From positions 744,001 through 808,000 of the forward strand of contig NZ_BMGA01000001.1 in assembly GCF_014639535.1 (NCBI RefSeq): a stretch of DNA of 64,000 nt. The letters are read 5' to 3'. Under the pieces are notes generated by a model. It made no database searches. It saw only the letters and a program-made list of their open reading frames with translations, and was not told the DNA's origin. This DNA is from Flavobacterium palustre (GTDB lineage Bacteria; Bacteroidota; Bacteroidia; Flavobacteriales; Flavobacteriaceae). The first letter of the stretch is position 1. Every line of letters begins with the position of its first letter. Made by a program: the position numbers and the translations under genes. Of this stretch, positions 1 through 64,000 are shown piece after piece.

Positions 1-59
1 TGCGACTAAACCACATTTCTTACAACCCTAATAGGTTTGAAAAAAATCTTTCTATTTTC

Positions 60-2039
60 CTAATTCACCAAAACTACAGCACCATTACAAGGAATTGTTA
101 CTTCCATTTCCTGATTCTTATTCAGTTTTGCAGTTGTTACTTTTCCGTTCAATTGTGCATCATCACTGTATTGCTTCAATTCAGTTCCTAACTTAATCAT
201 TGGCAATTTTACTTTAATTTTAACGGTTTCTTTCTGAGCGTTAATTCCGGCTACATACCATTTATCTCCATGACGACGAGCCAACACAGCATATTTACCC
301 GGATAACCGTCAATAAATTTAACTTCATCCCAGGTAGTAGGCACTTCTTTCATAAAATCGATTGCCCATTTTGGTGCATCGGTTAAATTATTTGGTGCCA
401 AAGCAAAATGTTGCACACTACTTTGAAACAAAACTGCCGTTGCCAAAGCATATACATCAGAAGTCATGCGTTTAGAACCTTTGTTTAGCGTATTGTTTTC
501 ATTATAAAATTTATTCAAAGCACTCCCACCAAAATCCATACTTCCTACCGTATTACGTATAAAAGTATGCAAGCAAGCGTTGAATGCTTCTGCATCGCAA
601 TATTTTTGACCAAAATAAAGATTCTCGCTCGCTAACACTGCTTCGCTGGAAACATAGTTAGGAAACATTCTTTCCCAACCACGAGGCAAAGTCGTTCCAT
701 GAAAAATAACCGCAATTCCGTAATCATTGGCATCAAATAAAATATCTTCGTACAACTTCATCGTTTCCTGCTTGTCTCCACCAAAGAAATCGACTTTAAT
801 TCCGGTCACACCTATGCTTTTCATCCAAGCCATTTCTTTACGGCGAAGAATAGCATTATTCATAATTCCTCTTGGCGTTTGCGGCGCATCATTCCAATGT
901 CCGTTAGAATTATACCACAAGTAAAAACTAACTCCTTTAGTCGCGGCATATTTAGCTAGTTCTTCAATCTTATCACGTCCCACCTGAGTATCCCAAAGCG
1001 CATCCACTAAAAGTGTTTTGTACCCTAAGTCAGCACTAAAATCAATATATCTTTTTTGCTCATCGTAGTTCATACTTTTTTCCATACCAATGATCCAACT
1101 CCAGGTTCCCTTAGTATATTGGTATTTTTGAGAAGCCTCATATTTTTGTTTTACTAAATCAAAAGGAACAGTGGTTTCTACAATAGGTGCTAAAGTTTCG
1201 CCTACAGTAATCGTTCGCCAAGGTGTTTCACCAGGAAGTGCAATTGCCGGAGCCGATGTTCCATTTCCATTATTTTCACCTTCCATTGGAAAACCAATGG
1301 TATATAAACCTTTTTCATGACCAATTAATCTGCTGGCACAATACTGACTGTCCACTCCTGTTTCAGAAATTAAAACCCAGCCGTCATTTTTAACTTTAAA
1401 AAGACATGGGAAAGTATAGCCTTCTCCGTCGCCATTTTTCCCCAAAGCCGCATCTACAACATACGGGATTTCGTAACTGGGCATCGTTCTTTTCCAACCC
1501 GCCATCGCTTTGCTTTGAGCCGACAAGAAACTAGTTGTTCCCTGTGGAAATAAAAAGCCTGAAACTTCTTCTTTAACAACAGTAGTAAGTGCTTCTTTTT
1601 GTGGATACACTTTGTATTTAAAAGCTACATCATGATTACTTATTCTAAAAATAATATCAATCGCTGCATTGTTGTCTTTGGTCAAAGAAAAAACCGCTTC
1701 ATTAGCTACATAATGAACCTTACTTTGTTTGATATTTGGCAACTCATAAGTTTCATCTATTTTATTTTGGATTACTTTATCGCTTAATGCTAATCCCGTG
1801 CTAAAATCACCTACATTGGTTTTTAAACCTACAGACGATGGTTCTAAAAACAATTTTCCATTGTAAGAAACACTATAAGTGGGTGTTCCGCTATTTACAA
1901 CTAAATTGACGGTCAATTTTCCGTCAGGACTGCTTAGTTGTTGTGTTTGCGCATTAGTTACAAAAAAACCGAATAAAAAGAGGTACAAAAAGAATTTGAA
2001 ATGCGTTAATTTCAAATGATTTACAACAGAAATAGTCAT
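60..2039 (-). CDS. Glycoside hydrolase family 97, retaining alpha-galactosidase-like
   Basis: Secreted glycosidase expected to release alpha-linked galactose (or glucose) in the periplasm. A hydrophobic signal segment covers residues 10-30, ending near VTNAQ. The N-terminal beta-sandwich is followed by a TIM barrel with WSWIIG, LVDALWD and GIKVDFFGG. Asp417 in KVDFF matches the nucleophile of retaining GH97 enzymes (Asp415 in BtGH97b), and Glu472 lies 55 residues later, the same spacing as that enzyme's Asp415/Glu470 pair. The inverting SusB branch lacks this Asp, so I favour the retaining, alpha-galactosidase-type branch. At 659 aa it is a normal family length. No type IX C-terminal domain is visible. 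It shares strand with the pectinase genes upstream, which suggests removal of galactosyl side groups. Family is firm; substrate is inferred. Confidence 0.9.
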   Translation of the reverse strand: MTISVVNHLKLTHFKFFLYLFLFGFFVTNAQTQQLSSPDGKLTVNLVVNSGTPTYSVSYNGKLFLEPSSVGLKTNVGDFSTGLALSDKVIQNKIDETYELPNIKQSKVHYVANEAVFSLTKDNNAAIDIIFRISNHDVAFKYKVYPQKEALTTVVKEEVSGFLFPQGTTSFLSAQSKAMAGWKRTMPSYEIPYVVDAALGKNGDGEGYTFPCLFKVKNDGWVLISETGVDSQYCASRLIGHEKGLYTIGFPMEGENNGNGTSAPAIALPGETPWRTITVGETLAPIVETTVPFDLVKQKYEASQKYQYTKGTWSWIIGMEKSMNYDEQKRYIDFSADLGYKTLLVDALWDTQVGRDKIEELAKYAATKGVSFYLWYNSNGHWNDAPQTPRGIMNNAILRRKEMAWMKSIGVTGIKVDFFGGDKQETMKLYEDILFDANDYGIAVIFHGTTLPRGWERMFPNYVSSEAVLASENLYFGQKYCDAEAFNACLHTFIRNTVGSMDFGGSALNKFYNENNTLNKGSKRMTSDVYALATAVLFQSSVQHFALAPNNLTDAPKWAIDFMKEVPTTWDEVKFIDGYPGKYAVLARRHGDKWYVAGINAQKETVKIKVKLPMIKLGTELKQYSDDAQLNGKVTTAKLNKNQEMEVTIPCNGAVVLVN

Positions 2040-2207
2040 TTTAAAATTTATATTTTAGGTTAGTAAAGCCAAAAATACCAAATATTTATTCGTTTTACAC
2101 GAATAAAGTGTAGATTTAACACTATTCTATTTTGCTAAAGAAGATTTGCATTATCAAGTCGACCAGAGCCAAAACCATTTTTAAATATAAAATTTGAACT
2201 TACTAAC

Positions 2208-2235
2208 TTTCTTTTTTGCTTGATCAAAAAAGAAA
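2208..2235. repeat. Inverted repeat, 11-bp arms
   Basis: Arms TTTCTTTTTTG (2208-2218) and CAAAAAAGAAA (2225-2235) pair perfectly across a 6-nt loop. From memory, this T/A-rich hairpin around TGATCA recurs between genes in Flavobacterium; that is not verified here. Confidence 0.5.
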
Positions 2236-2349
2236 CAAAAAAATATTCATGCATTAAAATTGTTTTTCGGTATTCATGAATCTTCGATTTCAAGTCTTGC
2301 GCTTCCTCGTCGGTCAAATTAGTTTTCGAATACTAAAAGAAAAGAACTC

Positions 2350-2369
2350 GTCCCGAAAGCTTTCGGGAC
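2350..2369. repeat. 20-bp perfect palindrome
   Basis: GTCCCGAAAGCTTTCGGGAC is self-complementary over all 20 bases. It is far more GC-rich than its surroundings. It resembles the GTCCCGAT/ATCGGGAC terminator stem at 61771-61800, which suggests the same repeat type serves as hairpin stock in this genome. Confidence 0.6.
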
Positions 2370-2454
2370 TCAAACAGCTTTTCTTTTTACGTATTCTTCA
2401 AACATTTGACACTCGACTGCGGAAGCTAAGGACAATAGAAATTCGGTACATAAA

Positions 2455-2478
2455 AAAAGACAGCTCTCACTGTCTTTT
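2455..2478 (-). terminator. Rho-independent terminator of the PL10 gene
   Basis: Stem AAAAGACAG (2455-2463) pairs with CTGTCTTTT (2470-2478) over a 6-nt loop. On the minus strand it is followed by a T-run, and it sits just past the pectate lyase stop codon. Confidence 0.8.
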
Positions 2479-2499
2479 AGTATTTCCAAAATATATTGT

Positions 2500-3687
2500 T
2501 TATGGCTGCAAAACATCATTAGCTGCGGCATATTTTTTTTGCCAGTCGGGATATTTATCCAAAACTTTTTGAGGTTCATAAGTGTACCAGGAATAACCAC
2601 TGCGGCGCTCTACACTCACCTCAGCCAGGGAATACAAAAATTCACTATTACGATCGCAAAACAAAGGTTTATCAGTACCTAACTCATAATAACGGGTCCA
2701 GATGGGCGGAGCTGCCGGATCGGTTACTACCCTAATATCGCGTTTTACGGTTTTGTATTTGGATTCGAATGCATCAATTTCAAAAGATTCTACTCTGGTG
2801 TTGTGAATTCTGGAATCGGCAAACCATTTTACGGCACTTTGTATCGCCTGAATGATTTTGTCATTGGGATTTTTTATTTTCATCAAAAACAAAACGACAT
2901 TCACACTTTCCCCATTGCAAATGCTTAGCGGTTCAAATTTACGTGCCCAGGCAGGCGCCAGAGTTTCTTCATCGTGTTGCTGACACCAGGCAGTTAATCT
3001 ACCGTTGTCCTTTATTTGCATATTCAAGATACAGTCCAAACCTTTATTATAAGACTTTATCACCTTAGATTTCATATTCTCATCCAAAAAAGAAAAATTA
3101 GGATTGTCAGAAATTATTTTGTCCAACAAATTCATTATCCCCATATAAGCCCCATCATTAAAAGTTATATGACGACTGTAATTTTTCTCTAACGGAAAAT
3201 ATTGCGGCCAGCCTCCATTGGCATACTGTGCATCCAAAATAAACTGAATTCCTTTTAAACAGGCTTCTTTGTACTTTTCAATTTTAGTAGCGGTATAAAC
3301 CTGTGCTAAATAGTAAATATGGGTATAAGTCGTCTCGTTGTCAAATGTGGTATGTAAAATCGCTTTTGTAGAAGCTACTTTCTCTACTTGTTCCGGCGTT
3401 AATATTGCCTTCATATCATAATTCTTTGGCCAGCCACCGTTAGAACGCTGAAACAAAATCATATTATCAGCAATTTTAGTGTAATCCGATTCGGGATATT
3501 TAGGTTGGTTAGGAACCGGATTTATTAAGTTACTTTCATCTTTAATCCCGTACCAATGTCTCTCGCTATCGCCAAATGGTTTGGTACTTATAGGAGTCTC
3601 TTTTTTATCCGATTGCGCTTTTACAAAAGTACCGGACAGCAAAAATGCCAGAAGTAATGCCAAATAATTGATTTTTGTTAGGCTCAT
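2500..3687 (-). CDS. Pectate lyase, polysaccharide lyase family 10
   Basis: Secreted lyase that cleaves de-esterified homogalacturonan by beta-elimination. Residues 1-25 form a signal peptide ending FVKAQ. The mature part carries family 10 landmarks: NMILFQRSNGGWPKNYD near residue 75, FDNETTYTH (residues 114-122), ANGGWPQYFP, HITFNDGAYMG, and TRYYELGTDKPLFCDR near the C-terminus. The 395-aa length fits a single PL10 catalytic domain without a carbohydrate-binding module or type IX tail. The A-rich leader AACCAAAAAACC directly precedes the ATG, as is common in Bacteroidota instead of a Shine-Dalgarno site. It lies between a GH28 polygalacturonase and a GH97 enzyme, giving a pectin-degrading block. 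Confidence 0.92.
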   Translation of the reverse strand: MSLTKINYLALLLAFLLSGTFVKAQSDKKETPISTKPFGDSERHWYGIKDESNLINPVPNQPKYPESDYTKIADNMILFQRSNGGWPKNYDMKAILTPEQVEKVASTKAILHTTFDNETTYTHIYYLAQVYTATKIEKYKEACLKGIQFILDAQYANGGWPQYFPLEKNYSRHITFNDGAYMGIMNLLDKIISDNPNFSFLDENMKSKVIKSYNKGLDCILNMQIKDNGRLTAWCQQHDEETLAPAWARKFEPLSICNGESVNVVLFLMKIKNPNDKIIQAIQSAVKWFADSRIHNTRVESFEIDAFESKYKTVKRDIRVVTDPAAPPIWTRYYELGTDKPLFCDRNSEFLYSLAEVSVERRSGYSWYTYEPQKVLDKYPDWQKKYAAANDVLQP

Positions 3688-3755
3688 GGTTTTTTGGTTT
3701 TTAAGGGTGGTAATAGCTTAGAATTATAAAAACGTATTTAGTTTAAGCTTTTTAT

Positions 3756-3793
3756 AAAAAAAATCTCCAAAATCAGGCTACTTTGGAGATTTT
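3756..3793 (-). terminator. Rho-independent terminator of the GH28 gene
   Basis: Stem AAATCTCCAAA (3761-3771) pairs with TTTGGAGATTT (3782-3792), followed on the minus strand by T-rich sequence. It separates the GH28 gene from the PL10 gene, so the two are probably transcribed independently. Confidence 0.8.
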
Positions 3794-3810
3794 AAAAATT
3801 CAGATTTCAA

Positions 3811-5490
3811 TTAGAATTTTACTGCTTTTTTAGAGACTTTTTCACCTATGAACGTTTTCTTAGATAAATTTGAAGATGTTAAATCAATATTCTCAGAGGC
3901 TGCTCCATTAATCGTAACAGCCTTAGGAGAAGTCGAATTGATTTCGACGTTTTTCAAAAAGCTGTTTTTTACATTATAAATATCAAAAACAGTGCTTTCT
4001 TTAATATCAAATTTGGCGTCGCTAATTTTAATTCCTTTGGCATCAATAATAGTAACTCCTTTGTCGGCTTTGGCAAGCAAATTAGAAATAGAAATATTTT
4101 CCAGATTCATCTCAGGCAAACCTTGCAAAAACACCGCTTGTTGCGCTCCGGCAATGGTGATGTTTTTCATCGAAATATTTTTAAACTGAGGCGTTTTTTC
4201 ATCAACTGGAATCATTTTGTTTTCAACCGGAGTTCCTCCTTCTTCCAAAGTTTCGGCAATTGATTTTCCTCCATAATACAAATTAAAAGAAATAGCCTGT
4301 GATGGAATATCGGTCATATAAACATCTGAAATAAAGATATTTTCGACAACTCCGCCACGTCCGCGGTTACTTTTAAAACGCAATCCAACGTCAGTTCCCA
4401 TAAAAGAACAATTCGATACGTGCATGTTTTTGACACCACCGGACATTTCACTTCCCACAGTTACACCGCCGTGTCCATGATATACAATATTATTTCTGAT
4501 GATAATATTTTCGCAGGGAACGCCACGATCACGACCGTCTTTATCCTTTCCTGATTTGATACAAATTGCATCGTCGCCCACATCAAAACTGGAATTTTCA
4601 ACAATAACATTTTTACAGGATTCTACGTCAAGACCGTCTCCGTTTTGAGAAAACCAAGGGTTACGAACGGTTACATTGCGAACAATTAAATCCTCAATCA
4701 TTAATGGGTGAATATTCCATGCCGGTGAATTTTGAAACACAGGTCCGTCAAATAATACTCGTTTACTGTTTTGAATACTCACTAACACCGGACGAAGAAA
4801 ATCGTGAATTTTTTCGAAATCTTCCTTAGTTTTCAAATCCAAACGTACATTTTGATCCGCACCTTCTGATGCATTCATGAAAACTTCTGATGGATACCAA
4901 CTTGTTTGTGTTTTATTTACAACTCCGCCTGAAGCAACAAATTTTTTCCATTGACTTTCGGTAAGTTTGGCTTTTTTCACCTGTCTCCACACTTCGCCTG
5001 AACCGTCCCAAACTCCGCTTCCGGTAAAAGCAACATTCTCTAAATTTTTACCATAAATAGGCGAAATACAACGCCAGGTATTTAATCCTTCAAAACTGGT
5101 TTCTACTAATGGGTACAAACTTTTATCGGTCGAAAATTTTATCAAAGCACCTCTTTCGGCATGCAATTCCAAGTTACTTTTCAGGATAATCGGACCCGTT
5201 AACCAAATTCCCGGAGGAATGATTACTTTTCCGCCCCCTTTTTGAGACACCGCATCAATAGCATCGGCAAAAGCTTTGGTATTTAAAACATAACCACCAT
5301 TGACAGCACCAAAATCTTTAATATTTACTGCATAATTAGGGATTTTAGGTTCCTGAACTTTAGCCATTTTAAATTCAATTCCCGGATAAATTTCCTCAGA
5401 ATTTGAATTTTGAGCGATACTGTTTTGCGGCAAGCCCGAAAGTATTATAGCAAAAACAGCAATTAAAAAATTCCTTGATTTATTTTTCAT
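3811..5490 (-). CDS. Glycoside hydrolase family 28, polygalacturonase
   Basis: Secreted pectinase that hydrolyses alpha-1,4-galacturonan, probably exo-acting on lyase products. A signal peptide spans residues 1-26 (ending NSIAQ). The right-handed beta-helix begins around NIKDFGAVNGG (57-66). All four GH28 catalytic signatures are visible: NGDGLD at 283-288 (the NTD motif variant), GDD at 305-307, GHGG at 339-342, and RFK at 371-373 (the RIK variant). The 559 aa exceed a minimal fungal enzyme; the C-terminal 150 residues continue beta-helix-like repeats (NISMKNITI, NLENISISNL). Neighbouring PL10, GH2 and GH97 genes support a pectin role. The endo or exo mode cannot be read from sequence. Confidence 0.93.
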   Translation of the reverse strand: MKNKSRNFLIAVFAIILSGLPQNSIAQNSNSEEIYPGIEFKMAKVQEPKIPNYAVNIKDFGAVNGGYVLNTKAFADAIDAVSQKGGGKVIIPPGIWLTGPIILKSNLELHAERGALIKFSTDKSLYPLVETSFEGLNTWRCISPIYGKNLENVAFTGSGVWDGSGEVWRQVKKAKLTESQWKKFVASGGVVNKTQTSWYPSEVFMNASEGADQNVRLDLKTKEDFEKIHDFLRPVLVSIQNSKRVLFDGPVFQNSPAWNIHPLMIEDLIVRNVTVRNPWFSQNGDGLDVESCKNVIVENSSFDVGDDAICIKSGKDKDGRDRGVPCENIIIRNNIVYHGHGGVTVGSEMSGGVKNMHVSNCSFMGTDVGLRFKSNRGRGGVVENIFISDVYMTDIPSQAISFNLYYGGKSIAETLEEGGTPVENKMIPVDEKTPQFKNISMKNITIAGAQQAVFLQGLPEMNLENISISNLLAKADKGVTIIDAKGIKISDAKFDIKESTVFDIYNVKNSFLKNVEINSTSPKAVTINGAASENIDLTSSNLSKKTFIGEKVSKKAVKF

Positions 5491-5548
5491 TCTTCTTTTT
5501 TTATAGGTTATTTTTTGGTTATAACAATTAATGTAATCGATTGCCTTA

Positions 5549-5556
5549 CAAATATA
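5549..5556 (-). promoter_or_regulatory. Candidate -7 promoter element for the GH28 gene
   Basis: The minus strand reads TATATTTG, matching the Bacteroidota -7 consensus TAnnTTTG, about 58 nt before the GH28 start. No TTG lies at the ideal upstream distance, so this is only half a promoter. Confidence 0.35.
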
Positions 5557-5701
5557 TTTAATTTATTTGGTTTTCTATCCCACAACTTTCATTCCATTTA
5601 TAAATACTTGTGTTAAAATCATTATCGAAAACATTTAAAATTATTTTGTTTCGCAACATAAAGGAAAATTCTTATTTTAGACTAAATTAAAAAACTAAAA
5701 C

Positions 5702-6247
5702 ATGAAAAGGATAAAATTGTTGTCGCTCATTGCATTTTCTCTTTTTTGTTTTTGTTCCAAAAAAGAAGAAAAGCCAAATTATAAGTATTTTGAATTCTCA
5801 TTTGACAATACTTTTGGAAGTTGTTTCTCTTTAAAATTTAGACCCAACGATAGTATTTATATTAGAGAACATTGGAATTCAAAAACCGTTTGGGATAGTA
5901 TATCTCCTCCACGAGAAAAAACAAATTATATAGCAATAATTAGTCAACAACAGCGAAAAGTACTAAACTACTTAATTTCGAAAATTCAACTTAAAAAATG
6001 TGACTCCATTTATTATGAAAATTATGTTGATGGGAGAACATATTCCATATTTATTGATAAAGATTCAGTCAAAAAATTAATTAAAGTTCACAGCTATAAT
6101 AATGTTCCTAATGAATTAGATAGTTTAGGTGCTTGGTTGTATCAATTTAAAACAAAAGCAAAATTGATAGAAACAACTAAAAAATTAGATTTTATTACAG
6201 CAAAGTATGTACTTCCACCACCTCCACCACTACCGATAAAAAAATAA
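5702..6247 (+). CDS. Small lipoprotein of unknown function
   Basis: I do not recognise a family. The N-terminus has a charged start, a hydrophobic stretch and a Cys pair (FCFCSKKEE, residues 15-23) that looks like a lipoprotein signal, so a membrane-anchored periplasmic or outer-membrane protein of 181 aa is likely. The rest is charged and mixed alpha/beta-like, ending in a Pro-rich tail (PPPPPLP) near the C-terminus. It stands alone on the plus strand between the GH28 and GH2 genes and shares a bidirectional terminator with the latter. It breaks an otherwise co-oriented carbohydrate block, so a metabolic link is not implied. Confidence 0.7.
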   Translation: MKRIKLLSLIAFSLFCFCSKKEEKPNYKYFEFSFDNTFGSCFSLKFRPNDSIYIREHWNSKTVWDSISPPREKTNYIAIISQQQRKVLNYLISKIQLKKCDSIYYENYVDGRTYSIFIDKDSVKKLIKVHSYNNVPNELDSLGAWLYQFKTKAKLIETTKKLDFITAKYVLPPPPPLPIKK

Positions 6248-6258
6248 ACATAACAAAA

Positions 6259-6295
6259 AAATCCCCTCTTTCCAATTTCTGAAAAAAGGGGATTT
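6259..6295. terminator. Bidirectional terminator
   Basis: AAATCCCC (6259-6266) pairs with GGGGATTT (6288-6295), with A- and T-rich flanks on both sides. It lies between the convergent stops of the lipoprotein gene and the GH2 gene. Confidence 0.8.
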
Positions 6296-6314
6296 AATTT
6301 TTTAGAAACTACTT

Positions 6315-8741
6315 TTATTTAGCAGCATTAACACTTAAAGTTGCTGTTTTTAATCCTTTTCCGCTAACGGTTAATTCCATAGTTCCGGCTTCTTCAACTG
6401 ATTGTAAGGTTACCACTAATTTTCCACTGAACAGTTTCATCGTTGGCAAATGAAATTGTTCCAATGAAGTCGCATCTCCATTACAAGCCGCTCTGTATTT
6501 TCCTTTTCCTTTGACTTTAAACTGCAATTGATTGGTAGCTGTAGGACATGGAATTCCATTTTTATCCACTACTGAAACGGTAACATAAGACAAATCTTTG
6601 CCATCGGCCTGAATGCTATTTCGATCGGCGTTAAGCACAATTTGATATGGATCTCCGGCAGTTTGGATTTGCTCTTCGGCAACTGCTTTTCCGTCTTTAT
6701 CAAAAGCAACTACTTTTACCGTTCCCGGTTCGTACTTCACGTCCATCCACATCAGTCGATACCTGTTTTGCGGAGTAGCGGTATTCTTTTTTTGGATTCC
6801 CATACTTTTTCCGTTTACAAAAAGCTCGGCACTATCATAACTCGTATAGACAAAAACAGGTGTAGTTTGACCTTCGCGTCCTTCCCAATTCCAATGCGGT
6901 AAAATATGTAAAGTTGCTTTTTCTGTATTCCAACGGCTTCTGTACAAATAGAATCTGTCTTTAGGCAAACCTGCTAAATCACTGATCCCAAAATACGAAC
7001 TACGGGAAGGCCATTTCTCATCATAAGGCGTAGGCTCACCCAAATAATCAAAACCGGTCCAAACAAATTCACCTATAACCCAAGGCTTGTCATCCTGTAA
7101 CACAAAATCTTCATCAGGTACATTCGACCAGCTACAGGCTTCTAAATCATAAGAAGAACACTGAAAATCCGGATATTGTTTGTTTTTTTCTTTTACCACA
7201 GGAAATTTATAAATTCCTCTTGAACTTACAGTCGAAGCAGTTTCAGAACCTAAAATAAATCCTTGAGGGAATTTTTTAAAAGCTTCTTCATACAAATGCA
7301 CACGATAATTCAATCCCGGAATATCTAACAAAGCTCCAAAACCTGATTCCATAGTTGCTTTTACCTGATCCATACCCACAGTTACCGGCCTTGTTGGATC
7401 TTCTCTGTGGAAAATTTCCTGTAGCCATTTGGCACGTTTTACTCCAGCTTCACCGTGTTGATCCGGAACTTCATTTCCGGAACTCCACATCACGATACAA
7501 GGATGATTTCGGGTAGCATGAACTAAATTTACGATATCTTTCTCGGCATAGGCTTCAAAAAATCGGTTGTATCCATTCTTCACTTTTGGCTTTGCCCATT
7601 CGTCAAAACTTTCGGCTAAGAACATGAATCCCATTTCGTCACATAATTCTAATTGTTCCAATGATGGCATGTTGTGAGAGCTTCGAATAGCATTACAGCC
7701 CATATCTTTTAAAATGGTCAATTGACGGCGTAAAGCTGCCTTATTTATTGCCGTTCCCAAAGGTCCTAAATCGTGATGCAAGCAAACGCCTTTAAACTTT
7801 CGTACTTCGCCATTTAGACTAAATCCTTTATTCGCTTCGTATTTTATCTCACGGATTCCAAAACGGGTTGTAACCTCATCCTTTAATTCGTCACCAACAA
7901 ACCATTGCGAAACGGCTTTATACAAATACGGACTTTCAGGACTCCACAACTTCGGATTATCGACTTTGATATTTTGTTCGAATTCAGTTCCGAATTTTGT
8001 AGTGGCTTTATCCGAACTTATTTTTTGTCCATTGGCATCAAAAATTGTAGTTACTAAATACCCATTTTCTCCTGTAGCCTTTGTTTTTACATTTACTTTG
8101 GCAACTTCTTTGCTAACTAATGGCGTTGTTATAGAAGTTCCCCATTGTTCAATACTTTCCTTATTTTTGATAATCAGACTAACTTTTCGATACAAACCCG
8201 CACCAGGATACCAACGTGAAGCAAACTCCTTGTTTGTTAATTTTACCGCCAAAGTATTCTCGCCTTCCTGTAGAAAATCAGAAACATCAAAATAAAAATA
8301 GCTGTAACCATAAGCCCATTCGCCCACTTTTTTCCCGTTTAGATATATCTGTGGTTCGCTCATAGCACCTTCAAAAAGCAGAATTACTTTCTTTCCTTTC
8401 TCAGCAGCCGAAATCGAAAACTTATTTCTGTACCAAGCCGTCCCGATATGAGGCAGCGCCCCGGTTCTTCCCGTTTTTTCAGAAGCTGTTTTTTCGCCAT
8501 TTTGAACAATCGCTACAGTCTGTTTATCAACTTCCTTATCAAATGGACCGTAAATAGCCCAATCATGCGGCACACTTACTTTTTGCCATTTTGAATCATT
8601 AAAATTCGTTTGGGAAGCGTTTTCAAAATCTCCTTTTTGGAACTTCCAATTACTTTCTAATTCCCTCACAGTTCGCACCTGAGAGAAAGAAATTGATATA
8701 CTTATAAAAAAGATTAAGAAGAAAAATCTAAACTGTGTCAT
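6315..8741 (-). CDS. Glycoside hydrolase family 2, beta-galactosidase-like
   Basis: Secreted exo-glycosidase, probably removing beta-galactose from pectin side chains. A signal peptide covers residues 1-20 (ending ISFSQ). Domains in order: jelly-roll sugar-binding domain (about 25-190), immunoglobulin-like domain (195-300), TIM barrel (300-600), then C-terminal sandwich domains including an invasin-like DUF4982-type region. The catalytic acid/base is Glu424 in WSSGNEVPD and the nucleophile Glu500 in ILGSETAS; both are intact. SSHNMPS near 354 is the usual GH2 loop. The 808 aa length is normal for Bacteroidota GH2 enzymes. Beta-glucuronidase or another exo-activity is possible, since specificity within GH2 is not readable by eye. 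Confidence 0.88.
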   Translation of the reverse strand: MTQFRFFFLIFFISISISFSQVRTVRELESNWKFQKGDFENASQTNFNDSKWQKVSVPHDWAIYGPFDKEVDKQTVAIVQNGEKTASEKTGRTGALPHIGTAWYRNKFSISAAEKGKKVILLFEGAMSEPQIYLNGKKVGEWAYGYSYFYFDVSDFLQEGENTLAVKLTNKEFASRWYPGAGLYRKVSLIIKNKESIEQWGTSITTPLVSKEVAKVNVKTKATGENGYLVTTIFDANGQKISSDKATTKFGTEFEQNIKVDNPKLWSPESPYLYKAVSQWFVGDELKDEVTTRFGIREIKYEANKGFSLNGEVRKFKGVCLHHDLGPLGTAINKAALRRQLTILKDMGCNAIRSSHNMPSLEQLELCDEMGFMFLAESFDEWAKPKVKNGYNRFFEAYAEKDIVNLVHATRNHPCIVMWSSGNEVPDQHGEAGVKRAKWLQEIFHREDPTRPVTVGMDQVKATMESGFGALLDIPGLNYRVHLYEEAFKKFPQGFILGSETASTVSSRGIYKFPVVKEKNKQYPDFQCSSYDLEACSWSNVPDEDFVLQDDKPWVIGEFVWTGFDYLGEPTPYDEKWPSRSSYFGISDLAGLPKDRFYLYRSRWNTEKATLHILPHWNWEGREGQTTPVFVYTSYDSAELFVNGKSMGIQKKNTATPQNRYRLMWMDVKYEPGTVKVVAFDKDGKAVAEEQIQTAGDPYQIVLNADRNSIQADGKDLSYVTVSVVDKNGIPCPTATNQLQFKVKGKGKYRAACNGDATSLEQFHLPTMKLFSGKLVVTLQSVEEAGTMELTVSGKGLKTATLSVNAAK

Positions 8742-8837
8742 CTAATTTTATTATTTGGTTGTTTAAGAATTATAAAAAACGATAAAAATAGCTACTTTCT
8801 AATTGTAAATTAGAATATACAATATCAGTTATTAAAA

Positions 8838-8868
8838 AAACCCGACCACTTTTATAGTAGTCGGGTTT
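8838..8868 (-). terminator. Rho-independent terminator of the MFS transporter operon
   Basis: Stem AAACCCGACCACT (8838-8850) pairs with AGTAGTCGGGTTT (8856-8868) with one wobble. On the minus strand GGG is followed by seven Ts. It ends the transporter transcript before the GH2 gene. Confidence 0.85.
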
Positions 8869-8892
8869 AAATAACTTATTTACAGAAAAAAT

Positions 8893-10194
8893 TTAAGCTG
8901 CTTTTTTCACCTTGTGACCAAACATTCCAAAATAAAGAATAATCAGGAAACACACTAACGGAATCAAATAACCCGATTGAATATCGTCATGATTCATATC
9001 AATCAGAGTTCCCATTCCGTAAGGTAAAATAGCTCCTCCCACGATAGCCATTACCAACCAGGAAGAACCGGTTTCAGTATTATTTTTCAATCCTACTAAA
9101 CCTAAAGCAAAGATAGTAGGAAACATAATAGACATAAAAAATCCGATTGCTCCTAAAGCATAAATTACATAAATACCTGTTCCGTAAATAGCTACAGCAC
9201 AAAGAATAGTACTCAATGCAGCATAAATTGACAGCAGTACATAATCTTTTACATATTTCAAAAAGAAAGTCCCAATGAATCTTCCTGCCATGAACAACAC
9301 CCCATAAAGTCCTAAATAATAAGCCGCTGTAATCTCATCCATACCGGCTCCCTGCTCAGCCATTCTGATAAAGAAACTCGTAACACAAACCTGAGCGCCT
9401 ACATAGAAAAACTGCGCTACAACTGCCCAACTTAAATGACGGTGTTTTAAAACCGAGAAAAAACCGGGTTTTACTTCCACCTCTGTATGTGCTGGTTTCA
9501 TTGATGGCAAATGCATAAAGTAAAACAAAATTGCCACTAAAACTAATATTGTTCCTAAAACAATATAAGGCATTTTTACAGCAGCAGCTTCACCCGCTAA
9601 ATAAGATAATCTTTCCGCTTCAGGCATAGCAGCCATTTGTTCAGGAGTATAACTTTTTCCGGAAAGGATAAACATCGAACCCACAATTGGCGCTACCATC
9701 GCAGCCAAACCATTAAAAGAAGCAGCCAGATTCAATCGTTTAGACGAAGATTCCGGTGGACCTAAAATAGCTGCATAAGGATTAGCACTGGTTTCCAGAA
9801 TAGTCAGTCCGCATCCAATGATGAATAAGGCAACTAAAAACAATTCGTAAGCCTGAGTATTCGCTGCCGGAACAAACAGGAAAGCGCCTGTTGCAAAAAC
9901 CAAAAGTCCGATGATAATACTGTTTTTATAACCTACTTTTTTGATAATCATTCCCGCCGGAATTGCCATCAGGAAATAAGCCAAAAACACCGAAGTATCA
10001 ATCAATGTCGATTGACGGTTATTCAACTGACAGGCTTTTTTAAGGTGTGGAATCAAAATTGAATCCAAATTATGAGCCATTCCCCAAAGGAAAAATAAAC
10101 TCGTAATTAAAATAAAAGGTAATACATAATTTGGTCCCTGACCTTTTTCGGTAGGCACTGAATGTTGGTCTCCCAACTGATTGGTTACTTGCAT
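8893..10194 (-). CDS. Major facilitator sugar:proton symporter, FucP family
   Basis: Inner-membrane sugar importer with about 12 transmembrane helices in 433 aa. Recognisable FucP-type features are ITSLFFLWGMAHNLDSILIPHLK in helix 1 and FLAYFLMAIPAGMIIKKVGYKN, followed by TSANPYAAILGPPESSSKRLNLAASFNG near residue 135-165. These place it with L-fucose, galactose and glucose permeases. It follows the MaoC gene by 20 nt and ends with a strong terminator, so it is the last gene of the MaoC transcript. It may bring in the sugar or sugar acid processed by the upstream enzymes; the substrate is not determined by sequence. Confidence 0.88.
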   Translation of the reverse strand: MQVTNQLGDQHSVPTEKGQGPNYVLPFILITSLFFLWGMAHNLDSILIPHLKKACQLNNRQSTLIDTSVFLAYFLMAIPAGMIIKKVGYKNSIIIGLLVFATGAFLFVPAANTQAYELFLVALFIIGCGLTILETSANPYAAILGPPESSSKRLNLAASFNGLAAMVAPIVGSMFILSGKSYTPEQMAAMPEAERLSYLAGEAAAVKMPYIVLGTILVLVAILFYFMHLPSMKPAHTEVEVKPGFFSVLKHRHLSWAVVAQFFYVGAQVCVTSFFIRMAEQGAGMDEITAAYYLGLYGVLFMAGRFIGTFFLKYVKDYVLLSIYAALSTILCAVAIYGTGIYVIYALGAIGFFMSIMFPTIFALGLVGLKNNTETGSSWLVMAIVGGAILPYGMGTLIDMNHDDIQSGYLIPLVCFLIILYFGMFGHKVKKAA

Positions 10195-10214
10195 GTTTTA
10201 TATTTATTGGTTGG

Positions 10215-10658
10215 TTAATTTTTTCTTTTTACGAGTAATAAATGGTCACAAACCATCACTACTTCTCCGCTTTGATTAATGATTTCCAAGTGCTCCGTTA
10301 CCGTTCCCATCTCCGGTCTTTTAGCATCACCTTTTTCTGAAATGGTAATTTCCGAGTGAATCGTATCACCAATGTGTACCGGTTTTACAAAACGCATTCT
10401 GTCATAACCCTTAGAAAAAGCTTCCGGATTAATCTCTGATGCCGTCAATCCTACCCCAATTGCAAGTACCATGGTTCCATGAGCAATACGTTGTCCAAAA
10501 GGCTGTGTTTTACACCATTCTTCATCCATATGGTGCGGAAAAAAATCGCCTGTGTGTCCTGCATGAACTACAAAATCAGTCTCAGTTATAGTTCTTCCCA
10601 ATGTTACACGCTTATCTCCTAATTGGTAATCTTCAAAAAATGTTGACTTAAAATACAT
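10215..10658 (-). CDS. MaoC-like (R)-specific enoyl-CoA hydratase
   Basis: Single hot-dog-fold protein of 147 aa, expected to add water to or remove it from an acyl-CoA thioester in the cytoplasm. The hydratase motif reads [12 protein letters not shown]: Asp38 and His43 are the likely catalytic pair, followed by GQRIAHGTM (His60), as in R-hydratases and mesaconyl-CoA hydratases. It lies 107 nt downstream of a Gfo/Idh/MocA gene and 20 nt before the sugar permease. A CoA-thioester hydratase fits the two CoA-transferases of the same region and suggests that a carboxylic acid is activated to CoA and then hydrated or dehydrated. Confidence 0.87.
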
Positions 10659-10694
10659 GTTTCTTTAGTTTATTTACCATAATAAGTCATATTA

Positions 10695-10750
10695 GACCAT
10701 TTAAGTTCTGTTTTTATTAGACTTACATGAACTTATATGTCTTAAATGGT
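10695..10750. repeat. Inverted repeat between oxidoreductase and MaoC genes
   Basis: ACCATTTAAG (10696-10705) pairs with CTTAAATGGT (10741-10750), with further partial pairing inside. There is no T-tract on the transcribed strand, so it may be an attenuator, processing site or regulator site rather than a terminator. Confidence 0.4.
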
Positions 10751-10765
10751 TTAATTTTTATTTTT

Positions 10766-11833
10766 TTATAATTCTCCTTGTGGAATTCCTCCATTTTTAT
10801 TGCTGATGTAGCAGGCTTCAACTACTTGCATTGTACCTAACACATTTTCAACACTGGCATACAATTCGCTGTCCGAACCTTCTTTATAACGCATCAGGTT
10901 AGCCATTGTTCCCACAAAAGCTTCCGGAAACCAGGAACCTTCCAGTTGTACTTTCTTCCATTCGTATTTTCCTGCTTCGTTTTGTACTGAGTATTCGAAA
11001 ACATCTTCCAGTCCGGCAGGGTAGTTCATCAACAAGCCCATCTTAGCTTTGACAGCTCCTTTCGTTCCTTCCCACTTGATGTAACTTTCTTCATGCTCCG
11101 GTCCAAAATGGTGATCGTGATTGGTATTAATTACTGCACGCATGGTGTCGCCATAATCCAGAATAATAGTCGAACGTGAAGATGATAAATCTTTCGATGG
11201 ATGTCTCCAGGTTTTGGCTAAAACACTTTTTGGATCTCCTACAAACGAACGAATGCAATCTATATAATGTACACTGTGGAATAAAATCTCCAATCTTGGA
11301 TGTACTTTAACCAATGGAAACAATTCCCAAGGTGTATTTACAGTTACTTTGAACTCCAAATCATACAATTCACCAATGATTCCTTCATTTATCAAATAAC
11401 GTGCCGCAGCCACAAATGGAGCAAATCGCAATTGGAAATTAATAGCTCCTACCAGATTTTTTCTTTCGCAAACAGCAAGGATTTCTTTGGCTTCAGCCAA
11501 ATCATTCCCCATTGGTTTTTGGATTAAAACCGCAGCACCATCAGGCAATTGCTCTAAAATTTCAATATATTGTTCCGGCATCACCGTAATGTCGTAAACA
11601 GCATTGGCAGGAGCACTTTTTACGGCATCAGCCACTGTTTCAAAAACATGAGGAATTCCAAATTCAGCAGCCATTGACTGTGCTTTGGCAAAAGTTCGGT
11701 TGGTAATTCCGAAAACCTCAAATCCGGCCATTTTATAAGCAGGCAAATGCGCATCTTTTACAATTCCGCTAGCGCCAATAATGACTATAGGTTGGTTGGT
11801 TTTTGGCAGTTGTGGCTTATAAGGAATTTGCAT
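10766..11833 (-). CDS. Gfo/Idh/MocA family NAD(P)-dependent oxidoreductase
   Basis: Cytoplasmic dehydrogenase acting on a sugar, inositol or derivative. The Rossmann fold begins at IVIIGASGIVKDAHLPAY (16-33), a variant of GxGxxG. The catalytic EKP motif reads QKP at 105-107, keeping the lysine. HSVHYIDC (186-193) supplies the conserved histidine and aspartate of the C-terminal domain. The 355 aa length is standard. Its start lies 2 nt after the stop of the solute-binding-protein homologue, so it is within the CoA-transferase operon. The Glu to Gln change in EKP occurs in some members and need not abolish activity. Substrate is unknown. Confidence 0.88.
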   Translation of the reverse strand: MQIPYKPQLPKTNQPIVIIGASGIVKDAHLPAYKMAGFEVFGITNRTFAKAQSMAAEFGIPHVFETVADAVKSAPANAVYDITVMPEQYIEILEQLPDGAAVLIQKPMGNDLAEAKEILAVCERKNLVGAINFQLRFAPFVAAARYLINEGIIGELYDLEFKVTVNTPWELFPLVKVHPRLEILFHSVHYIDCIRSFVGDPKSVLAKTWRHPSKDLSSSRSTIILDYGDTMRAVINTNHDHHFGPEHEESYIKWEGTKGAVKAKMGLLMNYPAGLEDVFEYSVQNEAGKYEWKKVQLEGSWFPEAFVGTMANLMRYKEGSDSELYASVENVLGTMQVVEACYISNKNGGIPQGEL

Positions 11834-11835
11834 AA

Positions 11836-13065
11836 TTATAGTATTTTTTCAATTTCAATTTGTGTGTTTTTTAATAAAACTGCAGACGGAGTTGTGGTTT
11901 GTATTGCATGCAAAACCAACTGGTCTATCAGTATGGCGATGTCCGGCCAAACCGCTATCTGTGGCAAGGTCAGGGCATTCTCGTGTAAACTTTCTAATTT
12001 GTGGTAGTAAGGGATTGTGGCATTAATTTCAGGATCGTTCCATGTCGATTTTCTACAACCAATTCCGCCTTCATTTGTCAATAATTTATCGCTCTCGGCA
12101 GTGGTGGCAAATCGTAAAAAATCGTAGGCTAATTGCTTGTTTTTACTTCCTTTTCCTATGGTGTATAACCAATAGACATTCAGTGAAGCTGTTTTTCCGC
12201 CATCGGCAAAAGGCAGGGTGGTAATATCTACTTTACCTTTAACTTTTGATTCGGCAATTACTTCGCACATCGAAGCAAAACCAAACCAGTTTATTGTCAT
12301 CGCAGCTTCTCCATTGGCGAAAGCCATACCTGCTTCAACCGAACCAAAATCAATCGAACCCGGATGAACAGCATTGGTATTTTTAACTATATAACGGTAA
12401 TAATCTAAGGTGTCAATTGCCGCCTGTGTATCAATATTTATTTGATTATCGGCATTCAATAAAGAACCGCCACGGGTCCATAAATGCAGGCAAAAGTCAA
12501 AAACCATGTTATGCCCATCAGGATAATTGGCAAAAACGCAGCCGTATAATTTTTCGTCAGGACGATTAAAGAAAGTAGCTATCTGGGTGAATTCCTCCCA
12601 TGTTTTAGGCGGATGCAATTCGTAACCGTATTGCTTTTTGAAGTTCTCTTTTTCAATCGGATTTTCGAATAAATCTTTTCTGTAAATCAAGCATTCCGGA
12701 CCATCATGAAACGGTAATCCGTAAATGCCTCCTTCAATTTCCTGCAAATGCAACAACGAATTGTGCCAGCCCTGAGGGAAATCCTTTGGCGCTTTATTAG
12801 TAATAAAAGGAGTTAAATCCTGCACTGCCTTGGCTTGAACCGCATCAAAAATCCAATCGGTATTGATATGGGCAATATCCCAATCGCCTTTTTTCAAACC
12901 TTCTTCGGTGATGGTTTGTTCGTACAAATCATGCAGCTCCATCGGAATCATTTCGACAGCAATGCTAATATTGTATTTTAAACAAAACGCATCCCATAAT
13001 TTCTGTAAGGCACTTTCAAAAGGGCCAAATTTTCTAACCGCAATTCTAAATGTTGAGTTTTCCAT
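11836..13065 (-). CDS. Solute-binding-protein homologue without signal peptide (copy 1)
   Basis: Family 1 extracellular solute-binding fold of about 409 aa, of the type that binds sugars for ABC importers. Visible landmarks are WDIAHINTDWIFDA, GGIYGLPFHDGPECLIYRKDLF, PPKTWEEFTQIA, GEAAMTINWFG and AYDFLRFATTAESDKLL. Unlike true family members it starts MENSTFRIAVRKFG with no hydrophobic signal or lipobox, and no ABC permease or ATPase lies nearby. A longer reading begins at TTG 13071, but the ATG at 13065 overlaps the stop of the preceding CoA-transferase gene (TAATG) and is preferred. That coupling suggests a cytoplasmic protein working with the transferase, perhaps holding or sensing the ligand. 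Confidence 0.82.
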   Translation of the reverse strand: MENSTFRIAVRKFGPFESALQKLWDAFCLKYNISIAVEMIPMELHDLYEQTITEEGLKKGDWDIAHINTDWIFDAVQAKAVQDLTPFITNKAPKDFPQGWHNSLLHLQEIEGGIYGLPFHDGPECLIYRKDLFENPIEKENFKKQYGYELHPPKTWEEFTQIATFFNRPDEKLYGCVFANYPDGHNMVFDFCLHLWTRGGSLLNADNQINIDTQAAIDTLDYYRYIVKNTNAVHPGSIDFGSVEAGMAFANGEAAMTINWFGFASMCEVIAESKVKGKVDITTLPFADGGKTASLNVYWLYTIGKGSKNKQLAYDFLRFATTAESDKLLTNEGGIGCRKSTWNDPEINATIPYYHKLESLHENALTLPQIAVWPDIAILIDQLVLHAIQTTTPSAVLLKNTQIEIEKIL

Positions 13066-14204
13066 TAGCAATTAATAAATTCTTCTAAAATACGTTCGTT
13101 ATCCTGACCCAACTTAGGCGAGCCCTTATCAGAAATAAATAATTCCCCATCAATTCGAATAGGGCATCTTGTGGTTTTATAACTATAGCCGTCAAGCATT
13201 TCCACCTGTTGTACAAAATTTAAAACCTGAAAACCATCCTGAGCAAAAAGCTGCTCATAATTCAATACATTGGCACACCAAATATCAGCAGGTTCTAAAA
13301 TATTTAACCAATATTCAGAATCCTGTGTTTGTAAATGTGCCGCTAAAACCGATTTGATATCGTCTCTTAAAGTAAATTTATTTTCGGGAAACTGCTTCAA
13401 TGCCTCACAGCTTAACAATTCTGCCAAAACCGGAATTGACCCCATGGCTAAACTCATGTAGCCATTTTTAGTCTGATAAATTCCATAAGGCGCACCTAAA
13501 TAAGCATTGGCATTGTTAGTTTTTGTTCGAACAGGCAATTCGCCACCATCATTAAAGAAAGTGGTAATAGTTTCAAACTGAAAATCAAACGCCGATTCCA
13601 ACATACTTACCTCTACCTGAGCTCCAACATTCTGAGTCACTTTTCGATACAAAGCTGCCAAAATTCCTTGGGCTAAATGCGCTCCCGCCAACATATCGAC
13701 AATAGACAATCCCATAGGAACCGGACCATCGCCCTCGTTTCCTGTCAGCCAGGTCAAAGCCGTTAAAGATTGTAACAATAAATCCTGTCCCGGCAAATCC
13801 TTAAAAGGACCTTTTGAGCCGTAACCACTTATCGAAGCATAAACCACATTAGGATTTATTTTTTGTACTTCTTCATAACTCAATCCAATGCGTTCCATAA
13901 CACCCGGTCTGAAATTATGCATTACCACATCGGCTTTTGCCAACAATTTCTTCAATTTTGCTAATTCCTCCGGCTGTTTAAAATCAATCGCAAAGGATTC
14001 TTTGTTTCGATTTATAGTATGAAAAACAGAGGATTCTCCGTTCATAATCAAATCCGAAGTATATAAGGTTCGGCAAATATCGCCTGTTCCCGGTTTCTCA
14101 ATTTTAATGACACGGGCACCCAAATCGGCCAGACGTAAACTGGCTGAAGGTCCCGAAAGAAACTGGCTGAAATCTATTATTAAATAATCTTCTAATGGTT
14201 TCAT
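13065..14204 (-). CDS. Family III CoA-transferase, CaiB/BaiF type (copy 1)
   Basis: Transfers CoA between a donor thioester and a carboxylic acid in the cytoplasm. The N-terminus LIIDFSQFLSGPSASLRLADLGARVIKIE is the family hallmark, followed by NFRPGVMERIGLSY and SGYGSKGPF. The nucleophilic aspartate is Asp170 in LSIVDMLAG, equivalent to Asp169 of formyl-CoA transferase. It is 379 aa, a little shorter than formyl-CoA transferase but full length for the family. It starts 3 nt after the second copy ends, and its stop overlaps the start of solute-binding homologue 1. The acid substrate cannot be read from sequence. Confidence 0.9.
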   Translation of the reverse strand: MKPLEDYLIIDFSQFLSGPSASLRLADLGARVIKIEKPGTGDICRTLYTSDLIMNGESSVFHTINRNKESFAIDFKQPEELAKLKKLLAKADVVMHNFRPGVMERIGLSYEEVQKINPNVVYASISGYGSKGPFKDLPGQDLLLQSLTALTWLTGNEGDGPVPMGLSIVDMLAGAHLAQGILAALYRKVTQNVGAQVEVSMLESAFDFQFETITTFFNDGGELPVRTKTNNANAYLGAPYGIYQTKNGYMSLAMGSIPVLAELLSCEALKQFPENKFTLRDDIKSVLAAHLQTQDSEYWLNILEPADIWCANVLNYEQLFAQDGFQVLNFVQQVEMLDGYSYKTTRCPIRIDGELFISDKGSPKLGQDNERILEEFINC

Positions 14205-14207
14205 CTT

Positions 14208-15344
14208 CTAATTTATAATAGTTTCAAGAATTATTTTATTTTGCTCACCTACTTTTGGTGCTGCTTTAGTACTGGTCAAAATTTGTCCGTCCAACTGAAT
14301 CGGACTTCGGGTAGTAACTATCTTTCTATGCTCGGCATTTTCAATTGTCTGCTTCATTGGCATACCAAAATCAATTGCGTCCAAATCCTGATAATTCAAT
14401 ACTTTTCCACACCAAACGCCTTTTCCAATCAATAAATCCAACCAGTGATCGGTTGACTTTTGAATGATACGCTCGCTTAAAAGCGTTCTGATTTCATCAC
14501 GGAATTCAAACCACAGCTGTTTTTCTCGGTATTTTTCCAAATTCACTTCGAGCAATTCGCTAATATACATTAAATCGCCCATAGCCAGCGAAAGATAACC
14601 ATCCTGAGTTTTGTAAACACCATAAGGCGCACTCAAAAAAGCATGAGCACTTCCGGCAACATCACCTCTTTTTTGCAATTGTCCACCATCATTTAAGTAC
14701 GAAGTAATGGCTTCAAATTGGACATCTAATATCGATTCGATTAAAGAAACTTCAACCAAAACGCCTTTATTAGTTTTGGCTCTTTTTAATAAAGCCGCCA
14801 AAAGTCCTTGTACCAAATGATTGCCACACATAATATCAGCAGTTGATAAACCAAAAGGAACCGGCCCCTGGCTATCTCTTCCGCTCAACCATGTCAATCC
14901 TGATAACGATTGTACCAATAAATCCTGTCCCGGTTTTTTAGCCCAAGGGCCTTCTTCACCATAACCTGAAACAACTCCGTAGATAATTTTTGGATTAATG
15001 GCAATGGCATCGGCGAAAGCCAAACCAATTTTATCCATAACACCCGGTCTGAAATTATGGGTCATAATATCAGCCTTGGCAATCAATTTTTTTACTAATT
15101 CTAAATCGTCCGGATTTTTAAGGTCGGCAGCAAAAGAGTCTTTGTTTCTGTTGATGGTATGAAAAAGCAAGCTGCTTTCGTCAACAAATAAGTCTTTAAT
15201 ACTCAATTGACGACAAGCCTCTCCTTTTACGGGTCTTTCTATTTTAATAACTCTGGCACCTAAGTCGGCGAGTTTTAATCCTGCTGAAGGTCCTGCCAAA
15301 AACTGGCAAAACTCTAAAACAACTAAACCTTCTAAAGGCCTCAT
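14208..15344 (-). CDS. Family III CoA-transferase, CaiB/BaiF type (copy 2)
   Basis: Paralogue of the adjacent transferase, colinear through at least residue 180 (NRNKDSFA, HNFRPGVM and PGQDLL fall at the same positions). The catalytic aspartate is Asp170 in LSTADIMCG. Its ATG overlaps the stop of solute-binding homologue 2 by 4 nt (ATGA), indicating translational coupling, and copy 1 follows after 3 nt. Family III enzymes form interlocked dimers, so two adjacent, diverged and apparently active copies could make a heteromer or could act on two acids. The order binding protein 2, transferase 2, transferase 1, binding protein 1 is mirror-like, suggesting duplication of a binding-protein and transferase pair. 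Confidence 0.9.
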   Translation of the reverse strand: MRPLEGLVVLEFCQFLAGPSAGLKLADLGARVIKIERPVKGEACRQLSIKDLFVDESSLLFHTINRNKDSFAADLKNPDDLELVKKLIAKADIMTHNFRPGVMDKIGLAFADAIAINPKIIYGVVSGYGEEGPWAKKPGQDLLVQSLSGLTWLSGRDSQGPVPFGLSTADIMCGNHLVQGLLAALLKRAKTNKGVLVEVSLIESILDVQFEAITSYLNDGGQLQKRGDVAGSAHAFLSAPYGVYKTQDGYLSLAMGDLMYISELLEVNLEKYREKQLWFEFRDEIRTLLSERIIQKSTDHWLDLLIGKGVWCGKVLNYQDLDAIDFGMPMKQTIENAEHRKIVTTRSPIQLDGQILTSTKAAPKVGEQNKIILETIIN

Positions 15345-16489
15345 ACTGTTGCCTCGTTAAGTGATTTTACATACAAAGCGTCCATTGCTTCAAGCACAGC
15401 TACTTCATCACCACCGTTCATCAAATAATCACGCACTACATCACCGGCATGATCCTGGAAATACATATGTCCTGCATATCTTGGACGAAGGAAAGCACGC
15501 TCTAAGGCAGGTAAGGTATTTTTGAAATAATCGTGAGTGATTCCGTTAATTCTGTCGCTTTTCCAAGCTTGTAAATGTCCCGGTTGTCCGCCATTATCGG
15601 CAAAAATATTCTGCTGAACATGAGAAGAACCTGTAAATTCAGCATACTTTAAAGCTTCCGGAAGATTCGCGCTGAAAGAAGAAACTGCTAAACCTGTTCC
15701 TCCTAATGAGCTGATCATAGGCTGATCGTTCAACTTTACTAAATCATAAAAGTGAAGTAAATGTTTGCTGTAACCAATTCTTGAATAATTAGAATAGCCA
15801 TAAGCAAACGGGCAATAAGCAATTTCATCAGTATTTACCATTGCCTCATAAACCTGAATTGGGTTTCTGTTGAAATTAGCAGCATCCATTAATTGCGCTA
15901 ATTCGCGGTGCATTTGCAAAGCTTTAATTCCTGTTTCTTTTGAAATCACAGTTTCCTGAGACAAAAACGGAGCTTCGCCCAAACTACAACAAAACGAATA
16001 AAAAGTCATTAATGAATCTACCGGAATTCCGGCAAATGCAACCAGTCCTTTTTTGGCTAAAGCCAATAAATCTTCGTAAGTTTCAGGAACTTTTAAACCG
16101 TTTTTTTCTAAAATATCCAAACGTGCAGCAGCTACCGGAGTAGCAGCATCAATAGGCAAAGCCCAAAGTTTGTTGTGAAAAACATAACTTTCGTATGATT
16201 TACCAACGGTATTTACTTCCTGGTCTTTAATATATTCACTTGAAAAATGATCCGACAAAGGAACAATCGTATTGGTAGCAGCACCAAAACCTGTCCACGG
16301 ATGATCAATCACCAATAAATCAAATCTTTTAGCTAAATCTTCAATCGAAGCATCGGCAAATTCCTGTAAGCTTCTTTTTTCCCAACTAATTTCTACATCT
16401 GGATACAGCTCAGTAAAACGCTGAGAAGTGGCAACCATTGGCAAAAGCCCTCTTGTATGGTTCCATGTAATCCCTTTCAATTTCTTCAT
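15341..16489 (-). CDS. Solute-binding-protein homologue without signal peptide (copy 2)
   Basis: Periplasmic-binding-protein fold of 382 aa starting MKKLKGITWNHTRGLLPMVA, with no signal peptide or lipobox, so probably cytoplasmic. Binding-protein landmarks include FDLLVIDHPWTGFG, LWALPIDAATPVAA, VPETYEDLLALA, ISSLGGTGLAVS and YAEFTGSSHVQQNIF. It is the first gene of the tightly packed operon and overlaps the following CoA-transferase by 4 nt. No ABC permease or ATPase is in the window. Likely roles, all inferred: ligand delivery to the transferase, an allosteric sensor, or an enzyme that evolved on this fold. A mis-called start is unlikely because the upstream sequence offers no in-frame hydrophobic extension in the 337-bp gap. 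Confidence 0.83.
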   Translation of the reverse strand: MKKLKGITWNHTRGLLPMVATSQRFTELYPDVEISWEKRSLQEFADASIEDLAKRFDLLVIDHPWTGFGAATNTIVPLSDHFSSEYIKDQEVNTVGKSYESYVFHNKLWALPIDAATPVAAARLDILEKNGLKVPETYEDLLALAKKGLVAFAGIPVDSLMTFYSFCCSLGEAPFLSQETVISKETGIKALQMHRELAQLMDAANFNRNPIQVYEAMVNTDEIAYCPFAYGYSNYSRIGYSKHLLHFYDLVKLNDQPMISSLGGTGLAVSSFSANLPEALKYAEFTGSSHVQQNIFADNGGQPGHLQAWKSDRINGITHDYFKNTLPALERAFLRPRYAGHMYFQDHAGDVVRDYLMNGGDEVAVLEAMDALYVKSLNEATV

Positions 16490-16564
16490 TTTTTTTTACT
16501 TTTCTATTTTTTATCGGAACGCAGTTTTCCAAAGTTAAAATTAAGAAAACTAACTTATCCTTTT

Positions 16565-16584
16565 TTATCCGTTATTATCTAGGT
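16565..16584. promoter_or_regulatory. Degenerate copy of the shared 20-mer operator candidate
   Basis: TTATCCGTTATTATC (16565-16579) matches 12 of the first 15 positions of the 20-mer found upstream of the AraC/isomerase pair and of the symporter operon. It lies 76 nt before the first gene of the CoA-transferase operon, a sensible place for an activator. Alone it could be chance in AT-rich DNA. Confidence 0.4.
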
Positions 16585-16637
16585 TTTATCTGTTTTTCAT
16601 CTGCAAAAACAACTGTGAATATAGTTATTAAAACAAC

Positions 16638-16686
16638 AATTCGAGTGCTTTTTTGTAGCATAACGAAACAAAAAACACTCGAATTG
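16638..16686. terminator. Long hairpin, possible terminator
   Basis: AATTCGAGTG (16639-16648) pairs with CACTCGAATT (16676-16685), and the stem extends inward through the T6/A6 runs with one bulge. It is 140 nt past the isomerase-like stop and could end that minus-strand transcript. Confidence 0.5.
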
Positions 16687-16700
16687 ACATATTATTTTTT

Positions 16701-16813
16701 AACCACCCCGCCCGTTGGGCACCTCCCGAATTCTCGGACAAGCTCTCCCCAGGAGGGGAATTTCGAGCGCCATTCCCCTCTTTCAGAGGGGTGGTCGAAG
16801 ACCGGGGTGTTTT
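16701..16813. repeat. GC-rich palindromic intergenic element
   Basis: Begins AACCACCCCG and ends CGGGGTGTTTT. Outer arms CACCCCG (16704-16710) and CGGGGTG (16803-16809) enclose smaller hairpins such as CCCCTCTTTCAGAGGGG (16775-16791) and CTCCCCAGGAGGGGA (16745-16759). Its base composition is unlike the AT-rich surroundings. From memory, elements of this style recur in Bacteroidota genomes; copy number here is unknown. Confidence 0.6.
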
Positions 16814-16826
16814 AAATAACGTTTTA

Positions 16827-18425
16827 TTACACCGCTACATCCCCACAAAAATGCACCTGAATTCCTAATTCCTGTAAAGCAGCTGCTTTGATTCGGCAAC
16901 ACTTGTTTGCTTCCGCTTCATTTTCAGCATATACCACCTGAATGTGATTCGCCTTATGGCGTCCCATCATCTGATCGCGACTCACTCCTTTTAAAACCGC
17001 ATTCATAATAGGCCATTGTGGTGTAGTCATATTCCATCTTCTGTCTAATTCTTCTTTTGGTAAATCGACTGATTCCCCAATTCCCATATCACAATGCAAA
17101 GCATCATCCATCACATAAATACGACTCCAAACAATTGATCCCGGTTTACTCACACCTTTCACACTTCCTCCTCCTAATCTGAAATACATTTCCGGCTGTC
17201 TTTCGCTGGAAGTTCCTTCATAACCGCCTACAAAATGCTCCGGCGGTGCTGCTCCACTAATTAAGAATACCCAGACAAATCCGTCAATTCCGTTATTTTT
17301 GTAGTGTTCTCCATAACGCAAATCATGCAGGGTATTTTCACCTTTCAAGCCCATAGAACGCCACAAATTGTAGGTTACCAAAGCATCAATTCCGGCACAT
17401 TCATCCACTTCGTTAAAATGTGGCAAAGCCTCTCCGGCAAACAACTCGTTTCCGGCTTCGTCAAAAACAGGAGGGCGGTTTTGATTGTTTAATAATCCTT
17501 CCACCAAATCACTTGCAGGAACTAAATCCTTCAAACCTTGTTGGTATTGAATCCCAATAGTATCACAACCAAATTCAGCTGCAATGCGTACTGCAGCAAT
17601 GTACATTTTGCATTGTAACAAAGTCTGATTTCTGGTTAATTGAGTTGCTTCATCCGTTCCCCAGTCAAATTGCATTCCTTTATCAAGCAACCATGCTAAT
17701 ACTGCTTCGGCTTCTTCGTCTTTCACCGTTAGCATTTTTGCGTAAAGCGATGATTGCGATAATCTTTCTTTATAAATTCCTGTTGGATGCAACAAATGAT
17801 CCGGAACAATGGCGTTGAACATTCCCATACAACCTTCGTCGAAAACCCCCATGATGGCTTTTTCTTTTCGGAATGCTTTTGCAAATGCAGTTCCTTTTGC
17901 TAATTCGTCAGCAGGAATTAGTGCTTTATCAAAAGCTTTTACGTGACTCAAATCCGGTTGAACGGTAGCGGTTTGCAACCAGTTTTTCAAATTACTTTTG
18001 AAAAAATCATCACTAAAATCTACACTCCACAACGTGCTGTATTCTACTCCCGCCTTAGTCAAAGAACCGTTTAAGTTCAACATTCCTACCAGTCCAGGCC
18101 ATTCTCCGCTCCAGTTAGCCACCGTTAAAATTGGTCCCTGATGCGTTATCAAACCTGCCAAAACGTGGTGCGAATATTGCCAAACACTTTCAGCAACAAT
18201 TAATGGCGCAGTTGGGTCAATGTTTTTAAAAACCTGCATTCCCATTTTCTGGCTGTCAATAAAACCGTGTTGTTTTTGCTCATCATAAGCATGCGCTCTG
18301 ATGATTTTTCCGCCAGCCTCAGCCACCGCTTCTGATAATAATTGCTCCATTTGGGCTTGTGCATCCCAACATACCTGATTGGCCGATAAACGCAAATCGC
18401 CACTTGCTACTAAATAGATATTCAT
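16827..18425 (-). CDS. L-fucose/L-arabinose isomerase family protein
   Basis: Predicted cytoplasmic, metal-dependent aldose-ketose isomerase of 532 aa. It has an N-terminal fold seen in fucose isomerases ([31 protein letters not shown]), a central segment [15 protein letters not shown], the region [14 protein letters not shown], and a C-terminal domain with [10 protein letters not shown] near residues 492-501. [11 protein letters not shown] (about 366-376) may supply acidic metal ligands. It starts the minus-strand side of a divergent promoter region shared with the AraC regulator, 337 nt upstream of the CoA-transferase operon. It differs from classical FucI enough that the substrate may be another sugar or a sugar acid. 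Confidence 0.8.
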
Positions 18426-18608
18426 TTGTTAAATTATTTATATGCATAAAACACAAGACAATCTGAATTTTTCCAGGCTGTTTTGTGATATGCAATTAGT
18501 GATTATTTGTTATTTCCCGACTTTCTAAATTTCAATTTCAGAACTTTAAGTCTATTTTCAAATATGCTAAAAATTAGCATTTTGTCATTGTTGGTTATTT
18601 GCAACTAT

Positions 18609-18628
18609 TTATAGGATATTATCATAAA
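18609..18628. promoter_or_regulatory. Shared 20-mer, candidate AraC operator
   Basis: TTATAGGATATTATCATAAA lies between the divergent isomerase-like and AraC genes, 60 nt before the AraC ATG and 184 nt before the isomerase start. The identical 20-mer occurs at 22588-22607 upstream of the symporter/aldolase operon. Its core contains the near-palindrome GATATTATC. The adjacent AraC protein is the obvious candidate binder (inference). Confidence 0.65.
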
Positions 18629-18687
18629 AATGTTTTCAATTGTAAAAATTACACTAATTTAGCAAAATCATTCCAAACGCATTGTAT

Positions 18688-19557
18688 ATGAAGCCATTAT
18701 TCCATAAAGTCCCAACCAGTATCCAAAGTTCTTTTGAAGTCAGACATGATAAGAAACCTAATTTTGGAAAGCTGTGGCATTACCACCCTGAACTCGAATT
18801 GCACTTTGTTGCTAAGGGTGAAGGAGTGCGCTTTATTGGTGACAACATCAGTAATTTCAGCTCCGGAGAAGTTATTTTGCTTGGCGAAAACCTGCCTCAT
18901 ACCTGGCGTTGTCATGAAGAGTATTATCAAAATAATTCCGCTCTTGATGTTGAAGCCATCGTAATTCACTTTCTACCCGATTGTTTAGGCAAAGATTTTA
19001 TAAACCTGCCGGAATCATTTATGCTTCCGAAACTATTCGATAAGGCAAAAAAGGGAATGATTTTCAACGGAAAAGCCAAAGAAGAATTGATAGAGCTAAT
19101 GAAGAAAGCCCCCAATGTGAATCAAATTGACAAGTTGATTATACTTCTTACTATCTTAAAAATACTTTCAGAAACGGAAGAATATACCGAGATCACTTCT
19201 TCGCATGCTTTTTATCAATCGAATGAATCGGATTCCATCCGACTCAATAAAATATGCAGTTATACGCTTTCGAATTATAAAAAAGAAATCACACTGAATG
19301 AAATCGCGGCATTCAGCAACTTGAGTGTGACCTCTTTTTGCCGTTATTTCAAGCTGATGACTAAGAAAACCTATTATGATTTTTTGATAGAAATCCGGAT
19401 CAGTCATGCCTGCCGTTTACTCATTGAAAATAAAATCCCAACCGAAATGATTTGTTTTGAATGTGGTTTTAATAATGTTTCCAACTTTTACCGCCATTTT
19501 AAAAAAGTCACCGGAATTACTCCTATGGAATATAAGAAAAGGTATTTGTCGAATTGA
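18688..19557 (+). CDS. AraC-family transcriptional regulator with cupin domain
   Basis: DNA-binding regulator of 289 aa. The N-terminal cupin (about 20-110; LWHYHPELELHFVAKGEGVRFIGD, SSGEVILLGENLPHTWR) is expected to bind a sugar-type effector. The C-terminus has the two helix-turn-helix motifs of the family (LNEIAAFSNLSVTSFCRYFK, then MICFECGFNNVSNFYRHFKKVTGITPMEYKKRY). A TTG two codons upstream (18682) extends the frame, but the ATG at 18688 is preferred. It is divergent from the isomerase-like gene, with a 20-mer repeat between them that recurs upstream of the symporter operon, so it probably controls the whole 8.9-22.5 kb region. Confidence 0.9.
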   Translation: MKPLFHKVPTSIQSSFEVRHDKKPNFGKLWHYHPELELHFVAKGEGVRFIGDNISNFSSGEVILLGENLPHTWRCHEEYYQNNSALDVEAIVIHFLPDCLGKDFINLPESFMLPKLFDKAKKGMIFNGKAKEELIELMKKAPNVNQIDKLIILLTILKILSETEEYTEITSSHAFYQSNESDSIRLNKICSYTLSNYKKEITLNEIAAFSNLSVTSFCRYFKLMTKKTYYDFLIEIRISHACRLLIENKIPTEMICFECGFNNVSNFYRHFKKVTGITPMEYKKRYLSN

Positions 19558-19957
19558 AAGGAGAAGCAAGAAGCAAGAGAAAAGAGGCAAGAAAATAGAT
19601 AAAAGAAAATAGACGAAACCGGAATTGTTCTCGCAAAGATTCACAGAGAAAACTGCAAAGAAGCGCTAAGATATTTTTTTTAAATTTCTTTTATTTCTCT
19701 AATCTGTGTTCCAAAAATTAATTTGCGACCCGAGCGATAGCGAACAGGCGAAGCAATTTGCGGTAATTTTTTTTATCAATTATTAACCCATCTGCCCGAA
19801 AAACTTCTGTACAGAAATTGTATTCAGAGCCCAAATTATGGTCAAAAAAGACTCTTACATCCCTATGCAATGCCCAAAAAATGGGAGGAGAGGACATTGC
19901 ATAAAAACAATCGAACAGACGACTTAATAATCACTAACACTAACCAAAATATATAAA
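19558..19957. other. Intergenic region, 400 bp, convergent genes
   Basis: No gene seen between the convergent AraC and aldolase genes. It has a purine-rich run after the AraC stop, a 14-mer (AATCTGTGTTCCAA, 19700-19713) shared with 30687-30700, and an inverted repeat TATGCAATG (19864-19872) with CATTGCATA (19895-19903) that may end the aldolase transcript. Confidence 0.55.
19864..19903. repeat. Inverted repeat downstream of the aldolase gene
   Basis: TATGCAATG (19864-19872) and CATTGCATA (19895-19903) pair over 9 bp, with a possible inner CCC/GGG stem. It lacks a clear T-tract, so its role as terminator is uncertain. Confidence 0.4.
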
Positions 19958-20878
19958 CTAGAATGACAACTCATTCTGGAGAATATCGTACTCTTTTTGC
20001 AGTTGATCCACTGCATTTTTAACAACCGGAGTAAAATCACCTACTTCTCTGCGTGTAAAATTAGAAATAGACAAACCTCTTTGTTGTAAAGTATATTTAG
20101 CCACAATAGGATACACATCGTGCATAACACCCATATTTGTCACTAAAAACTGTTGCACCGCCGCTAATTCATCAGCTTTAGATGCGTCATTATAATTATC
20201 GCAAATCCAAACAATCAGTTCAGGAAAGAAATTCCCCTGAATACAGGACAATCCTGCCGAACCTGCTTTTAAGGATTCGATCGCATGCACCATATACGCA
20301 TCATACAAACCGAATTCCGGATTTTTAACCACACTCAATTTGGCTTTAATCTGATTGATATCTAAGCTGGTGTCTTTATGATAAATTACTCTTCCTGTAT
20401 TTACAAAATCCTCTAATTGTGAAGCCGACAATACTCTTTTATAAGGAACCGGACATTCGTAGAATCCTGTTGGTACTCCCGGAGTCAAATCCAATAACTG
20501 GTGTACATTGTTTACAAAGACTTCATCCGAATCATTTTCTTTAGCCAATAAACCTGAAATTAAAATCACAGCATCGATTCCGGTTCCGTAGATTTTATTG
20601 GTAAAATCAGCCTGCTGCTGAATCGTTCCTTCAAAAGTCCCTGTAGCTACAATTGGCACCTGACCCGCCACTACATCAACCACGTGTTTTGTTACCTGAA
20701 GACGTTCTGCTTCGGATAATTCAAACATTTCACTAGACAAACAATTGGCAAATAAACCAGTAACACCGGACTTTAAATACAACTCCGTAAGAGCCGTTAG
20801 TGTTTTGTAATCAATGCTACCATCATTATTAAATGGCGTTAACATTACCGGAATAAATCCCTTTTTTGAATTGTTCAT
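19958..20878 (-). CDS. DapA/NanA-family aldolase or dehydratase
   Basis: Class I (Schiff-base) lyase of 306 aa acting on a 2-keto acid. The active-site lysine is Lys168 in IYHKDTS and the catalytic tyrosine is Tyr140 in FYECPVPY, at the spacing of the family (Tyr133/Lys161 in DapA). The substrate loop that reads GTTGE in dihydrodipicolinate synthase reads NCLSSE here, so lysine biosynthesis is unlikely. A 2-keto-3-deoxy sugar acid or sialate-like substrate fits the context. The gene follows the symporter by 30 nt as the second gene of an operon whose upstream region carries the 20-mer shared with the AraC/isomerase promoter. Confidence 0.85.
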   Translation of the reverse strand: MNNSKKGFIPVMLTPFNNDGSIDYKTLTALTELYLKSGVTGLFANCLSSEMFELSEAERLQVTKHVVDVVAGQVPIVATGTFEGTIQQQADFTNKIYGTGIDAVILISGLLAKENDSDEVFVNNVHQLLDLTPGVPTGFYECPVPYKRVLSASQLEDFVNTGRVIYHKDTSLDINQIKAKLSVVKNPEFGLYDAYMVHAIESLKAGSAGLSCIQGNFFPELIVWICDNYNDASKADELAAVQQFLVTNMGVMHDVYPIVAKYTLQQRGLSISNFTRREVGDFTPVVKNAVDQLQKEYDILQNELSF

Positions 20879-20908
20879 CGTATTCTATTTTCTTCTTTTA
20901 TTATATAA

Positions 20909-22465
20909 TTAAGCTTTTACGCTTCTAAATTTTGCTATAGTTGCTCCGGTAAGATAGATCGAAAGCGTTCCCACAACGATCACCATATTAGCATGAAGCG
21001 GACTTCTTAAAAAATCATATCGATCCGGAATCAGGCTCGAAAGCGACAACCAAAGAATCACCATAATTCCTATAATCGTTGCAGCCATAGCCTCGGTATT
21101 TCCTGATTTTTTACTGATAATACCCAAAAGGAAAAGCCCCAGCATTCCTCCTGCAAAAATGCCTGACAATTGCCACCAGATGTCCAGAATACTTTTTACC
21201 CCAATCATCGCGATACCACAGGCCATTCCGCCCAATCCAAACAAAACGGTTCCGATATACAGCAAACGCATATTTTGTTTGTCGCTGATTTTTTTCTTCG
21301 AATAACGCTTGTAGATATCCTCTGAAAACACTGTTGCCGAAGCATTCATTCCCGAACTTATAGTACTCATAGCCGCCGAAAGAATCGCCGAAACTATTAG
21401 TCCCAATAAACCCGTAGGAATCATGTTGACCATGAAATTAGGCATCACCTTATCACCATAATCTGATGGTTGTAATGTTTTTGCATAATTGGCAATATCA
21501 ATTTGAGAAGCCGTTGCTCCAAGATGTTCGGCAGCTGCCTGTAATTTAATTGGCTCAATCAACGAAGGAGTTGTTTGATAGTAAGCAAACAAACAAGAAC
21601 CAATTACAAAGAAAACCAACGAAACCGGAACAAACATCCAAACACACAACCAAATTGACTTTGAAGCCTCTTTAGCCGAAGACGAAGCATGATAACGCTG
21701 TACATAATTCTGGTCCATTCCAAAATTATTCAGGTTGATAAAAAACCCATATAACAATACCACCCAAAAAGTAGAAGTGGTAAAATCAAGTGCAAAGCTG
21801 CCCAGACTAAACTTATCACTTTCCTGACCAATGGCTATAATTTTAGAAACACCTCCCGGCATTTTGGAAACAATCAAATACAGAATTAACAAAGCACCCG
21901 CTGTTTTCAAAACGGCCTGAACCACTTCGGTCCAAATTACCGCTTCGATTCCACCCAATACCGTATAAATCACAATACAAATACCGGTAACCAACATAAT
22001 GGTTTCCATACTAAAACCCGTCAGGGCTTGCAGTGTAAGGGAAATTCCAAAAAACACCGAACCCATTCGGGTAATTTGTGTCAGCAAAAAACAAACCACA
22101 GCATAAGTTCTTGCCCAGGGACCAAAACGTTTCTCTAAATTAGTATAAGCCGAAACCTCTCCCGTGCTGCGGTAAAACGGCACAAAATATTTAGCCGCCA
22201 CCCAGGCTGCAAATGGCATCGAAATACTAAAAACAAAAGCATTCCAATTTCCTCCAAACGCCTTTCCGGGAACACCTAAAAAAGTATTGCTGCTTAAAAA
22301 GGTAGCATATATTGACAATCCTATTGCCCAGCCCGGAATCTTACCGGAGGCTTTAGTGTACTGCTCTGAACTTTCGTTTTTTCTGGAGAAATAAATTCCC
22401 ACGCCCACCATTGCAATCAAATAGAGTACAATAATAGCGATATCTAATAATGGTAAATTTTTCAT
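20909..22465 (-). CDS. Sodium/solute symporter, SSS family
   Basis: Inner-membrane Na+-coupled importer of 518 aa with about 13 transmembrane helices. Landmarks are DIAIIVLYLIAMVGVGIYFSRKN at the N-terminus, a KIPGWAIGLSIYATFLSSNTFLG segment near 40-65, TEVVQAVLKTAGALLILY, and AAMSTISSGMNASATVFSEDIYKRY in the family's conserved core. The family carries sugars, uronates, sialic acid and others. Pairing with a DapA-type aldolase suggests import of an acidic sugar that is cleaved after processing. It is first in its operon, with an identical copy of the AraC-region 20-mer 123 nt upstream of its start. Confidence 0.9.
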   Translation of the reverse strand: MKNLPLLDIAIIVLYLIAMVGVGIYFSRKNESSEQYTKASGKIPGWAIGLSIYATFLSSNTFLGVPGKAFGGNWNAFVFSISMPFAAWVAAKYFVPFYRSTGEVSAYTNLEKRFGPWARTYAVVCFLLTQITRMGSVFFGISLTLQALTGFSMETIMLVTGICIVIYTVLGGIEAVIWTEVVQAVLKTAGALLILYLIVSKMPGGVSKIIAIGQESDKFSLGSFALDFTTSTFWVVLLYGFFINLNNFGMDQNYVQRYHASSSAKEASKSIWLCVWMFVPVSLVFFVIGSCLFAYYQTTPSLIEPIKLQAAAEHLGATASQIDIANYAKTLQPSDYGDKVMPNFMVNMIPTGLLGLIVSAILSAAMSTISSGMNASATVFSEDIYKRYSKKKISDKQNMRLLYIGTVLFGLGGMACGIAMIGVKSILDIWWQLSGIFAGGMLGLFLLGIISKKSGNTEAMAATIIGIMVILWLSLSSLIPDRYDFLRSPLHANMVIVVGTLSIYLTGATIAKFRSVKA

Positions 22466-22587
22466 TTATTAAAGATGGGATTTTAAATTCAATTCTCCTC
22501 AACAATAAGTATATCGTACAACTTATTGATGATTTTACAAATTTATCCCAAAACTACAACGATTTCCTATGAGATTTTTTCAGAATA

Positions 22588-22607
22588 TTATAGGATATTA
22601 TCATAAA
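22588..22607. promoter_or_regulatory. Shared 20-mer, candidate AraC operator (second copy)
   Basis: TTATAGGATATTATCATAAA is identical over 20 nt and in the same orientation to 18609-18628. It lies 123 nt upstream of the symporter start. A chance 20-mer repeat in 64 kb is very unlikely even in AT-rich DNA, and both copies sit in promoter regions. Confidence 0.65.
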
Positions 22608-22727
22608 GTGTTGGATATACGCTTATGAAGTGTCAAATTCCCGATCAAAACAAATTTTTTCAAACCAAAAACACCCGAAAAAACACATTAACAGTTAGTT
22701 ACAATTAACCAAAACATAACCGCAAAG

Positions 22728-22833
22728 TCATTGTGAGTTTCGATAACTATCGGAACGAAGCAATCGCACTAAAACAAGTCCGGAACAATTGGAATCGATA
22801 TACTAGATGTGATTCCTCGTCCCTAGGAATGAC
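22728..22833. repeat. REP-like intergenic repeat (GTCATT/AATGAC ends)
   Basis: Starts GTCATTGTGAG, contains CGGAACGAAGCAATC (22751-22765), and ends GATTCCTCGTCCC plus AATGAC. These words match, from memory, the widespread Bacteroidota repeat with GAGGAACGAAGCAATC. The arms are imperfect, so this looks like a decayed copy. Confidence 0.5.
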
Positions 22834-22857
22834 AAACTGAGTGTTTAAAAATGGTAT

Positions 22858-23114
22858 AAGAAGCTGTTCCTGCCCTTCGCTTCACTCTTATTTGTAGTCT
22901 TGTATTTTTCTAAGCGCCAAAAAGGAGCTTATACAAATTCTATTCATTTTTTGCTCCAATATGTAAAGGTATAATGCCGATATAGTATGAAAATAGTCCA
23001 TTTTTTTTGGACTATATTGAATACATAATCGGTATTCCTCCAGTCGCTCTTTTGGCAGAAGAAAAAATCACAAGCCTCCCGCATCAGAAGTTGCACTCCG
23101 GTCAGGGCTATGAT
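22858..23114 (-). repeat. Large structured intergenic element, possible ncRNA
   Basis: On the minus strand it opens with CATAGCCCTGACCGGAG and closes with GCGAAGGGCAGGAACAGCTTC-like sequence, words I associate with interspersed elements of flavobacterial genomes. Its centre is a nested hairpin: ATAGTCCA (22993-23000) with TGGACTAT (23008-23015), extended outward to ATCGGTATT (23027-23035). It follows the helicase stop directly. Whether it matches the Flavo-1 RNA family in Rfam needs a covariance search. Confidence 0.45.
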
Positions 23115-23137
23115 TTAGAAATGAAATTTCATTTTTA

Positions 23138-26100
23138 TTAATCTATTGACATTTTTGCAGATTCCTTCCAAAGATAATTTGGTAATGGCTCATTTAGTTC
23201 CCATTTAATGTTCATTGGTTTTTCACCTTCATTTTCTTTAAAATTTCCTTCTCCAATAAAAACATAACCCATTGTATTTCCATTTCCATCTTTTGCTTTT
23301 TCTCTTACAAAAAGCAAAATCTTCTTGTCATTTTCTTGATGTTTAACATAAGATAATCCTTTGCCAATATCTGGTCTTGATGAATTTTGACTTTGCCAAT
23401 GGAATAAAGTTTCGCTAATTGCATAATCATCATACATTGTAGTTGGAGAAAAATTTTCTTCTGATTTAATCAAATTGATGAAAAGCAATTCTGTATTCAA
23501 ATCTGTATTCTCTGCAACACCTTCTCTACTTGGTGACTTTCTATAAAATGTACTTAATCTAAAAGCTGATAAGATTTGGTCTCTTGTATATCTAGCATGC
23601 AACTTTAAAGGCTGATTATATGGCAATTCAATTTCTATTTCTTTGAAGTCAACTTTATCAATTAATATTTCTAAAACCTCAATAATCTCAGCTACTAAAA
23701 TTTTATTTTTTCCAATTGCTCTAATACTTTCTTCTAATGATTTAAATAAACCATGCGTTTGCCAAACATCATAGTACAACATAAGCAACATAGTTTTCCC
23801 ATTCTCATCAAAATCATTTAAACTAATATTAAATCCTTGCTTTGCGATTTTAAGAATAAAACTAAAATAACTCGTCGAATTAGTCGAGAGCCATTTATTA
23901 CTTATTGCAGAATAAATTTGTTTTTCGTTCGTATTATCAAAATCCTCAATCACTCCTGCTTTCTTACATAATCCTGACCAAGTTTCTTTTTTTGAATAAA
24001 TCATTTCAATTGAAATATGATTTAACTCCATAAAGTTCTCTAAGCTTAATGATAATGTAGTTTGATGTTGAAAATTTCTAATCTTATTAATTAATTGATT
24101 TACATTTAATGATGTTGCTTTTTTGATATTTTCAAGTATTGTTTCTTTTGCTTTTTTCTCTAAAACAATAGAACAGCCTAATGGTAAATGTGGAAAATCA
24201 TCTTCGATTTCTTTTCGAACTGAAGTGGTTGTTTTTCCAATTAAAGCCCTAAACTTGTTTTCAAAATCATATTCAGGTCTTGCATTTCCAACAAAATCCA
24301 AAACTGTTAAACAATCTTTCCCTTCAGCCAAACGCAAACCGCGCCCTAATTGCTGAAGAAAAACTGTTAAACTTTCTGTTGGCCGTAAAAATAAAACCGT
24401 ATCAATTTCTGGAATATCTACTCCTTCATTAAAAATATCAACTACAAATAAATAATTGAATGATTTTTTCTTGAATTGTTCTCTAATTCTATTTCGTTCA
24501 CTAGAATTTTTTGCAGTTAAATATTCTGCTTTTAAACCAGCTAAATTGAATTTTTCAGTCATAAAAACAGCATGTTCAACAGTCACACAGAAACCAATAG
24601 CTTGAACATCATTTATATCATTTGTATACTTTTTAAGATTGTCGATTATTTGTCCTACACGAATATTATTTTTGGTATACAAACTTGTCAATTCACTTGC
24701 TACATATTTACCTTTCTCCCATTTTACATTGGTTAAATCAATGCTATCTGTTATTCCAAAATACTGAAAAGGACTTAATAATTTCTTGTTTAATGCCTCT
24801 GGAAGCCTAATCTCAGCAGCAATACGGTTACAAAAATCTTTTAATATATCAGCACCATCCATTCTTTCAGGTGTGGCAGTTAATCCTAATAATATTTTAG
24901 GATTGAAATAATCTATGATTGGTCTATAAGTTTTAGCTTCAATATGATGCACTTCGTCAATAATAATAAAGTCATAATATTCAGAAGAAAGTTTAATTCC
25001 TTTAAGTCTATTATTTAAAGTTTGAACCGAAGCAAAAACATATTCATTAGAATTTGGTTCAATACCATCAACCCATAAATCCCCAAAGTTATTATCTTTT
25101 AAAATACCTCGAAAAGTTGCTCTTGCTTGTTCTAAAATTTCTTTTCTATGAGATACAAAAAGTAACTTCGAAGACGGATTATTGTTCTTAAAATTTTTAT
25201 AATCAAATGCCGAAATGACTGTTTTTCCTGTTCCTGTAGCGGCAACTAAAAGATTTCTAAATCTATCGTGAACTGATCTTTCAACTTCTAATTTTTCAAG
25301 TATTTCACTTTGATAATGAAAAGGTTTTATGTCAAAATAAGATGTTGTAAAAGTATATTCTTTTGAAAATTTCCCTTGCTTAAGAGCATCTACCAATTTA
25401 ACAGAATGAATATTTTTATTGTATAATTCAAACTCTGGATTTTGCCAATACGATTCAAATGTTTTCTTGAATTTATCAATAATATGTCCAACTTCTTTAG
25501 TTGTAATTTTTAAATTCCATTCTAATCCATCTGTTAATGCTGAACGAGAAAAATTAGAAGAGCCTATATAACCTGTATGAAAACCAGTATTTCTTTGAAA
25601 TAAATAAGCTTTTGCATGCAATCTTTCATTACCTGTATTGTATGAAACTTTTACTTCGGTGTTTTTTAAAGAAGCTAAAAATTCAACTGCTTTTGAATCT
25701 GTCGCACCAATATATGTAGTCGTAATTACTCTTAATTTCCCTCCTCTCTCTGTGAATTCTCTCAATTCACGTTCAAGAATTCTAATTCCTTTCCATTTTA
25801 TGAAAGAAACCAATAAATCAATTTTATCTGATGACAATATTTCTTTTCGTAATTCACTTTCTAAAGTTGTACCTGAGTTTCCACCTGTAAAAAGTTCACT
25901 ATAAATTAATCTTGTGTAAGGTGTAATCTCTTTTAAATGTAAATCTAAATCGGTAAAATGTGAATCAATTTTTGTGAAAACAGCTTTTAAAATTTTCCCT
26001 TCTGTATCAATTAAGTCATCTTCAAAATCTTCATTATTCAATTCTTCTTTTAAAAATTGAATAATTTTATTCGAGACTTTTATTTGATTATCTATTAAAT

Positions 26101-26290
26101 CAATTTCTTTTCCTTTTGGAAGGTTTTCTAAAGCATGTCTAATCACTTTCCCAATATGCTGAGATAACAATTGAGATGCTTCTGCTTTATCTATTGTAGT
26201 TTTTTTTACTTGAAATTTATCTTTATCAAGTTCATTAATTTTATAACTAATTAGTTTGGTTACCAATTCTTCATACAGTCCTTGATTCAT
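23138..26290 (-). CDS. PLD-nuclease/superfamily 2 helicase/DUF3427 protein
   Basis: Large 1050-aa nucleic-acid enzyme. After an alpha-helical N-terminus (1-120) comes a phospholipase-D-like nuclease domain with HAK at 225-227 and GSSNFS at 243-248. A superfamily 2 helicase core follows: Walker A ATGTGKT at 351-357, DEVH box at 445-448, TAT at 471-473, and QQLGRGLR in motif VI. The C-terminal third is the DUF3427-type region seen in this architecture. Its ATG overlaps the stop of an upstream Nudix gene (ATGA). The locus is more AT-rich than its neighbours, suggesting acquisition. Helicase-PLD fusions are often anti-phage or repair factors; the exact role is not known. Confidence 0.88.
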   Translation of the reverse strand: MNQGLYEELVTKLISYKINELDKDKFQVKKTTIDKAEASQLLSQHIGKVIRHALENLPKGKEIDLIDNQIKVSNKIIQFLKEELNNEDFEDDLIDTEGKILKAVFTKIDSHFTDLDLHLKEITPYTRLIYSELFTGGNSGTTLESELRKEILSSDKIDLLVSFIKWKGIRILERELREFTERGGKLRVITTTYIGATDSKAVEFLASLKNTEVKVSYNTGNERLHAKAYLFQRNTGFHTGYIGSSNFSRSALTDGLEWNLKITTKEVGHIIDKFKKTFESYWQNPEFELYNKNIHSVKLVDALKQGKFSKEYTFTTSYFDIKPFHYQSEILEKLEVERSVHDRFRNLLVAATGTGKTVISAFDYKNFKNNNPSSKLLFVSHRKEILEQARATFRGILKDNNFGDLWVDGIEPNSNEYVFASVQTLNNRLKGIKLSSEYYDFIIIDEVHHIEAKTYRPIIDYFNPKILLGLTATPERMDGADILKDFCNRIAAEIRLPEALNKKLLSPFQYFGITDSIDLTNVKWEKGKYVASELTSLYTKNNIRVGQIIDNLKKYTNDINDVQAIGFCVTVEHAVFMTEKFNLAGLKAEYLTAKNSSERNRIREQFKKKSFNYLFVVDIFNEGVDIPEIDTVLFLRPTESLTVFLQQLGRGLRLAEGKDCLTVLDFVGNARPEYDFENKFRALIGKTTTSVRKEIEDDFPHLPLGCSIVLEKKAKETILENIKKATSLNVNQLINKIRNFQHQTTLSLSLENFMELNHISIEMIYSKKETWSGLCKKAGVIEDFDNTNEKQIYSAISNKWLSTNSTSYFSFILKIAKQGFNISLNDFDENGKTMLLMLYYDVWQTHGLFKSLEESIRAIGKNKILVAEIIEVLEILIDKVDFKEIEIELPYNQPLKLHARYTRDQILSAFRLSTFYRKSPSREGVAENTDLNTELLFINLIKSEENFSPTTMYDDYAISETLFHWQSQNSSRPDIGKGLSYVKHQENDKKILLFVREKAKDGNGNTMGYVFIGEGNFKENEGEKPMNIKWELNEPLPNYLWKESAKMSID

Positions 26291-26673
26291 AATTCAAGTT
26301 TTAAAAATTCCTCAACAATTGGCAAATCTGCTTCTGCCCAATCTAAATCTAATAATTCCGATTTATCTAATAACTTAAAATCTTTATGTTCAGCTAAAAT
26401 AATGCCACCTGAGATGTAATTTGCTAAAAAAGGGATTAAATTTATTTTAAAAGTTCCATAATCATAAATACTATTTGAGAGTCTTCTAAAAACATCTATT
26501 TCAATATTTATTTCTTCCTTAATTTCTCTTTTAATACATTCTATTTCATTTTCATTTTCCTCAACTTTTCCTCCTGGAAACTCCCATTTTAAAGGCAATT
26601 TCATATCTTCACCTCTTTGAGTTACTAAGATTTTTTTATCAACAAAGATTATAGCACAAGTAACATTAATCAT
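26287..26673 (-). CDS. Nudix hydrolase, MutT-like
   Basis: Small pyrophosphohydrolase of 128 aa. The Nudix box runs from FPGGKVEENE to REIKEEINI (about residues 33-56), matching G-x5-E-x7-RE-U-x-EE, with Asn replacing the usual second Gly. The N-terminus NVTCAIIFVDKKILVTQRGE resembles 8-oxo-dGTP and CTP pyrophosphohydrolases. Its stop codon overlaps the helicase start (ATGA), so both are translated together. A clean-up role for modified nucleotides, or production or removal of a nucleotide signal for the helicase partner, would fit, but neither is shown by sequence. Confidence 0.88.
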   Translation of the reverse strand: MINVTCAIIFVDKKILVTQRGEDMKLPLKWEFPGGKVEENENEIECIKREIKEEINIEIDVFRRLSNSIYDYGTFKINLIPFLANYISGGIILAEHKDFKLLDKSELLDLDWAEADLPIVEEFLKLEL

Positions 26674-26841
26674 AAATTCATTTTTTCTATAAACTTAAAA
26701 TTTAATTTTAAAATAAACGATTACTTGTTAAAAGTAAATTTTCATTTTTTTAATTTTCAACTTAAAAAGGCTTAATTATCTTAAACAACACCCATATCAA
26801 ACTTTTTATTACCTTTAAAACCACTTTTTAATTCCCAAAAC

Positions 26842-27960
26842 ATGAGATCATTAGCGATATTTATTTTTTCTTTTGTCATTTTCAGCTGTGAAGCACAGTT
26901 AAAAACAAATAATGCGATTTCGCTTCAGGAAGATGCGAAAAACTACAGCTTAGAAACCGTTGTTGATGGTATTAACAATCCCTGGGGAATGGCTTTTTTG
27001 CCGGATGGTTCGCTGTTAATTACGGAGAAATCAGGTATTTTATATCATTTTAAAAACGGCACAAAAACCGAAGTCAAAAACCTTCCTGCGGTTTATAATC
27101 GTGGTCAGGGCGGTTTGATGGATATTGTGTTGCATCCTAACTATGTACAAAACGGCTGGATTTACATTACTTACGCTTCCACCGAGGGCGAAGGCGAAGG
27201 TGGGAACACCAAACTTATCAGAGCCAAACTCGAAAACGAAAGCCTTGTCCAAATAGAATCTTTATACAAATGCGGTCCGAATACTACCAGAGGACAGCAC
27301 TTTGGTTCACGAATTGTTTTTGACAACGCCGGTTATTTGTATTTCTCGGCAGGAGAACGCGGCAATCATTTTGTGAATCCGCAGGATATTAAAAGAGATA
27401 ACGGAAAAATCTACCGCCTGAATGACGATGGAAGCATCCCCAAAGACAATCCTTTTGTGGGACAAGCCAATGCCAAAGAAGCAATTTATTCTTACGGACA
27501 CCGCAATCCGCAAGGACTGGCAAAAAATCCCGTGACTGGCGCTATCTGGGAACACGAACACGGTCCTCAGGGTGGCGACGAAATTAACATTATCAAAAAA
27601 GCAGCTAATTACGGCTGGCCGGTGGTGACCTACGGCATTGATTACGACAACAGTAGTATCAGCAACATCCAACAAAAAGAAGGCATTGAAGATCCTCTTT
27701 ATTACTGGGCGCCTTCTATTGCTCCTAGTGGCATGGCTTTCATAACCAGCAACAAATACCCGGACTGGAAAGGACATTTATTGGTAGGATCGCTAAAATT
27801 CCAATATCTGGAATTGGTAAAATTAGACGGAAACAAAGTCATTGGCCGACAAAAAATCGCGACAAATGTTGGTCGCCTACGCAATGTAACACAAGGACCT
27901 GATGGTTTTATCTACATGGGCGTAGAAGGAAAAGGAATTGTAAAAATTATACCTAATTAA
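26842..27960 (+). CDS. PQQ-dependent sugar dehydrogenase (soluble, Asd/Gdh-B type)
   Basis: Probable periplasmic lipoprotein that oxidises aldoses using PQQ. A lipoprotein signal ends IFSCEAQ (residues 13-19). The six-bladed propeller shows PWGMAFLPDGSLLITEKSG, GQGGLMDIVLHPNY, RGQHFGSRIVFD, SYGHRNPQGLA, EHEHGPQGGDEIN and APSIAPSGMAF, all typical of the soluble glucose/aldose dehydrogenase family. At 372 aa it is a standard length. A c-type cytochrome gene begins 3 nt after its stop and probably accepts the electrons. No pqq biosynthesis genes are in the window, so cofactor may come from elsewhere in the genome or from the environment. Confidence 0.9.
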   Translation: MRSLAIFIFSFVIFSCEAQLKTNNAISLQEDAKNYSLETVVDGINNPWGMAFLPDGSLLITEKSGILYHFKNGTKTEVKNLPAVYNRGQGGLMDIVLHPNYVQNGWIYITYASTEGEGEGGNTKLIRAKLENESLVQIESLYKCGPNTTRGQHFGSRIVFDNAGYLYFSAGERGNHFVNPQDIKRDNGKIYRLNDDGSIPKDNPFVGQANAKEAIYSYGHRNPQGLAKNPVTGAIWEHEHGPQGGDEINIIKKAANYGWPVVTYGIDYDNSSISNIQQKEGIEDPLYYWAPSIAPSGMAFITSNKYPDWKGHLLVGSLKFQYLELVKLDGNKVIGRQKIATNVGRLRNVTQGPDGFIYMGVEGKGIVKIIPN

Positions 27961-27963
27961 ACG

Positions 27964-28419
27964 ATGATTACTAAAATAAATATGGGCCTAAGCCTACTAT
28001 TTTTGGGTGCTTTGTATTTTTCAAATGCAACTGCTCTCACTTCAAATTCAAATTACATTGCTATAACTGAACCGCAACAGCAAACTCCGCTACAAAAAAG
28101 CATCGCCCGTGGTAAAGACATTTATACTGATTTTTGTATCCAATGCCACATGGCAACCGGAAAAGGAAACGGAACTACCTTCCCTCCCTTGGATGGTTCC
28201 GACTGGTTGAAAAACAAAAGAACACAAAGCATTCATGCAGTCAAATACGGTCAAAAAGGCGAGATAACCGTCAACGCAAAAAAATACAACGGCATTATGC
28301 CTCCGGCGGGTTTAAGCGATGAAGAAGTTGCCGATGTAATGAATTATATAATGAATTCCTGGAGTAATAAAACAAAAAAAATGGTTACGATCAAAGAAGT
28401 TACATCGGTAAAACCTTAA
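27964..28419 (+). CDS. Cytochrome c, class I-like, periplasmic
   Basis: Single-heme electron carrier of 151 aa. A signal peptide covers the first 25 residues. The heme-binding motif CIQCH lies at 58-62, and a Met in GIMPPAGLSDEEVADVMNYI is the likely distal ligand, arranged as in the CBB3-type family. An alternative ATG at 27982 would shorten the signal. It is 3 nt downstream of the PQQ sugar dehydrogenase and most likely its redox partner, passing electrons to a terminal oxidase. The Lys-rich C-terminal tail is unusual but short. Confidence 0.9.
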   Translation: MITKINMGLSLLFLGALYFSNATALTSNSNYIAITEPQQQTPLQKSIARGKDIYTDFCIQCHMATGKGNGTTFPPLDGSDWLKNKRTQSIHAVKYGQKGEITVNAKKYNGIMPPAGLSDEEVADVMNYIMNSWSNKTKKMVTIKEVTSVKP

Positions 28420-28453
28420 GGAAGAAACCATTATCAAACATCAATAAAAACCT

Positions 28454-28485
28454 CTAATTCGCAGATTAAAAAAACTGCGGATTAG
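28454..28485 (+). terminator. Hairpin after the cytochrome c gene
   Basis: CTAATTCGCAG (28454-28464) pairs with CTGCGGATTAG (28475-28485), with one G-U pair. The T-tract is poor, so termination may be weak. Confidence 0.5.
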
Positions 28486-28554
28486 CGGTTAATTATTAAT
28501 TACAATTCGGTGGCTGAATCATACTTTAAACTCCAAAATAGCGTTCAAATACTT

Positions 28555-28562
28555 TACATTTG
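28555..28562 (+). promoter_or_regulatory. Candidate -7 promoter element
   Basis: TACATTTG matches TAnnTTTG. It lies 13 nt before the ATG at 28575 and 25 nt before the ATG at 28587, which favours the second as the real start of the lipoprotein gene. Confidence 0.4.
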
Positions 28563-28586
28563 TAGTAAACCCAAATGCGCTTTTTC

Positions 28587-29615
28587 ATGAAAAATTATAC
28601 TTTAGCAAGCCTTATTTGCCCTTTTTTATTTTTACTTTTTTCAAATTGCAATCCAAACAAATCCAATCCCGAAGAAGGAACAGCGCAGGATACTGTTTTA
28701 ATCAAAAAAGAAGACATTAAGAAAAAATCCATCACTGCCATTGACACGGTGGATTACAACCGAAGAATGATTGCCTTAAGCAACAAAGACACTACGGGAA
28801 GATGGCCGGTAAAAACGCCTTATCCGTTGCCGGGAGCACTATTGCCCTACAACAGAATCATTGCGTTTTACGGAAATTTGTATTCGAAAAGAATGGGAGT
28901 TTTAGGCGAATATCCGAAAAACGAAATGATTGAAAAACTACAGGGAGAAGTGGCCAAATGGCAGGCTGCCGATACTACTGTGAATACCATTCCGGCCTTT
29001 CATTACATTGCTGTTTCGGCTCAAAGTCAGCCGGGAAAGGCAAACCGATACAATATGCGCATGCCTTTTAAACAAATTGATACCCTTTTAAGCTGGGCAA
29101 AACCTATCAATGCCTTGGTTTTTTTAGATATTCAGGTGGGGCATAGTAATGTAAAAGATGAAGTAAGTCAACTGGTCGATTATCTCGCTTTGCCTAATGT
29201 TCATTTGGGCATTGATCCGGAATTCTCCATGAAAGAAGGTCATGTTCCCGGTAAAAAAATCGGAACTTTCTCTTCTGATGACATTAATGATGCGATAGAC
29301 ATTCTGGCTAAAATTGTCCGTGAAAAGAAACTGCCTCCAAAAGTATTAGTAGTACACCGTTTTACCCAAGGTATGGTGACCAATTACAAAGCCATTAAAA
29401 CCGTTCCCGAAGTTCAGATAGTGATGCACATGGATGGTTTTGGCAGTCAGGTTTTAAAACGTTCTACTTATTTAAGATACATTTTCAGAGAACCGGTTCA
29501 GTTTACAGGTTTTAAATTATTTTACAAAAACGACAACTGGAACGACTGGAAAATGTACACACCTGAGCAACTGTTACAATTCACTCCAAAACCGATTTAC
29601 ATTCAATTTCAATAA
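28587..29615 (+). CDS. Lipoprotein of unknown function, possible TIM-barrel hydrolase
   Basis: Not assigned to a family. An ATG at 28575 also exists, but the promoter position favours 28587 (MKNYTLASL). The lipobox is FSNC, followed by NPNKSNPEEG, so it is an exported lipoprotein of about 342 aa. The mature part alternates strands and helices with acidic or histidine residues at strand ends (LVFLDIQVGHS, HLGIDPEFSM, VLVVHRF, IVMHMDGFG, FTGFKLFY), which looks like a TIM barrel of glycosidase type. It starts a two-gene transcript with a polysaccharide deacetylase 8 nt downstream, so a role in trimming or remodelling an exopolysaccharide or envelope glycan is plausible. Confidence 0.7.
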   Translation: MKNYTLASLICPFLFLLFSNCNPNKSNPEEGTAQDTVLIKKEDIKKKSITAIDTVDYNRRMIALSNKDTTGRWPVKTPYPLPGALLPYNRIIAFYGNLYSKRMGVLGEYPKNEMIEKLQGEVAKWQAADTTVNTIPAFHYIAVSAQSQPGKANRYNMRMPFKQIDTLLSWAKPINALVFLDIQVGHSNVKDEVSQLVDYLALPNVHLGIDPEFSMKEGHVPGKKIGTFSSDDINDAIDILAKIVREKKLPPKVLVVHRFTQGMVTNYKAIKTVPEVQIVMHMDGFGSQVLKRSTYLRYIFREPVQFTGFKLFYKNDNWNDWKMYTPEQLLQFTPKPIYIQFQ

Positions 29616-29623
29616 TTTTCGAA

Positions 29624-30478
29624 ATGAAAACAACCCTATTCTTTGCTGCAATTGGTCTTTGTTTAACATTAAGCTGCCAACAAAACAAGGAAATTCCCGC
29701 TGAAAAAGAAGCTGTAATTCCGGAAAAAACAGCAGTACCTAAAACGGCTGAAAAACCAATACTAAACGATGCCGCTGCAATTTTGGCCCGAAAAGAAGTG
29801 CCCATTTTGTGTTATCATAATATCAAAGATTTCTCAGATTCTGCAGGCGAAATGACCAAAACTTATACGGTAAAACCGGCAAACTTTGCTGAACAGATGA
29901 AAGCCTTAGCCGATGCGGGCTACCAAAGTATTCTGCCCGACCAATTGTATGACTATTTGGTACATAACAAACCATTACCGGAAAAGCCTGTGATGATTAC
30001 CTTTGACGACACCAGAGGCGAACAATACAGCATTGGCGCAGCCGAAATGAAAAAATACAACTTCAAAGGCGTTTTCTTTGTGATGACTGTTTCCATCAAC
30101 CGTCCGAATTATTTAAGCGCAACAGAAATTAAAGCACTCTCCGATTCCGGACATACCATTGCAGCCCACACCTGGGATCATCACATGGTTACCAAATATA
30201 CCGGTGAGGACTGGGAAACACAATTGGTCAAACCAAAAGCCAAACTCGAAGCAACCACAGGAAAACCGATCAATTACTTTGCTTATCCTTTTGGATTATG
30301 GAATAAGGAAGCCATTCCTGAAATTAAAAAAAGTGGCTATAAAATGGCTTTTATCCTTTCGACCAAAAGAGATTCGATTGATCCGCTTTATACGGTAAGA
30401 CGGATGATTGTATCCGGAAACTGGACCAGCGAACGCATGATGGAAGCAATGGAAGCTACTTTTAAAAACACGAAATAA
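29624..30478 (+). CDS. Polysaccharide deacetylase (NodB domain) lipoprotein
   Basis: Exported deacetylase of 284 aa, probably removing N- or O-acetyl groups from a glycan. A lipobox LSCQQ (residues 17-21) anchors it to a membrane. After a Lys/Pro-rich linker, the NodB domain shows MITFDDTRGEQ (motif 1, the catalytic Asp and a metal Asp), HTWDHHMV (motif 2, the His-x3-His metal site) and YFAYPFGLWN (motif 3). All catalytic signatures are intact. It follows the unknown lipoprotein by 8 nt. PgaB of poly-N-acetylglucosamine export likewise combines a deacetylase with a second glycan-active domain, which makes this pairing suggestive but not proof. Confidence 0.9.
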   Translation: MKTTLFFAAIGLCLTLSCQQNKEIPAEKEAVIPEKTAVPKTAEKPILNDAAAILARKEVPILCYHNIKDFSDSAGEMTKTYTVKPANFAEQMKALADAGYQSILPDQLYDYLVHNKPLPEKPVMITFDDTRGEQYSIGAAEMKKYNFKGVFFVMTVSINRPNYLSATEIKALSDSGHTIAAHTWDHHMVTKYTGEDWETQLVKPKAKLEATTGKPINYFAYPFGLWNKEAIPEIKKSGYKMAFILSTKRDSIDPLYTVRRMIVSGNWTSERMMEAMEATFKNTK

Positions 30479-30924
30479 TCATTTTAGATTTTAAAATCTT
30501 TCGAATAAAACAGCTGCTTTTTGCCACAGATTACACAGATTCTCACAGATTTTTCATTAACAAAAGAGAATCCTTTTTAATCCTTATAATCTGTGGCAGA
30601 AATAATAATCTATCAGTAAGGCGAATACTCTCGAACTCTTTTATCTCAATCCAAAAACATTTTCTTAAAATCGGTGTAATCCGTGAAATCTGTGTTCCAA
30701 TACTTATAGCTGTATTACGAACTGATTTTACTGTTGAGAAATTTGAAAAAAAATGAGTTTAAAAACACTATTTCTCAAAAAACACAGCAGCAAAAAAAGA
30801 ATGTTGCATTAATTACATTATTCGCAACAAAAACAAAATTACTTATTAAAAAATTTGTTAAATTAGCCTTAAAGCTGATATTTTTTTAATCAAATTTTGT
30901 TTTTATTAATTTTTCAATAATGTT
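30479..30924. other. Intergenic region, 446 bp, repeats and leader
   Basis: No gene seen. It holds a 12-bp inverted repeat (30522-30598) with tandem CACAGATT words, the 14-mer shared with 19700-19713, and a long AT-rich leader before the ATP-grasp gene. No promoter consensus was convincing. Confidence 0.5.
30522..30598. repeat. Inverted repeat with CACAGATT words
   Basis: TGCCACAGATTA (30522-30533) pairs perfectly with TAATCTGTGGCA (30587-30598). CACAGATT recurs at 30534-30541 and 30544-30551. A related AATCTGTGTTCCAA follows at 30687-30700 and appears again at 19700-19713. Confidence 0.55.
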
Positions 30925-30927
30925 GTG

Positions 30928-32364
30928 ATGGTAAATTTAACACCTAAATTAAGCCCAAAAGGATGGGATGAAATGTTCTCCAGAGACGGAGTAAGAGATG
31001 CTTACAAACAAGTGTTACAAACATTAGAAAGTTTAAATCTTGACAAACTGAATGTAAAACAGAAACAGGCTTCGGATATTTTTATGAATCAGGGGATTAC
31101 CTTCACGGTTTATAGTGATGATAATCAGGGGATAGAACGCATCTTTCCTTTTGACATTATCCCGAGAATCATCACTAAAAACGAATGGATTGAAGTTGAA
31201 ACCGGAATTACACAAAGATTAAAAGCCTTAAACTTATTTCTGGAAGACATTTACAACGAACAGCTCATTATTAAAGACGGTATAATACCGGCTTCATTAA
31301 TCGCTTCCTGTCCGCATTATCTGCCGGAAGCTCATGGTATCAAGGTGCCGCATAACATTCATGTTCATATTGCCGGTATTGATTTGATACGAGGAGAAAA
31401 AGGCGAATTTTATGTACTGGAAGACAATCTGCGATGTCCCAGTGGCGTGAGCTATATGCTGGAAAACAGGGAAATTACCAAACGTATTTTTCCGGAAATG
31501 TTCCGTGCTAACAATGTGAGTATGGTGGCCAACTATCCTATGATTTTTCATAACATTTTAGTTTCACTTTCTCCCAGAAGTATTCCTAATCCCAATGTGG
31601 TTTTACTAACTCCGGGCGTTTACAATTCGGCTTATTACGAGCATACTTTCTTAGCCAGACAAATGGGAATTCCGCTGGTAGAAGGTCGGGATCTGGTAGT
31701 GAACAATCACAAAGTGTATATGAAAACCACTTCGGGTCTGCAACAGGTTGATGTGATTTACCGCCGTCTGGACGATGAATATCTGGATCCGTTAGTATTT
31801 AAACCCGATAGCGCACTGGGAGTTCCGGGATTGATTAGTGCCTACAAAATGGGTAACGTGGCTCTGGTAAATGCCGTAGGAAACGGGGTTGCCGACGACA
31901 AAGCCATTTATGCTTTTGTGCCGCAAATGATTAAATATTACCTGAACGAAGAACCTATTTTAAAAAACGTTCCCACCTATCAAATGGAAAATCCCGAGGA
32001 ACGTGAACTGGTTTTTGCCGACATGGAAAATATGGTTATCAAAGAGACCAATCAAAGTGGTGGCTACGGCATGGTGATGGGAAACAAAGCTACCGAAGCA
32101 GAACTCGAAGCAGCCAAAGTGGCTATTTTAAATAATCCCAGAAACTTTATTGCGCAGCCTATCATTCAGTTGAGCACCGTTCCCTGTTATATTGACGGCG
32201 AATTAAAACTGCGTCATGTGGATTTACGTCCTTATGCTTTATGTGGTCCTAACGGCGTGAAAATTGTTCCCGGCGGACTTACCAGAGTAGCATTGACCGA
32301 AGGTTCTCTGGTGGTGAATTCATCACAAGGCGGCGGAAGTAAAGACACCTGGATTATGAAATAA
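30928..32364 (+). CDS. Circularly permuted ATP-grasp protein (COG2308 type)
   Basis: Predicted ATP-dependent ligase of 478 aa, cytoplasmic, forming an amide-type bond in an unknown peptide or metabolite. The GTG at 30925 is one codon upstream, but the ATG at 30928 is the likely start. Family landmarks are WIEVETGITQRLKALNLFLEDIYNEQ, FYVLEDNLRCPSGVSYMLENR (residues 160-180), LVEGRDLVV, VDVIYRRLDDEYLDPL, and ETNQSGGYGMVMG. It opens a three-gene set with alpha-E and transglutaminase-like proteins, a combination known across bacteria and proposed in comparative genomics to make or modify peptides; no biochemical role is settled. Confidence 0.88.
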   Translation: MVNLTPKLSPKGWDEMFSRDGVRDAYKQVLQTLESLNLDKLNVKQKQASDIFMNQGITFTVYSDDNQGIERIFPFDIIPRIITKNEWIEVETGITQRLKALNLFLEDIYNEQLIIKDGIIPASLIASCPHYLPEAHGIKVPHNIHVHIAGIDLIRGEKGEFYVLEDNLRCPSGVSYMLENREITKRIFPEMFRANNVSMVANYPMIFHNILVSLSPRSIPNPNVVLLTPGVYNSAYYEHTFLARQMGIPLVEGRDLVVNNHKVYMKTTSGLQQVDVIYRRLDDEYLDPLVFKPDSALGVPGLISAYKMGNVALVNAVGNGVADDKAIYAFVPQMIKYYLNEEPILKNVPTYQMENPEERELVFADMENMVIKETNQSGGYGMVMGNKATEAELEAAKVAILNNPRNFIAQPIIQLSTVPCYIDGELKLRHVDLRPYALCGPNGVKIVPGGLTRVALTEGSLVVNSSQGGGSKDTWIMK

Positions 32365-32405
32365 ATGAAGTCGAAATTGTTTTTTAAACTATTAAAGAAA
32401 TTGCT

Positions 32406-33359
32406 ATGGAAGTAAATATGCTCAGTCGTGTAGCCGACGGAATGTTCTGGCTTAACCGATACATGGAAAGAACCGATGGAATGCTGCTTACCCTCAATAC
32501 CCTCTATATCATGTCATTTGATCAGGAAACAAATGATTATCAGGGATACAAACCGCTATTAAAATATTATACCGATTTGCCTCCTGAATACATAGCCGAA
32601 TTCCAGCATGATACTAATTTTGTATTGAAATACGTCATTTGCGACAACAAAAACATCAACTCTGTTCGCAACCTCATTACCAAAGCCCGTGAAAATGCCA
32701 GAGGCTCTCAGGATAAAATTACCAAAGAACTTTGGGAACACATCAATTCGATGTACCATTATATCAACTCGGCCGATTTGCCTAAAAGACTGGAAACACC
32801 CGAAGCCATTAACATTTTGGCCAAACTCAATAAAGATTTCCTGCTTTACAACGGTATTTTTCATGTTACCATGCCCCGAGGTTTAGGCTGGTGTTTTTCA
32901 AGCATTGGTAAACATATCGAAAGATGTTTGCAAACCATTTCGATGACACAATCTTACTATGCCACTATTGAATACAATTTAGACGGAAAAGAAGATTTAC
33001 TCTATTGGCGAAAATTATTATTGTCTTTATCCGGTTATGAATTATACCTTAAAAGTTACAGTAACATTCCGCACAACCGAAAAGTAATCCAACATGTGAT
33101 TTTCAATCCTGATTTTGCCCACTCGGTGATATTTACTTTAGGATTAATCGAAACCTATTTAGAATGTATTTTCAAAAACAATAACCTTATGGAAGCGCGT
33201 ACTATGCGTAACCAATTTGGACGTTTAAAAAGCTACATTGAATACACCGATTACCATCATCTTAGCAACTATCAATTAGAGCAGGTACTCAAAAACACCA
33301 AAGACCAATTAAATGAATTTTCAATGGATTTTTCTAAATTATTCTTTTCATATACCTAA
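32406..33359 (+). CDS. Alpha-E domain protein (DUF403, COG2307)
   Basis: All-helical protein of 317 aa with the family start MLSRVADGMFWLNRYMERTDGMLL. Other landmarks are ARENARGSQDKITKELWEHIN near residue 95 and the motif GWCFSSIGKHIERCLQTI near 160, both highly typical of alpha-E proteins. No enzymatic motif is apparent. It follows the ATP-grasp gene by 41 nt and precedes the transglutaminase-like gene by 5 nt, so it is probably a partner or scaffold for the ligase. No signal peptide or membrane helix is visible. Confidence 0.9.
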   Translation: MEVNMLSRVADGMFWLNRYMERTDGMLLTLNTLYIMSFDQETNDYQGYKPLLKYYTDLPPEYIAEFQHDTNFVLKYVICDNKNINSVRNLITKARENARGSQDKITKELWEHINSMYHYINSADLPKRLETPEAINILAKLNKDFLLYNGIFHVTMPRGLGWCFSSIGKHIERCLQTISMTQSYYATIEYNLDGKEDLLYWRKLLLSLSGYELYLKSYSNIPHNRKVIQHVIFNPDFAHSVIFTLGLIETYLECIFKNNNLMEARTMRNQFGRLKSYIEYTDYHHLSNYQLEQVLKNTKDQLNEFSMDFSKLFFSYT

Positions 33360-33364
33360 AAACA

Positions 33365-34300
33365 ATGGCCGTTTTCAATATCATTCATATTACCAAATAC
33401 CAATACAACCTGCCCATCAAAGAGAGCATTAACGAAATTCGTTTGTTTCCGCATAACTTTGAAAATCAGGATGTATTGCAATACCAGCTTTCCATTACAC
33501 AAAACCCTAATGTAGCTTACACCAACGATTATCATGGCAACAGAGTAGGGAATTTTAACACCCTAGAAGCCCATACCGAAATGACGATTGAATCAAGAAT
33601 GCTCGTACGTGTCAATCATTCGCTTAAAATTCCTGAAATTGACCATACTAAGGTTTCTGATTTGAATTTGTACAACGATATTTATCTATTGCGTCTTTGT
33701 TATCCGGAAACCATCACAAAACAGGATGAAATTGATGCCATTCTAAAAGAAATTGATTGTTCCAATAAATCCATCATCGAAATTGCCTACGAATGCAGTC
33801 AATACATTTATACCCATTTTGCTTACACCAAAGGCATCACCAACATAGAAACTACCGTTGATGAAATTCTGGGACATCGCAAAGGCGTTTGTCAGGATTT
33901 TGCCAATGTGTTATTACAATTATTACGAACTGCCGGTATTCCTTCCCGATATGTAAGTGGTTATATTTGTCCGAACGAAAGCGGTCTAAGAGGCGAAGGC
34001 GCCACCCACGCCTGGGTTGAAATTTATACTCCAAAACAAGGCTGGCTTGGCATTGACCCCACTAATAATATTTGGACAATGGACAACCATGTTAAACTTG
34101 CCGTAGGACATCATTTTATAGATTGTACGCCTGTAAAAGGTACTTTCAAAGGTGTTTCTAAACAAACCCTCTCTGTTTGTGTTTCCATTGGTTATGAAGA
34201 CGGAAGGCATTTTGAAGAAATCAACGATGTGGAATTAGAAAAAAATTCTGTTGAATTTCAACAACAATTGGATTATGCCGAACAACAGCAGCAGCAGTAG
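33365..34300 (+). CDS. Transglutaminase-like cysteine peptidase family (COG1305)
   Basis: Cytoplasmic protein of 311 aa with an N-terminal beta-rich domain (FNIIHITKYQYNLPIKESINEIRLFPH), then a transglutaminase core. The catalytic triad is visible as Cys in GHRKGVCQDFANVLLQLLR, His in GEGATHAWVEIYTP, and Asp in LGIDPTNN. Members act as peptidases, amidases or amide-transfer enzymes. It completes the ATP-grasp/alpha-E operon: making and breaking amide bonds in one operon suggests a processed peptide-like product. The C-terminus ends in a run of glutamines (AEQQQQQ), which is unusual and may be a slippage-prone repeat. Confidence 0.9.
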   Translation: MAVFNIIHITKYQYNLPIKESINEIRLFPHNFENQDVLQYQLSITQNPNVAYTNDYHGNRVGNFNTLEAHTEMTIESRMLVRVNHSLKIPEIDHTKVSDLNLYNDIYLLRLCYPETITKQDEIDAILKEIDCSNKSIIEIAYECSQYIYTHFAYTKGITNIETTVDEILGHRKGVCQDFANVLLQLLRTAGIPSRYVSGYICPNESGLRGEGATHAWVEIYTPKQGWLGIDPTNNIWTMDNHVKLAVGHHFIDCTPVKGTFKGVSKQTLSVCVSIGYEDGRHFEEINDVELEKNSVEFQQQLDYAEQQQQQ

Positions 34301-34325
34301 TTTTATATAAAATCCACTCCTAAAT

Positions 34326-34364
34326 ACAAAAAAAGCGAATCAGAAATCCGATTCGCTTTTTGTA
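34326..34364. terminator. Bidirectional terminator
   Basis: AAAAAGCGAATC pairs with GATTCGCTTTTT across a short loop, with A-run and T-run on either side. It serves the convergent transglutaminase-like and EnvC-like genes. Confidence 0.88.
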
Positions 34365-34381
34365 TTTTATCTAAACCTGAG

Positions 34382-35698
34382 TTAGTTAGCTAACCATCCC
34401 TGAGGGTTCATATAAGTTGTATTTTGCAACAATAAAAACTTAATTACAGTTTTACCTGTATCACCACTGGTTCTAATTCTACCCAGATTTTGTTTAATAC
34501 CTACTTTATCCCCTTTACTTACATTAACGGTACTTAAGTTTTGATAAATAGTAAAATAGTCTCCATGCTGAATCATTACTGCCTTGTTTACAGGCGATAA
34601 AACCATCACACTGGCTACTTCTCCACCAAAAACCGCACGGGCATTAGCTCCGTCATTGGTCGTTATTTCCAGACCGCTGTTATGAACCACTAATGTATTG
34701 TAAATAGGGTGTGGCTGATCGCCATAGCCCAGAGAGATAAATCCTTTTTCTACCGGCCAGGGAAGATTCCCACGATTTGCTCTGAAATTATCCGCTAAAA
34801 CTTTATCTGCCGGTGTCATTTCAATTCTTGAAGAGGACACTGAAGCTCTTGAAACGGTTTCTTTGACCTCTTTGACCTCTTTTGTGGTTGAAGATTTCGA
34901 AGAAGATTTGGACGATTTCTCGGCGGCGGCTAATGCAGCGGCTTTAGCACGTTCGGCAGCTGCTTTTCTGTTGGCTTCGGCAATAGCTTCGCGAATTAAA
35001 CGGTTAATTTGGGCATCAATAGTTCTGGACTCTCTTTGTTTTTTTCGAATTTCAGAAACAATTCGGTTTTTATCTTTTTTAATCTGATTAACCAATTTTT
35101 CCTGTTCCTGTTTTTCTTTTACAAGCGTTTCTCTTTCCTTTTGATTTTCGGCCAGTAACTTTTGCTTGGCAATTTTTTGAAGCTTTAATTTTTCGTTATA
35201 ACGAACTAATTCTGTCGATTTAGCGTTAATTTCTATTCCTTGGGATTTTCTAAAACTGGTATATTGTTTTAAATATTGTACCCTTTTATAAGCCTGTAAA
35301 AAATTCTCCGACGAAAGTATAAACATCGCCCTGCTTTGCTCAGAACGACTTTTATATGAATTGACAATTTTCTTGGCATAATCTTCTTTTAGAACCTTCA
35401 ATTCTCTGTTCAGCTTGTTTATTTTAAGCTGATTCAAATACATGTCATTCGCTAAAAGGCGGGTTTGCTTCTCGGTAGTATGAATCAAATTTTCTTTCAG
35501 TCTAATCTTGTTCTTTTGAATCAAAAAAACATTCATAGCCGATTTTTCCTTTGACCTGACACTTTTCAGCATCTTTTCATTCTCTCTAATCTCTTTTTGA
35601 ATTTGAGCTTTGCGTTGTTCTAATTTTTCTTGCTGCGACTGACTCCACATAGTAGAAGTCAAACACAGAAATAACAGACTAAGGAGATATTTTGGCAT
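34382..35698 (-). CDS. EnvC-like murein hydrolase activator, degenerate LytM domain
   Basis: Exported protein of 438 aa with a signal peptide (1-19, ending TMWSQS), long coiled coils (about 20-240), an Ala/Ser/Lys-rich linker and a C-terminal M23/LytM fold (about 300-438). The metal-binding residues are gone: the usual Y-x-HL reads YQNL and the HLHFE motif reads IKFLLL. EnvC and related activators have this organisation and stimulate amidases instead of cutting peptidoglycan. It is the last gene of a cluster with a DUF4292 lipoprotein and TPR protein. Role in cell division or separation is inferred. Confidence 0.88.
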   Translation of the reverse strand: MPKYLLSLLFLCLTSTMWSQSQQEKLEQRKAQIQKEIRENEKMLKSVRSKEKSAMNVFLIQKNKIRLKENLIHTTEKQTRLLANDMYLNQLKINKLNRELKVLKEDYAKKIVNSYKSRSEQSRAMFILSSENFLQAYKRVQYLKQYTSFRKSQGIEINAKSTELVRYNEKLKLQKIAKQKLLAENQKERETLVKEKQEQEKLVNQIKKDKNRIVSEIRKKQRESRTIDAQINRLIREAIAEANRKAAAERAKAAALAAAEKSSKSSSKSSTTKEVKEVKETVSRASVSSSRIEMTPADKVLADNFRANRGNLPWPVEKGFISLGYGDQPHPIYNTLVVHNSGLEITTNDGANARAVFGGEVASVMVLSPVNKAVMIQHGDYFTIYQNLSTVNVSKGDKVGIKQNLGRIRTSGDTGKTVIKFLLLQNTTYMNPQGWLAN

Positions 35699-35722
35699 CT
35701 TAAAAACTATTTTTGGGCAAAT

Positions 35723-36502
35723 TTACTTAATTATTATTCTTTTATAACCATCAGGAATACTATATGGGAAAGAAAGTTCTTCGTTGAATGAAACCGAATT
35801 GTAATTCAGATTAATTTCTGATTTTCCTTTAGGCTGAGCCGTCTTAATTTCAACGCTGGCAGGCAAATTAGCTTCTTTATGAGTTACTCTTTCCGGGTAA
35901 GTAATTTGAATGCTTCTGTTTTCAGCTGTTTGTGTTACTTCCTGTTTGTTTACACTAAAATCAGTTGGGTTAAAATAATAACTTTTTTTAGTATTTCCAT
36001 TATTTGAATCGTCTAATCGATACAAATTATCTAACAGAATTTTGGTGTATTTTCCTTTATTCAAATCATCCAAAGCTTCTCCTGTCAACATGTTTTGGAT
36101 TTTACTGTAATCTAAATCGGTGCCTAACCACTGACTCAATGCGCTGAAATCACCATCAAAATAAGTCCCTTTTACTTTTTCGTAATAACTTACCGATGTA
36201 GGAGTTATGGAAGCTTTTGCCATTGTTATACCCAGAAAACGAAGACTGACTAAAATTTGTTGGTCTTTCTTAATTTTAATTTCAGCCGTTACATTTTGGG
36301 CTTGTTTGTCATCAGCATAACGCGCATTAGCTTTAATGTATAATGTAGAAAAATCACTTTTATTGTTGTAATGATTATCTATTATTTTAGTTGCCTTCAT
36401 ATCATCAACAACCTCTTCAGTAACCGTTGCCGACGTTGCAACAGCCTTAGGTTTACAGGAAACCATAAAAACAATGGCTGCTATTGCTAAATACTTATTC
36501 AT
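35723..36502 (-). CDS. DUF4292 family lipoprotein
   Basis: Outer-membrane or periplasmic lipoprotein of 259 aa; the lipobox is MVSCKP (residues 13-18). It has the beta-rich pattern of the family (FSTLYIKANARY, VSLRFLGITMAKASITPTSVSYYEK, INLNYNSVSFNEELSFPYSIPDGYKRI), which resembles lipoprotein-carrier folds such as LolA/LolB. Its start overlaps the stop of the upstream TPR gene by 8 nt and the EnvC-like gene follows 24 nt after, so the three are co-translated. A lipoprotein trafficking or envelope role is an inference from fold resemblance and context. Confidence 0.82.
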   Translation of the reverse strand: MNKYLAIAAIVFMVSCKPKAVATSATVTEEVVDDMKATKIIDNHYNNKSDFSTLYIKANARYADDKQAQNVTAEIKIKKDQQILVSLRFLGITMAKASITPTSVSYYEKVKGTYFDGDFSALSQWLGTDLDYSKIQNMLTGEALDDLNKGKYTKILLDNLYRLDDSNNGNTKKSYYFNPTDFSVNKQEVTQTAENRSIQITYPERVTHKEANLPASVEIKTAQPKGKSEINLNYNSVSFNEELSFPYSIPDGYKRIIIK

Positions 36503-37853
36503 TTTGTTTTTTCTTTTTTAATAGTTCGTTAGCTTTCGAAAAATAGAACTCTTTTTTATTATTATCACCTAAACCATTAAAGGCTTCTCCCAGTTGAATA
36601 TTATAACCAATTTCCAACGACAAATCTTCCACCACATAATCCATGCCCATTTCTAAGATTTCCTTAGCTTTTTTAAACTCTTGCAACTGATTGTAAGCTA
36701 ATCCTGCAAAATAATAAAATTGGGCCTGAACCGGATACAATTCGATCATTTCTTGGGCAATTTTAGCAACTTTATCAAATTGCTCCATTTGAGAATAGAC
36801 ATCAATCAAAAGCAGATTAATTTCTACATCGGCTTCACCCATTTTTTTGAGTGCCATTTGATAGTATTTTATCGCTTTATTCCATTGTTTTTTATTGTGG
36901 TAATATTTAGCTATTTCCTTAGCAACATTCACATTTTTATCTTCGTCAAAATAAGCAATTGCCTTGTCTAAATCGGTTTCTAATTGTGGATTATTATTGA
37001 CATAAATCAAAAATTCATTAAAAACACGATGCTTTATTTTACTGTCTATTGTTTTGCTTGCCAAAACCGTATTCATAGCTTTAACCGCTTTCTCACTATC
37101 ATTGACAACTAAATAGTTTTTAAACAAACTGACCTGTACCCATTCGGAATTCGGAATTTCCTTTTCGAGTTTTCGAACCGTTTCCATTACTTTTTCCAAA
37201 TCGTCTTTTTTTGAATACAAGTAAATCAACGCAATGTAATTTTCCTCAACCTTGGGATATTTATTAATTTGCTCAACCAGATTCGTTATTTCGCCATCCT
37301 GGTATTTTCCCTGAGACAAAATCTGAAGCTTATAATTTTCTCTCCTTTCTGATTTTCCAACCGTTTCATTCAACTCATTGATAAGCAGTAAAGCTTTATC
37401 AAATTCAGCGGTATTCATATACAACGAAGTCAAATCTTCTTTGAACTTGGGATCAAACAGAATCAGCTTATTAATCACCTTAATGGCATCGGCATAATCC
37501 CTGGTGGCATAATCCACATCATACATTCCTATCAAAAACCATTTGTTTTTAGGATCTAAACTATTGGCTTTTTCGAATGAAGAATAGGCATTTTTATAAT
37601 CTTTTAAAGCCAAATAATTTTTGCCTAATTCATGATAAATCGTAGCATTATTGACATCTAATTTCAAACAGCGTTCGAGAGCCGTAATGGCTTTGTCGTA
37701 ATTTTCAATTGCTTTTTGCTTTAAAGCTTCAAAAAAATACTCTTTAAACTTATTCTCTTCGGGTTTAATTTCTTCAGGTTCCGTTTGTCCCCATGACAAA
37801 GCCGAATTGCTTAGCAAAACCAACATTATCAGTAAAGAGACTGCCTTTTTCAT
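36495..37853 (-). CDS. Exported tetratricopeptide repeat protein
   Basis: Periplasmic or membrane-associated TPR protein of 452 aa. A signal peptide ends NSALSWGQ (residues 16-23). TPR units are visible as DKAITALERCLKLDVNNATIYHELGKNYLALKDYKNAYSSFEKANSLDP near the N-terminus and again at KQWNKAIKYYQMALKKMGEADVEI and KKAKEIL-type helices at the C-terminus. It is likely a scaffold for envelope assembly. It overlaps the DUF4292 gene downstream, and the sugar nucleotidyltransferase gene lies upstream across a long inverted repeat. Confidence 0.88.
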   Translation of the reverse strand: MKKAVSLLIMLVLLSNSALSWGQTEPEEIKPEENKFKEYFFEALKQKAIENYDKAITALERCLKLDVNNATIYHELGKNYLALKDYKNAYSSFEKANSLDPKNKWFLIGMYDVDYATRDYADAIKVINKLILFDPKFKEDLTSLYMNTAEFDKALLLINELNETVGKSERRENYKLQILSQGKYQDGEITNLVEQINKYPKVEENYIALIYLYSKKDDLEKVMETVRKLEKEIPNSEWVQVSLFKNYLVVNDSEKAVKAMNTVLASKTIDSKIKHRVFNEFLIYVNNNPQLETDLDKAIAYFDEDKNVNVAKEIAKYYHNKKQWNKAIKYYQMALKKMGEADVEINLLLIDVYSQMEQFDKVAKIAQEMIELYPVQAQFYYFAGLAYNQLQEFKKAKEILEMGMDYVVEDLSLEIGYNIQLGEAFNGLGDNNKKEFYFSKANELLKKKKQNE

Positions 37854-37889
37854 TTTCCCGAATTAATCACATTATATATGCTTTTTTGT

Positions 37890-37961
37890 GTCATTTCGAC
37901 GAAGGAGAAATCACATAACGAGAACAAATATCTTGTGTGATTTCTCCTTCGTCGAAATGAC
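37890..37961. repeat. 26-bp perfect inverted repeat (REP-like)
   Basis: The arm starting GTCATTTCGACGAAGGAG (37890-37915) is exactly complementary to 37936-37961, with a 20-nt loop. It lies between the TPR and nucleotidyltransferase genes. From memory, GTCATTTCGACGAAGGAG-type repeats are common between Bacteroidota genes; the perfect pairing suggests recent mobility or selection on the hairpin. Confidence 0.75.
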
Positions 37962-37988
37962 AAAAGCATACAGTTTTAGTGTCCTAAA

Positions 37989-38999
37989 TTATTCTAATAC
38001 CGAATAATCACCTATACTAATGCTGGTGAAATTACCATCAAAACTAGCGTGATTCCCAATCATGGCATTGTCCAGATTAGCATTTTTAATATGCGCATGT
38101 GTTTGCACCAAACTGTTCTTAATACTGCTGTCAATTACGTGGCAGCCATTTCCTAAAGACACATTAGGACCAACTGTAGCGTTAATCAAAACTACATCTT
38201 CGCCAATAAAACAAGGCTCAATAATGGTTGAATTTTCAATTTTTATCTTTGGAGAAACCAAACTTTCTTTATCCTCAGCCAGGAAAGCCAGCATTCTGGA
38301 ATTGGTTTCTACCGTTACATTTTTGTTTCCGCAATCCATCCAGGCACTTACTTCACCGGTTTTAAAGATTTTTCCGTTGGCCATCATGTTTTTAATACCA
38401 TCGTTAATTTGGTATTCGCCACCATTTTGGATGTTGTTGTCTAAAACGTTTTGCAATTCCTGTTTTAAAACAGCTATATCTTTGAAATAATAAATCCCGA
38501 TAACTGCCAAATCACTAACGAATTCTTTTGGTTTTTCAACCAATTCGATGATTTCGTTTTTCTCATTTAATTTTACCACACCAAAGGCTTCCGGATTTTC
38601 AATTTGTTTTACCCAGATTACCGAATCAGCTGTTGGATCCAATTCAAAATCAGCTCTGATTAAAGTATCGGCATAAGCAATTACTGCAGGACCCGAAAGC
38701 GAATCTTTGGCACACATAATCGCATGTCCTGTTCCTAAAGCTTCATTTTGATAATAAATAGTTCCTCTCGCGCCTAATTTTTCGGCGATAGCAATTAAAT
38801 CCTGTTCTACTTTTTCACCAAAACTTTCGTGAATAATAAAAGCAACTTCTTCAATTTCCTGATTCAAAACTCCGGCAATATCTTCCACTAATCGATGAAC
38901 AATTGGTTTACCGGCTACCGGGATTAATGGTTTAGGAATGGTTAATGTATGTGGGCGTAAACGTGAACCACGTCCGGCCATTGGAACGATTATTTTCAT
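37989..38999 (-). CDS. NDP-sugar pyrophosphorylase/acyltransferase-like protein
   Basis: Cytoplasmic nucleotidyltransferase of 336 aa making an activated sugar for cell-surface glycans. The signature GRGSRLRPHTLTIPKPLIPVAGKP spans residues 9-32, with the catalytic and substrate-binding region YADTLIRADF and NGGEYQINDGI later. The C-terminal part (about 245-330) contains left-handed beta-helix-like hexapeptides (IIEPCFIGEDVVLINATVGPNVSLGNGC), as in GlmU- or RfbA-like fusions. Thymidylyl or uridylyl specificity cannot be decided. It sits upstream of the TPR/DUF4292/EnvC genes in an envelope cluster. Confidence 0.88.
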   Translation of the reverse strand: MKIIVPMAGRGSRLRPHTLTIPKPLIPVAGKPIVHRLVEDIAGVLNQEIEEVAFIIHESFGEKVEQDLIAIAEKLGARGTIYYQNEALGTGHAIMCAKDSLSGPAVIAYADTLIRADFELDPTADSVIWVKQIENPEAFGVVKLNEKNEIIELVEKPKEFVSDLAVIGIYYFKDIAVLKQELQNVLDNNIQNGGEYQINDGIKNMMANGKIFKTGEVSAWMDCGNKNVTVETNSRMLAFLAEDKESLVSPKIKIENSTIIEPCFIGEDVVLINATVGPNVSLGNGCHVIDSSIKNSLVQTHAHIKNANLDNAMIGNHASFDGNFTSISIGDYSVLE

Positions 39000-39007
39000 A
39001 TTTCTTG

Positions 39008-39021
39008 CCCGCGAATGCGGG
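39008..39021. repeat. Small GC-rich hairpin downstream of the GIY-YIG gene
   Basis: CCCGCGAATGCGGG folds as a 5-bp stem and tetraloop, 19 nt past the GIY-YIG stop. A similar small hairpin (39428-39447) lies on the other side of that gene. Confidence 0.5.
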
Positions 39022-39039
39022 TATCTTTTAAATTAAACT

Positions 39040-39354
39040 TTATTCTCTTATTTTATTAAAATTGAAATTCCAATTTAAGCTTATATCCAACCACGTTGGA
39101 TTCATATCTTCTATTAATTTTACTTTCCAATCTCTTTTCCATTTTTTTAATTGTTTTTCTCTTTTTGTAGCATCAAAACCATTTTCCCATTCTTCAAAAT
39201 AAATTAACTTATCACAATTATATTTTGCCGTAAAAGAATTTGAATAAACTTTTAGTTTATGTTCTTTAACTCTTTCTATTAAATTATCTGTTACTCCAAT
39301 GTAAATTACTCCTTTATGTTTATTTGACATAATATAAACAAACCATAATTTCAT
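39040..39354 (-). CDS. Single-domain GIY-YIG nuclease family protein
   Basis: Small nuclease-like protein of 104 aa. The GIY-YIG core is WFVYIMSNKHKGVIYIGVTDNL (the VYI and YIG halves at residues 5-7 and 17-19), followed by RVKEHKLKVYSNSFTAKYNCDKLIYFEEW and REKQLKKWKRDWK, as in URI-type endonucleases. It is AT-rich and lies between dut and a nucleotidyltransferase gene, with a small hairpin on each side, so it looks inserted into an otherwise conserved envelope cluster. Proteins of this size are often multi-copy in Bacteroidota; the DNA target is unknown. Confidence 0.87.
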   Translation of the reverse strand: MKLWFVYIMSNKHKGVIYIGVTDNLIERVKEHKLKVYSNSFTAKYNCDKLIYFEEWENGFDATKREKQLKKWKRDWKVKLIEDMNPTWLDISLNWNFNFNKIRE

Positions 39355-39427
39355 TTTAAAAATTTAATTTATTTTAAAACTTTTTGCTTTAGAAGAAAGT
39401 TTTCTGCTTCCCATATTGAACACAAGA

Positions 39428-39447
39428 TTCCTGCTTTCGCAGGAATT
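39428..39447. repeat. Hairpin overlapping the dut stop codon
   Basis: ATTCCTGCTTTCGCAGGAAT is an 8-bp stem with a TTTC loop. It overlaps the end of dut and may act as its terminator. It has the same design as the hairpin at 39008-39021 beyond the GIY-YIG gene. Confidence 0.55.
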
Positions 39448-39880
39448 ATTTTACCCCTGTGCTGCCAAAACCGCCTGCTCCTCTTGAAGTTTCAGTTAAT
39501 TCTTCCACTTCAATCCATTCGGCGCGTTCGTATTTAGCAATAATTAATTGGGCAACTCTTTCTCCGTTTTGAATTTCAAAAGCCTGATTGGATAAATTCA
39601 CCAAAATGACTCCTATTTCTCCGCGGTAATCGGCATCAACCGTTCCGGGGCTATTCAAAACCGTAATTCCGTGTTTGGCCGCCAGTCCGCTTCTTGGTCG
39701 CACTTGCGCTTCATAACCTATCGGTAATTCGATAAAAAGACCGGTTTTAACGATGGTTCTGTCTAAAGGCTGTAAGACTATCGATTCGGTTAAATTTGCT
39801 CTTAAATCCATTCCTGCCGAAGCTATGGTTTCATAACTTGGTAAAGCATGTTGCGATTTATTGATAATGTTTATTTTCAT
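39446..39880 (-). CDS. dut: Deoxyuridine 5'-triphosphate nucleotidohydrolase
   Basis: Cytoplasmic trimeric dUTPase of 144 aa: hydrolyses dUTP to dUMP and pyrophosphate, limiting uracil in DNA and feeding dTMP synthesis. All five motifs are present: AGMDLRA (I), RPRSGLA (II), [13 protein letters not shown] (III), [10 protein letters not shown] (IV) and [10 protein letters not shown] at the C-terminus (V). It lies 33 nt downstream of the flippase gene. Length and motifs make this a firm call. Confidence 0.97.
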
Positions 39881-39913
39881 ATTATAAATATTGTTATAAA
39901 AACAAATATCCGC

Positions 39914-41389
39914 TTATTGCGGCGGTTTGCTTTTAGTTTTAAGAAGGCCTATTAAAGTTTCTTTCTCGTTATGGTAAATAAAATAAAGGAACAACAATAA
40001 TAAACTGATTCCAACAAAGTAATTTTCTCTAAAGCGATAAAAAGAAATCACGGAAAACAAAACCGACAAACCTAAATAACCTCCAATTTTTTGGAAATCA
40101 TAAGGAATAGGATAATATTTGTTTCCAAGATAATACGAAATCAACATCATGCTTCCATAAGCCGCCAATGTTGCTATAGCCGAACCTACATAACTCATTG
40201 AAGGAATCAACATAAAGTTAAGTACCAAAGTAACAATTGCTCCTACAATAGAAATATAAGCACCCACATAGGTTTTATCAATCAACTTATACCAAACAGA
40301 AAGATTCGTATAAATTCCCAAACAGAAATTGGCCAGAATAATCAAAGGAACCACTTTCATCGCTACCCAATAGGATTCGTCGCGAATCATGATGAATTTG
40401 AACAAATCAGCAAATACAATCACACTTAACATAATAAACGAACCAAAGATGACAAAATACTTCGTTACCATTGCATAAGTTTTCGGTGCATTCTCATTTT
40501 TAGCATGGCTAAAAAAGAATGGCTCAATTCCAAGTGTATAAGCCGTACGATACAAAACCATAAACAAACCTAATTTATAACAGGCTGAATAAACCCCTAC
40601 TTCATCATCAGCGATACTTTTTGGCAGTAATTTAGACAATAGAATTTTATCAAATTGTTCGTTGATGGCAAAAGCGATTCCGGCTACCAAAATAGGCAAT
40701 CCATAGACCATCATTCGTTTCCATAGATTAAAATTAATCTTCCATTTTAAGAAAACATAATCCGGTGACAAAACAACAAAAGTCAATAAACTGGCAATAA
40801 TATTGGCTAAGAAAATATAGCCTACCTGAAAATTCTCAATGTAAAAAGAACCAACGATACCTGTTGGATTCAAATCCGATAATTTAGGCAAGTACACTAA
40901 AAACAAAACACTTAGCAAAAGATTGACTAAGACATTTCCAATTTTAATAACAGCATACATTATTGGCCTCTGTAAAGCTCTTAACTTAGAAAAAGGAATA
41001 ATTACCAAAGCATCCAGAACTAAAATCCAAATGGCATAAGTAATGTATTGTGAGTCGATACCGGACCAATCGGCTAATGTAGTTCGGAATAAAAGAGCTG
41101 CAACTAAAAACATCATAGTTGTCCAAAAAATGGAAACCATTGAGGTTTCAACAACCGACTGTTTATCTTCTTCCTTGTTGTAAAATCTAAAAAAGGCCGT
41201 TTCCATTCCGTAAGCCAAAATCACATTGAAAAAAATCATCCAGGCAAATATGATGGTGACTTTCCCGTACTCATCTTTGGGAAGCAAATCGGTATATAAG
41301 GGCACTAATAGGAAGCTAAACATCCTAGGAACAACCGTAGCAAGTCCGTAAATGGCCGTTTGTTTAAAAAGATTTTTATATAATCCCAA
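39914..41389 (-). CDS. Polysaccharide/lipid-linked oligosaccharide flippase (MOP superfamily)
   Basis: Inner-membrane protein of 491 aa with about 12-14 transmembrane helices, starting GLYKNLFKQTAIYGLATVVPRMFSFLLVPLYTDLLP, a typical Wzx or polysaccharide-export opening. It is expected to move lipid-linked glycan precursors across the membrane. Hydrophobic segments continue to the end (ISLLLLFLYFIYH). It begins the minus-strand envelope cluster that includes dut, a sugar nucleotidyltransferase, TPR, DUF4292 and EnvC-like genes. Substrate is unknown. Confidence 0.9.
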   Translation of the reverse strand: MGLYKNLFKQTAIYGLATVVPRMFSFLLVPLYTDLLPKDEYGKVTIIFAWMIFFNVILAYGMETAFFRFYNKEEDKQSVVETSMVSIFWTTMMFLVAALLFRTTLADWSGIDSQYITYAIWILVLDALVIIPFSKLRALQRPIMYAVIKIGNVLVNLLLSVLFLVYLPKLSDLNPTGIVGSFYIENFQVGYIFLANIIASLLTFVVLSPDYVFLKWKINFNLWKRMMVYGLPILVAGIAFAINEQFDKILLSKLLPKSIADDEVGVYSACYKLGLFMVLYRTAYTLGIEPFFFSHAKNENAPKTYAMVTKYFVIFGSFIMLSVIVFADLFKFIMIRDESYWVAMKVVPLIILANFCLGIYTNLSVWYKLIDKTYVGAYISIVGAIVTLVLNFMLIPSMSYVGSAIATLAAYGSMMLISYYLGNKYYPIPYDFQKIGGYLGLSVLFSVISFYRFRENYFVGISLLLLFLYFIYHNEKETLIGLLKTKSKPPQ

Positions 41390-41548
41390 AATATGGTGTT
41401 TATTATTTTTTTTACAAAAACAAAAATAACGAAATCTTTGGTTATTCAGTATTCGATTTCTAATGATTATTTTTTCTTTTAATAGTTTAAAATTAACTCA
41501 TTTAGACTTTTAAAAGTGTTTGATGAACAGGCTATAAAAACAAAAAAA

Positions 41549-41570
41549 GCGGTTGAAAAAATTCAACCGC
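41549..41570 (-). terminator. Rho-independent terminator of the ATP synthase operon
   Basis: GCGGTTGAA (41549-41557) pairs with TTCAACCGC (41562-41570), and the minus strand continues with seven Ts. It lies 24 nt past the atpG stop. Confidence 0.9.
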
Positions 41571-41593
41571 CTTAGTATATAAAGTAAATATTC

Positions 41594-42454
41594 TTAAGCG
41601 TTCAATGCTTCTGCTCCACCAACAATCTCTAAGATCTCATTAGTAATCGCAGCCTGACGTGCTTTGTTATACGTTAATTTCAATTGGTTTCTCAACGCAG
41701 TTGCATTATCAGTTGCTTTGTGCATAGCCGTCATACGCGCACCGTGCTCAGAAGCAAAAGAATCACGGATTCCTTTGTACAATTGTGTTTTTAATGATTT
41801 AGGAATCAATGTCAACACGATTTCTTCTTTTGATGGTTCGAAAATATAATCTCCGGCAGCTACATTTAAATCTGATTTAACAGGAGCTAATGGTAAAAAT
41901 TGTTCTGTTTGAACGATTTGAGTAGCAGCATTTTTAAATTGATTGTAAACCAATTCGATTCTGTCGTACTCTCCATCAACAAATTTTTGAGTTAATGTTT
42001 CAGCAATAGCAGCTACATTATCAAAAGTTAAATCATCAAAAACAGTACTTTGATTAGCAACTACTGTATTGGTTTTACTTAAAACATCATTTCCTTTTTT
42101 ACCGATGGCAAAAACGTCAACTTGTTTTCCTTCATAAAATGCAGCACGATTTTTAACTTCTTTAATTACATTTGAATTAAAAGCACCGCATAAACCTCTG
42201 TTAGAAGTAATAGCTACTAATAAAACTTTTTTGATTTCACGTTGTGTAGTGAATTCTTCTCCTACTCCTCCCTCAAGAGTTGCAGAAAGATTTTGTAATA
42301 ATTCCGTTAATTTTTCGGCATAAGGGCGCATGGCTGTAATTGCATCCTGAGCTTTTTTAAGCTTAGCTGCAGAAACCATTTTCATCGCCGATGTGATTTG
42401 CATCGTAGATGAAACGGAAGTAATTCTATTACGGATTTCCTTTAAATTTGCCAT
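41594..42454 (-). CDS. atpG: F-type ATP synthase gamma subunit
   Basis: Central rotor shaft of F1, 286 aa. The N-terminal helix LKEIRNRITSVSSTMQITSAMKMVSAAKLKKAQ and the C-terminal helix LTYNKARQAAITNEILEIVGGAEAL form the coiled coil, with ITSNRGLCGAFNSNV in the Rossmann-like part, all diagnostic. It is the last gene of the operon and ends at a strong terminator. The beta and epsilon genes that often follow gamma in other bacteria are absent, as usual for Bacteroidota. A small inverted repeat precedes it. Confidence 0.97.
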   Translation of the reverse strand: MANLKEIRNRITSVSSTMQITSAMKMVSAAKLKKAQDAITAMRPYAEKLTELLQNLSATLEGGVGEEFTTQREIKKVLLVAITSNRGLCGAFNSNVIKEVKNRAAFYEGKQVDVFAIGKKGNDVLSKTNTVVANQSTVFDDLTFDNVAAIAETLTQKFVDGEYDRIELVYNQFKNAATQIVQTEQFLPLAPVKSDLNVAAGDYIFEPSKEEIVLTLIPKSLKTQLYKGIRDSFASEHGARMTAMHKATDNATALRNQLKLTYNKARQAAITNEILEIVGGAEALNA

Positions 42455-42490
42455 TTTTTTGTAAAAGTTTGGAGTTGGAAGATGGAAGTA

Positions 42491-42518
42491 GGAAGTTAGA
42501 TTTTAACTTCTAACTTCC
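42491..42518. repeat. Inverted repeat in the atpA-atpG spacer
   Basis: GGAAGTTAGA (42491-42500) pairs with TCTAACTTCC (42509-42518) over an 8-nt loop, with more AGGAAGT/ACTTCC words on the flanks. It may moderate expression between alpha and gamma or be a simple interspersed repeat. Confidence 0.5.
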
Positions 42519-42535
42519 AGCTTCTAACTTTTTTC

Positions 42536-44113
42536 TTAGTTATATTTTGCAGAAACTTCTTTCGCCACAGCCTCGATTACGTCTGTAATTTCGTCTGTTA
42601 ATTTTCCGGCTTTCAAAGCATCAAGAGTAGCTCTGTGCTTAGCGTTTAAGAATTCCAAGAAATCTTTCTCGAATTCTTTTACTTTAGCAACAGGAACATT
42701 TCTCAATAAGTTTTTAGAACCAGCATAGATAATTGCTACTTGGTCTTCAACAGTATAAGGGTCGTTCAAACCTTGTTTCAAGATTTCAACGTTTCTTTTT
42801 CCTTTTTCAATTACGTTTAAAGTAACAGCATCCAAATCAGAACCAAATTTCGCGAAAGCTTCTAATTCACGGAATTGAGCCTGGTCTAATTTTAAAGTAC
42901 CAGATACTTTTTTCATTGATTTAATTTGAGCATTACCTCCAACACGAGATACAGAGATACCTACGTTGATTGCAGGACGAACCCCAGAGTTGAACAAATC
43001 ACCATCAAGGAAAATTTGTCCGTCGGTAATAGAGATTACGTTTGTTGGGATATATGCAGAAACGTCACCAGCCTGAGTTTCGATAATTGGTAAAGCTGTT
43101 AATGAACCTCCACCTTTAACGATTCCTTTGATAGACTCTGGTAAATCGTTCATGTTTTTAGCAATTCCATCATCAGCGATAACTTTACAAGCACGCTCTA
43201 ATAAACGAGAGTGTAAGTAGAAAACGTCTCCAGGATATGCCTCACGTCCCGGTGGTCTTCTTAATAAAAGAGATACCTCACGGTAAGCCACAGCTTGTTT
43301 AGATAAATCATCATAAACAATTAAAGCCGGACGTCCAGAATCTCTGAAGTATTCTCCGATAGCAGCACCTGCCATAGGAGCATAAACCTGCATTGGAGCA
43401 GGGTCAGAAGCATTAGCAGCAACGATAACTGTATAAGCCATTGCTCCTTTTTCTTCTAACATTTTTGCAATTCCTGCTACAGTTGAAGCTTTTTGCCCAA
43501 TTGCAACATAGATACAGAATACTGGCTTACCAGCATCATAAAATTCTTTTTGATTTAAGATAGTGTCAATACAAACAGTTGATTTACCTGTTTGACGGTC
43601 ACCAATAACCAACTCACGTTGACCTCTACCAACCGGGATCATAGCATCTACTGCTTTTACACCTGTTTGTAATGGCTCAGTAACTGGTTGACGGAAAACT
43701 ACTCCAGGAGCTTTTCTTTCCAAAGGCATTTCATATAATTCACCAGCAATTGGTCCTTTTCCATCAATTGGAAAACCAAGAGTGTTTACTACACGTCCTA
43801 CCATTTGTTCTCCTACTTTAAGAGAAGCAATACGTTGTGTTCTTTTTGCAGTAGAACCTTCTTTGATTCCTGTAGATGGTCCTAAAAGTACCACACCTAC
43901 GTTATCTTCTTCTAAGTTCAATACAATAGCCTCAAGACCATTTTCAAATTCTACTAACTCTCCGTATTGTACATTTGAAAGCCCGTAAATACGAGCAATA
44001 CCATCTCCAACTTGAAGTACCGTTCCTACTTCCTCCAGCGTAGCGCCAGATTCAAAACCTTCTACTTGCTTTCTTAATATTGCTGAAATTTCAGCAGGTT
44101 TGATTTCCGCCAT
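42536..44113 (-). CDS. atpA: F-type ATP synthase alpha subunit
   Basis: Non-catalytic nucleotide-binding subunit of the F1 hexamer, 525 aa. It has the P-loop GDRQTGKST near residue 170, the arginine-finger region [17 protein letters not shown], and [29 protein letters not shown], which together are diagnostic. The start [22 protein letters not shown] is the normal one. It lies 37 nt after atpH and 81 nt before atpG in the operon. Confidence 0.98.
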
Positions 44114-44150
44114 CTTAATTTATAATTTAGACACTTAATGTGCAATAAAA

Positions 44151-44684
44151 CTAGTTACTTAATTCTCTTTTTAATACTTGTAATCGGTTAGCGATAGAAG
44201 CATTGTACTGCTTATCGCCTATTCTTAAAATAAATCCCCCAATGATTGCCGGATCTACTACATTTTTAATTGTTACTTTTTTATCTGACAAAGATTCGAT
44301 TTTAGCCAAAACTTTAGCTTCTAAACCAGCATCCATAGGGATAGCAGTAGTTACTACAGCTACTTCTAAACCATTAGCCTCATCAAATAATTCAGAATAT
44401 GCTACTGCAATAGCTTCAAGGATTTCAAATCTTTTATTTTCGAATAATAAATGAAAGAAACCTTTAGTTACACCATTAACATTAGCAAAAACTTCCAATA
44501 GTGCATTTTCTTTTACATCAACACTAATAGTTGGACTTTGAATAAACGTATTTAATTCAGAGTTACTTTTAATAGTTGAAGCAATTAAAACCATATCGTT
44601 ATTAATCTCGTTAGCAACTCCTATTGAGTCTGCCATACTAAGAATCGCTTTTGCGTAACGAATTGCTGCTCTTGTACCTGCCAT
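44151..44684 (-). CDS. atpH: F-type ATP synthase delta subunit
   Basis: Stator subunit of F1 (177 aa) linking the alpha/beta head to the b-subunit stalk. AIRYAKAILSMAD at the N-terminus and the C-terminal VDPAIIGGFILRIGDKQYNASIANRLQVLKREL are typical. It starts 4 nt after atpF ends. The delta subunit is poorly conserved in sequence, but position and these ends make the call secure. Confidence 0.95.
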   Translation of the reverse strand: MAGTRAAIRYAKAILSMADSIGVANEINNDMVLIASTIKSNSELNTFIQSPTISVDVKENALLEVFANVNGVTKGFFHLLFENKRFEILEAIAVAYSELFDEANGLEVAVVTTAIPMDAGLEAKVLAKIESLSDKKVTIKNVVDPAIIGGFILRIGDKQYNASIANRLQVLKRELSN

Positions 44685-44688
44685 AATC

Positions 44689-45189
44689 TTAGTTTAGCTT
44701 TACGTCACCTAACATTTTCTCAACTAATTTAGTTTGAGCTTCAGTGTTAGATAATTCGTCTTTCAATAATTTCTCTGCAATACTCAATGACAAAGTAGAA
44801 ACCTGCAATTTCAATTCAGCCATAGCTGCATTTTTTTCGCTGTTAATTGCTGCTTTAGCCTGCTCAATCATTTTCTCACCTTGTGCCTGAGCTTCACCTT
44901 TAGCATCTGCAATCATCTTCTCTTTCATCTCACGAGCTTCTTTCAACATCGCATCACGCTCCGCTCTTGCCTCGTTCAAAATTCTTTGATTGTCAGCTTG
45001 CAAATTTTGCATTTCTTTTCTTGCGTTTTCAGCAGATTCTAATGCGTTTTTGATTCCTTCTTCTCTTTCATTAACTGCATCAAGAATAGGTTTCCAAGCG
45101 AATTTTTTCAATAATAATATTAATCCAACAAATATTAATACTTGCCAAAAAAACAAACCAAACTCAAACTGATTTATTAACTTTTCCAT
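44689..45189 (-). CDS. atpF: F-type ATP synthase b subunit
   Basis: Peripheral-stalk subunit of Fo, 166 aa. One membrane helix (LFFWQVLIFVGLILLLKKFAW, about residues 13-33) is followed by a long charged helix rich in Ala, Glu and Lys (about 40-160) that dimerises along F1. It lies between atpE and atpH. A hairpin upstream (45265-45295) may lower its expression relative to the multi-copy c subunit. Confidence 0.96.
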   Translation of the reverse strand: MEKLINQFEFGLFFWQVLIFVGLILLLKKFAWKPILDAVNEREEGIKNALESAENARKEMQNLQADNQRILNEARAERDAMLKEAREMKEKMIADAKGEAQAQGEKMIEQAKAAINSEKNAAMAELKLQVSTLSLSIAEKLLKDELSNTEAQTKLVEKMLGDVKLN

Positions 45190-45264
45190 TATATATAATT
45201 CTAAGTTTTATATTCTAAATTTAATCTTGTTGCATTGCTGCAATGTAATGTTTTAATTTTAAAA

Positions 45265-45295
45265 CAATAGTTACAACCAACCGTTGCAACTATTG
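45265..45295 (-). promoter_or_regulatory. Stem-loop in the atpE-atpF spacer
   Basis: CAATAGTTACAAC (45265-45277) pairs with GTTGCAACTATTG (45283-45295) with one mismatch and a 5-nt loop. On the minus strand TTTT follows. It may cause partial termination or stabilise the atpE end, as expected when the c subunit is needed in excess (inference). Confidence 0.55.
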
Positions 45296-45311
45296 CTTTT
45301 TTTAGTTTTAA

Positions 45312-45503
45312 TTAAGCTGCGAATAAAGCTGCGAAACCAATACCTTCAATAAGTGCAGCAGCGATAAGCATAGCTGTTTGGATTTTTCCTGAAGCTTCTG
45401 GTTGACGAGCAATAGCGTCCATTGCTGAACTACCAATTTTACCAATACCTAAACCTGCTCCGATAACGATTAATCCAGCTCCAATAATTTGTGGAATTTC
45501 CAT
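45312..45503 (-). CDS. atpE: F-type ATP synthase c subunit
   Basis: Rotor-ring proteolipid of 63 aa with two membrane helices joined by a polar loop (ARQPE, residues 32-36). Glu53 in ALIEGIGF is the ion-carrying carboxylate. The residue after it is Gly, not Ser or Thr, and helix 1 lacks the Gln of sodium-type rings, so a proton-driven enzyme is likely. It is slightly shorter than the usual 70-80 aa because the N-terminus is trimmed. Confidence 0.96.
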   Translation of the reverse strand: MEIPQIIGAGLIVIGAGLGIGKIGSSAMDAIARQPEASGKIQTAMLIAAALIEGIGFAALFAA

Positions 45504-45559
45504 GATATATATATTAAAAATTAAACATTCAAATTAATCTTAGATTTTTGACTTCTGAT

Positions 45560-45580
45560 TTTAGATTTATGAAATCTAAA
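45560..45580. repeat. Inverted repeat in the atpB-atpE spacer
   Basis: TTTAGATTT and AAATCTAAA pair across a 3-nt loop (45560-45580). Similar AGATTT words occur nearby and at 52983-53008, suggesting a low-complexity repeat family. Confidence 0.45.
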
Positions 45581-45603
45581 TTCTTAAATCTTAAATCTGC
45601 TTT

Positions 45604-46767
45604 TTAGTGGTGCCCTTCTTCGTGGTGGTGTTCTTCAACAGCCGCACCAAAATAAAGTGCCGATAACATTGTGAAAATATAAGCCTGCAAGAATGCAACT
45701 AAAATTTCAAGGATAGAAAGTGCAAATGCTAATCCAAAAGATAACGGACTTCCAATCCAGCTTTTAAAGATAAACATTAAAGCAATAATACTCATCAATA
45801 CAATGTGTCCTGCAAAAATATTCGCGTACAAACGAATCATTAATGAGAAAGGCTTGATGAAAACACCTAACAACTCAATTGGTGCTAAAATAATACGCAT
45901 TGGTTTTGGCACACCCGGCATCCAGAAAATGTGTCCCCAATAGTTTTTATTAGCTGTTAAGTTTGTAATTAAGAAAGTTAAAAATGCTAATGAGAAAGTA
46001 ATTGTTAAGTTACCTGTAGCATTAATTCCCAGTGGAGTTAATCCGAAGATATTTAAGAACAATACAAAGAAGAAGATTGTCAATAAATAACTCATGTAGT
46101 TTTTGTATTTTTTCTCACCAATGTTTGGAATCGCAATTTCGTCACGAACATATACTACTAATGGTTCAAAAATACGACCTACTCCAGAAGCAATTCCTCC
46201 GTTTTTAGCGTAAGATTTAGCCAGACTTGTAAAAATGAAAAACATCAATATAGCAGCGGCAATAATTGAAACTACTGTTTTAGTAATTGAGAAGTCAATA
46301 GGACGAACATTGGTAGGGAAACCAGTTTCTTCATTTTCATGAATTGTTCCTGAAGCATCTGTTCTGTAAATTTTACCATCGTGGTGGTTGATAGCATAAT
46401 AGTTACCTTTAGATTCTGCTACTTCTTTTCCATGGTGGAATTTTGCAGAAGAAAAAACGTGTAATTCATTATTATCCCATAAAATAACCGGTAATGGGAA
46501 TCCCCAGCTTTCTCCGGTTTCATCATCCTGAGTTAATGAGAAATCATGAGAATCTAAAACGTGGTGACCAATGAACGCTTTAATTTTAGATTTTAAATCT
46601 GTTGGTTCAGCATGAGCTCCTTCATGATGCCCTTCGGCTGCTACTTCGTGAGTGGCTTCTACCTTTACTTGTGCCGAATCAACTTCTTGATTTGCAAAAC
46701 TTACCAATGGAAGACACGCTAAAAATGTTGCTATTATAAATCTAAGTGGTCTCTTTAAAATCACCAT
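45604..46767 (-). CDS. atpB: F-type ATP synthase a subunit with periplasmic N-terminal extension
   Basis: Membrane stator subunit that passes protons to the c-ring. The conserved arginine is in SLMIRLYANIFAGHIV in the fourth or fifth helix, and EILVAFLQAYIFTML follows at the C-terminus. It is 387 aa, well above the usual 230-290: an N-terminal signal peptide (RPLRFIIATFLACLPLVSFANQ) and about 130 mostly polar, His-rich residues (GHHEGAH, HDFSLTQDDETG, FHHGKEVAESKG) precede the first a-subunit helix. The C-terminus is also His-rich (EEHHHEEGHH). The extension may face the periplasm. It is the first core gene of the operon. Confidence 0.95.
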   Translation of the reverse strand: MVILKRPLRFIIATFLACLPLVSFANQEVDSAQVKVEATHEVAAEGHHEGAHAEPTDLKSKIKAFIGHHVLDSHDFSLTQDDETGESWGFPLPVILWDNNELHVFSSAKFHHGKEVAESKGNYYAINHHDGKIYRTDASGTIHENEETGFPTNVRPIDFSITKTVVSIIAAAILMFFIFTSLAKSYAKNGGIASGVGRIFEPLVVYVRDEIAIPNIGEKKYKNYMSYLLTIFFFVLFLNIFGLTPLGINATGNLTITFSLAFLTFLITNLTANKNYWGHIFWMPGVPKPMRIILAPIELLGVFIKPFSLMIRLYANIFAGHIVLMSIIALMFIFKSWIGSPLSFGLAFALSILEILVAFLQAYIFTMLSALYFGAAVEEHHHEEGHH

Positions 46768-46884
46768 AATTACTAAATATGTTATATTTACGTTTCTAAA
46801 ATTTGGCGCAAAGGTACATTATTATTTAATATCTAAAAGGATATAAAAATATATTTTTTTTAATCTCTCATTAAAGCCTCAAAT

Positions 46885-47277
46885 TTAAGGCTTTTTGCTT
46901 AATATTCTTATAGTTACAACTGTCTCAATTGTCAAAAAAAGGACAAATAGTACAAAAAAATTAATCTTCTCTATTCTAATGTCGTAATGACTGATATTTA
47001 AAATCGGCTTTAAGAGCAAATAATAGAAAATAAGTTTGCTGCTGGTTAACAACAAAAAAGACATTCCTAACTGATCGAAATTGCGTTTTTTAATCATTAA
47101 AAGAATAAAAATGATTAACAGCGACAACAAAAAAAAGATAGCATACAATTTTTCTATGCTGTAATAAAAAGTCTCCTGATTGATTTTAAAAAAATAAAAA
47201 ACCAACTTATGCACCACATAAGCTACGACTACCGAAATAAATAAAAAAAGAAGGTCTTTGTAATTTTTTAAAATCAT
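46885..47277 (-). CDS. Small membrane protein between atpZ-like gene and atpB
   Basis: No family recognised. The 130-aa sequence has four hydrophobic helices (DLLFLFISVVVAYVVHKLVFYF, LYAIFFLLSLLIIFILLMI, FLLLTSSKLIFYYLLL, FFVLFVLFLTIETVVTI), with a basic loop after helix 2. Its position matches that of AtpI-type assembly proteins in other bacteria, so help in assembling the c-ring is possible, but I see no sequence evidence for it. Confidence 0.75.
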   Translation of the reverse strand: MILKNYKDLLFLFISVVVAYVVHKLVFYFFKINQETFYYSIEKLYAIFFLLSLLIIFILLMIKKRNFDQLGMSFLLLTSSKLIFYYLLLKPILNISHYDIRIEKINFFVLFVLFLTIETVVTIRILSKKP

Positions 47278-47389
47278 AATTGTTGTTTGTCCAAAAATTC
47301 ATCAAAATTAATTTCCCCGTCTCTAAGAGTGTAATTTTGATAAATTTTAAATAATTTTTTCACCTTTTAGCGACGCGGGGAAAGAAAAT

Positions 47390-47623
47390 TTATTCTTTGT
47401 CTTTATTAATCTCGTTTACCTGCCTTATTACATTATATAGTGCTAAGAAGACTCCCACCATAACCAATATTTTATTGTAATAAATCTTAGGATGTGGATG
47501 ATTTTCGTCGAGCCAGTCGCCCAGATAGGCAAACAAAAAAATAATTACTCCCATTTGTATGGGAATATTAATCAAAGCGAGCCACTTGCCCGGTTTCTTA
47601 TTGTTGGGCTTCGTTTCCATCAT
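47390..47623 (-). CDS. AtpZ/AtpI-family small membrane protein
   Basis: Two-helix membrane protein of 77 aa (MGVIIFLFAYLGDWLDENHPHPKIYYNKILVMVGVFLALYNVIRQV). The G-x-WLDE pattern after helix 1 is typical of AtpZ/AtpI proteins, which assist ATP synthase assembly or Mg2+/Ca2+ entry. Its start overlaps the bactofilin gene by 26 nt (or 23 nt from the second Met), so the two are probably co-translated. It precedes the atp operon, which supports the family call. Confidence 0.8.
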   Translation of the reverse strand: MMETKPNNKKPGKWLALINIPIQMGVIIFLFAYLGDWLDENHPHPKIYYNKILVMVGVFLALYNVIRQVNEINKDKE

Positions 47624-47993
47624 CTATTATACTACTGCTTTCTTTCATGATACAGGAAGCCGAAAAATCGGCTCCGGGTTCTACGGCTAATTTCCCCACG
47701 GTAACAGCACCCTGAATACTTGCTTTGGATTTAATATTTAACAATTCAGCTACGGCAATTGTTCCGTTAAATTTTCCTTCAATATCAGCATTTTTACAAC
47801 TAATGTCTCCCGTAACACTTCCCGTAGGCCCTATGACCAACTTTCCCATTGACTGAAAATTCCCTATCAGTTCGCCGTCTAATCTAAAATCAGCCTTCGA
47901 AATAATATCTCCTTTTATGATTGTTCCTTCCACAATTCTGTTGGTTTTTCCTAAAAGGTCGGTGTAGGGTTTTTCTTTTTTATTAAACATCAC
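47598..47993 (-). CDS. Bactofilin family cytoskeletal protein
   Basis: Polymer-forming beta-helical protein of 131 aa. The DUF583/bactofilin repeats are clear: IVEGTIIKGDIISKADFRLDGELIGNFQSMGKLVIGPTGSVTGDI followed by CKNADIEGKFNGTIAVAELLNIKSKASIQGAVTVGKLAVEPGADFSASC. Such proteins scaffold morphogenesis and envelope enzymes near the membrane. It starts 2 nt after the sprE-like stop and overlaps the AtpZ-like gene, so it sits in one transcript with gliding and energy genes. Confidence 0.93.
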   Translation of the reverse strand: MMFNKKEKPYTDLLGKTNRIVEGTIIKGDIISKADFRLDGELIGNFQSMGKLVIGPTGSVTGDISCKNADIEGKFNGTIAVAELLNIKSKASIQGAVTVGKLAVEPGADFSASCIMKESSSIIDDGNEAQQ

Positions 47994-47995
47994 AA

Positions 47996-50623
47996 TTATT
48001 TTTTGGCTTCTAAATAAGACTTTAGGTTTTTCTTAATTTGAACTATTTTATAATTTTCGTTAGAAATAATTATAGGAGCAGTCGTTATTTGGTAACTTGG
48101 ATTTTCTTTTAAAACACCCGCCACACTACTTGCATATTCCTGCGTGGAAATACCCTGAACGATAACAAAACCTTCGTTCTCAGCATAAGAATTATAAGCC
48201 AGATTTAATTTCTGAGCATTCTCTGCATTGATAAATTTGTTAATTTTTTCCTCAATGGCTTTTTTATCAGCAGCAGCATTTGTAGCTACCGGATACAAAA
48301 TCTTCCAATGGCTTGATACTTTAAAATCAAAATCCATTTGTTCCAATAACGGAATTTGCTCTGCCAGAATAGTATGTGCTTTTTTACCTTCTTCAGTATT
48401 TGGATAAGTCGCAGCCACATATTCCAATGCAGTTTTATAAGCAACTAATCCTTTTTGTTTTCCAATGGTATTGGCTTTTAACAGTTCTAATTTAGGCACG
48501 ACTTCTTCTCCCGAAAACTGATTGATTAATCCGTCCACTTTTGCTGCAACAGCTTCAAACTCTTCGTTGTTATATTGCTGGTACAGTTTTTTGTAAACTT
48601 CCTCCGGACTTCCTTCTTCAACAATTACATTGGAATTGTTTAAAATTTGCGCATATCGCGAATATGGATATTGAGCTTTAATCCGGTTTTTGATTTCCTC
48701 AGCCTTGTCATTATTGGTAATTTGATAAATTTTATACAAATTATACCAACTCGGAAGCACTAATTTTTCTGCGGGTTGATTGGCTAATAACTGCTCTAAT
48801 TTTTTGGCAGCTAAATCGTATTCTTTGAACTTTTCTTTATAAATAAGTCCCAACTGATAATAAGCATCATTGCGCTCTTTGGCAATACTGTCAATGGCTG
48901 TTGCTGAAACCGGAAGTTGTTGTACATAAAACTCAGCCGTATATTTTGGTTCTGTTACTTTTTCTTTTTCTTTCGAAGTTTCCTCCACTATTGTTTCCTG
49001 TTCCTGAACTTCAAGTGAATCTGTAGCGACAGCTACATTAGCATTTAGATTAGTCGATGAAGAAAGCCTCCAAAATCCAGTTGCTGTACGTTTTCCCCAA
49101 TTTTTCTTAAAGGCAATTTTTCCAAAAGATACCGTTGAAGGGTTGTAAAAATAAAAACTGCTCTCTGCTCCAAGACCAGCCATAGAAGGCGGAGTAAATG
49201 CAGCCACAGCTGCTGCTTTTCCATTTGCCGAAACGGCAACATCAGCCGTAGATGATTTACTGTTTCTCTCGATATTCTTTTGCTTTTCGGCTTCTTTTTC
49301 CTCTAAAATTCTTTTGGCTTCATCTGACTTTTTTAGTTTTTCGATGTAACCGTTAAAATAAGCCGTTTTTTCGGGTTCAGGTAAGGCAACCACATTCAGA
49401 ATACTGTCATTTCTGGTAGCTATGTCTTCATAGAAAATTACTTCATCGAGATTTTTACGCACTTTTTCAATATGAATAAATTCTCTGGTTTTAGGATTTA
49501 GTTTTACTAAAGTACTGTCGTAATATTTAGCAGCCAATGGATAACGTGCATTTCTAAAATGCATATTTCCAATATTTCTGTAGTCGGACGCTATTAAATA
49601 ATTATCGGTTTTAGCCTTTTTTAAAGAAGCATTGTAATATTGCAAAGCTTTCTCGTCCTTGCCTTGCTTGTCATAGAAAACGCCCATTTGGTAATTTAAA
49701 ATATCCAAAAAAGGACGATTTTCACGATTTTCTAAAAGTTTATGGAATTTTTCATCAAAGGCAAATTTATCCCCATTTTGATAATCAAATAATGCCGCTA
49801 ATCTTGCCTGAGATTGCATCATGTATTTTCTATCGGCTTTTCGATTCATTTTGATAACCGCCTGATAATACTCTTTTGCGATTTCATTCTGACCAATTTC
49901 CTCGTGCAGTTGTCCCAGAATAAAACGGTATCTGGCTCTTTCATTATTTCGTCTTGTAAAGATTACGGCTTCTTTCAACTTGACAATGGCACTGTCTTTT
50001 TCTTCCAAGTTTAAAAAAGAAGCTGCCAAAAGTGCATTAGCATCAGCCAAAACCTGTTTTTGAGGTTTGTGCTCTTTGATCATTTTGCTAATATTTTTGA
50101 TCACCAAAGCATCGTTACCCAAACGCATATTGGTTTTTTCACGCCAAATTTTAGCTTCTTCAATTCGGCTGCTATTGGGATATTTGTACAAAATATAATT
50201 AAATGCATCCAGCGCCGGAATAAATCGCTGATCGTAGTAACGGGATTTTCCTAACAATAAATAAGCTTCATCAATTTGCGAATTGCGTTCTTTGCCGCCA
50301 ATATTCATCGAATGTTTTTGAATGGCTTTAGTAGCTTTGGCTTCTGCCAATTTAAAATCGGCATTTTTTGTGGTATCTACTACAATATCTTCGTTGATGT
50401 GCATGGGTTCAATAGACAAACGCTCCCAAAAATTATCTTCGTTACTGGCTTCGATGCCTTTAATTCCTTTGTCTAAGCCTATTTGACCGTTGTATAAAAT
50501 ATTGTACTGAGTACTTAAAGCATGTGAATTTCTAGCCAAAAAAGTATCATTTCTAGTAGAACAGGCTACCAAAACACACAAACATCCTAAAGGAATTGAA
50601 TATTTAAATTTATTGGTTTTCAA
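47996..50623 (-). CDS. sprE: SprE/PorW-like gliding motility and type IX secretion lipoprotein
   Basis: Large TPR-containing lipoprotein of 875 aa. The lipobox is LVACSTRND (about residues 18-26). The opening HALSTQYNILYNGQIGLDKGIKGIEASNEDNFWERLSIEP is characteristic of SprE/PorW proteins of Bacteroidota, needed for type IX secretion and gliding. TPR-like helices run from about residue 110 to 430 (AFNYILYKYPNSSRIEEAKIWREK, QYYNASLKKAKTDNYLIASDYRNIGN). A Glu/Lys-rich linker and further repeats fill the C-terminal half. It is followed directly by the bactofilin gene. This supports a gliding or type IX-secreting flavobacterium. Confidence 0.88.
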   Translation of the reverse strand: MKTNKFKYSIPLGCLCVLVACSTRNDTFLARNSHALSTQYNILYNGQIGLDKGIKGIEASNEDNFWERLSIEPMHINEDIVVDTTKNADFKLAEAKATKAIQKHSMNIGGKERNSQIDEAYLLLGKSRYYDQRFIPALDAFNYILYKYPNSSRIEEAKIWREKTNMRLGNDALVIKNISKMIKEHKPQKQVLADANALLAASFLNLEEKDSAIVKLKEAVIFTRRNNERARYRFILGQLHEEIGQNEIAKEYYQAVIKMNRKADRKYMMQSQARLAALFDYQNGDKFAFDEKFHKLLENRENRPFLDILNYQMGVFYDKQGKDEKALQYYNASLKKAKTDNYLIASDYRNIGNMHFRNARYPLAAKYYDSTLVKLNPKTREFIHIEKVRKNLDEVIFYEDIATRNDSILNVVALPEPEKTAYFNGYIEKLKKSDEAKRILEEKEAEKQKNIERNSKSSTADVAVSANGKAAAVAAFTPPSMAGLGAESSFYFYNPSTVSFGKIAFKKNWGKRTATGFWRLSSSTNLNANVAVATDSLEVQEQETIVEETSKEKEKVTEPKYTAEFYVQQLPVSATAIDSIAKERNDAYYQLGLIYKEKFKEYDLAAKKLEQLLANQPAEKLVLPSWYNLYKIYQITNNDKAEEIKNRIKAQYPYSRYAQILNNSNVIVEEGSPEEVYKKLYQQYNNEEFEAVAAKVDGLINQFSGEEVVPKLELLKANTIGKQKGLVAYKTALEYVAATYPNTEEGKKAHTILAEQIPLLEQMDFDFKVSSHWKILYPVATNAAADKKAIEEKINKFINAENAQKLNLAYNSYAENEGFVIVQGISTQEYASSVAGVLKENPSYQITTAPIIISNENYKIVQIKKNLKSYLEAKK

Positions 50624-50783
50624 TGATTCGCAGTTTTTATCATTAAACTTTTAAAAAGTTTTTTTAGTATAATGACTGGTAAAAATACGTTTCTTTTTGA
50701 AATATAGAAATTTAAACATCTATTCTTTTCTATTGAATCATTTTACGCTATTAACTTATTGATTTTATATCTTTTGCAAAAAA

Positions 50784-51455
50784 TCAAACCAATTTATATT
50801 TTCTGACTGTTCTAAAATGTTCTATTGCAATCATAATTAAATGGAAGGCGTTCAAAAAAAAGTAAAAAGGCATTAACCATTCGATAAATTTTCCCAAAAA
50901 CGGTTCATTATTATAATGGCGATACAAACGACTATAGCTACTTGAATATACGTAAATAACGCAAAATTGTAAAACAAGAAACCACCAACTCTTTTGAATC
51001 AATTTTCCAGAAATTGTTTTTGATTTTGTTTTCGAAATAAAAAATAGACTAATTATTCCGCCAAAACAAAATAAAAAATATACCGAATAAAAAACTAGTT
51101 TTACAGTATTATAAACAAATTCTTCTGGATATAACGTTGTAATGATTGCTATTAAAAAACTAAAAATAGCAGCAGCTGGAAACAAGAATTTATATTGACC
51201 TTTAAAAAATGAAGAAAACTTTTCCATAACTATTCTTGGAGCTGCAAATTTTCCTGAAGGATTAATTTCTTCCAATTCTCTTTCCCATTTAAGCATAGCT
51301 TTAGAAAAAGCAACATCAAAATTAGATTCTTCGGTTTCTAATTCAATATCCGTTACAATATGATCCAGTAATTCCAGTTTAATTTCTTCATAAACCACAC
51401 CTTTATCTATTAACGTTTGGTCAATAATTGCAATTTGTTCGTTGGTTAATTTCAT
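50784..51455 (-). CDS. Membrane protein in a PadR operon
   Basis: Integral membrane protein of 223 aa with about four helices after a soluble N-terminus (LTNEQIAIIDQTLIDKGVVYEEIKLELLDHIVTDIE). The soluble helical part resembles the N-terminus of DUF1700-type partners of PadR regulators. It follows the PadR gene by 10 nt, the usual order for regulator and membrane partner pairs. No catalytic motif is seen; function unknown. Confidence 0.75.
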   Translation of the reverse strand: MKLTNEQIAIIDQTLIDKGVVYEEIKLELLDHIVTDIELETEESNFDVAFSKAMLKWERELEEINPSGKFAAPRIVMEKFSSFFKGQYKFLFPAAAIFSFLIAIITTLYPEEFVYNTVKLVFYSVYFLFCFGGIISLFFISKTKSKTISGKLIQKSWWFLVLQFCVIYVYSSSYSRLYRHYNNEPFLGKFIEWLMPFYFFLNAFHLIMIAIEHFRTVRKYKLV

Positions 51456-51465
51456 AGCTCGAAAA

Positions 51466-51813
51466 TTAAAATTCTAATTTTGGATTCACTAAACTCTGCA
51501 TATTTCTAATAAAATCTTCCAATTCCGAGAGTCGATTGACGGTTTCTTTTTCTCCCGATTCTGTTAGTTTATAATATTTTCGCATACGATTATCTACTTT
51601 TTCAATCTCTACATCAAGAAAACCATCGGCTTCCAGTTTATGCAAAGCAGGATAAAGTGCCCCTTCGGTAATATTCAATTCTCCTTGCGTAATAGCTTTT
51701 ACTTTTTGGGTAATTTCATAACCATACATTTTACCATTTTCTTCTAATAATTTCATGATAATGGTATTTAGACTGCCTTTGTATAATTGTGAGTTTTTCA
51801 TGATCGCTTTCAT
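51466..51813 (-). CDS. PadR-family transcriptional regulator
   Basis: Winged-helix regulator of about 115 aa. SLNTIIMKLLEENGKMYGYEITQKVKAITQGELNITEGALYPALHKLEADGFLDVE is the hallmark PadR DNA-binding domain. A TTG start at 51825 is possible, and an ATG at 51801 (MKNSQLYKG) is a good alternative; I use 51813 because a full promoter ends just upstream (51823-51853) and the TTG lies inside it. It is likely an autoregulated repressor of itself and the membrane partner gene, and may also affect the divergent oxidoreductase gene. Confidence 0.85.
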   Translation of the reverse strand: MKAIMKNSQLYKGSLNTIIMKLLEENGKMYGYEITQKVKAITQGELNITEGALYPALHKLEADGFLDVEIEKVDNRMRKYYKLTESGEKETVNRLSELEDFIRNMQSLVNPKLEF

Positions 51814-51822
51814 TTTGAATAA

Positions 51823-51853
51823 CAAACATACATAAGTTTCTTATACATAACAA
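51823..51853 (-). promoter_or_regulatory. Promoter of the PadR operon
   Basis: The minus strand shows TTG (51853-51851), a 20-nt spacer, then TATGTTTG (51830-51823), matching the Bacteroidota primary sigma consensus TTG...TAnnTTTG. It overlaps the region controlling the divergent oxidoreductase gene. Confidence 0.65.
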
Positions 51854-51904
51854 ATTTAGGTATTAAATTTTTATCTTTTGATTTTAAGAAGCTATTCCGT
51901 TTGC

Positions 51905-51912
51905 TATCTTTG
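51905..51912 (+). promoter_or_regulatory. -7 element of the PaaE-like oxidoreductase gene
   Basis: TATCTTTG matches TAnnTTTG, 17 nt before the ATG at 51929. A TTTTG lies 24 nt upstream (51876-51880), slightly beyond the usual spacing. It shows that the in-frame ATG at 51878 lies inside the promoter and is not the start. Confidence 0.6.
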
Positions 51913-51928
51913 TCAAAAATTATATCAC

Positions 51929-52978
51929 ATGCCCAATTTTTTGAAACTCATTATAAAAGAGGTTAAAAGAGAAACCGCCGCTGCCGTTTCGATTCTATTT
52001 AATGTACCTGAAGAATTAAAAGACAATTATAAATTCATTGCGGGACAGTACGTAAATATCCGATTAACATTGGACGGAAAAGAAATTCGTCGTGCGTATT
52101 CCATTTGTTCTTCGCCTGAAAGTGGCGAATTGCGCATTGCCGTAAAAGCCGTAAAAGATGGTTTGTTTTCTCAATTTGCCAATAGCCAGTTAAAAGCAGG
52201 CGATATGCTCGAAGTAGGAAAACCGGAAGGAAAATTTACTTTTGAACCCGATGCACACAAACAAAAAAATTATGTTGCTTTTGTTTCAGGAAGCGGAATC
52301 ACGCCAGTTTTGTCTATACTGAAATCGGTTTTAAAAAGCGAACCAAAAAGTTCTTTTGTATTGGTTTACGGAAATAAATCGCCTGAAGAAACCATTTTTC
52401 ACCAGGAATTACATGACTTGCACCTGCAATATGTAAACAGATTGTTTGTGCATTATGTATATAGTCAGGCCAAGGCTGATGAAGCTTTGTTTGGTCGAAT
52501 TGATAAATCGGTGGTGAATTATGTTTTGAATAACAAACACGCTGCCTTAGAATTTGAAAAGTTCTATTTGTGCGGTCCTGAACAAATGATTGATACGGTT
52601 TCGGGAATTTTGAAAGAGAAAAACGTAAAAGATTCGGCCATTAAGTTTGAATTGTTCACGGCATCCGCTTTTGAAAATGAAATCAAAGAGTTGAGCGGAC
52701 ATTCGAAAATTACCATTATGGTGGACGACGAAGAGACGTCTTTCGAAATGTCTCAAAAACAAACCATTCTGGAAGCCGCTTTAAAACAGGGAATCGATGC
52801 ACCTTATTCCTGCCAGGGCGGAATTTGCAGCAGCTGTCTTTGCCGCGTGACAGAAGGAAGTGCCGAAATGAAGAAAAACTCTATCCTAACCGATAAAGAA
52901 ATTGCCGAAGGCTTAGTATTAAGCTGTCAGGCTCATCCAACATCAGATACTATCTATGTGGATTATGATGATGTTTAA
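51929..52978 (+). CDS. Ferredoxin reductase with 2Fe-2S domain, PaaE/ring-hydroxylase reductase-like
   Basis: Electron-transfer flavoprotein of 349 aa. Order of domains: FAD-binding barrel with RRAYSICSSPESGELRIAVK (about 55-75), NAD(P) domain with YVAFVSGSGITPVLSILKS and LCGPEQMID, then a C-terminal plant-type ferredoxin with CQGGICSSCLC and a fourth Cys in LSCQAHP. This is the layout of PaaE and similar reductases that supply electrons to oxygenases. An in-frame upstream ATG at 51878 is rejected because the promoter lies after it. No oxygenase gene is adjacent, so the partner is unknown. Confidence 0.92.
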   Translation: MPNFLKLIIKEVKRETAAAVSILFNVPEELKDNYKFIAGQYVNIRLTLDGKEIRRAYSICSSPESGELRIAVKAVKDGLFSQFANSQLKAGDMLEVGKPEGKFTFEPDAHKQKNYVAFVSGSGITPVLSILKSVLKSEPKSSFVLVYGNKSPEETIFHQELHDLHLQYVNRLFVHYVYSQAKADEALFGRIDKSVVNYVLNNKHAALEFEKFYLCGPEQMIDTVSGILKEKNVKDSAIKFELFTASAFENEIKELSGHSKITIMVDDEETSFEMSQKQTILEAALKQGIDAPYSCQGGICSSCLCRVTEGSAEMKKNSILTDKEIAEGLVLSCQAHPTSDTIYVDYDDV

Positions 52979-53027
52979 TCAGATGGCAGATTTTAGATTG
53001 CAGATTTCAAAAATTAAATATTTAACG

Positions 53028-53058
53028 AAAACTTCTCTGAAAAGGGAAGTTTTTTGTT
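53028..53058 (+). terminator. Rho-independent terminator
   Basis: AAAACTTCTCT pairs with AGGGAAGTTTT (with G-U), followed by TTTTTGTTTT. It ends the reductase gene before the toxin-antitoxin pair. Confidence 0.8.
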
Positions 53059-53109
53059 TTAAGGATGTTGGGGTTTTTCTTATATTAGCAAAGAGTTTTA
53101 AACAAAATA

Positions 53110-53140
53110 TTGATTTTTGTTACATTATTAGTTAACTTTG
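53110..53140 (+). promoter_or_regulatory. Promoter of the HigBA-like toxin-antitoxin operon
   Basis: TTG (53110-53112), a 20-nt spacer and TAACTTTG (53133-53140) fit the Bacteroidota consensus. It ends 2 nt before the toxin ATG at 53143, implying a very short or absent leader. Confidence 0.6.
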
Positions 53141-53142
53141 CT

Positions 53143-53499
53143 ATGGAAAAAATTCGACAAATCATATTTTATCAAGATTACTTTTTGGAGTTTTATAATC
53201 TTCAAAACGAAAAAGTTCAAAAGAAAATTGATGAAGTTCTTTTTATGATTACTGTTTTAGAAAGAATTCCTAAAAAATTCTTTGATCATTTGAGCGGAAC
53301 AAATGGTTTGTATGAAATTAGAATTGAATTTGGAGGCAATATATTTAGAATATTTTGTTGTTTTGACGAAGGCAAACTAATTGTCCTTTTTAATGGTTTC
53401 CAAAAGAAATCTCAAAAAACTCCAAAAAGTGAAATAGAGAAAGCGGAAAAACTTAAAGAAGCCTATTTTAAGATAAAAGACAATGAAAAAAGAAAATAA
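53143..53499 (+). CDS. RelE/HigB-type toxin of a type II toxin-antitoxin system
   Basis: Probable mRNA interferase of 118 aa, cytoplasmic, of the phage Gp49-like (DUF891) HigB branch. Visible features are KIRQIIFYQDYFLEFYNLQNEKVQKKIDEVLFMI, FFDHLSGTNGLYEIRIEFGGNIFRIFCCFDEGKLIVLFNGFQKKSQKTP, with the family's RIFCCF and FNGFQKK. An in-frame ATG at 53110 (MIFVTLLVNFA) is rejected because the promoter overlaps it. The toxin gene precedes and overlaps its antitoxin by 17 nt, as in HigBA pairs. The locus is AT-rich. Confidence 0.87.
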   Translation: MEKIRQIIFYQDYFLEFYNLQNEKVQKKIDEVLFMITVLERIPKKFFDHLSGTNGLYEIRIEFGGNIFRIFCCFDEGKLIVLFNGFQKKSQKTPKSEIEKAEKLKEAYFKIKDNEKRK

Positions 53500-53782
53500 C
53501 ATTACAACTTTTGATGAACTTTTAGAATCCAAATATGGAAAGCCAGGAAGTTCAGAAAGAATCAATTTTGAAATTAAAGCTAAAGCATTTGCAATTGGCG
53601 AATTGATAAAAGAAGAGCGCAGACTAGCCCATTTAACTCAACAAGAACTAGCAGATAAAACCGGAACTAAAAAAAGTTTTATCTCAAGAATTGAAAATGG
53701 TCATACAGATATTCAACTTTCTACTTTGTATCGATTATTAGAAATTGGATTAGGAAAAAAAATTTCTATTTCAATAGCTTAA
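53483..53782 (+). CDS. HigA-type helix-turn-helix antitoxin
   Basis: Antitoxin of 99 aa with an Xre-type DNA-binding domain: HLTQQELADKTGTKKSFISRIENGHTDIQLSTLYRLLEI (about 50-88). It should neutralise the upstream toxin and repress their shared promoter. Its start overlaps the toxin gene by 17 nt, so it is co-translated. The N-terminal 45 residues contain a charged helix likely to bind the toxin. Confidence 0.9.
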   Translation: MKKENNITTFDELLESKYGKPGSSERINFEIKAKAFAIGELIKEERRLAHLTQQELADKTGTKKSFISRIENGHTDIQLSTLYRLLEIGLGKKISISIA

Positions 53783-53851
53783 AAATTACAAACTAGTGCA
53801 AGCATTTTAGTTTGTAAAGATTTAATATCTAATTTTTAATCTATACACACC

Positions 53852-54160
53852 ATGAAATCCATTCGGGAAATATTCAAGAACAATCCTTCGCTTCTGGACG
53901 AACCGGAAGTGCAACAACTTATAGATTATTGTGAAGAATTACAAGACGAAATTGTGGAGTTTAAATTTCAAAAAACAGACAATAAAGAACTCGCCATGCT
54001 TGATATGCTCAAAGAAGTGATTAAAGGCTGCAACGCCATCGAAAAAGAGCAAATGGAACACGACCGTTATGGTTATCCCGCACCCGATTATCAGGAAACC
54101 ATTTCGAATCTAAAAAACTATATTTATGAGCGATGTAAAGACGAAAAGATTTATTTGTAA
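53852..54160 (+). CDS. Small conserved-type protein of unknown function
   Basis: No family recognised. The 102-aa sequence is helical and acidic (MKSIREIFKNNPSLLDEPEVQQLIDYCEELQDEIVE, then ELAMLDMLKEVIKGCNAIEKEQMEHDRYGYPAPDYQE). It begins 69 nt after the antitoxin stop and reads like a real gene by amino-acid use. No signal peptide or membrane segment. It may belong to the plus-strand transcript after the toxin-antitoxin pair, but no link in function can be stated. Confidence 0.65.
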   Translation: MKSIREIFKNNPSLLDEPEVQQLIDYCEELQDEIVEFKFQKTDNKELAMLDMLKEVIKGCNAIEKEQMEHDRYGYPAPDYQETISNLKNYIYERCKDEKIYL

Positions 54161-54200
54161 ATGAAATTCCAAATTCCAACGGCATAAAAATTAGGATTTA

Positions 54201-54962
54201 CTACAAAAACGCATTCCAAAAGAACATGTTTTTCTGTCTTTTGTTTTCTTCCTTATCATCGCCATAACTAAACCAATCCTTCGTTTTTTCTTCAATCATT
54301 GTTCTTAATCCTTTTAAATCATACATTTTTTTGGCTGTAATGGGTTTTATTTCGGAAGCGTTAGTGAATGTTACATCAACTTTAGTAGCAATATAAGAAG
54401 TATATAATCGTGGAATGGTAAGTCCTAAAATCATACCCGGCAAACCGGAAATGGAACAAGGACCGCCCGAAATGGTAATGTCATCCGTATAAAAAGCAAA
54501 TACATATACATCGTCCATGATTTTACCTACGGCTTTTCGGCAATTGTAACCGGCTATTTCCCTGTTTTCATTGGTGATTTTCCATTCAATTTTTGGAATA
54601 CTATCAGCTATAACAAAATTAGTTCCTACTATTTGTTTTTGCATACTCATAGTTCCGGTTGTAAAATCAAAATACCAGCTGTTTTCTTCATCAGCATCTT
54701 TTTCGTGTTTTGGTATTCTTGTTTTTGGACTCCATCTGTCAAATTTGAATAGACTTTTATTATCGGCGAAAGTATAATTGAAATAGGATATTTTCAGGTC
54801 AGACAGATTCTCTTTCAGCATCTCGTCCCAACTGTCATTAGACATCGTTTTTTTTAGATTGGTACTTACTTCATATTCAATTACAGCTTTATCTACAAAT
54901 TGCTGCGCTTGTAATGTGCTTGTAAAAATAAATGCTGCTATAAAAAAAAGTATTGGTTTCAT
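54201..54962 (-). CDS. GLPGLI family exported protein
   Basis: Periplasmic protein of 253 aa with a signal peptide (residues 1-19, ending TLQAQ). The family name motif appears as SGLPGMILGL within GGPCSISGLPGMILGLTIPR, preceded by GYNCRKAVGKI. Function of the family is unknown. It is 71 nt downstream of a TonB-dependent-receptor-like gene on the same strand. From memory, such GLPGLI and outer-membrane barrel pairs recur in flavobacteria, which suggests the two work together, perhaps in metal or peptide handling. Confidence 0.88.
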   Translation of the reverse strand: MKPILFFIAAFIFTSTLQAQQFVDKAVIEYEVSTNLKKTMSNDSWDEMLKENLSDLKISYFNYTFADNKSLFKFDRWSPKTRIPKHEKDADEENSWYFDFTTGTMSMQKQIVGTNFVIADSIPKIEWKITNENREIAGYNCRKAVGKIMDDVYVFAFYTDDITISGGPCSISGLPGMILGLTIPRLYTSYIATKVDVTFTNASEIKPITAKKMYDLKGLRTMIEEKTKDWFSYGDDKEENKRQKNMFFWNAFL

Positions 54963-55033
54963 CGTTTGTAAATTATGTATTAGAAGTTATAAGTTGTGAA
55001 ATTCTCATTGAAATTTCCAGTCGTTACAACTCA

Positions 55034-57814
55034 TTATTTTTTTTCTGTTCCGTTTCCGTTTTTAAAATTCCAGGTAAAGCCTACCATCACATATCTTTTA
55101 AGCCTGTCGTTTTGTTCTTCTCCTACAATATTTTCATAATTATATCTGTTTATGCCTACGTTTTGATTCAAAATATCCCGTATCATGATATAAGCCGTAA
55201 ACTCGTCTTTTTTAAAGGTGCGTTGCAATCTTGCATTCCACAATTGATTACTAAGATTGTCCTGAAAATCAGCCGTTTTTTGTCTGGTATTCAAATTGTA
55301 ATCGGTAGAAAGTTTCCACTTTTCTCTGAAATAAATTCCGGCATCCAAGCTTAAATTATTGGTGTTAAATGATTTTATTTCATCGTTTTGAGAAGTACGG
55401 TTTCGGTTATTTGAAAAACTATTACTTAAACTGAATTCGTATTTCTTTTCTTTGAATTTATTTAAATAAACCGAAAATCCTGAATTCAAATTACTTGAAT
55501 TATTGAGTTTGTTATTAATACTAAGTACTGATTTATTATAGCTAAGCGACGGATTAAGATTGACACGTAAATCTATTTTTTTTATCTTAAATCCATATCC
55601 AAAATAAAAATTACCCGAGAAATTACCGTTTGTGTTTATAGGTGTGGAAATTGTTTTAGCGCTTTCCGGATCTATATCTCTGTTATAGGTAATTAAATTA
55701 GAAGTCGTTCTAAAATTAATACTTTGGTAAAAATGCGATTCTGTCAAAATACTATAACTACTGTGCGATATTCTTATATTGTTGCTAAAGGATTGTTTTA
55801 AATCCGGATTACCCACAACCTGATTAAAGAAATCCTGATTGTTTCTTAAAGGTTGCAATTGATCTATTGTAGGCTGTCTGGTTGCTCCCTGATAATCAAG
55901 ACGCAAATTACTGTTGCTTTTGTACTTATAAGTAAAATTGGCAGCCGGGAAAAGATTAGTGTAATTACGCTTGTATTCTTTGTCCATGGTTTGATCTAAC
56001 AAATCAAATGAAGTAAAACCAAAACCACTTCCAAAACTATAATTGATTTTTTTAGCATTGTAACTCAATTTTATATTGGGCCTGTGAGTTGTTATTTCCT
56101 GTTTGAACTGGTTTGATAAAGCATCTACAACCACATCATATTCGCTGGTATCTTCAGAATAATCATAGGTTAGATAATTGCTTTTACCCGTATTATAAGT
56201 AAGTTGATAGGCAAATTGTAATGCGAATTGCTTGCTCAACGGCTCGGTATAAGTAACATTTACAGCTAAATTTTGATTTGTTCTCTCTCCTACTTTATTT
56301 TGATTCACATCGGTTCTGGAAGCAAAAACACCTCCTTCATAACTTTCGTTGAAAGACTTTAAAAAATTATTTGAATTGGTATTCAGGCTGCTCCAACTCC
56401 CGTTTACCGAAAATGTACGACGGGCTTTGGCAAATTTATGTTTAAACAAAATACTCGCAAACAAAGATTCCTTATCCGAATTTGTAGTAAATGTTTTTTG
56501 CTGTTTGTTCTTCAGCACTCCATCTGCTCCGGTAGTGGTTCCGTTAGTAAATTCATCACTTTCAGTATCATAAAAATTAGTTCTGGCGGTAAATTTTATA
56601 GAGTTTAAAGAATCTAATTTTACATCATAAGTAGCATTTAGTTTAAAATTACTTCTGTTTACATTACTTACTGTAGATGTGTTTTCGTTTAATTGGGTTT
56701 CTCCTATTCGTGTTTGGGTAAATCTGGTATTATTGTTATTGTAAATTTGATTATTGAATTTTGGCGACACATTCAATGTTTGTTTATCATTCCACTTGTT
56801 GCTGTACTGCAATCCTGCATTAGTGTTTTTGATAAAACCATTTTGAGTATTTATATAAGGTTCTTCGTCATTATTGCCGCCTGTCCATTCATAACTTACA
56901 TTTCCATCGTCGTCCATATTCATGCTGATATCATCACGACCTCCAAATCGATCGCTATCCTGCCAGCTCAATCCATCCTGCCCGGTATTTCCATTCAATA
57001 AAAATGCCGACAGTTTTCTTTTTCCTTTAAAACTGCTAAACATCGAATTGGTGTTATATCGGGAATCTGCATCCGAAAATGGTTCATTTGCCGCATCTAT
57101 TTTACCAAAATAACCTTTCTTTTTATCTTCCTTTAATTTCAGATTAATTGTTTTTTTAGTTTCACCATCATCAATTCCTGTAAACTCGGCCTGATCGCTT
57201 TTCTTATTAAAAACCTGAACTTCTTTCACCGCATCGGCTCTTAAGTTTTTTACCGCCATACCCGGATCATCACCAAAAAATTCTTCGCCATCTACCAATA
57301 CTTTTTGTACCGTTTCACCCATTGCTTTGATTACTCCATTTTTATCTACCTGTATTCCCGGCAGTTTTTTAAGTAATTCTTCAACGTTAGCATTAGCATC
57401 TACTTTAAAATCACTGGCTCTGTAGCTGGTAGTGTCGCCTTTAATTCTGATTGAACCGGCTTTTACAACTACTTCCCGAAGCACTTCTATTTTACTTTTC
57501 AAAGCAATATTTCCCAGTTTTATATCGCCTCCGTTAGCAAGTACAGCATCTACATAATCAGCATATTGACTATGCGAAGTCATCAATATATAATTTCCTG
57601 ATTTTACATCTTTAAAATTAAATTTACCCTGTTGGTCCGATCGGGTAAACTTATATAAAACAGAATCGACAGGAGTAAGTAAAGCCACAACCGAATTATA
57701 AACCGGAGTTTTATCTTTACTATCAGTTATAAGACCTGAAATAGTAGCTTTTTGGGAAAATGCTGAAAAAGAGAATAAGAACAAAATTGCAATTGTTAAT
57801 GTAATTTTTGGCAT
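55034..57814 (-). CDS. TonB-dependent-receptor-like outer-membrane barrel protein
   Basis: Outer-membrane protein of 926 aa with a signal peptide (1-20, ending SFSAFSQ). An N-terminal carboxypeptidase-regulatory-like domain (ATISGLITDSKDKTPVYNSVVALLTP) leads to a plug domain (YRASDFKVDANANVEELLKKLPGIQVDKNGVIKAMGETVQKVLVDGEEFFGDDPG), then a long beta-barrel rich in alternating aromatic and polar strands to the end (RYVMVGFTWNFK). It is of the OMP_b-brl_3 type rather than SusC. It likely imports or exports a ligand with the GLPGLI partner downstream. No TonB-box function can be confirmed by eye. Confidence 0.9.
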   Translation of the reverse strand: MPKITLTIAILFLFSFSAFSQKATISGLITDSKDKTPVYNSVVALLTPVDSVLYKFTRSDQQGKFNFKDVKSGNYILMTSHSQYADYVDAVLANGGDIKLGNIALKSKIEVLREVVVKAGSIRIKGDTTSYRASDFKVDANANVEELLKKLPGIQVDKNGVIKAMGETVQKVLVDGEEFFGDDPGMAVKNLRADAVKEVQVFNKKSDQAEFTGIDDGETKKTINLKLKEDKKKGYFGKIDAANEPFSDADSRYNTNSMFSSFKGKRKLSAFLLNGNTGQDGLSWQDSDRFGGRDDISMNMDDDGNVSYEWTGGNNDEEPYINTQNGFIKNTNAGLQYSNKWNDKQTLNVSPKFNNQIYNNNNTRFTQTRIGETQLNENTSTVSNVNRSNFKLNATYDVKLDSLNSIKFTARTNFYDTESDEFTNGTTTGADGVLKNKQQKTFTTNSDKESLFASILFKHKFAKARRTFSVNGSWSSLNTNSNNFLKSFNESYEGGVFASRTDVNQNKVGERTNQNLAVNVTYTEPLSKQFALQFAYQLTYNTGKSNYLTYDYSEDTSEYDVVVDALSNQFKQEITTHRPNIKLSYNAKKINYSFGSGFGFTSFDLLDQTMDKEYKRNYTNLFPAANFTYKYKSNSNLRLDYQGATRQPTIDQLQPLRNNQDFFNQVVGNPDLKQSFSNNIRISHSSYSILTESHFYQSINFRTTSNLITYNRDIDPESAKTISTPINTNGNFSGNFYFGYGFKIKKIDLRVNLNPSLSYNKSVLSINNKLNNSSNLNSGFSVYLNKFKEKKYEFSLSNSFSNNRNRTSQNDEIKSFNTNNLSLDAGIYFREKWKLSTDYNLNTRQKTADFQDNLSNQLWNARLQRTFKKDEFTAYIMIRDILNQNVGINRYNYENIVGEEQNDRLKRYVMVGFTWNFKNGNGTEKK

Positions 57815-58045
57815 AAAATAGTTTCTGTTTATATTGTATTAACATCTAAAAAAGCAACTTGATAAAAAAAGTTCCTCTTTTTCCTGAATTAATCCAGAGT
57901 TGTAAGACCTAACTCACAGAGAGCCAAAATAGTATTTTTTACACTTATAATTTAAAAGCTATTTGTTAAATAATTGGTAAAATTATTCTTTCAATAAAAA
58001 AACTGAGGAAATATCAAGCTTGAGTAAGAATGTAGCCTAATTTAC

Positions 58046-59095
58046 TTATTGACAATTATTTAAAATTTTCACAACGGAATCAACGCTAATGGTACGCATA
58101 ACATCTTCATAGCCTTCCACTTTTTTATTTCCATATACCGAAGTAGGTAATTTTGGAAACAAATTTCTATCGGCAACCAAGGCATTTTCCAAGGACTGAT
58201 TAAAAGGCGAAAAACCGGCAAAAGGATGTGTAGCACCCCAAAGTGTTATGACTTTTACGCCAAGCATCGCTGCAATATGAGCGTTTCCGGAATCCATAGA
58301 AAGCATCACATCAAGATTGCTAATGAGTTGTAATTCCTGCTGAAATTTGATTTTTCCAGCCATATTGATGACGTTTTCATAAGGTTTCGAAATAGAATCT
58401 AAGATTTCAATTTCTTTTTTTCCGCCACCAAAAAGAAGTATTTTATTATCTTGGTTTTGTGCCAATTGTGCAATAACTTCCTGCATTAAATCCAAAGGAT
58501 ACACCTTAGAATCATACTGTGCAAAAGGTGCAATTCCGATTAATTTTTCGTGATTTTCGCCAATTATTTCCAGAATATCAGCATTTAAAACAGCTTTTTC
58601 AGGAAATGTTGGATTAGACAAATCAAGCTTGAAACCAAGTTCTTCAAACACTTTTACATGTCTTTCAAACATTGTTGGCAATTGTACGAATACTTTATTT
58701 TCGGATCTGGTTAAGGCCTTTTTTCCGGCTCTTCCTTTGTCAACAGAAGCTGTTTTTTTTCCGCTCAAAGCAAAAAGTGTTCTCACAACTTTAGAACGAA
58801 GTACATTATGCAAATCGGCAAAAGCATCAATTTTTAACTTTCGTAAATCATTAAACAATCGAATCAGACCCGGAAAGCCTTTATGTCGTTCTTTTTCATC
58901 AAAAGCAAAAAAAGTAACATTAGGTATCGATTCGAAAAAAGGTTTAAAAAACGGTCGGGAAATGACCGTTATTTTAATATTAGGATACTGTTTTACAAAA
59001 GCCCGTAAAACAGGAACCGTCATAGCAACATCTCCCATTGCGGAGAGTCTCATGACGGCTATATGTTGAATTTTTGAAGTCAACTGACTCTCCAA
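58046..59095 (-). CDS. Glycosyltransferase family 9, heptosyltransferase-like
   Basis: Cytoplasmic glycosyltransferase of 349 aa, probably adding a sugar to lipopolysaccharide core. Landmarks are HIAVMRLSAMGDVAMTVPVLRAF at the N-terminus, IDAFADLHNVLRS, LIGIAPFAQYDSKVYPLDLMQEV, and MSMDSGNAHIAAMLGVKVITLWGATHPFAGFSPF in the nucleotide-sugar domain. It begins 1 nt after the DUF4254 gene. The donor sugar cannot be assigned. Confidence 0.9.
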   Translation of the reverse strand: MESQLTSKIQHIAVMRLSAMGDVAMTVPVLRAFVKQYPNIKITVISRPFFKPFFESIPNVTFFAFDEKERHKGFPGLIRLFNDLRKLKIDAFADLHNVLRSKVVRTLFALSGKKTASVDKGRAGKKALTRSENKVFVQLPTMFERHVKVFEELGFKLDLSNPTFPEKAVLNADILEIIGENHEKLIGIAPFAQYDSKVYPLDLMQEVIAQLAQNQDNKILLFGGGKKEIEILDSISKPYENVINMAGKIKFQQELQLISNLDVMLSMDSGNAHIAAMLGVKVITLWGATHPFAGFSPFNQSLENALVADRNLFPKLPTSVYGNKKVEGYEDVMRTISVDSVVKILNNCQ

Positions 59096-59096
59096 A

Positions 59097-59702
59097 TTAT
59101 TTCTTCCCCTGGTACAAAACAGGATTCAATTCATCATCGTTGTACATTTTCATTTGTTTGTACACTTTCATGAATTTATCGCCGTTTTCAATATCCGTCA
59201 ACAAATCATCAATTGCCGTTGACAAATCAGTTCTTTGTTCTAAAAGTACATTTAGTTTTTCCTGGCATTTATCTCTGTGTTCTTGTGAAGCTTCAGCACG
59301 AGTCGCTTCTTCAGTCATGTGATAAATTTTCAATGCTAAAATTGACAAACGGTCAAATGCCCAAGCCGGACTTTCGGAGTTGATTTTAGCATTCTCTTTT
59401 ACATGAACTTTACTGTATTTTTGAAGAAAATAACTATCAATATATTCCACCATATCCGTACGTTCCTGATTAGAAGCATCGATTCTTCTTTTTAAAGTCA
59501 AAGCCGCAACAGGATCAATTTGTGGATCACGAATGATATCTTCAAAATGCCATTGAACCGTATCAATCCAGTTTTTTAAATACAATAAATGCTCGAACTG
59601 ATCCTTTGGGTAAGGATTATTTATAGGTTGATCCACATTATCAAATTGGTGATAATCTTTTATACTTTGTTCAAAAACGGAATAGGCTAATTTTGAAAAC
59701 AT
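59097..59702 (-). CDS. DUF4254 family protein
   Basis: Helical cytoplasmic protein of 201 aa (YSVFEQSIKDYHQFDNVDQPI; WHFEDIIRDPQIDPVAALTLKRRIDASNQERTDMVEYID; INSESPAWAFDRLSILALKIYHM). DUF4254 proteins are found next to GT9 glycosyltransferases in Bacteroidota, as here (1-nt spacing), so a role in surface glycan synthesis is likely but unproved. A TATCTTTG -7 element lies 20 nt upstream (59722-59729, minus strand). Confidence 0.85.
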   Translation of the reverse strand: MFSKLAYSVFEQSIKDYHQFDNVDQPINNPYPKDQFEHLLYLKNWIDTVQWHFEDIIRDPQIDPVAALTLKRRIDASNQERTDMVEYIDSYFLQKYSKVHVKENAKINSESPAWAFDRLSILALKIYHMTEEATRAEASQEHRDKCQEKLNVLLEQRTDLSTAIDDLLTDIENGDKFMKVYKQMKMYNDDELNPVLYQGKK

Positions 59703-59721
59703 CTTTATCTTTTTATTTGGA

Positions 59722-59729
59722 CAAAGATA
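59722..59729 (-). promoter_or_regulatory. -7 promoter element of the DUF4254-GT9 operon
   Basis: The minus strand reads TATCTTTG (TAnnTTTG) 20 nt before the DUF4254 start. No TTG is at ideal spacing. Confidence 0.45.
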
Positions 59730-59800
59730 CTTTTTATACTTTTATAAAAAAATTAGATTCCAACTTTCTCACTGTCATTTCTAACCAAAATTATTCTGCC

Positions 59801-60454
59801 ATGCAAATTCATTATTTATCTGAAAAAAACAGCATTCTGAACCATTTTCTAGCTGAAATACGTGAGGTTAACATTCATAAAGATGCCATGCGTTTCAGAC
59901 GAAACATAGAACGCATTGGTGAAATTATTGCCTACGAAATAAGCAAAGATTTAGAATACAAAACCATCGAAATTCAAACACCACTTGGAATCAAAAAAAC
60001 TACTCAAATTGCCGATTCCGTTGTACTTTGTTCCATTTTGAGAGCGGGTTTGAGCATGCACTTAGGCTTTTTAAATTATTTTGACCAGGCCGAAAACGGA
60101 TTCATTTCAGCCTACCGATATCATCCAAATAACGACGATTATTTTGAAATAAAAGTCGAATACCAGGCCATTGCCGATATCAATAATAAATGTGTTTTAC
60201 TAATTGACCCAATGTTGGCTACCGGACAATCCATTGTTGCCGTTTATAACCGATTGATGGAAAGAGGAACACCAAAAAACTTGCACATTGCTGTAACCAT
60301 TGCCGCTCCTGAAGGTATTGCTTATCTGGAAAAACATTTGCCTGAAAACTGTCATTTATGGATTGGCGCATTAGACGAAAAACTAAATGAGCACAGCTAC
60401 ATTGTTCCCGGACTTGGTGATGCCGGTGACTTAGCTTACGGAATTAAATTATAA
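59801..60454 (+). CDS. upp: Uracil phosphoribosyltransferase
   Basis: Salvages uracil by joining it to PRPP to form UMP; cytoplasmic, 217 aa. The PRPP loop is VLLIDPMLATGQSIVAVYNRL, and SVVLCSILRAGLSMHLGFL, AIVTIAAPEGIAYL-like and HSYIVPGLGDAGDLAYG at the C-terminus are diagnostic. An upstream in-frame ATG (59693) would overlap the divergent DUF4254 gene, so the ATG at 59801 (MQIHYLSEKN) is chosen. The stop overlaps the stop of the convergent membrane-protein gene. Confidence 0.95.
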   Translation: MQIHYLSEKNSILNHFLAEIREVNIHKDAMRFRRNIERIGEIIAYEISKDLEYKTIEIQTPLGIKKTTQIADSVVLCSILRAGLSMHLGFLNYFDQAENGFISAYRYHPNNDDYFEIKVEYQAIADINNKCVLLIDPMLATGQSIVAVYNRLMERGTPKNLHIAVTIAAPEGIAYLEKHLPENCHLWIGALDEKLNEHSYIVPGLGDAGDLAYGIKL

Positions 60455-61378
60455 CTGGGAGAAAAAAGCGAACAAACTACACAATATCAAAACTCCTAAA
60501 GCCAATTCCTGATTCAACTTTTGTTGCGGCATTTCGATATGAGCTGTTGCCATCATAGCCAAAGGAGCAATGGTAAACACTAATAAATCATTGCTTTTAT
60601 TATCTGAAATTACATAAATAATAACTGCTATAAAAAACGCAAACAAAATTTTCTTAAACGAAGTATGCAACAATAATGGTCTGGAAGACAATGTCATTAC
60701 CATCGAAATAACAAAAAACAAAGCCACTGTTGCATAAATAGACAAGGCTGCATTTTGATAATTATTGGTAAAATAATCTATACTAAAATTAGTTGCAATT
60801 CCATTGGTAATATAACTTATGGCATCGGTATTAAATGCTAATGAATACATGGCAAAAATAATTGCTATAGCAAAAAAAGCGATGAAAGGTAAAAGCCAGT
60901 TTCTATAATCACCGGAAACATGGGAAATGATAGAAATAAATACTAAAACCAAAAAAATAATACACCAAAAATGAAATAAAGATGCTATAAAAATCCATAA
61001 AGAAGCATCAAATATTTTCTCTTTGGATGCTTTTTGAGATTGTAACGAAATCAATCTGCGAAGTGCTAAAAGAATAAAAAAATTAGCAAAAACCAGATTG
61101 ATATTGTCATAAAGTGTTGGGAAAAAAAGTAGTAACAACAAAAAGAACAATATGCTGTAACCACTGTCTTTGCTGATACTATTTCTTTTAGACACAAAAT
61201 TAGTAATCAATCCCGAAAACAAAATTACAACTCCTATTACTGATTTTTTTAAAATCAAAACAGCCGAATTTGACCAAGCTAAATCCTGAATTTGATATAT
61301 AAAATCAAAAAACAATATCAAAAATACTACTAAAGAAAAATTTAATAGTGTAGATTTTTTAAAAACACTTGTAATCAT
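60449..61378 (-). CDS. Polytopic membrane protein, flavobacterial (DUF6427-like)
   Basis: Integral membrane protein of 309 aa with about nine or ten helices (FSLVVFLILFFDFIYQI, VIGVVILFSGLITNFVSK, LYDNINLVFANFFILLALRRLI, and so on). It resembles a Flavobacteriaceae-restricted family I recall as DUF6427; no function is known. Its stop shares TTATAA with the convergent upp gene. A promoter pointing the other way overlaps its 5' end (61369-61398). Confidence 0.75.
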   Translation of the reverse strand: MITSVFKKSTLLNFSLVVFLILFFDFIYQIQDLAWSNSAVLILKKSVIGVVILFSGLITNFVSKRNSISKDSGYSILFFLLLLLFFPTLYDNINLVFANFFILLALRRLISLQSQKASKEKIFDASLWIFIASLFHFWCIIFLVLVFISIISHVSGDYRNWLLPFIAFFAIAIIFAMYSLAFNTDAISYITNGIATNFSIDYFTNNYQNAALSIYATVALFFVISMVMTLSSRPLLLHTSFKKILFAFFIAVIIYVISDNKSNDLLVFTIAPLAMMATAHIEMPQQKLNQELALGVLILCSLFAFFSQL

Positions 61379-61398
61379 AAGGATATTTTATACTTTTG
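61369..61398 (+). promoter_or_regulatory. Promoter with long leader before the small-protein gene
   Basis: TTG (61369-61371), a 19-nt spacer and TACTTTTG (61391-61398) fit the consensus. The next plus-strand gene starts 115 nt later (61514), so a leader of about 110 nt or a small RNA is implied. Confidence 0.5.
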
Positions 61399-61513
61399 TG
61401 ACTGTAAATATACTACTTGTTCAAAAAAGGAAACGAGTTATAGCAAAATTATTATTCGGATAATCATTTTCGTATTTACCCAACAACATTAATAAAATTT
61501 TAAATTCTATATC

Positions 61514-61744
61514 ATGAAAGCATTTTTCGAAGGAATACAATCTCTTTTTGTAGATTTTCTTTTCAAACCATTAGATTGGTTACGTTCATTAGAACTAGTT
61601 TCTTGGTTTGGCGCAAATTTTCTAAACTGGATTTTTATGATTATTTGTTCAGCAGCAATCGTTTACTGGATTAAACAATTACGTATTTTTGATGATGCCG
61701 GAACTGAAAATCAAGATACTACAGCGCACTCTTTCTTAAAATAA
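61514..61744 (+). CDS. Small membrane-associated protein (DUF6341-like)
   Basis: Protein of 76 aa: an amphipathic N-terminus (MKAFFEGIQSLFVDFLFKPLDWLRSLELV), one membrane helix (FLNWIFMIICSAAIVYWI), and a polar tail. Similar small proteins are found beside purD in flavobacteria (recalled as DUF6341). Function unknown. It ends at a strong bidirectional terminator shared with purD. Confidence 0.75.
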   Translation: MKAFFEGIQSLFVDFLFKPLDWLRSLELVSWFGANFLNWIFMIICSAAIVYWIKQLRIFDDAGTENQDTTAHSFLK

Positions 61745-61770
61745 GATAGTACAAAACGCTTAAAAATAAA

Positions 61771-61800
61771 AAAACGTCCCGATTGTAATCGGGACGTTTT
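61771..61800. terminator. Bidirectional terminator between small gene and purD
   Basis: AAAACGTCCCGATT (61771-61784) pairs with AATCGGGACGTTTT (61787-61800) over a 2-nt loop, with A- and T-runs outside. It serves both convergent genes. Confidence 0.9.
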
Positions 61801-61823
61801 TTTATGCTTAAAACTGGTTTCGA

Positions 61824-63098
61824 TTATACTAAATCGAAACCAATGTCTTTTCTGAAATAAACATTTTCCCAGCTAATCTCGGCAACGTTTTTATACGATT
61901 GTGCTAAAGCTTCCTGGAAAGAATCTCCATAAGAAGTAATTGCCATCACACGACCACCATTAGTTACTACATTTCCGTTGTCAAATTTTGTTCCTGCATG
62001 GAAAACAATAGAGTTTTCAACATTTTCCAAACCTGAAATTACTTTTCCTTTTTCAAAATCTTCAGGATAACCACCAGATACTAACATTACTGTTGTAGCA
62101 CTTCTAGGATCGATTTTCAATTCAAATTCGTCTAATTTTTCATTGGCTACAGCCAGGAACAATTCTACTAAATCAGATTCTAATCTTGGAACAACTACTT
62201 CAGTTTCCGGATCACCCATTCTCACATTATATTCAATTACCAATGGCTCGTTTTTAACATTGATTAACCCAATGAAAACAAATCCTTTGTATGGAATTCC
62301 GTCTTTTTGTAAACCTGCAATAGTTGGTTTTACAATACGTGTTTCAATTTTTTCCATCAACACCGCATCAACATAAGGAACCGGAGAAACCGCTCCCATT
62401 CCACCTGTATTCAATCCTGTATCGCCTTCACCAATTCGTTTGTAATCTTTGGCAGTTGGTAAAATTTTATAGCTTTTTCCGTCAGTCAGTACAAAACAGC
62501 TTAGTTCAATTCCGTCCAAAAACTCTTCGATAACTACTTTTGAACTCGCAGCACCGAATTTTTGTCCAACCAACATATTTCTTAATTCCGATTTAGCTTC
62601 TTCTAAATCCTGAATAATCAAAACTCCTTTTCCAGCTGCTAATCCATCAGCTTTCAATACATAAGGCGGTGCTAATGTGGCTAAGAAATCACATCCTTTT
62701 TCTACTGTTTCAGCAGTAAAACTATCATAAGCTGCTGTTGGGATATTGTGTTTTACCAAAAATTCTTTGGCAAATTCTTTACTTCCTTCTAATGTTGCTC
62801 CTAATTTTGACGGACCAATCACAGGAATATTTTTCAAACTTGCATCGTTCAAGAAAAAGTCATAAATACCTTTTACTAACGGATCTTCAGGACCTACAAC
62901 AACCATTTCGATGTTTTCTTTGATAACCAAAGCTTTAATCGCTTCAAAATCGGTTACGGCAATCGCTACATTCGTTGCAATTTCAGCAGTTCCGGCATTT
63001 CCAGGTGCCATAAAAAGAGTGTCACAAAGCGGACTTTGAACCATTTTCCATGCAAACGCATGCTCTCTTCCTCCTGAACCCAATAGTAATATATTCAT
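61824..63098 (-). CDS. purD: Phosphoribosylamine-glycine ligase
   Basis: Second step of de novo purine synthesis: joins glycine to phosphoribosylamine with ATP; cytoplasmic, 424 aa. NILLLGSGGREHAFAWKM opens the N domain, and the ATP-grasp part shows VLKADGLAAGKGVLI, GEGDTGLNTGGMGAVSPVP and VIEYNVRMGDPETEVV. A longer frame begins at 63119, but the ATG at 63098 (MNILLLGSGGREHA) is the family start. A TATTTTTG -7 element lies 44-51 nt upstream. Confidence 0.97.
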   Translation of the reverse strand: MNILLLGSGGREHAFAWKMVQSPLCDTLFMAPGNAGTAEIATNVAIAVTDFEAIKALVIKENIEMVVVGPEDPLVKGIYDFFLNDASLKNIPVIGPSKLGATLEGSKEFAKEFLVKHNIPTAAYDSFTAETVEKGCDFLATLAPPYVLKADGLAAGKGVLIIQDLEEAKSELRNMLVGQKFGAASSKVVIEEFLDGIELSCFVLTDGKSYKILPTAKDYKRIGEGDTGLNTGGMGAVSPVPYVDAVLMEKIETRIVKPTIAGLQKDGIPYKGFVFIGLINVKNEPLVIEYNVRMGDPETEVVVPRLESDLVELFLAVANEKLDEFELKIDPRSATTVMLVSGGYPEDFEKGKVISGLENVENSIVFHAGTKFDNGNVVTNGGRVMAITSYGDSFQEALAQSYKNVAEISWENVYFRKDIGFDLV

Positions 63099-63141
63099 GT
63101 CTTTTAATTTTAGTTGCAAAAACTCATTTTTTAGAGTGCTG

Positions 63142-63149
63142 CAAAAATA
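63142..63149 (-). promoter_or_regulatory. Candidate -7 promoter element of purD
   Basis: The minus strand reads TATTTTTG (TAnnTTTG), 44 nt before the purD start. No upstream TTG at ideal spacing. Confidence 0.35.
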
Positions 63150-63224
63150 ATTGCTTTTGAACGTAAAAAATAATTATTTATTAAAAAGTTGTCGATTCTC
63201 CACGTTTAGTTGTTGTTATAATAT

Positions 63225-63232
63225 TATTTTTG
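63225..63232 (+). promoter_or_regulatory. Candidate -7 promoter element of the PaaK/CapK-like gene
   Basis: TATTTTTG matches TAnnTTTG and lies 18 nt before the ATG at 63250. No TTG at ideal spacing was seen. Confidence 0.4.
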
Positions 63233-63249
63233 AAGAAATAACCACTTTC

Positions 63250-64000
63250 ATGTTTTCTATTTTCGACATTTCGCTGCAATTAAATGGTTTTCCTATCCGG
63301 AAAGCTAAATCCGATTTGGACAAAATAGTAGCACTTTCCACCGAAGAAAAAAAACAATTTATTGAAAATCAAAAACAAGCTATTGTTGAATATCATTTAC
63401 AAAACAATCCATTTTATCAAAAACTAGTTGGTTCGAAAGAATATAAAAACTGGGAAGATTTACCAGTCCTAAACAAAAGCAATCTTCAATCTCCATTACA
63501 AAACCGGCTTTCAAAAGGTTTTTCAGCAAAAAATAGCTATATCAACAAAACTTCGGGTTCCAGTGGTACGCCTTTTATTTTTGCCAAAGACAAATACACT
63601 CATGCCTTGACCTGGGCTTCTAATATGTACCGTTTTGGTTGGTTTGGAATCAATTTTAACCGTTCGCTTCAGGCTCGGTTTTATGGCATTCCGTTGGATT
63701 TTATTGGATACAAAAAAGAACGATTCAAGGACTTTTTAAGTAAACGTTTTCGATTTCCTGTTTTCGATTTATCTGATTCTGCTTTAGAAAAAGTGCTGAA
63801 AAAATTCGAAAAAAATAAATTCGAATACCTCAACGGTTATACCAGTTCGATTGTTTTATTTGCCAAATTTTTACGAAAGCGAAACCTCATCTTAAAAGAA
63901 ATTTGTCCTACGCTAAAAGTCTGTATGGTCACTTCTGAAATGCTTTTTGAAGACGATAAAATCCTTTTAGAATCCCAATTTGGGATCCCAATTATCAACG
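63250..64000 (+). CDS. Adenylate-forming enzyme, PaaK/CapK-like (partial)
   Basis: The frame is open from ATG 63250 to the right edge (250 codons), so the C-terminal part is missing. It reads MFSIFDISLQLNGFPIRKAK, then FIENQKQAIVEYHLQNNPFYQKL, LPVLNKSNLQ, and the ATP-binding loop KTSGSSGTPFIF near residue 110, as in phenylacetate-CoA ligase-like and CapK capsule proteins. FEYLNGYTSSIVLFAKFL and LKVCMVTSEMLF follow, also typical. In this phylum such enzymes are often linked to surface polysaccharide loci. Substrate is unknown. Confidence 0.85.
   Translation, partial: MFSIFDISLQLNGFPIRKAKSDLDKIVALSTEEKKQFIENQKQAIVEYHLQNNPFYQKLVGSKEYKNWEDLPVLNKSNLQSPLQNRLSKGFSAKNSYINKTSGSSGTPFIFAKDKYTHALTWASNMYRFGWFGINFNRSLQARFYGIPLDFIGYKKERFKDFLSKRFRFPVFDLSDSALEKVLKKFEKNKFEYLNGYTSSIVLFAKFLRKRNLILKEICPTLKVCMVTSEMLFEDDKILLESQFGIPIIN

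Follow-up and report, generated by a model that had tools for sequence, protein, structure and literature searches.

Two family III CoA-transferases (CoT1 and CoT2), two solute-binding-protein (SBP) homologues without export leader, a Gfo/Idh/MocA oxidoreductase, a MaoC-type hydratase and a FucP permease are encoded by one compact minus-strand operon in the window analyzed here—a stretch of 64,000 nucleotides from Flavobacterium palustre. We propose, with slightly less than even confidence, that its enzymes dehydrate an aldonic acid in the cytosol as a CoA thioester, the acid stemming from a 6-deoxy-L-hexose, with CoA predicted to be recycled as by CaiB/CaiD. More tentatively still, aldonic acids in general might be catabolized as CoA thioesters in Bacteroidota, Pseudomonadota, and Actinomycetota, with cytosolic SBP-fold proteins serving family III CoA-transferases as subunits or partners, for 6-deoxyhexoses in modules of the MaoC type and for other sugars in those of the crotonase type.

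The operon runs from 18425 to 8893 in the order FucI-like gene, SBP2, CoT2, CoT1, SBP1, Gfo/Idh, MaoC, and FucP (Table 1). ORF reading and profile searches find all genes named in the initial annotation open and in place, and profile matches confirm the compact operon that it described; its span of 10215..18425 holds for these genes and not for the operon end, since the operon continues through FucP to 8893, with a terminator-like hairpin (8868–8838) 3′ of FucP. Overlaps of 4 bp between SBP2 and CoT2 and of 7 bp between CoT1 and SBP1, along with gaps of at most 3 bp from SBP2 through Gfo/Idh, suggest translational coupling; 337 bp separate SBP2 from the FucI-like gene upstream. The order SBP2–CoT2–CoT1–SBP1–Gfo–MaoC–FucP is kept in 62/62 Flavobacterium loci of at least 19 kb—Gfo/Idh thus being present in all 62, and SBP1 being split in two pieces in one (L039). 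Hence, the arrangement is not due to chance. The initial annotation had made its reading depend on homologous clusters elsewhere, and related modules do occur in other Bacteroidota, in Alpha- and Betaproteobacteria and on one Streptomyces plasmid, so that the gene combination recurs in three phyla (Bacteroidota, Pseudomonadota, and Actinomycetota). G+C-rich plasmid stretches, where greedy ORF calls are unreliable, were read by tblastn and the records' own annotation. The Streptomyces plasmid carries SBP2, CoT, and MaoC alongside an FAH protein and an NADP aldehyde dehydrogenase, and no aldonate dehydratase is annotated in the 25 kb shown, for which the gene table is incomplete.

Table 1. Features of the operon and its surroundings, by position in the window.
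Feature	Position	Strand	Evidence
Pectin/galactoside enzymes beside the operon (pectate lyase, GH28, GH2)	2500..8741	-	PF09492, PF00295, PF02836
Terminator-like hairpin	8838..8868	-	13 pairs, then T-rich tail; consensus match only
FucP-type L-fucose:H+ symporter, 433 aa	8893..10194	-	TIGR00885 364 bits (cut-off 280)
MaoC-type acyl-CoA (de)hydratase, 147 aa	10215..10658	-	PF01575 78 bits
Gfo/Idh/MocA oxidoreductase, 355 aa	10766..11833	-	PF01408 44 bits, PF02894 28 bits
SBP1, second leaderless SBP-fold protein, 411 aa	11836..13071	-	PF01547 112 bits
CoT1, family III CoA-transferase, 379 aa	13065..14204	-	PF02515 309 bits
CoT2, family III CoA-transferase, 378 aa	14208..15344	-	PF02515 293.5 bits
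SBP2, leaderless sugar-binding-protein-fold, module marker, 382 aa	15341..16489	-	SBP_bac fold 35 bits
FucI-like protein, first operon gene, 532 aa	16827..18425	-	PF02952 22.5 bits (cut-off 29.3), PF07881 22.0 bits (cut-off 28)
AraC-type regulator, divergent	18682..19557	+	PF12833 69 bits; in all 7 window-type loci
DHDPS-family protein, candidate 2-keto-3-deoxy-acid aldolase or dehydratase	19958..20878	-	PF00701 91 bits
Sodium:solute symporter (SSS)	20909..22465	-	PF00474 150 bits

CoT1 and CoT2 belong to family III (CaiB/BaiF), with PF02515 spanning residues 4–369 in both; they are 49% identical and group with each other, which is consistent with one duplication in Bacteroidota. At the column of D170, 231/231 CoT rows—many of them near-identical, and both window proteins included—bear an Asp, which in the alignment matches an Asp of the solved structure 9br6 (succinate-hydroxymethylglutarate CoA-transferase) and which we take to be the catalytic aspartate of the family. 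Exactly two adjacent CoTs are found in 16/16 module genomes, including those with SBP2 at a distance of 11 or 60 kb. This pair of CaiB-type paralogues is reminiscent of the two-subunit family III benzylsuccinate CoA-transferase (PDB 9fn0); however, both window subunits keep the Asp, and most alphaproteobacterial stretches examined show one CoT of this kind. The possibility raised at the outset that these are ordinary carnitine/oxalate-type enzymes is excluded only insofar as curated equivalog cut-offs are missed, with at best 76/413 bits for the carnitine, 188/522 for the oxalate, 158/504 for the formyl-CoA, 158/700 for the mesaconate, and 197/750 for the succinate-glutarate model. Many small acids are handled by family III CoA-transferases, and the window is part of a region for pectin degradation, with GH28 near 49/62 Flavobacterium loci; the substrate might then be another plant-cell-wall acid, with CoTs of ordinary CaiB type and sugar genes as mere neighbors. 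We consider this improbable, as no substrate-specific curated CoT model is reached (the 188/522 and 197/750 bits above being the top scores), SBP2 matches sugar-binding proteins over its whole length, and a sugar dehydrogenase, a lactonase, and sugar symporters recur beside SBP2.

Both SBPs have the SBP fold, and SBP2 comprises the full periplasmic-binding-protein fold, aligning over its full length with sugar-binding proteins. Judged by hydropathy only, neither bears an export leader: the 11-residue peak is 0.04–1.68 in 24 SBP2 rows and 0.97–1.33 in SBP1 (leaderless in 7/7 rows), compared with 2.0–2.6 in eight ordinary SBPs, in-frame extension allowed. The window's operon encodes neither an ABC permease nor an ATPase, and no ABC permease is annotated in the Persicobacter and Rufibacter regions, whose gene tables are incomplete; the ABC system that alphaproteobacterial clusters carry is a separate one and comes with a leader-bearing SBP. 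Lacking a leader, and without a permease in the operon, the two proteins are probably not components of a transporter, and they appear to remain inside the cell. That they are remnants of a lost ABC transporter is not favored, since their sequences are strongly conserved despite the absence of leader and permeases. In contrast to the SBPs of sugar ABC transporters (SmoF, MalE3, and CbpB), those of the module are leaderless, have motifs of their own, and are linked to CoA-transferases. SBP2 might also be an enzyme of the periplasmic-binding-protein fold, as MqnA and MqnD are; enzymes of that type are not among the 50 rows of SBP2 matches listed.

SBP2 forms a separate family with a link to CoA-transferases: it has its own conserved motifs with many polar residues invariant across phyla, adjoins a CoT in 12/14 plasmid regions where SBP2 was found, and lies at most three genes from one in 14/14. 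SBP1 is missing from 8/15 other stretches, and two of those genomes carry it elsewhere. From fold and conservation, we infer a role of SBP2 as CoA-transferase partner. A complete binding-protein fold without leader would also suit a cytosolic sensor or storage protein, with the chemistry done by CoT and MaoC alone; this is hardly likely given the 4 bp overlap with CoT2 in the window, the proximity to a CoT in the plasmid regions, and the invariant polar residues, which are more in line with a catalytic or obligate partner.

The MaoC protein, whose closest solved chain is 4ffu (215 bits), is a MaoC-type hydratase by its motif as well: 15/15 module MaoC rows bear the Asp/His pair (D..PxH), presumably the catalytic dyad. 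In sister modules, the same place is taken by a crotonase—an unrelated acyl-CoA hydratase fold—with both hydratase glutamates kept in 9/9. One of the two is present in 76/77 chromosomal stretches and in 12/14 SBP2-found plasmid regions; no hydratase was found in the chromosomal exception L126 or in two S. meliloti stretches. Near SBP2, a crotonase is accompanied by an aldehyde dehydrogenase in four stretches (L124, L125, L127, and L132), and that of L127 matches PRK10090 (463/500 bits), which we take to be a lactaldehyde/glycolaldehyde-type model. This would fit a CoA-dependent C–C cleavage, in which the hydratase-fold enzyme splits off a short acyl-CoA (e.g., glycolyl-CoA) by retro-aldol reaction and the aldehyde dehydrogenase of the sister modules oxidizes the aldehyde. 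Such a cleavage is quite unlikely: the known crotonase-type lyase has one catalytic glutamate replaced, whereas both are kept here—which also disfavors a feruloyl-CoA-type lyase—and MaoC proteins are not known to act as lyases. Moreover, the associated 2,4-diketo-3-deoxy-acid hydrolase suggests that a 2-keto-3-deoxy acid is involved.

The context of the module in Flavobacterium points to catabolism of a 6-deoxy-L-hexose (L-fucose/L-rhamnose). Fuconolactonase, L-fucose dehydrogenase, and alcohol dehydrogenase lie together near 51/62 loci, the FAH hydrolase in 45/62, and the KDF dehydrogenase in 28/62. The L-fucose dehydrogenase scores above its curated cut-off (357 versus 300 bits), while lactonase (267/400) and FAH hydrolase (366/500) have these as their best family but stay below the cut-offs. 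Among 200 Flavobacterium genomes, the FAH hydrolase—the last enzyme of the pathway—is found in 39/39 with SBP2 and in 20/161 without; the window's genome encodes an L-fucose dehydrogenase, a lactonase, and a DKDF hydrolase with 76%, 56%, and 89% identity to the L019 proteins. Outside Flavobacterium, the link is looser: among 40 genomes searched for L-fucose dehydrogenase and lactonase, the module genomes G164 and G325 are without the former and G164 also without the latter at the thresholds used. With such sugar-acid neighbors (L-fucose dehydrogenase, fuconolactonase, 2,4-diketo-3-deoxy-acid hydrolase), a CoA-activated sugar acid is the natural reading of the sequence data, and the initial annotation, which had proposed this activation, is partly supported. 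L-rhamnose and L-fucose are sugars of rhamnogalacturonans, and a pectin/rhamnogalacturonan setting is compatible with the recurrence of GH28 (49/62) and pectate lyase (26/62) at these loci.

The fucose-isomerase-like enzyme, on the other hand, drops out as a core part. The FucI-like gene is found in 7/62 Flavobacterium loci only and is hence peripheral rather than the first step of the core; its product matches below both Pfam cut-offs, and no PDB sequence match was found for it. In these seven window-type loci, the FucI-like gene and the SSS symporter are always accompanied by the DHDPS-family gene (7/7). Another DHDPS–SSS pair adjoins the module in L164.

The known non-phosphorylative L-fucose pathway (FucDH, lactonase, FucD, KDF dehydrogenase, and DKDF hydrolase) shares by family its transporter, first, second, and last enzymes with the Flavobacterium loci, but these carry the CoA module instead of the enolase-superfamily FucD: FucD, UxaA-type dehydratases, and MR-type proteins are found in 0/62. 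At genome level, two queries defined a known-type dehydratase—FucD at ≥60% and the FAH-linked UxaA-type enzyme. FucD at this threshold is present in 2/200 Flavobacterium genomes and missing from 38/39 with the module; neither enzyme is found in 21/39, the window's genome included, and L-fucose dehydrogenase and lactonase are present in 21/21 of these. Searches for IlvD/EDD and general MR_MLE proteins covered two of the 21 (G000 and G005), with UxuA-type enzymes outside their scope; the FucD query retrieves an enolase-superfamily protein in 4/21. One such protein in the window's genome (L169:9551-10639) could be an unrecognized dehydratase; a 66% relative is encoded in three Pedobacter module loci.

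The genome counts agree only in part with the module simply standing in for the dehydratase. The FAH hydrolase is encoded in 59 of the Flavobacterium genomes: 21 of these have the module but no known-type dehydratase, 16 have such a dehydratase but no module, 18 have both, and four have neither (G392, G424, G458, and G493); discounting a disrupted copy in G457, 15 carry the dehydratase alone and five neither. In G458, the module is gone and lactonase–FDH–ADH–FAH–KDFDH and FucP are kept. The anticorrelation is weak (Fisher p 0.015, kinship ignored). The 18/39 module genomes with another dehydratase, and the annotated L-fuconate dehydratase in the alphaproteobacterial module stretches L111–L114, would be accounted for by a CoA-dependent epimerization: the thioester would allow the α carbon—or another one, with Gfo/Idh and alcohol dehydrogenase—to epimerize ahead of an ordinary FucD, UxaA-, or MR-type dehydratase. 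The CaiB fold includes α-methylacyl-CoA racemases (PDB matches 8rp5 and 1x74), and Gfo/Idh, plus alcohol dehydrogenase in most Flavobacterium loci, accompanies the module. Nevertheless, epimerization is rather unlikely, as it has no need for the nearly constant MaoC or crotonase, whose catalytic residues are intact in 24 aligned proteins, and leaves 21 module genomes without a known-type dehydratase to feed.

The CoA-dependent dehydration that we prefer would start with sugar uptake by FucP or RhaT, followed by oxidation (L-fucose dehydrogenase) and delactonization (fuconolactonase) to the aldonate; both enzymes are assigned by family, with a putative substrate. CoT1/CoT2 would transfer CoA to this polyhydroxy acid, which SBP2, along with SBP1 in modules that have it, likely presents as a cytosolic binding partner. 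MaoC, or the crotonase of sister modules, might then remove the C3 hydroxyl of the aldonyl-CoA as water, giving a 2-keto-3-deoxy-acyl-CoA. The transferase would hand the CoA to the next aldonate and free the 2-keto-3-deoxy acid, so that CoA is recycled. The last steps may fall to 2-keto-3-deoxy-fuconate dehydrogenase together with the FAH-family hydrolase, or to a DHDPS-type aldolase such as the candidate encoded next to the window's operon. The scheme gives no step to Gfo/Idh and to the second CoT/SBP pair, which counts against it, as do the module genomes with another dehydratase and the four genomes with neither. In the CaiB/CaiD carnitine cycle, and likewise in BaiF/BaiE bile-acid dehydroxylation, a family III transferase recycles CoA and a hydratase removes the β-hydroxyl from the thioester. 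The module combines the same two activities, as predicted from its genes, but falls short of the curated carnitine model and probably acts on a sugar acid; in place of CaiD it has a MaoC protein or a different crotonase, and its transferases are regularly accompanied by a leaderless SBP-fold protein.

Metal-dependent enzymes of the enolase superfamily, IlvD/EDD, or UxaA type are the ones so far credited with sugar-acid dehydration; if true, the proposed route would add CoA-thioester chemistry to sugar-acid catabolism. In the literature searched, with few subscription journals and no preprints covered, we found no description of the module, passages of PMC5507952, PMC13406643, and PMC9007349 included. 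PMC5507952 reports an Algoriphagus marincola fucose locus without FucD and a Rhodobacteraceae rhamnose locus with unknown enzymes—a published gap on which the route, if true, would bear. It would also give a function to genes annotated to date simply as "extracellular solute-binding protein" and "CoA transferase".

The gene families of the operon were assigned with Pfam and NCBIfam and include two family III (CaiB-type) CoA-transferases, CoT1 and CoT2, and two leaderless proteins with a solute-binding-protein fold, SBP1 and SBP2. Upstream of the operon lie AraC, DHDPS, and sodium symporter genes, and downstream follow GH2, GH28, pectate lyase, and GH97 genes; searches across the window for tRNAs and Rfam matches found none. 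The window is Flavobacterium-like, its assembly comprises 3.97 Mb, and its nearest module relative among the loci from the SBP2 relative search is F. glycines, with 98% in SBP2. Elsewhere in the window, positions 23138-26673 hold a type IV restriction-like helicase/PLD/DUF3427 protein (PADLOC mREase_IV, 776 bits) and, just upstream, an overlapping NUDIX protein (PDC-S07, 156 bits)—together a candidate defence pair.

Genes of the operon in the window
Gene	Position	Strand	Remark
FucI-like	18425-16827	minus	first gene of the operon
SBP2	16489-15341	minus	
CoT2	15344-14208	minus	
CoT1	14204-13065	minus	
SBP1	13071-11836	minus	
Gfo/Idh	11833-10766	minus	
MaoC	10658-10215	minus	
FucP	10194-8893	minus	followed by a terminator-like hairpin

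The SBP2 relative search gave 102 relatives, of which 80 loci were kept, from the genera Flavobacterium, Pedobacter, and Desertivirga. Strain CI04 of the laboratory species F. johnsoniae also has the module, together with the L-fucose-type neighbours (locus L068). The core of the module is conserved, whereas the FucI-like gene is not: the order from SBP2 to FucP is kept in all 62 Flavobacterium loci (at least 19 kb), and the FucI-like gene occurs with DHDPS and the symporter in seven of them. SBP1 is in two pieces in one locus, L039, the sole such case among the 62. Fifteen other stretches, four from the same search and 11 further ones (two of these, L124 and L132, from the window's genus), all carry SBP2, together with both CoTs in 13, Gfo/Idh in 12, MaoC in 12, SBP1 in seven, and a crotonase in four. 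Exactly two CoTs, adjacent to each other, are present in 16/16 module genomes examined. SBP2 stands apart from this pair in two genomes, by 11 kb and 60 kb, and in both MaoC, Gfo/Idh, and SBP1 accompany the CoTs. Across a sample of the phylum, SBP2 is found in 17 of 296 genomes, counting the window's own and one marginal match (6e-4). In a Bacteroidota genome from a different class, a 468-aa protein without Pfam match (L126:8402-9808) adjoins SBP2; the genes on its far side are presumably of rhamnose type.

Outside the Bacteroidota, tblastn with SBP2 against plasmids hit 147 records, mostly of rhizobia and including Azospirillum, Roseibium, and Streptomyces. Fifteen plasmid regions were read, 14 reached via SBP2 and that of Jannaschia via CoT2. 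A CaiB-type gene adjoins SBP2 in 12 of the 14 SBP2-found regions and lies at most three genes away in all of them, the CoT of the unannotated region L108 (Sinorhizobium meliloti 1021 pSymB) being placed by tblastn. This gene, L108:13854-14983, matches in two pieces beside SBP2 and looks frameshifted in that record; its counterpart in another S. meliloti strain (L107) is one frame. Two module types appear in the plasmid regions. The MaoC + Gfo/Idh type sits in L-fucose/L-rhamnose-type clusters of Martelella, Labrenzia, Pararhizobium, Shinella, and Qingshengfaniella, with L-fuconate dehydratase (FucD) in four of the five and varying sets of mutarotase, FAH (the 2,4-diketo-3-deoxy-acid hydrolase that ends the pathway), amidohydrolase, and ABC importer. 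The crotonase type (Variovorax, Sinorhizobium medicae pSymA) combines CoT and SBP2 with Gfo/Idh, SDR, aldose epimerase, and ABC genes, and in Variovorax additionally with FAH. Rhizobium Q54 carries a TRAP transporter with CoT, crotonase, SBP2, and a MaoC-like gene. SBP2 is not universal, since a second, CoT-crotonase cluster of Martelella shows none by tblastn. Persicobacter and Rufibacter keep the Bacteroidota gene order, with RhaT, and in Croceibacterium a CoT adjoins a GH106 rhamnosidase.

The catalytic residues are widely retained: the CoT aspartate in 231/231 rows (many of them near-identical), the MaoC Asp/His in all 15 module rows, and both crotonase glutamates in 9/9. The His is absent from two further MaoC-like proteins (L112, L113). 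In a midpoint-rooted tree of 40 CoTs, the alphaproteobacterial proteins fall outside Bacteroidota CoT1 and CoT2, consistent with a single duplication that would have given rise to both in Bacteroidota.

The surroundings of the module bear on its substrate. Divergent neighbours in most Flavobacterium loci encode a fuconolactonase, L-fucose dehydrogenase, zinc alcohol dehydrogenase, hydrolase, and SDR. As typed in one locus, L019, the L-fucose dehydrogenase passes its cut-off of 300 with 357 bits, the fuconolactonase reaches 267 of the curated 400 bits, and the 2,4-didehydro-3-deoxy-L-rhamnonate hydrolase 366 of 500 bits. With 207 of 376 bits, the alcohol dehydrogenase is similar to PRK10083, a model that we take to be LgoD-like, and a side branch for L-galactonate is possible. 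Lactonase, L-fucose dehydrogenase, and alcohol dehydrogenase occur together in 51/62 Flavobacterium loci, FAH in 45 (28 of these with the SDR), GH28 in 49, and pectate lyase in 26; FucD, UxaA-type, and MR-type proteins are found in none of the 62. α-L-rhamnosidase (L087, L117), α-L-fucosidase (L109, L117), FucP, and RhaT speak for 6-deoxy-L-hexoses. In L141, L142, L156, and other loci, genes of about 245, 457, and 194 aa stand near those for 2-keto-3-deoxy-fuconate (KDF) dehydrogenase and FAH; by length and start they may be lactate-utilisation LutABC, which would fit lactate as an end product.

Among 200 Flavobacterium genomes, SBP2 is present in 39 (a match in G402, at 29% and with three stops, was dropped) and FAH in 59, which include all 39 (p = 5e-27, the independence being overstated as the genomes are related). 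FucD matches of at least 60% occur in two genomes and 40% relatives in two more. A UxaA-family group of 75-100% identity—the canonical UxaA being taken as the 51-57% group—is found in 32 genomes, 31 of them within the 59; where its loci were read, KDF dehydrogenase/FAH genes stand close by, in many cases accompanied by FucP or L-fucose dehydrogenase. Counting a FAH-linked 57% UxaA copy in G025 and a disrupted copy in G457 as present, the 59 genomes divide into 21 with the module alone, 16 with another dehydratase alone, 18 with both, and four with neither (module versus other dehydratase, p = 0.015, relatedness again overstating independence). Every one of the 21 module-alone genomes, including that of the window, has both L-fucose dehydrogenase and lactonase. 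In 40 genomes checked, the dehydrogenase is found in 37 (not G392, G164, G325) and the lactonase in 39 (not G164); G164 and G325 carry the module. Fragments or a disrupted copy of the UxaA-type dehydratase were seen at G493:C66:2800-3012, G392:C37:10631-10723, and G457:C6:676159-677812; G493 and G392 have neither module nor FucD.

In the window's own genome, L-fucose dehydrogenase, lactonase, and alcohol dehydrogenase cluster at C2:453-456 kb and KDF dehydrogenase with FAH at C2:27-29 kb, and beside these clusters none of the reference dehydratases was found. Four of the 21 module-alone genomes, among them this one, encode an enolase-superfamily protein about 365 aa long that may be the dehydratase; the copy here (L169:9551-10639) scores 217 of 500 bits against talarate/galactarate dehydratase. 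Its gene adjoins an AraC-like regulator, and a 66% identical protein (L087:5544-6617) lies next to a rhamnosidase in Pedobacter module loci. The genome also holds two IlvD/EDD proteins, of which the one examined is an IlvD over cut-off; IlvD/EDD and MR_MLE searches covered two of the 21 module-alone genomes.

The data support well, and in our view make probable, a CoA-thioester module that includes leaderless proteins of sugar-binding fold and is linked to the catabolism of 6-deoxy-L-hexose acids. The best single mechanism is a CoA-recycling dehydration, tentatively proposed, in which CoT would make an aldonyl-CoA for MaoC to dehydrate; epimerisation, C-C cleavage, and a non-sugar acid as substrate remain as rivals. 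In many Flavobacterium genomes, with the module present or absent, the UxaA-family protein near KDF dehydrogenase/FAH (L140:7392-9047 and relatives) is a candidate non-enolase L-fuconate dehydratase; it may dehydrate L-fuconate, and might account for part of the FucD gap that PMC5507952 reports.
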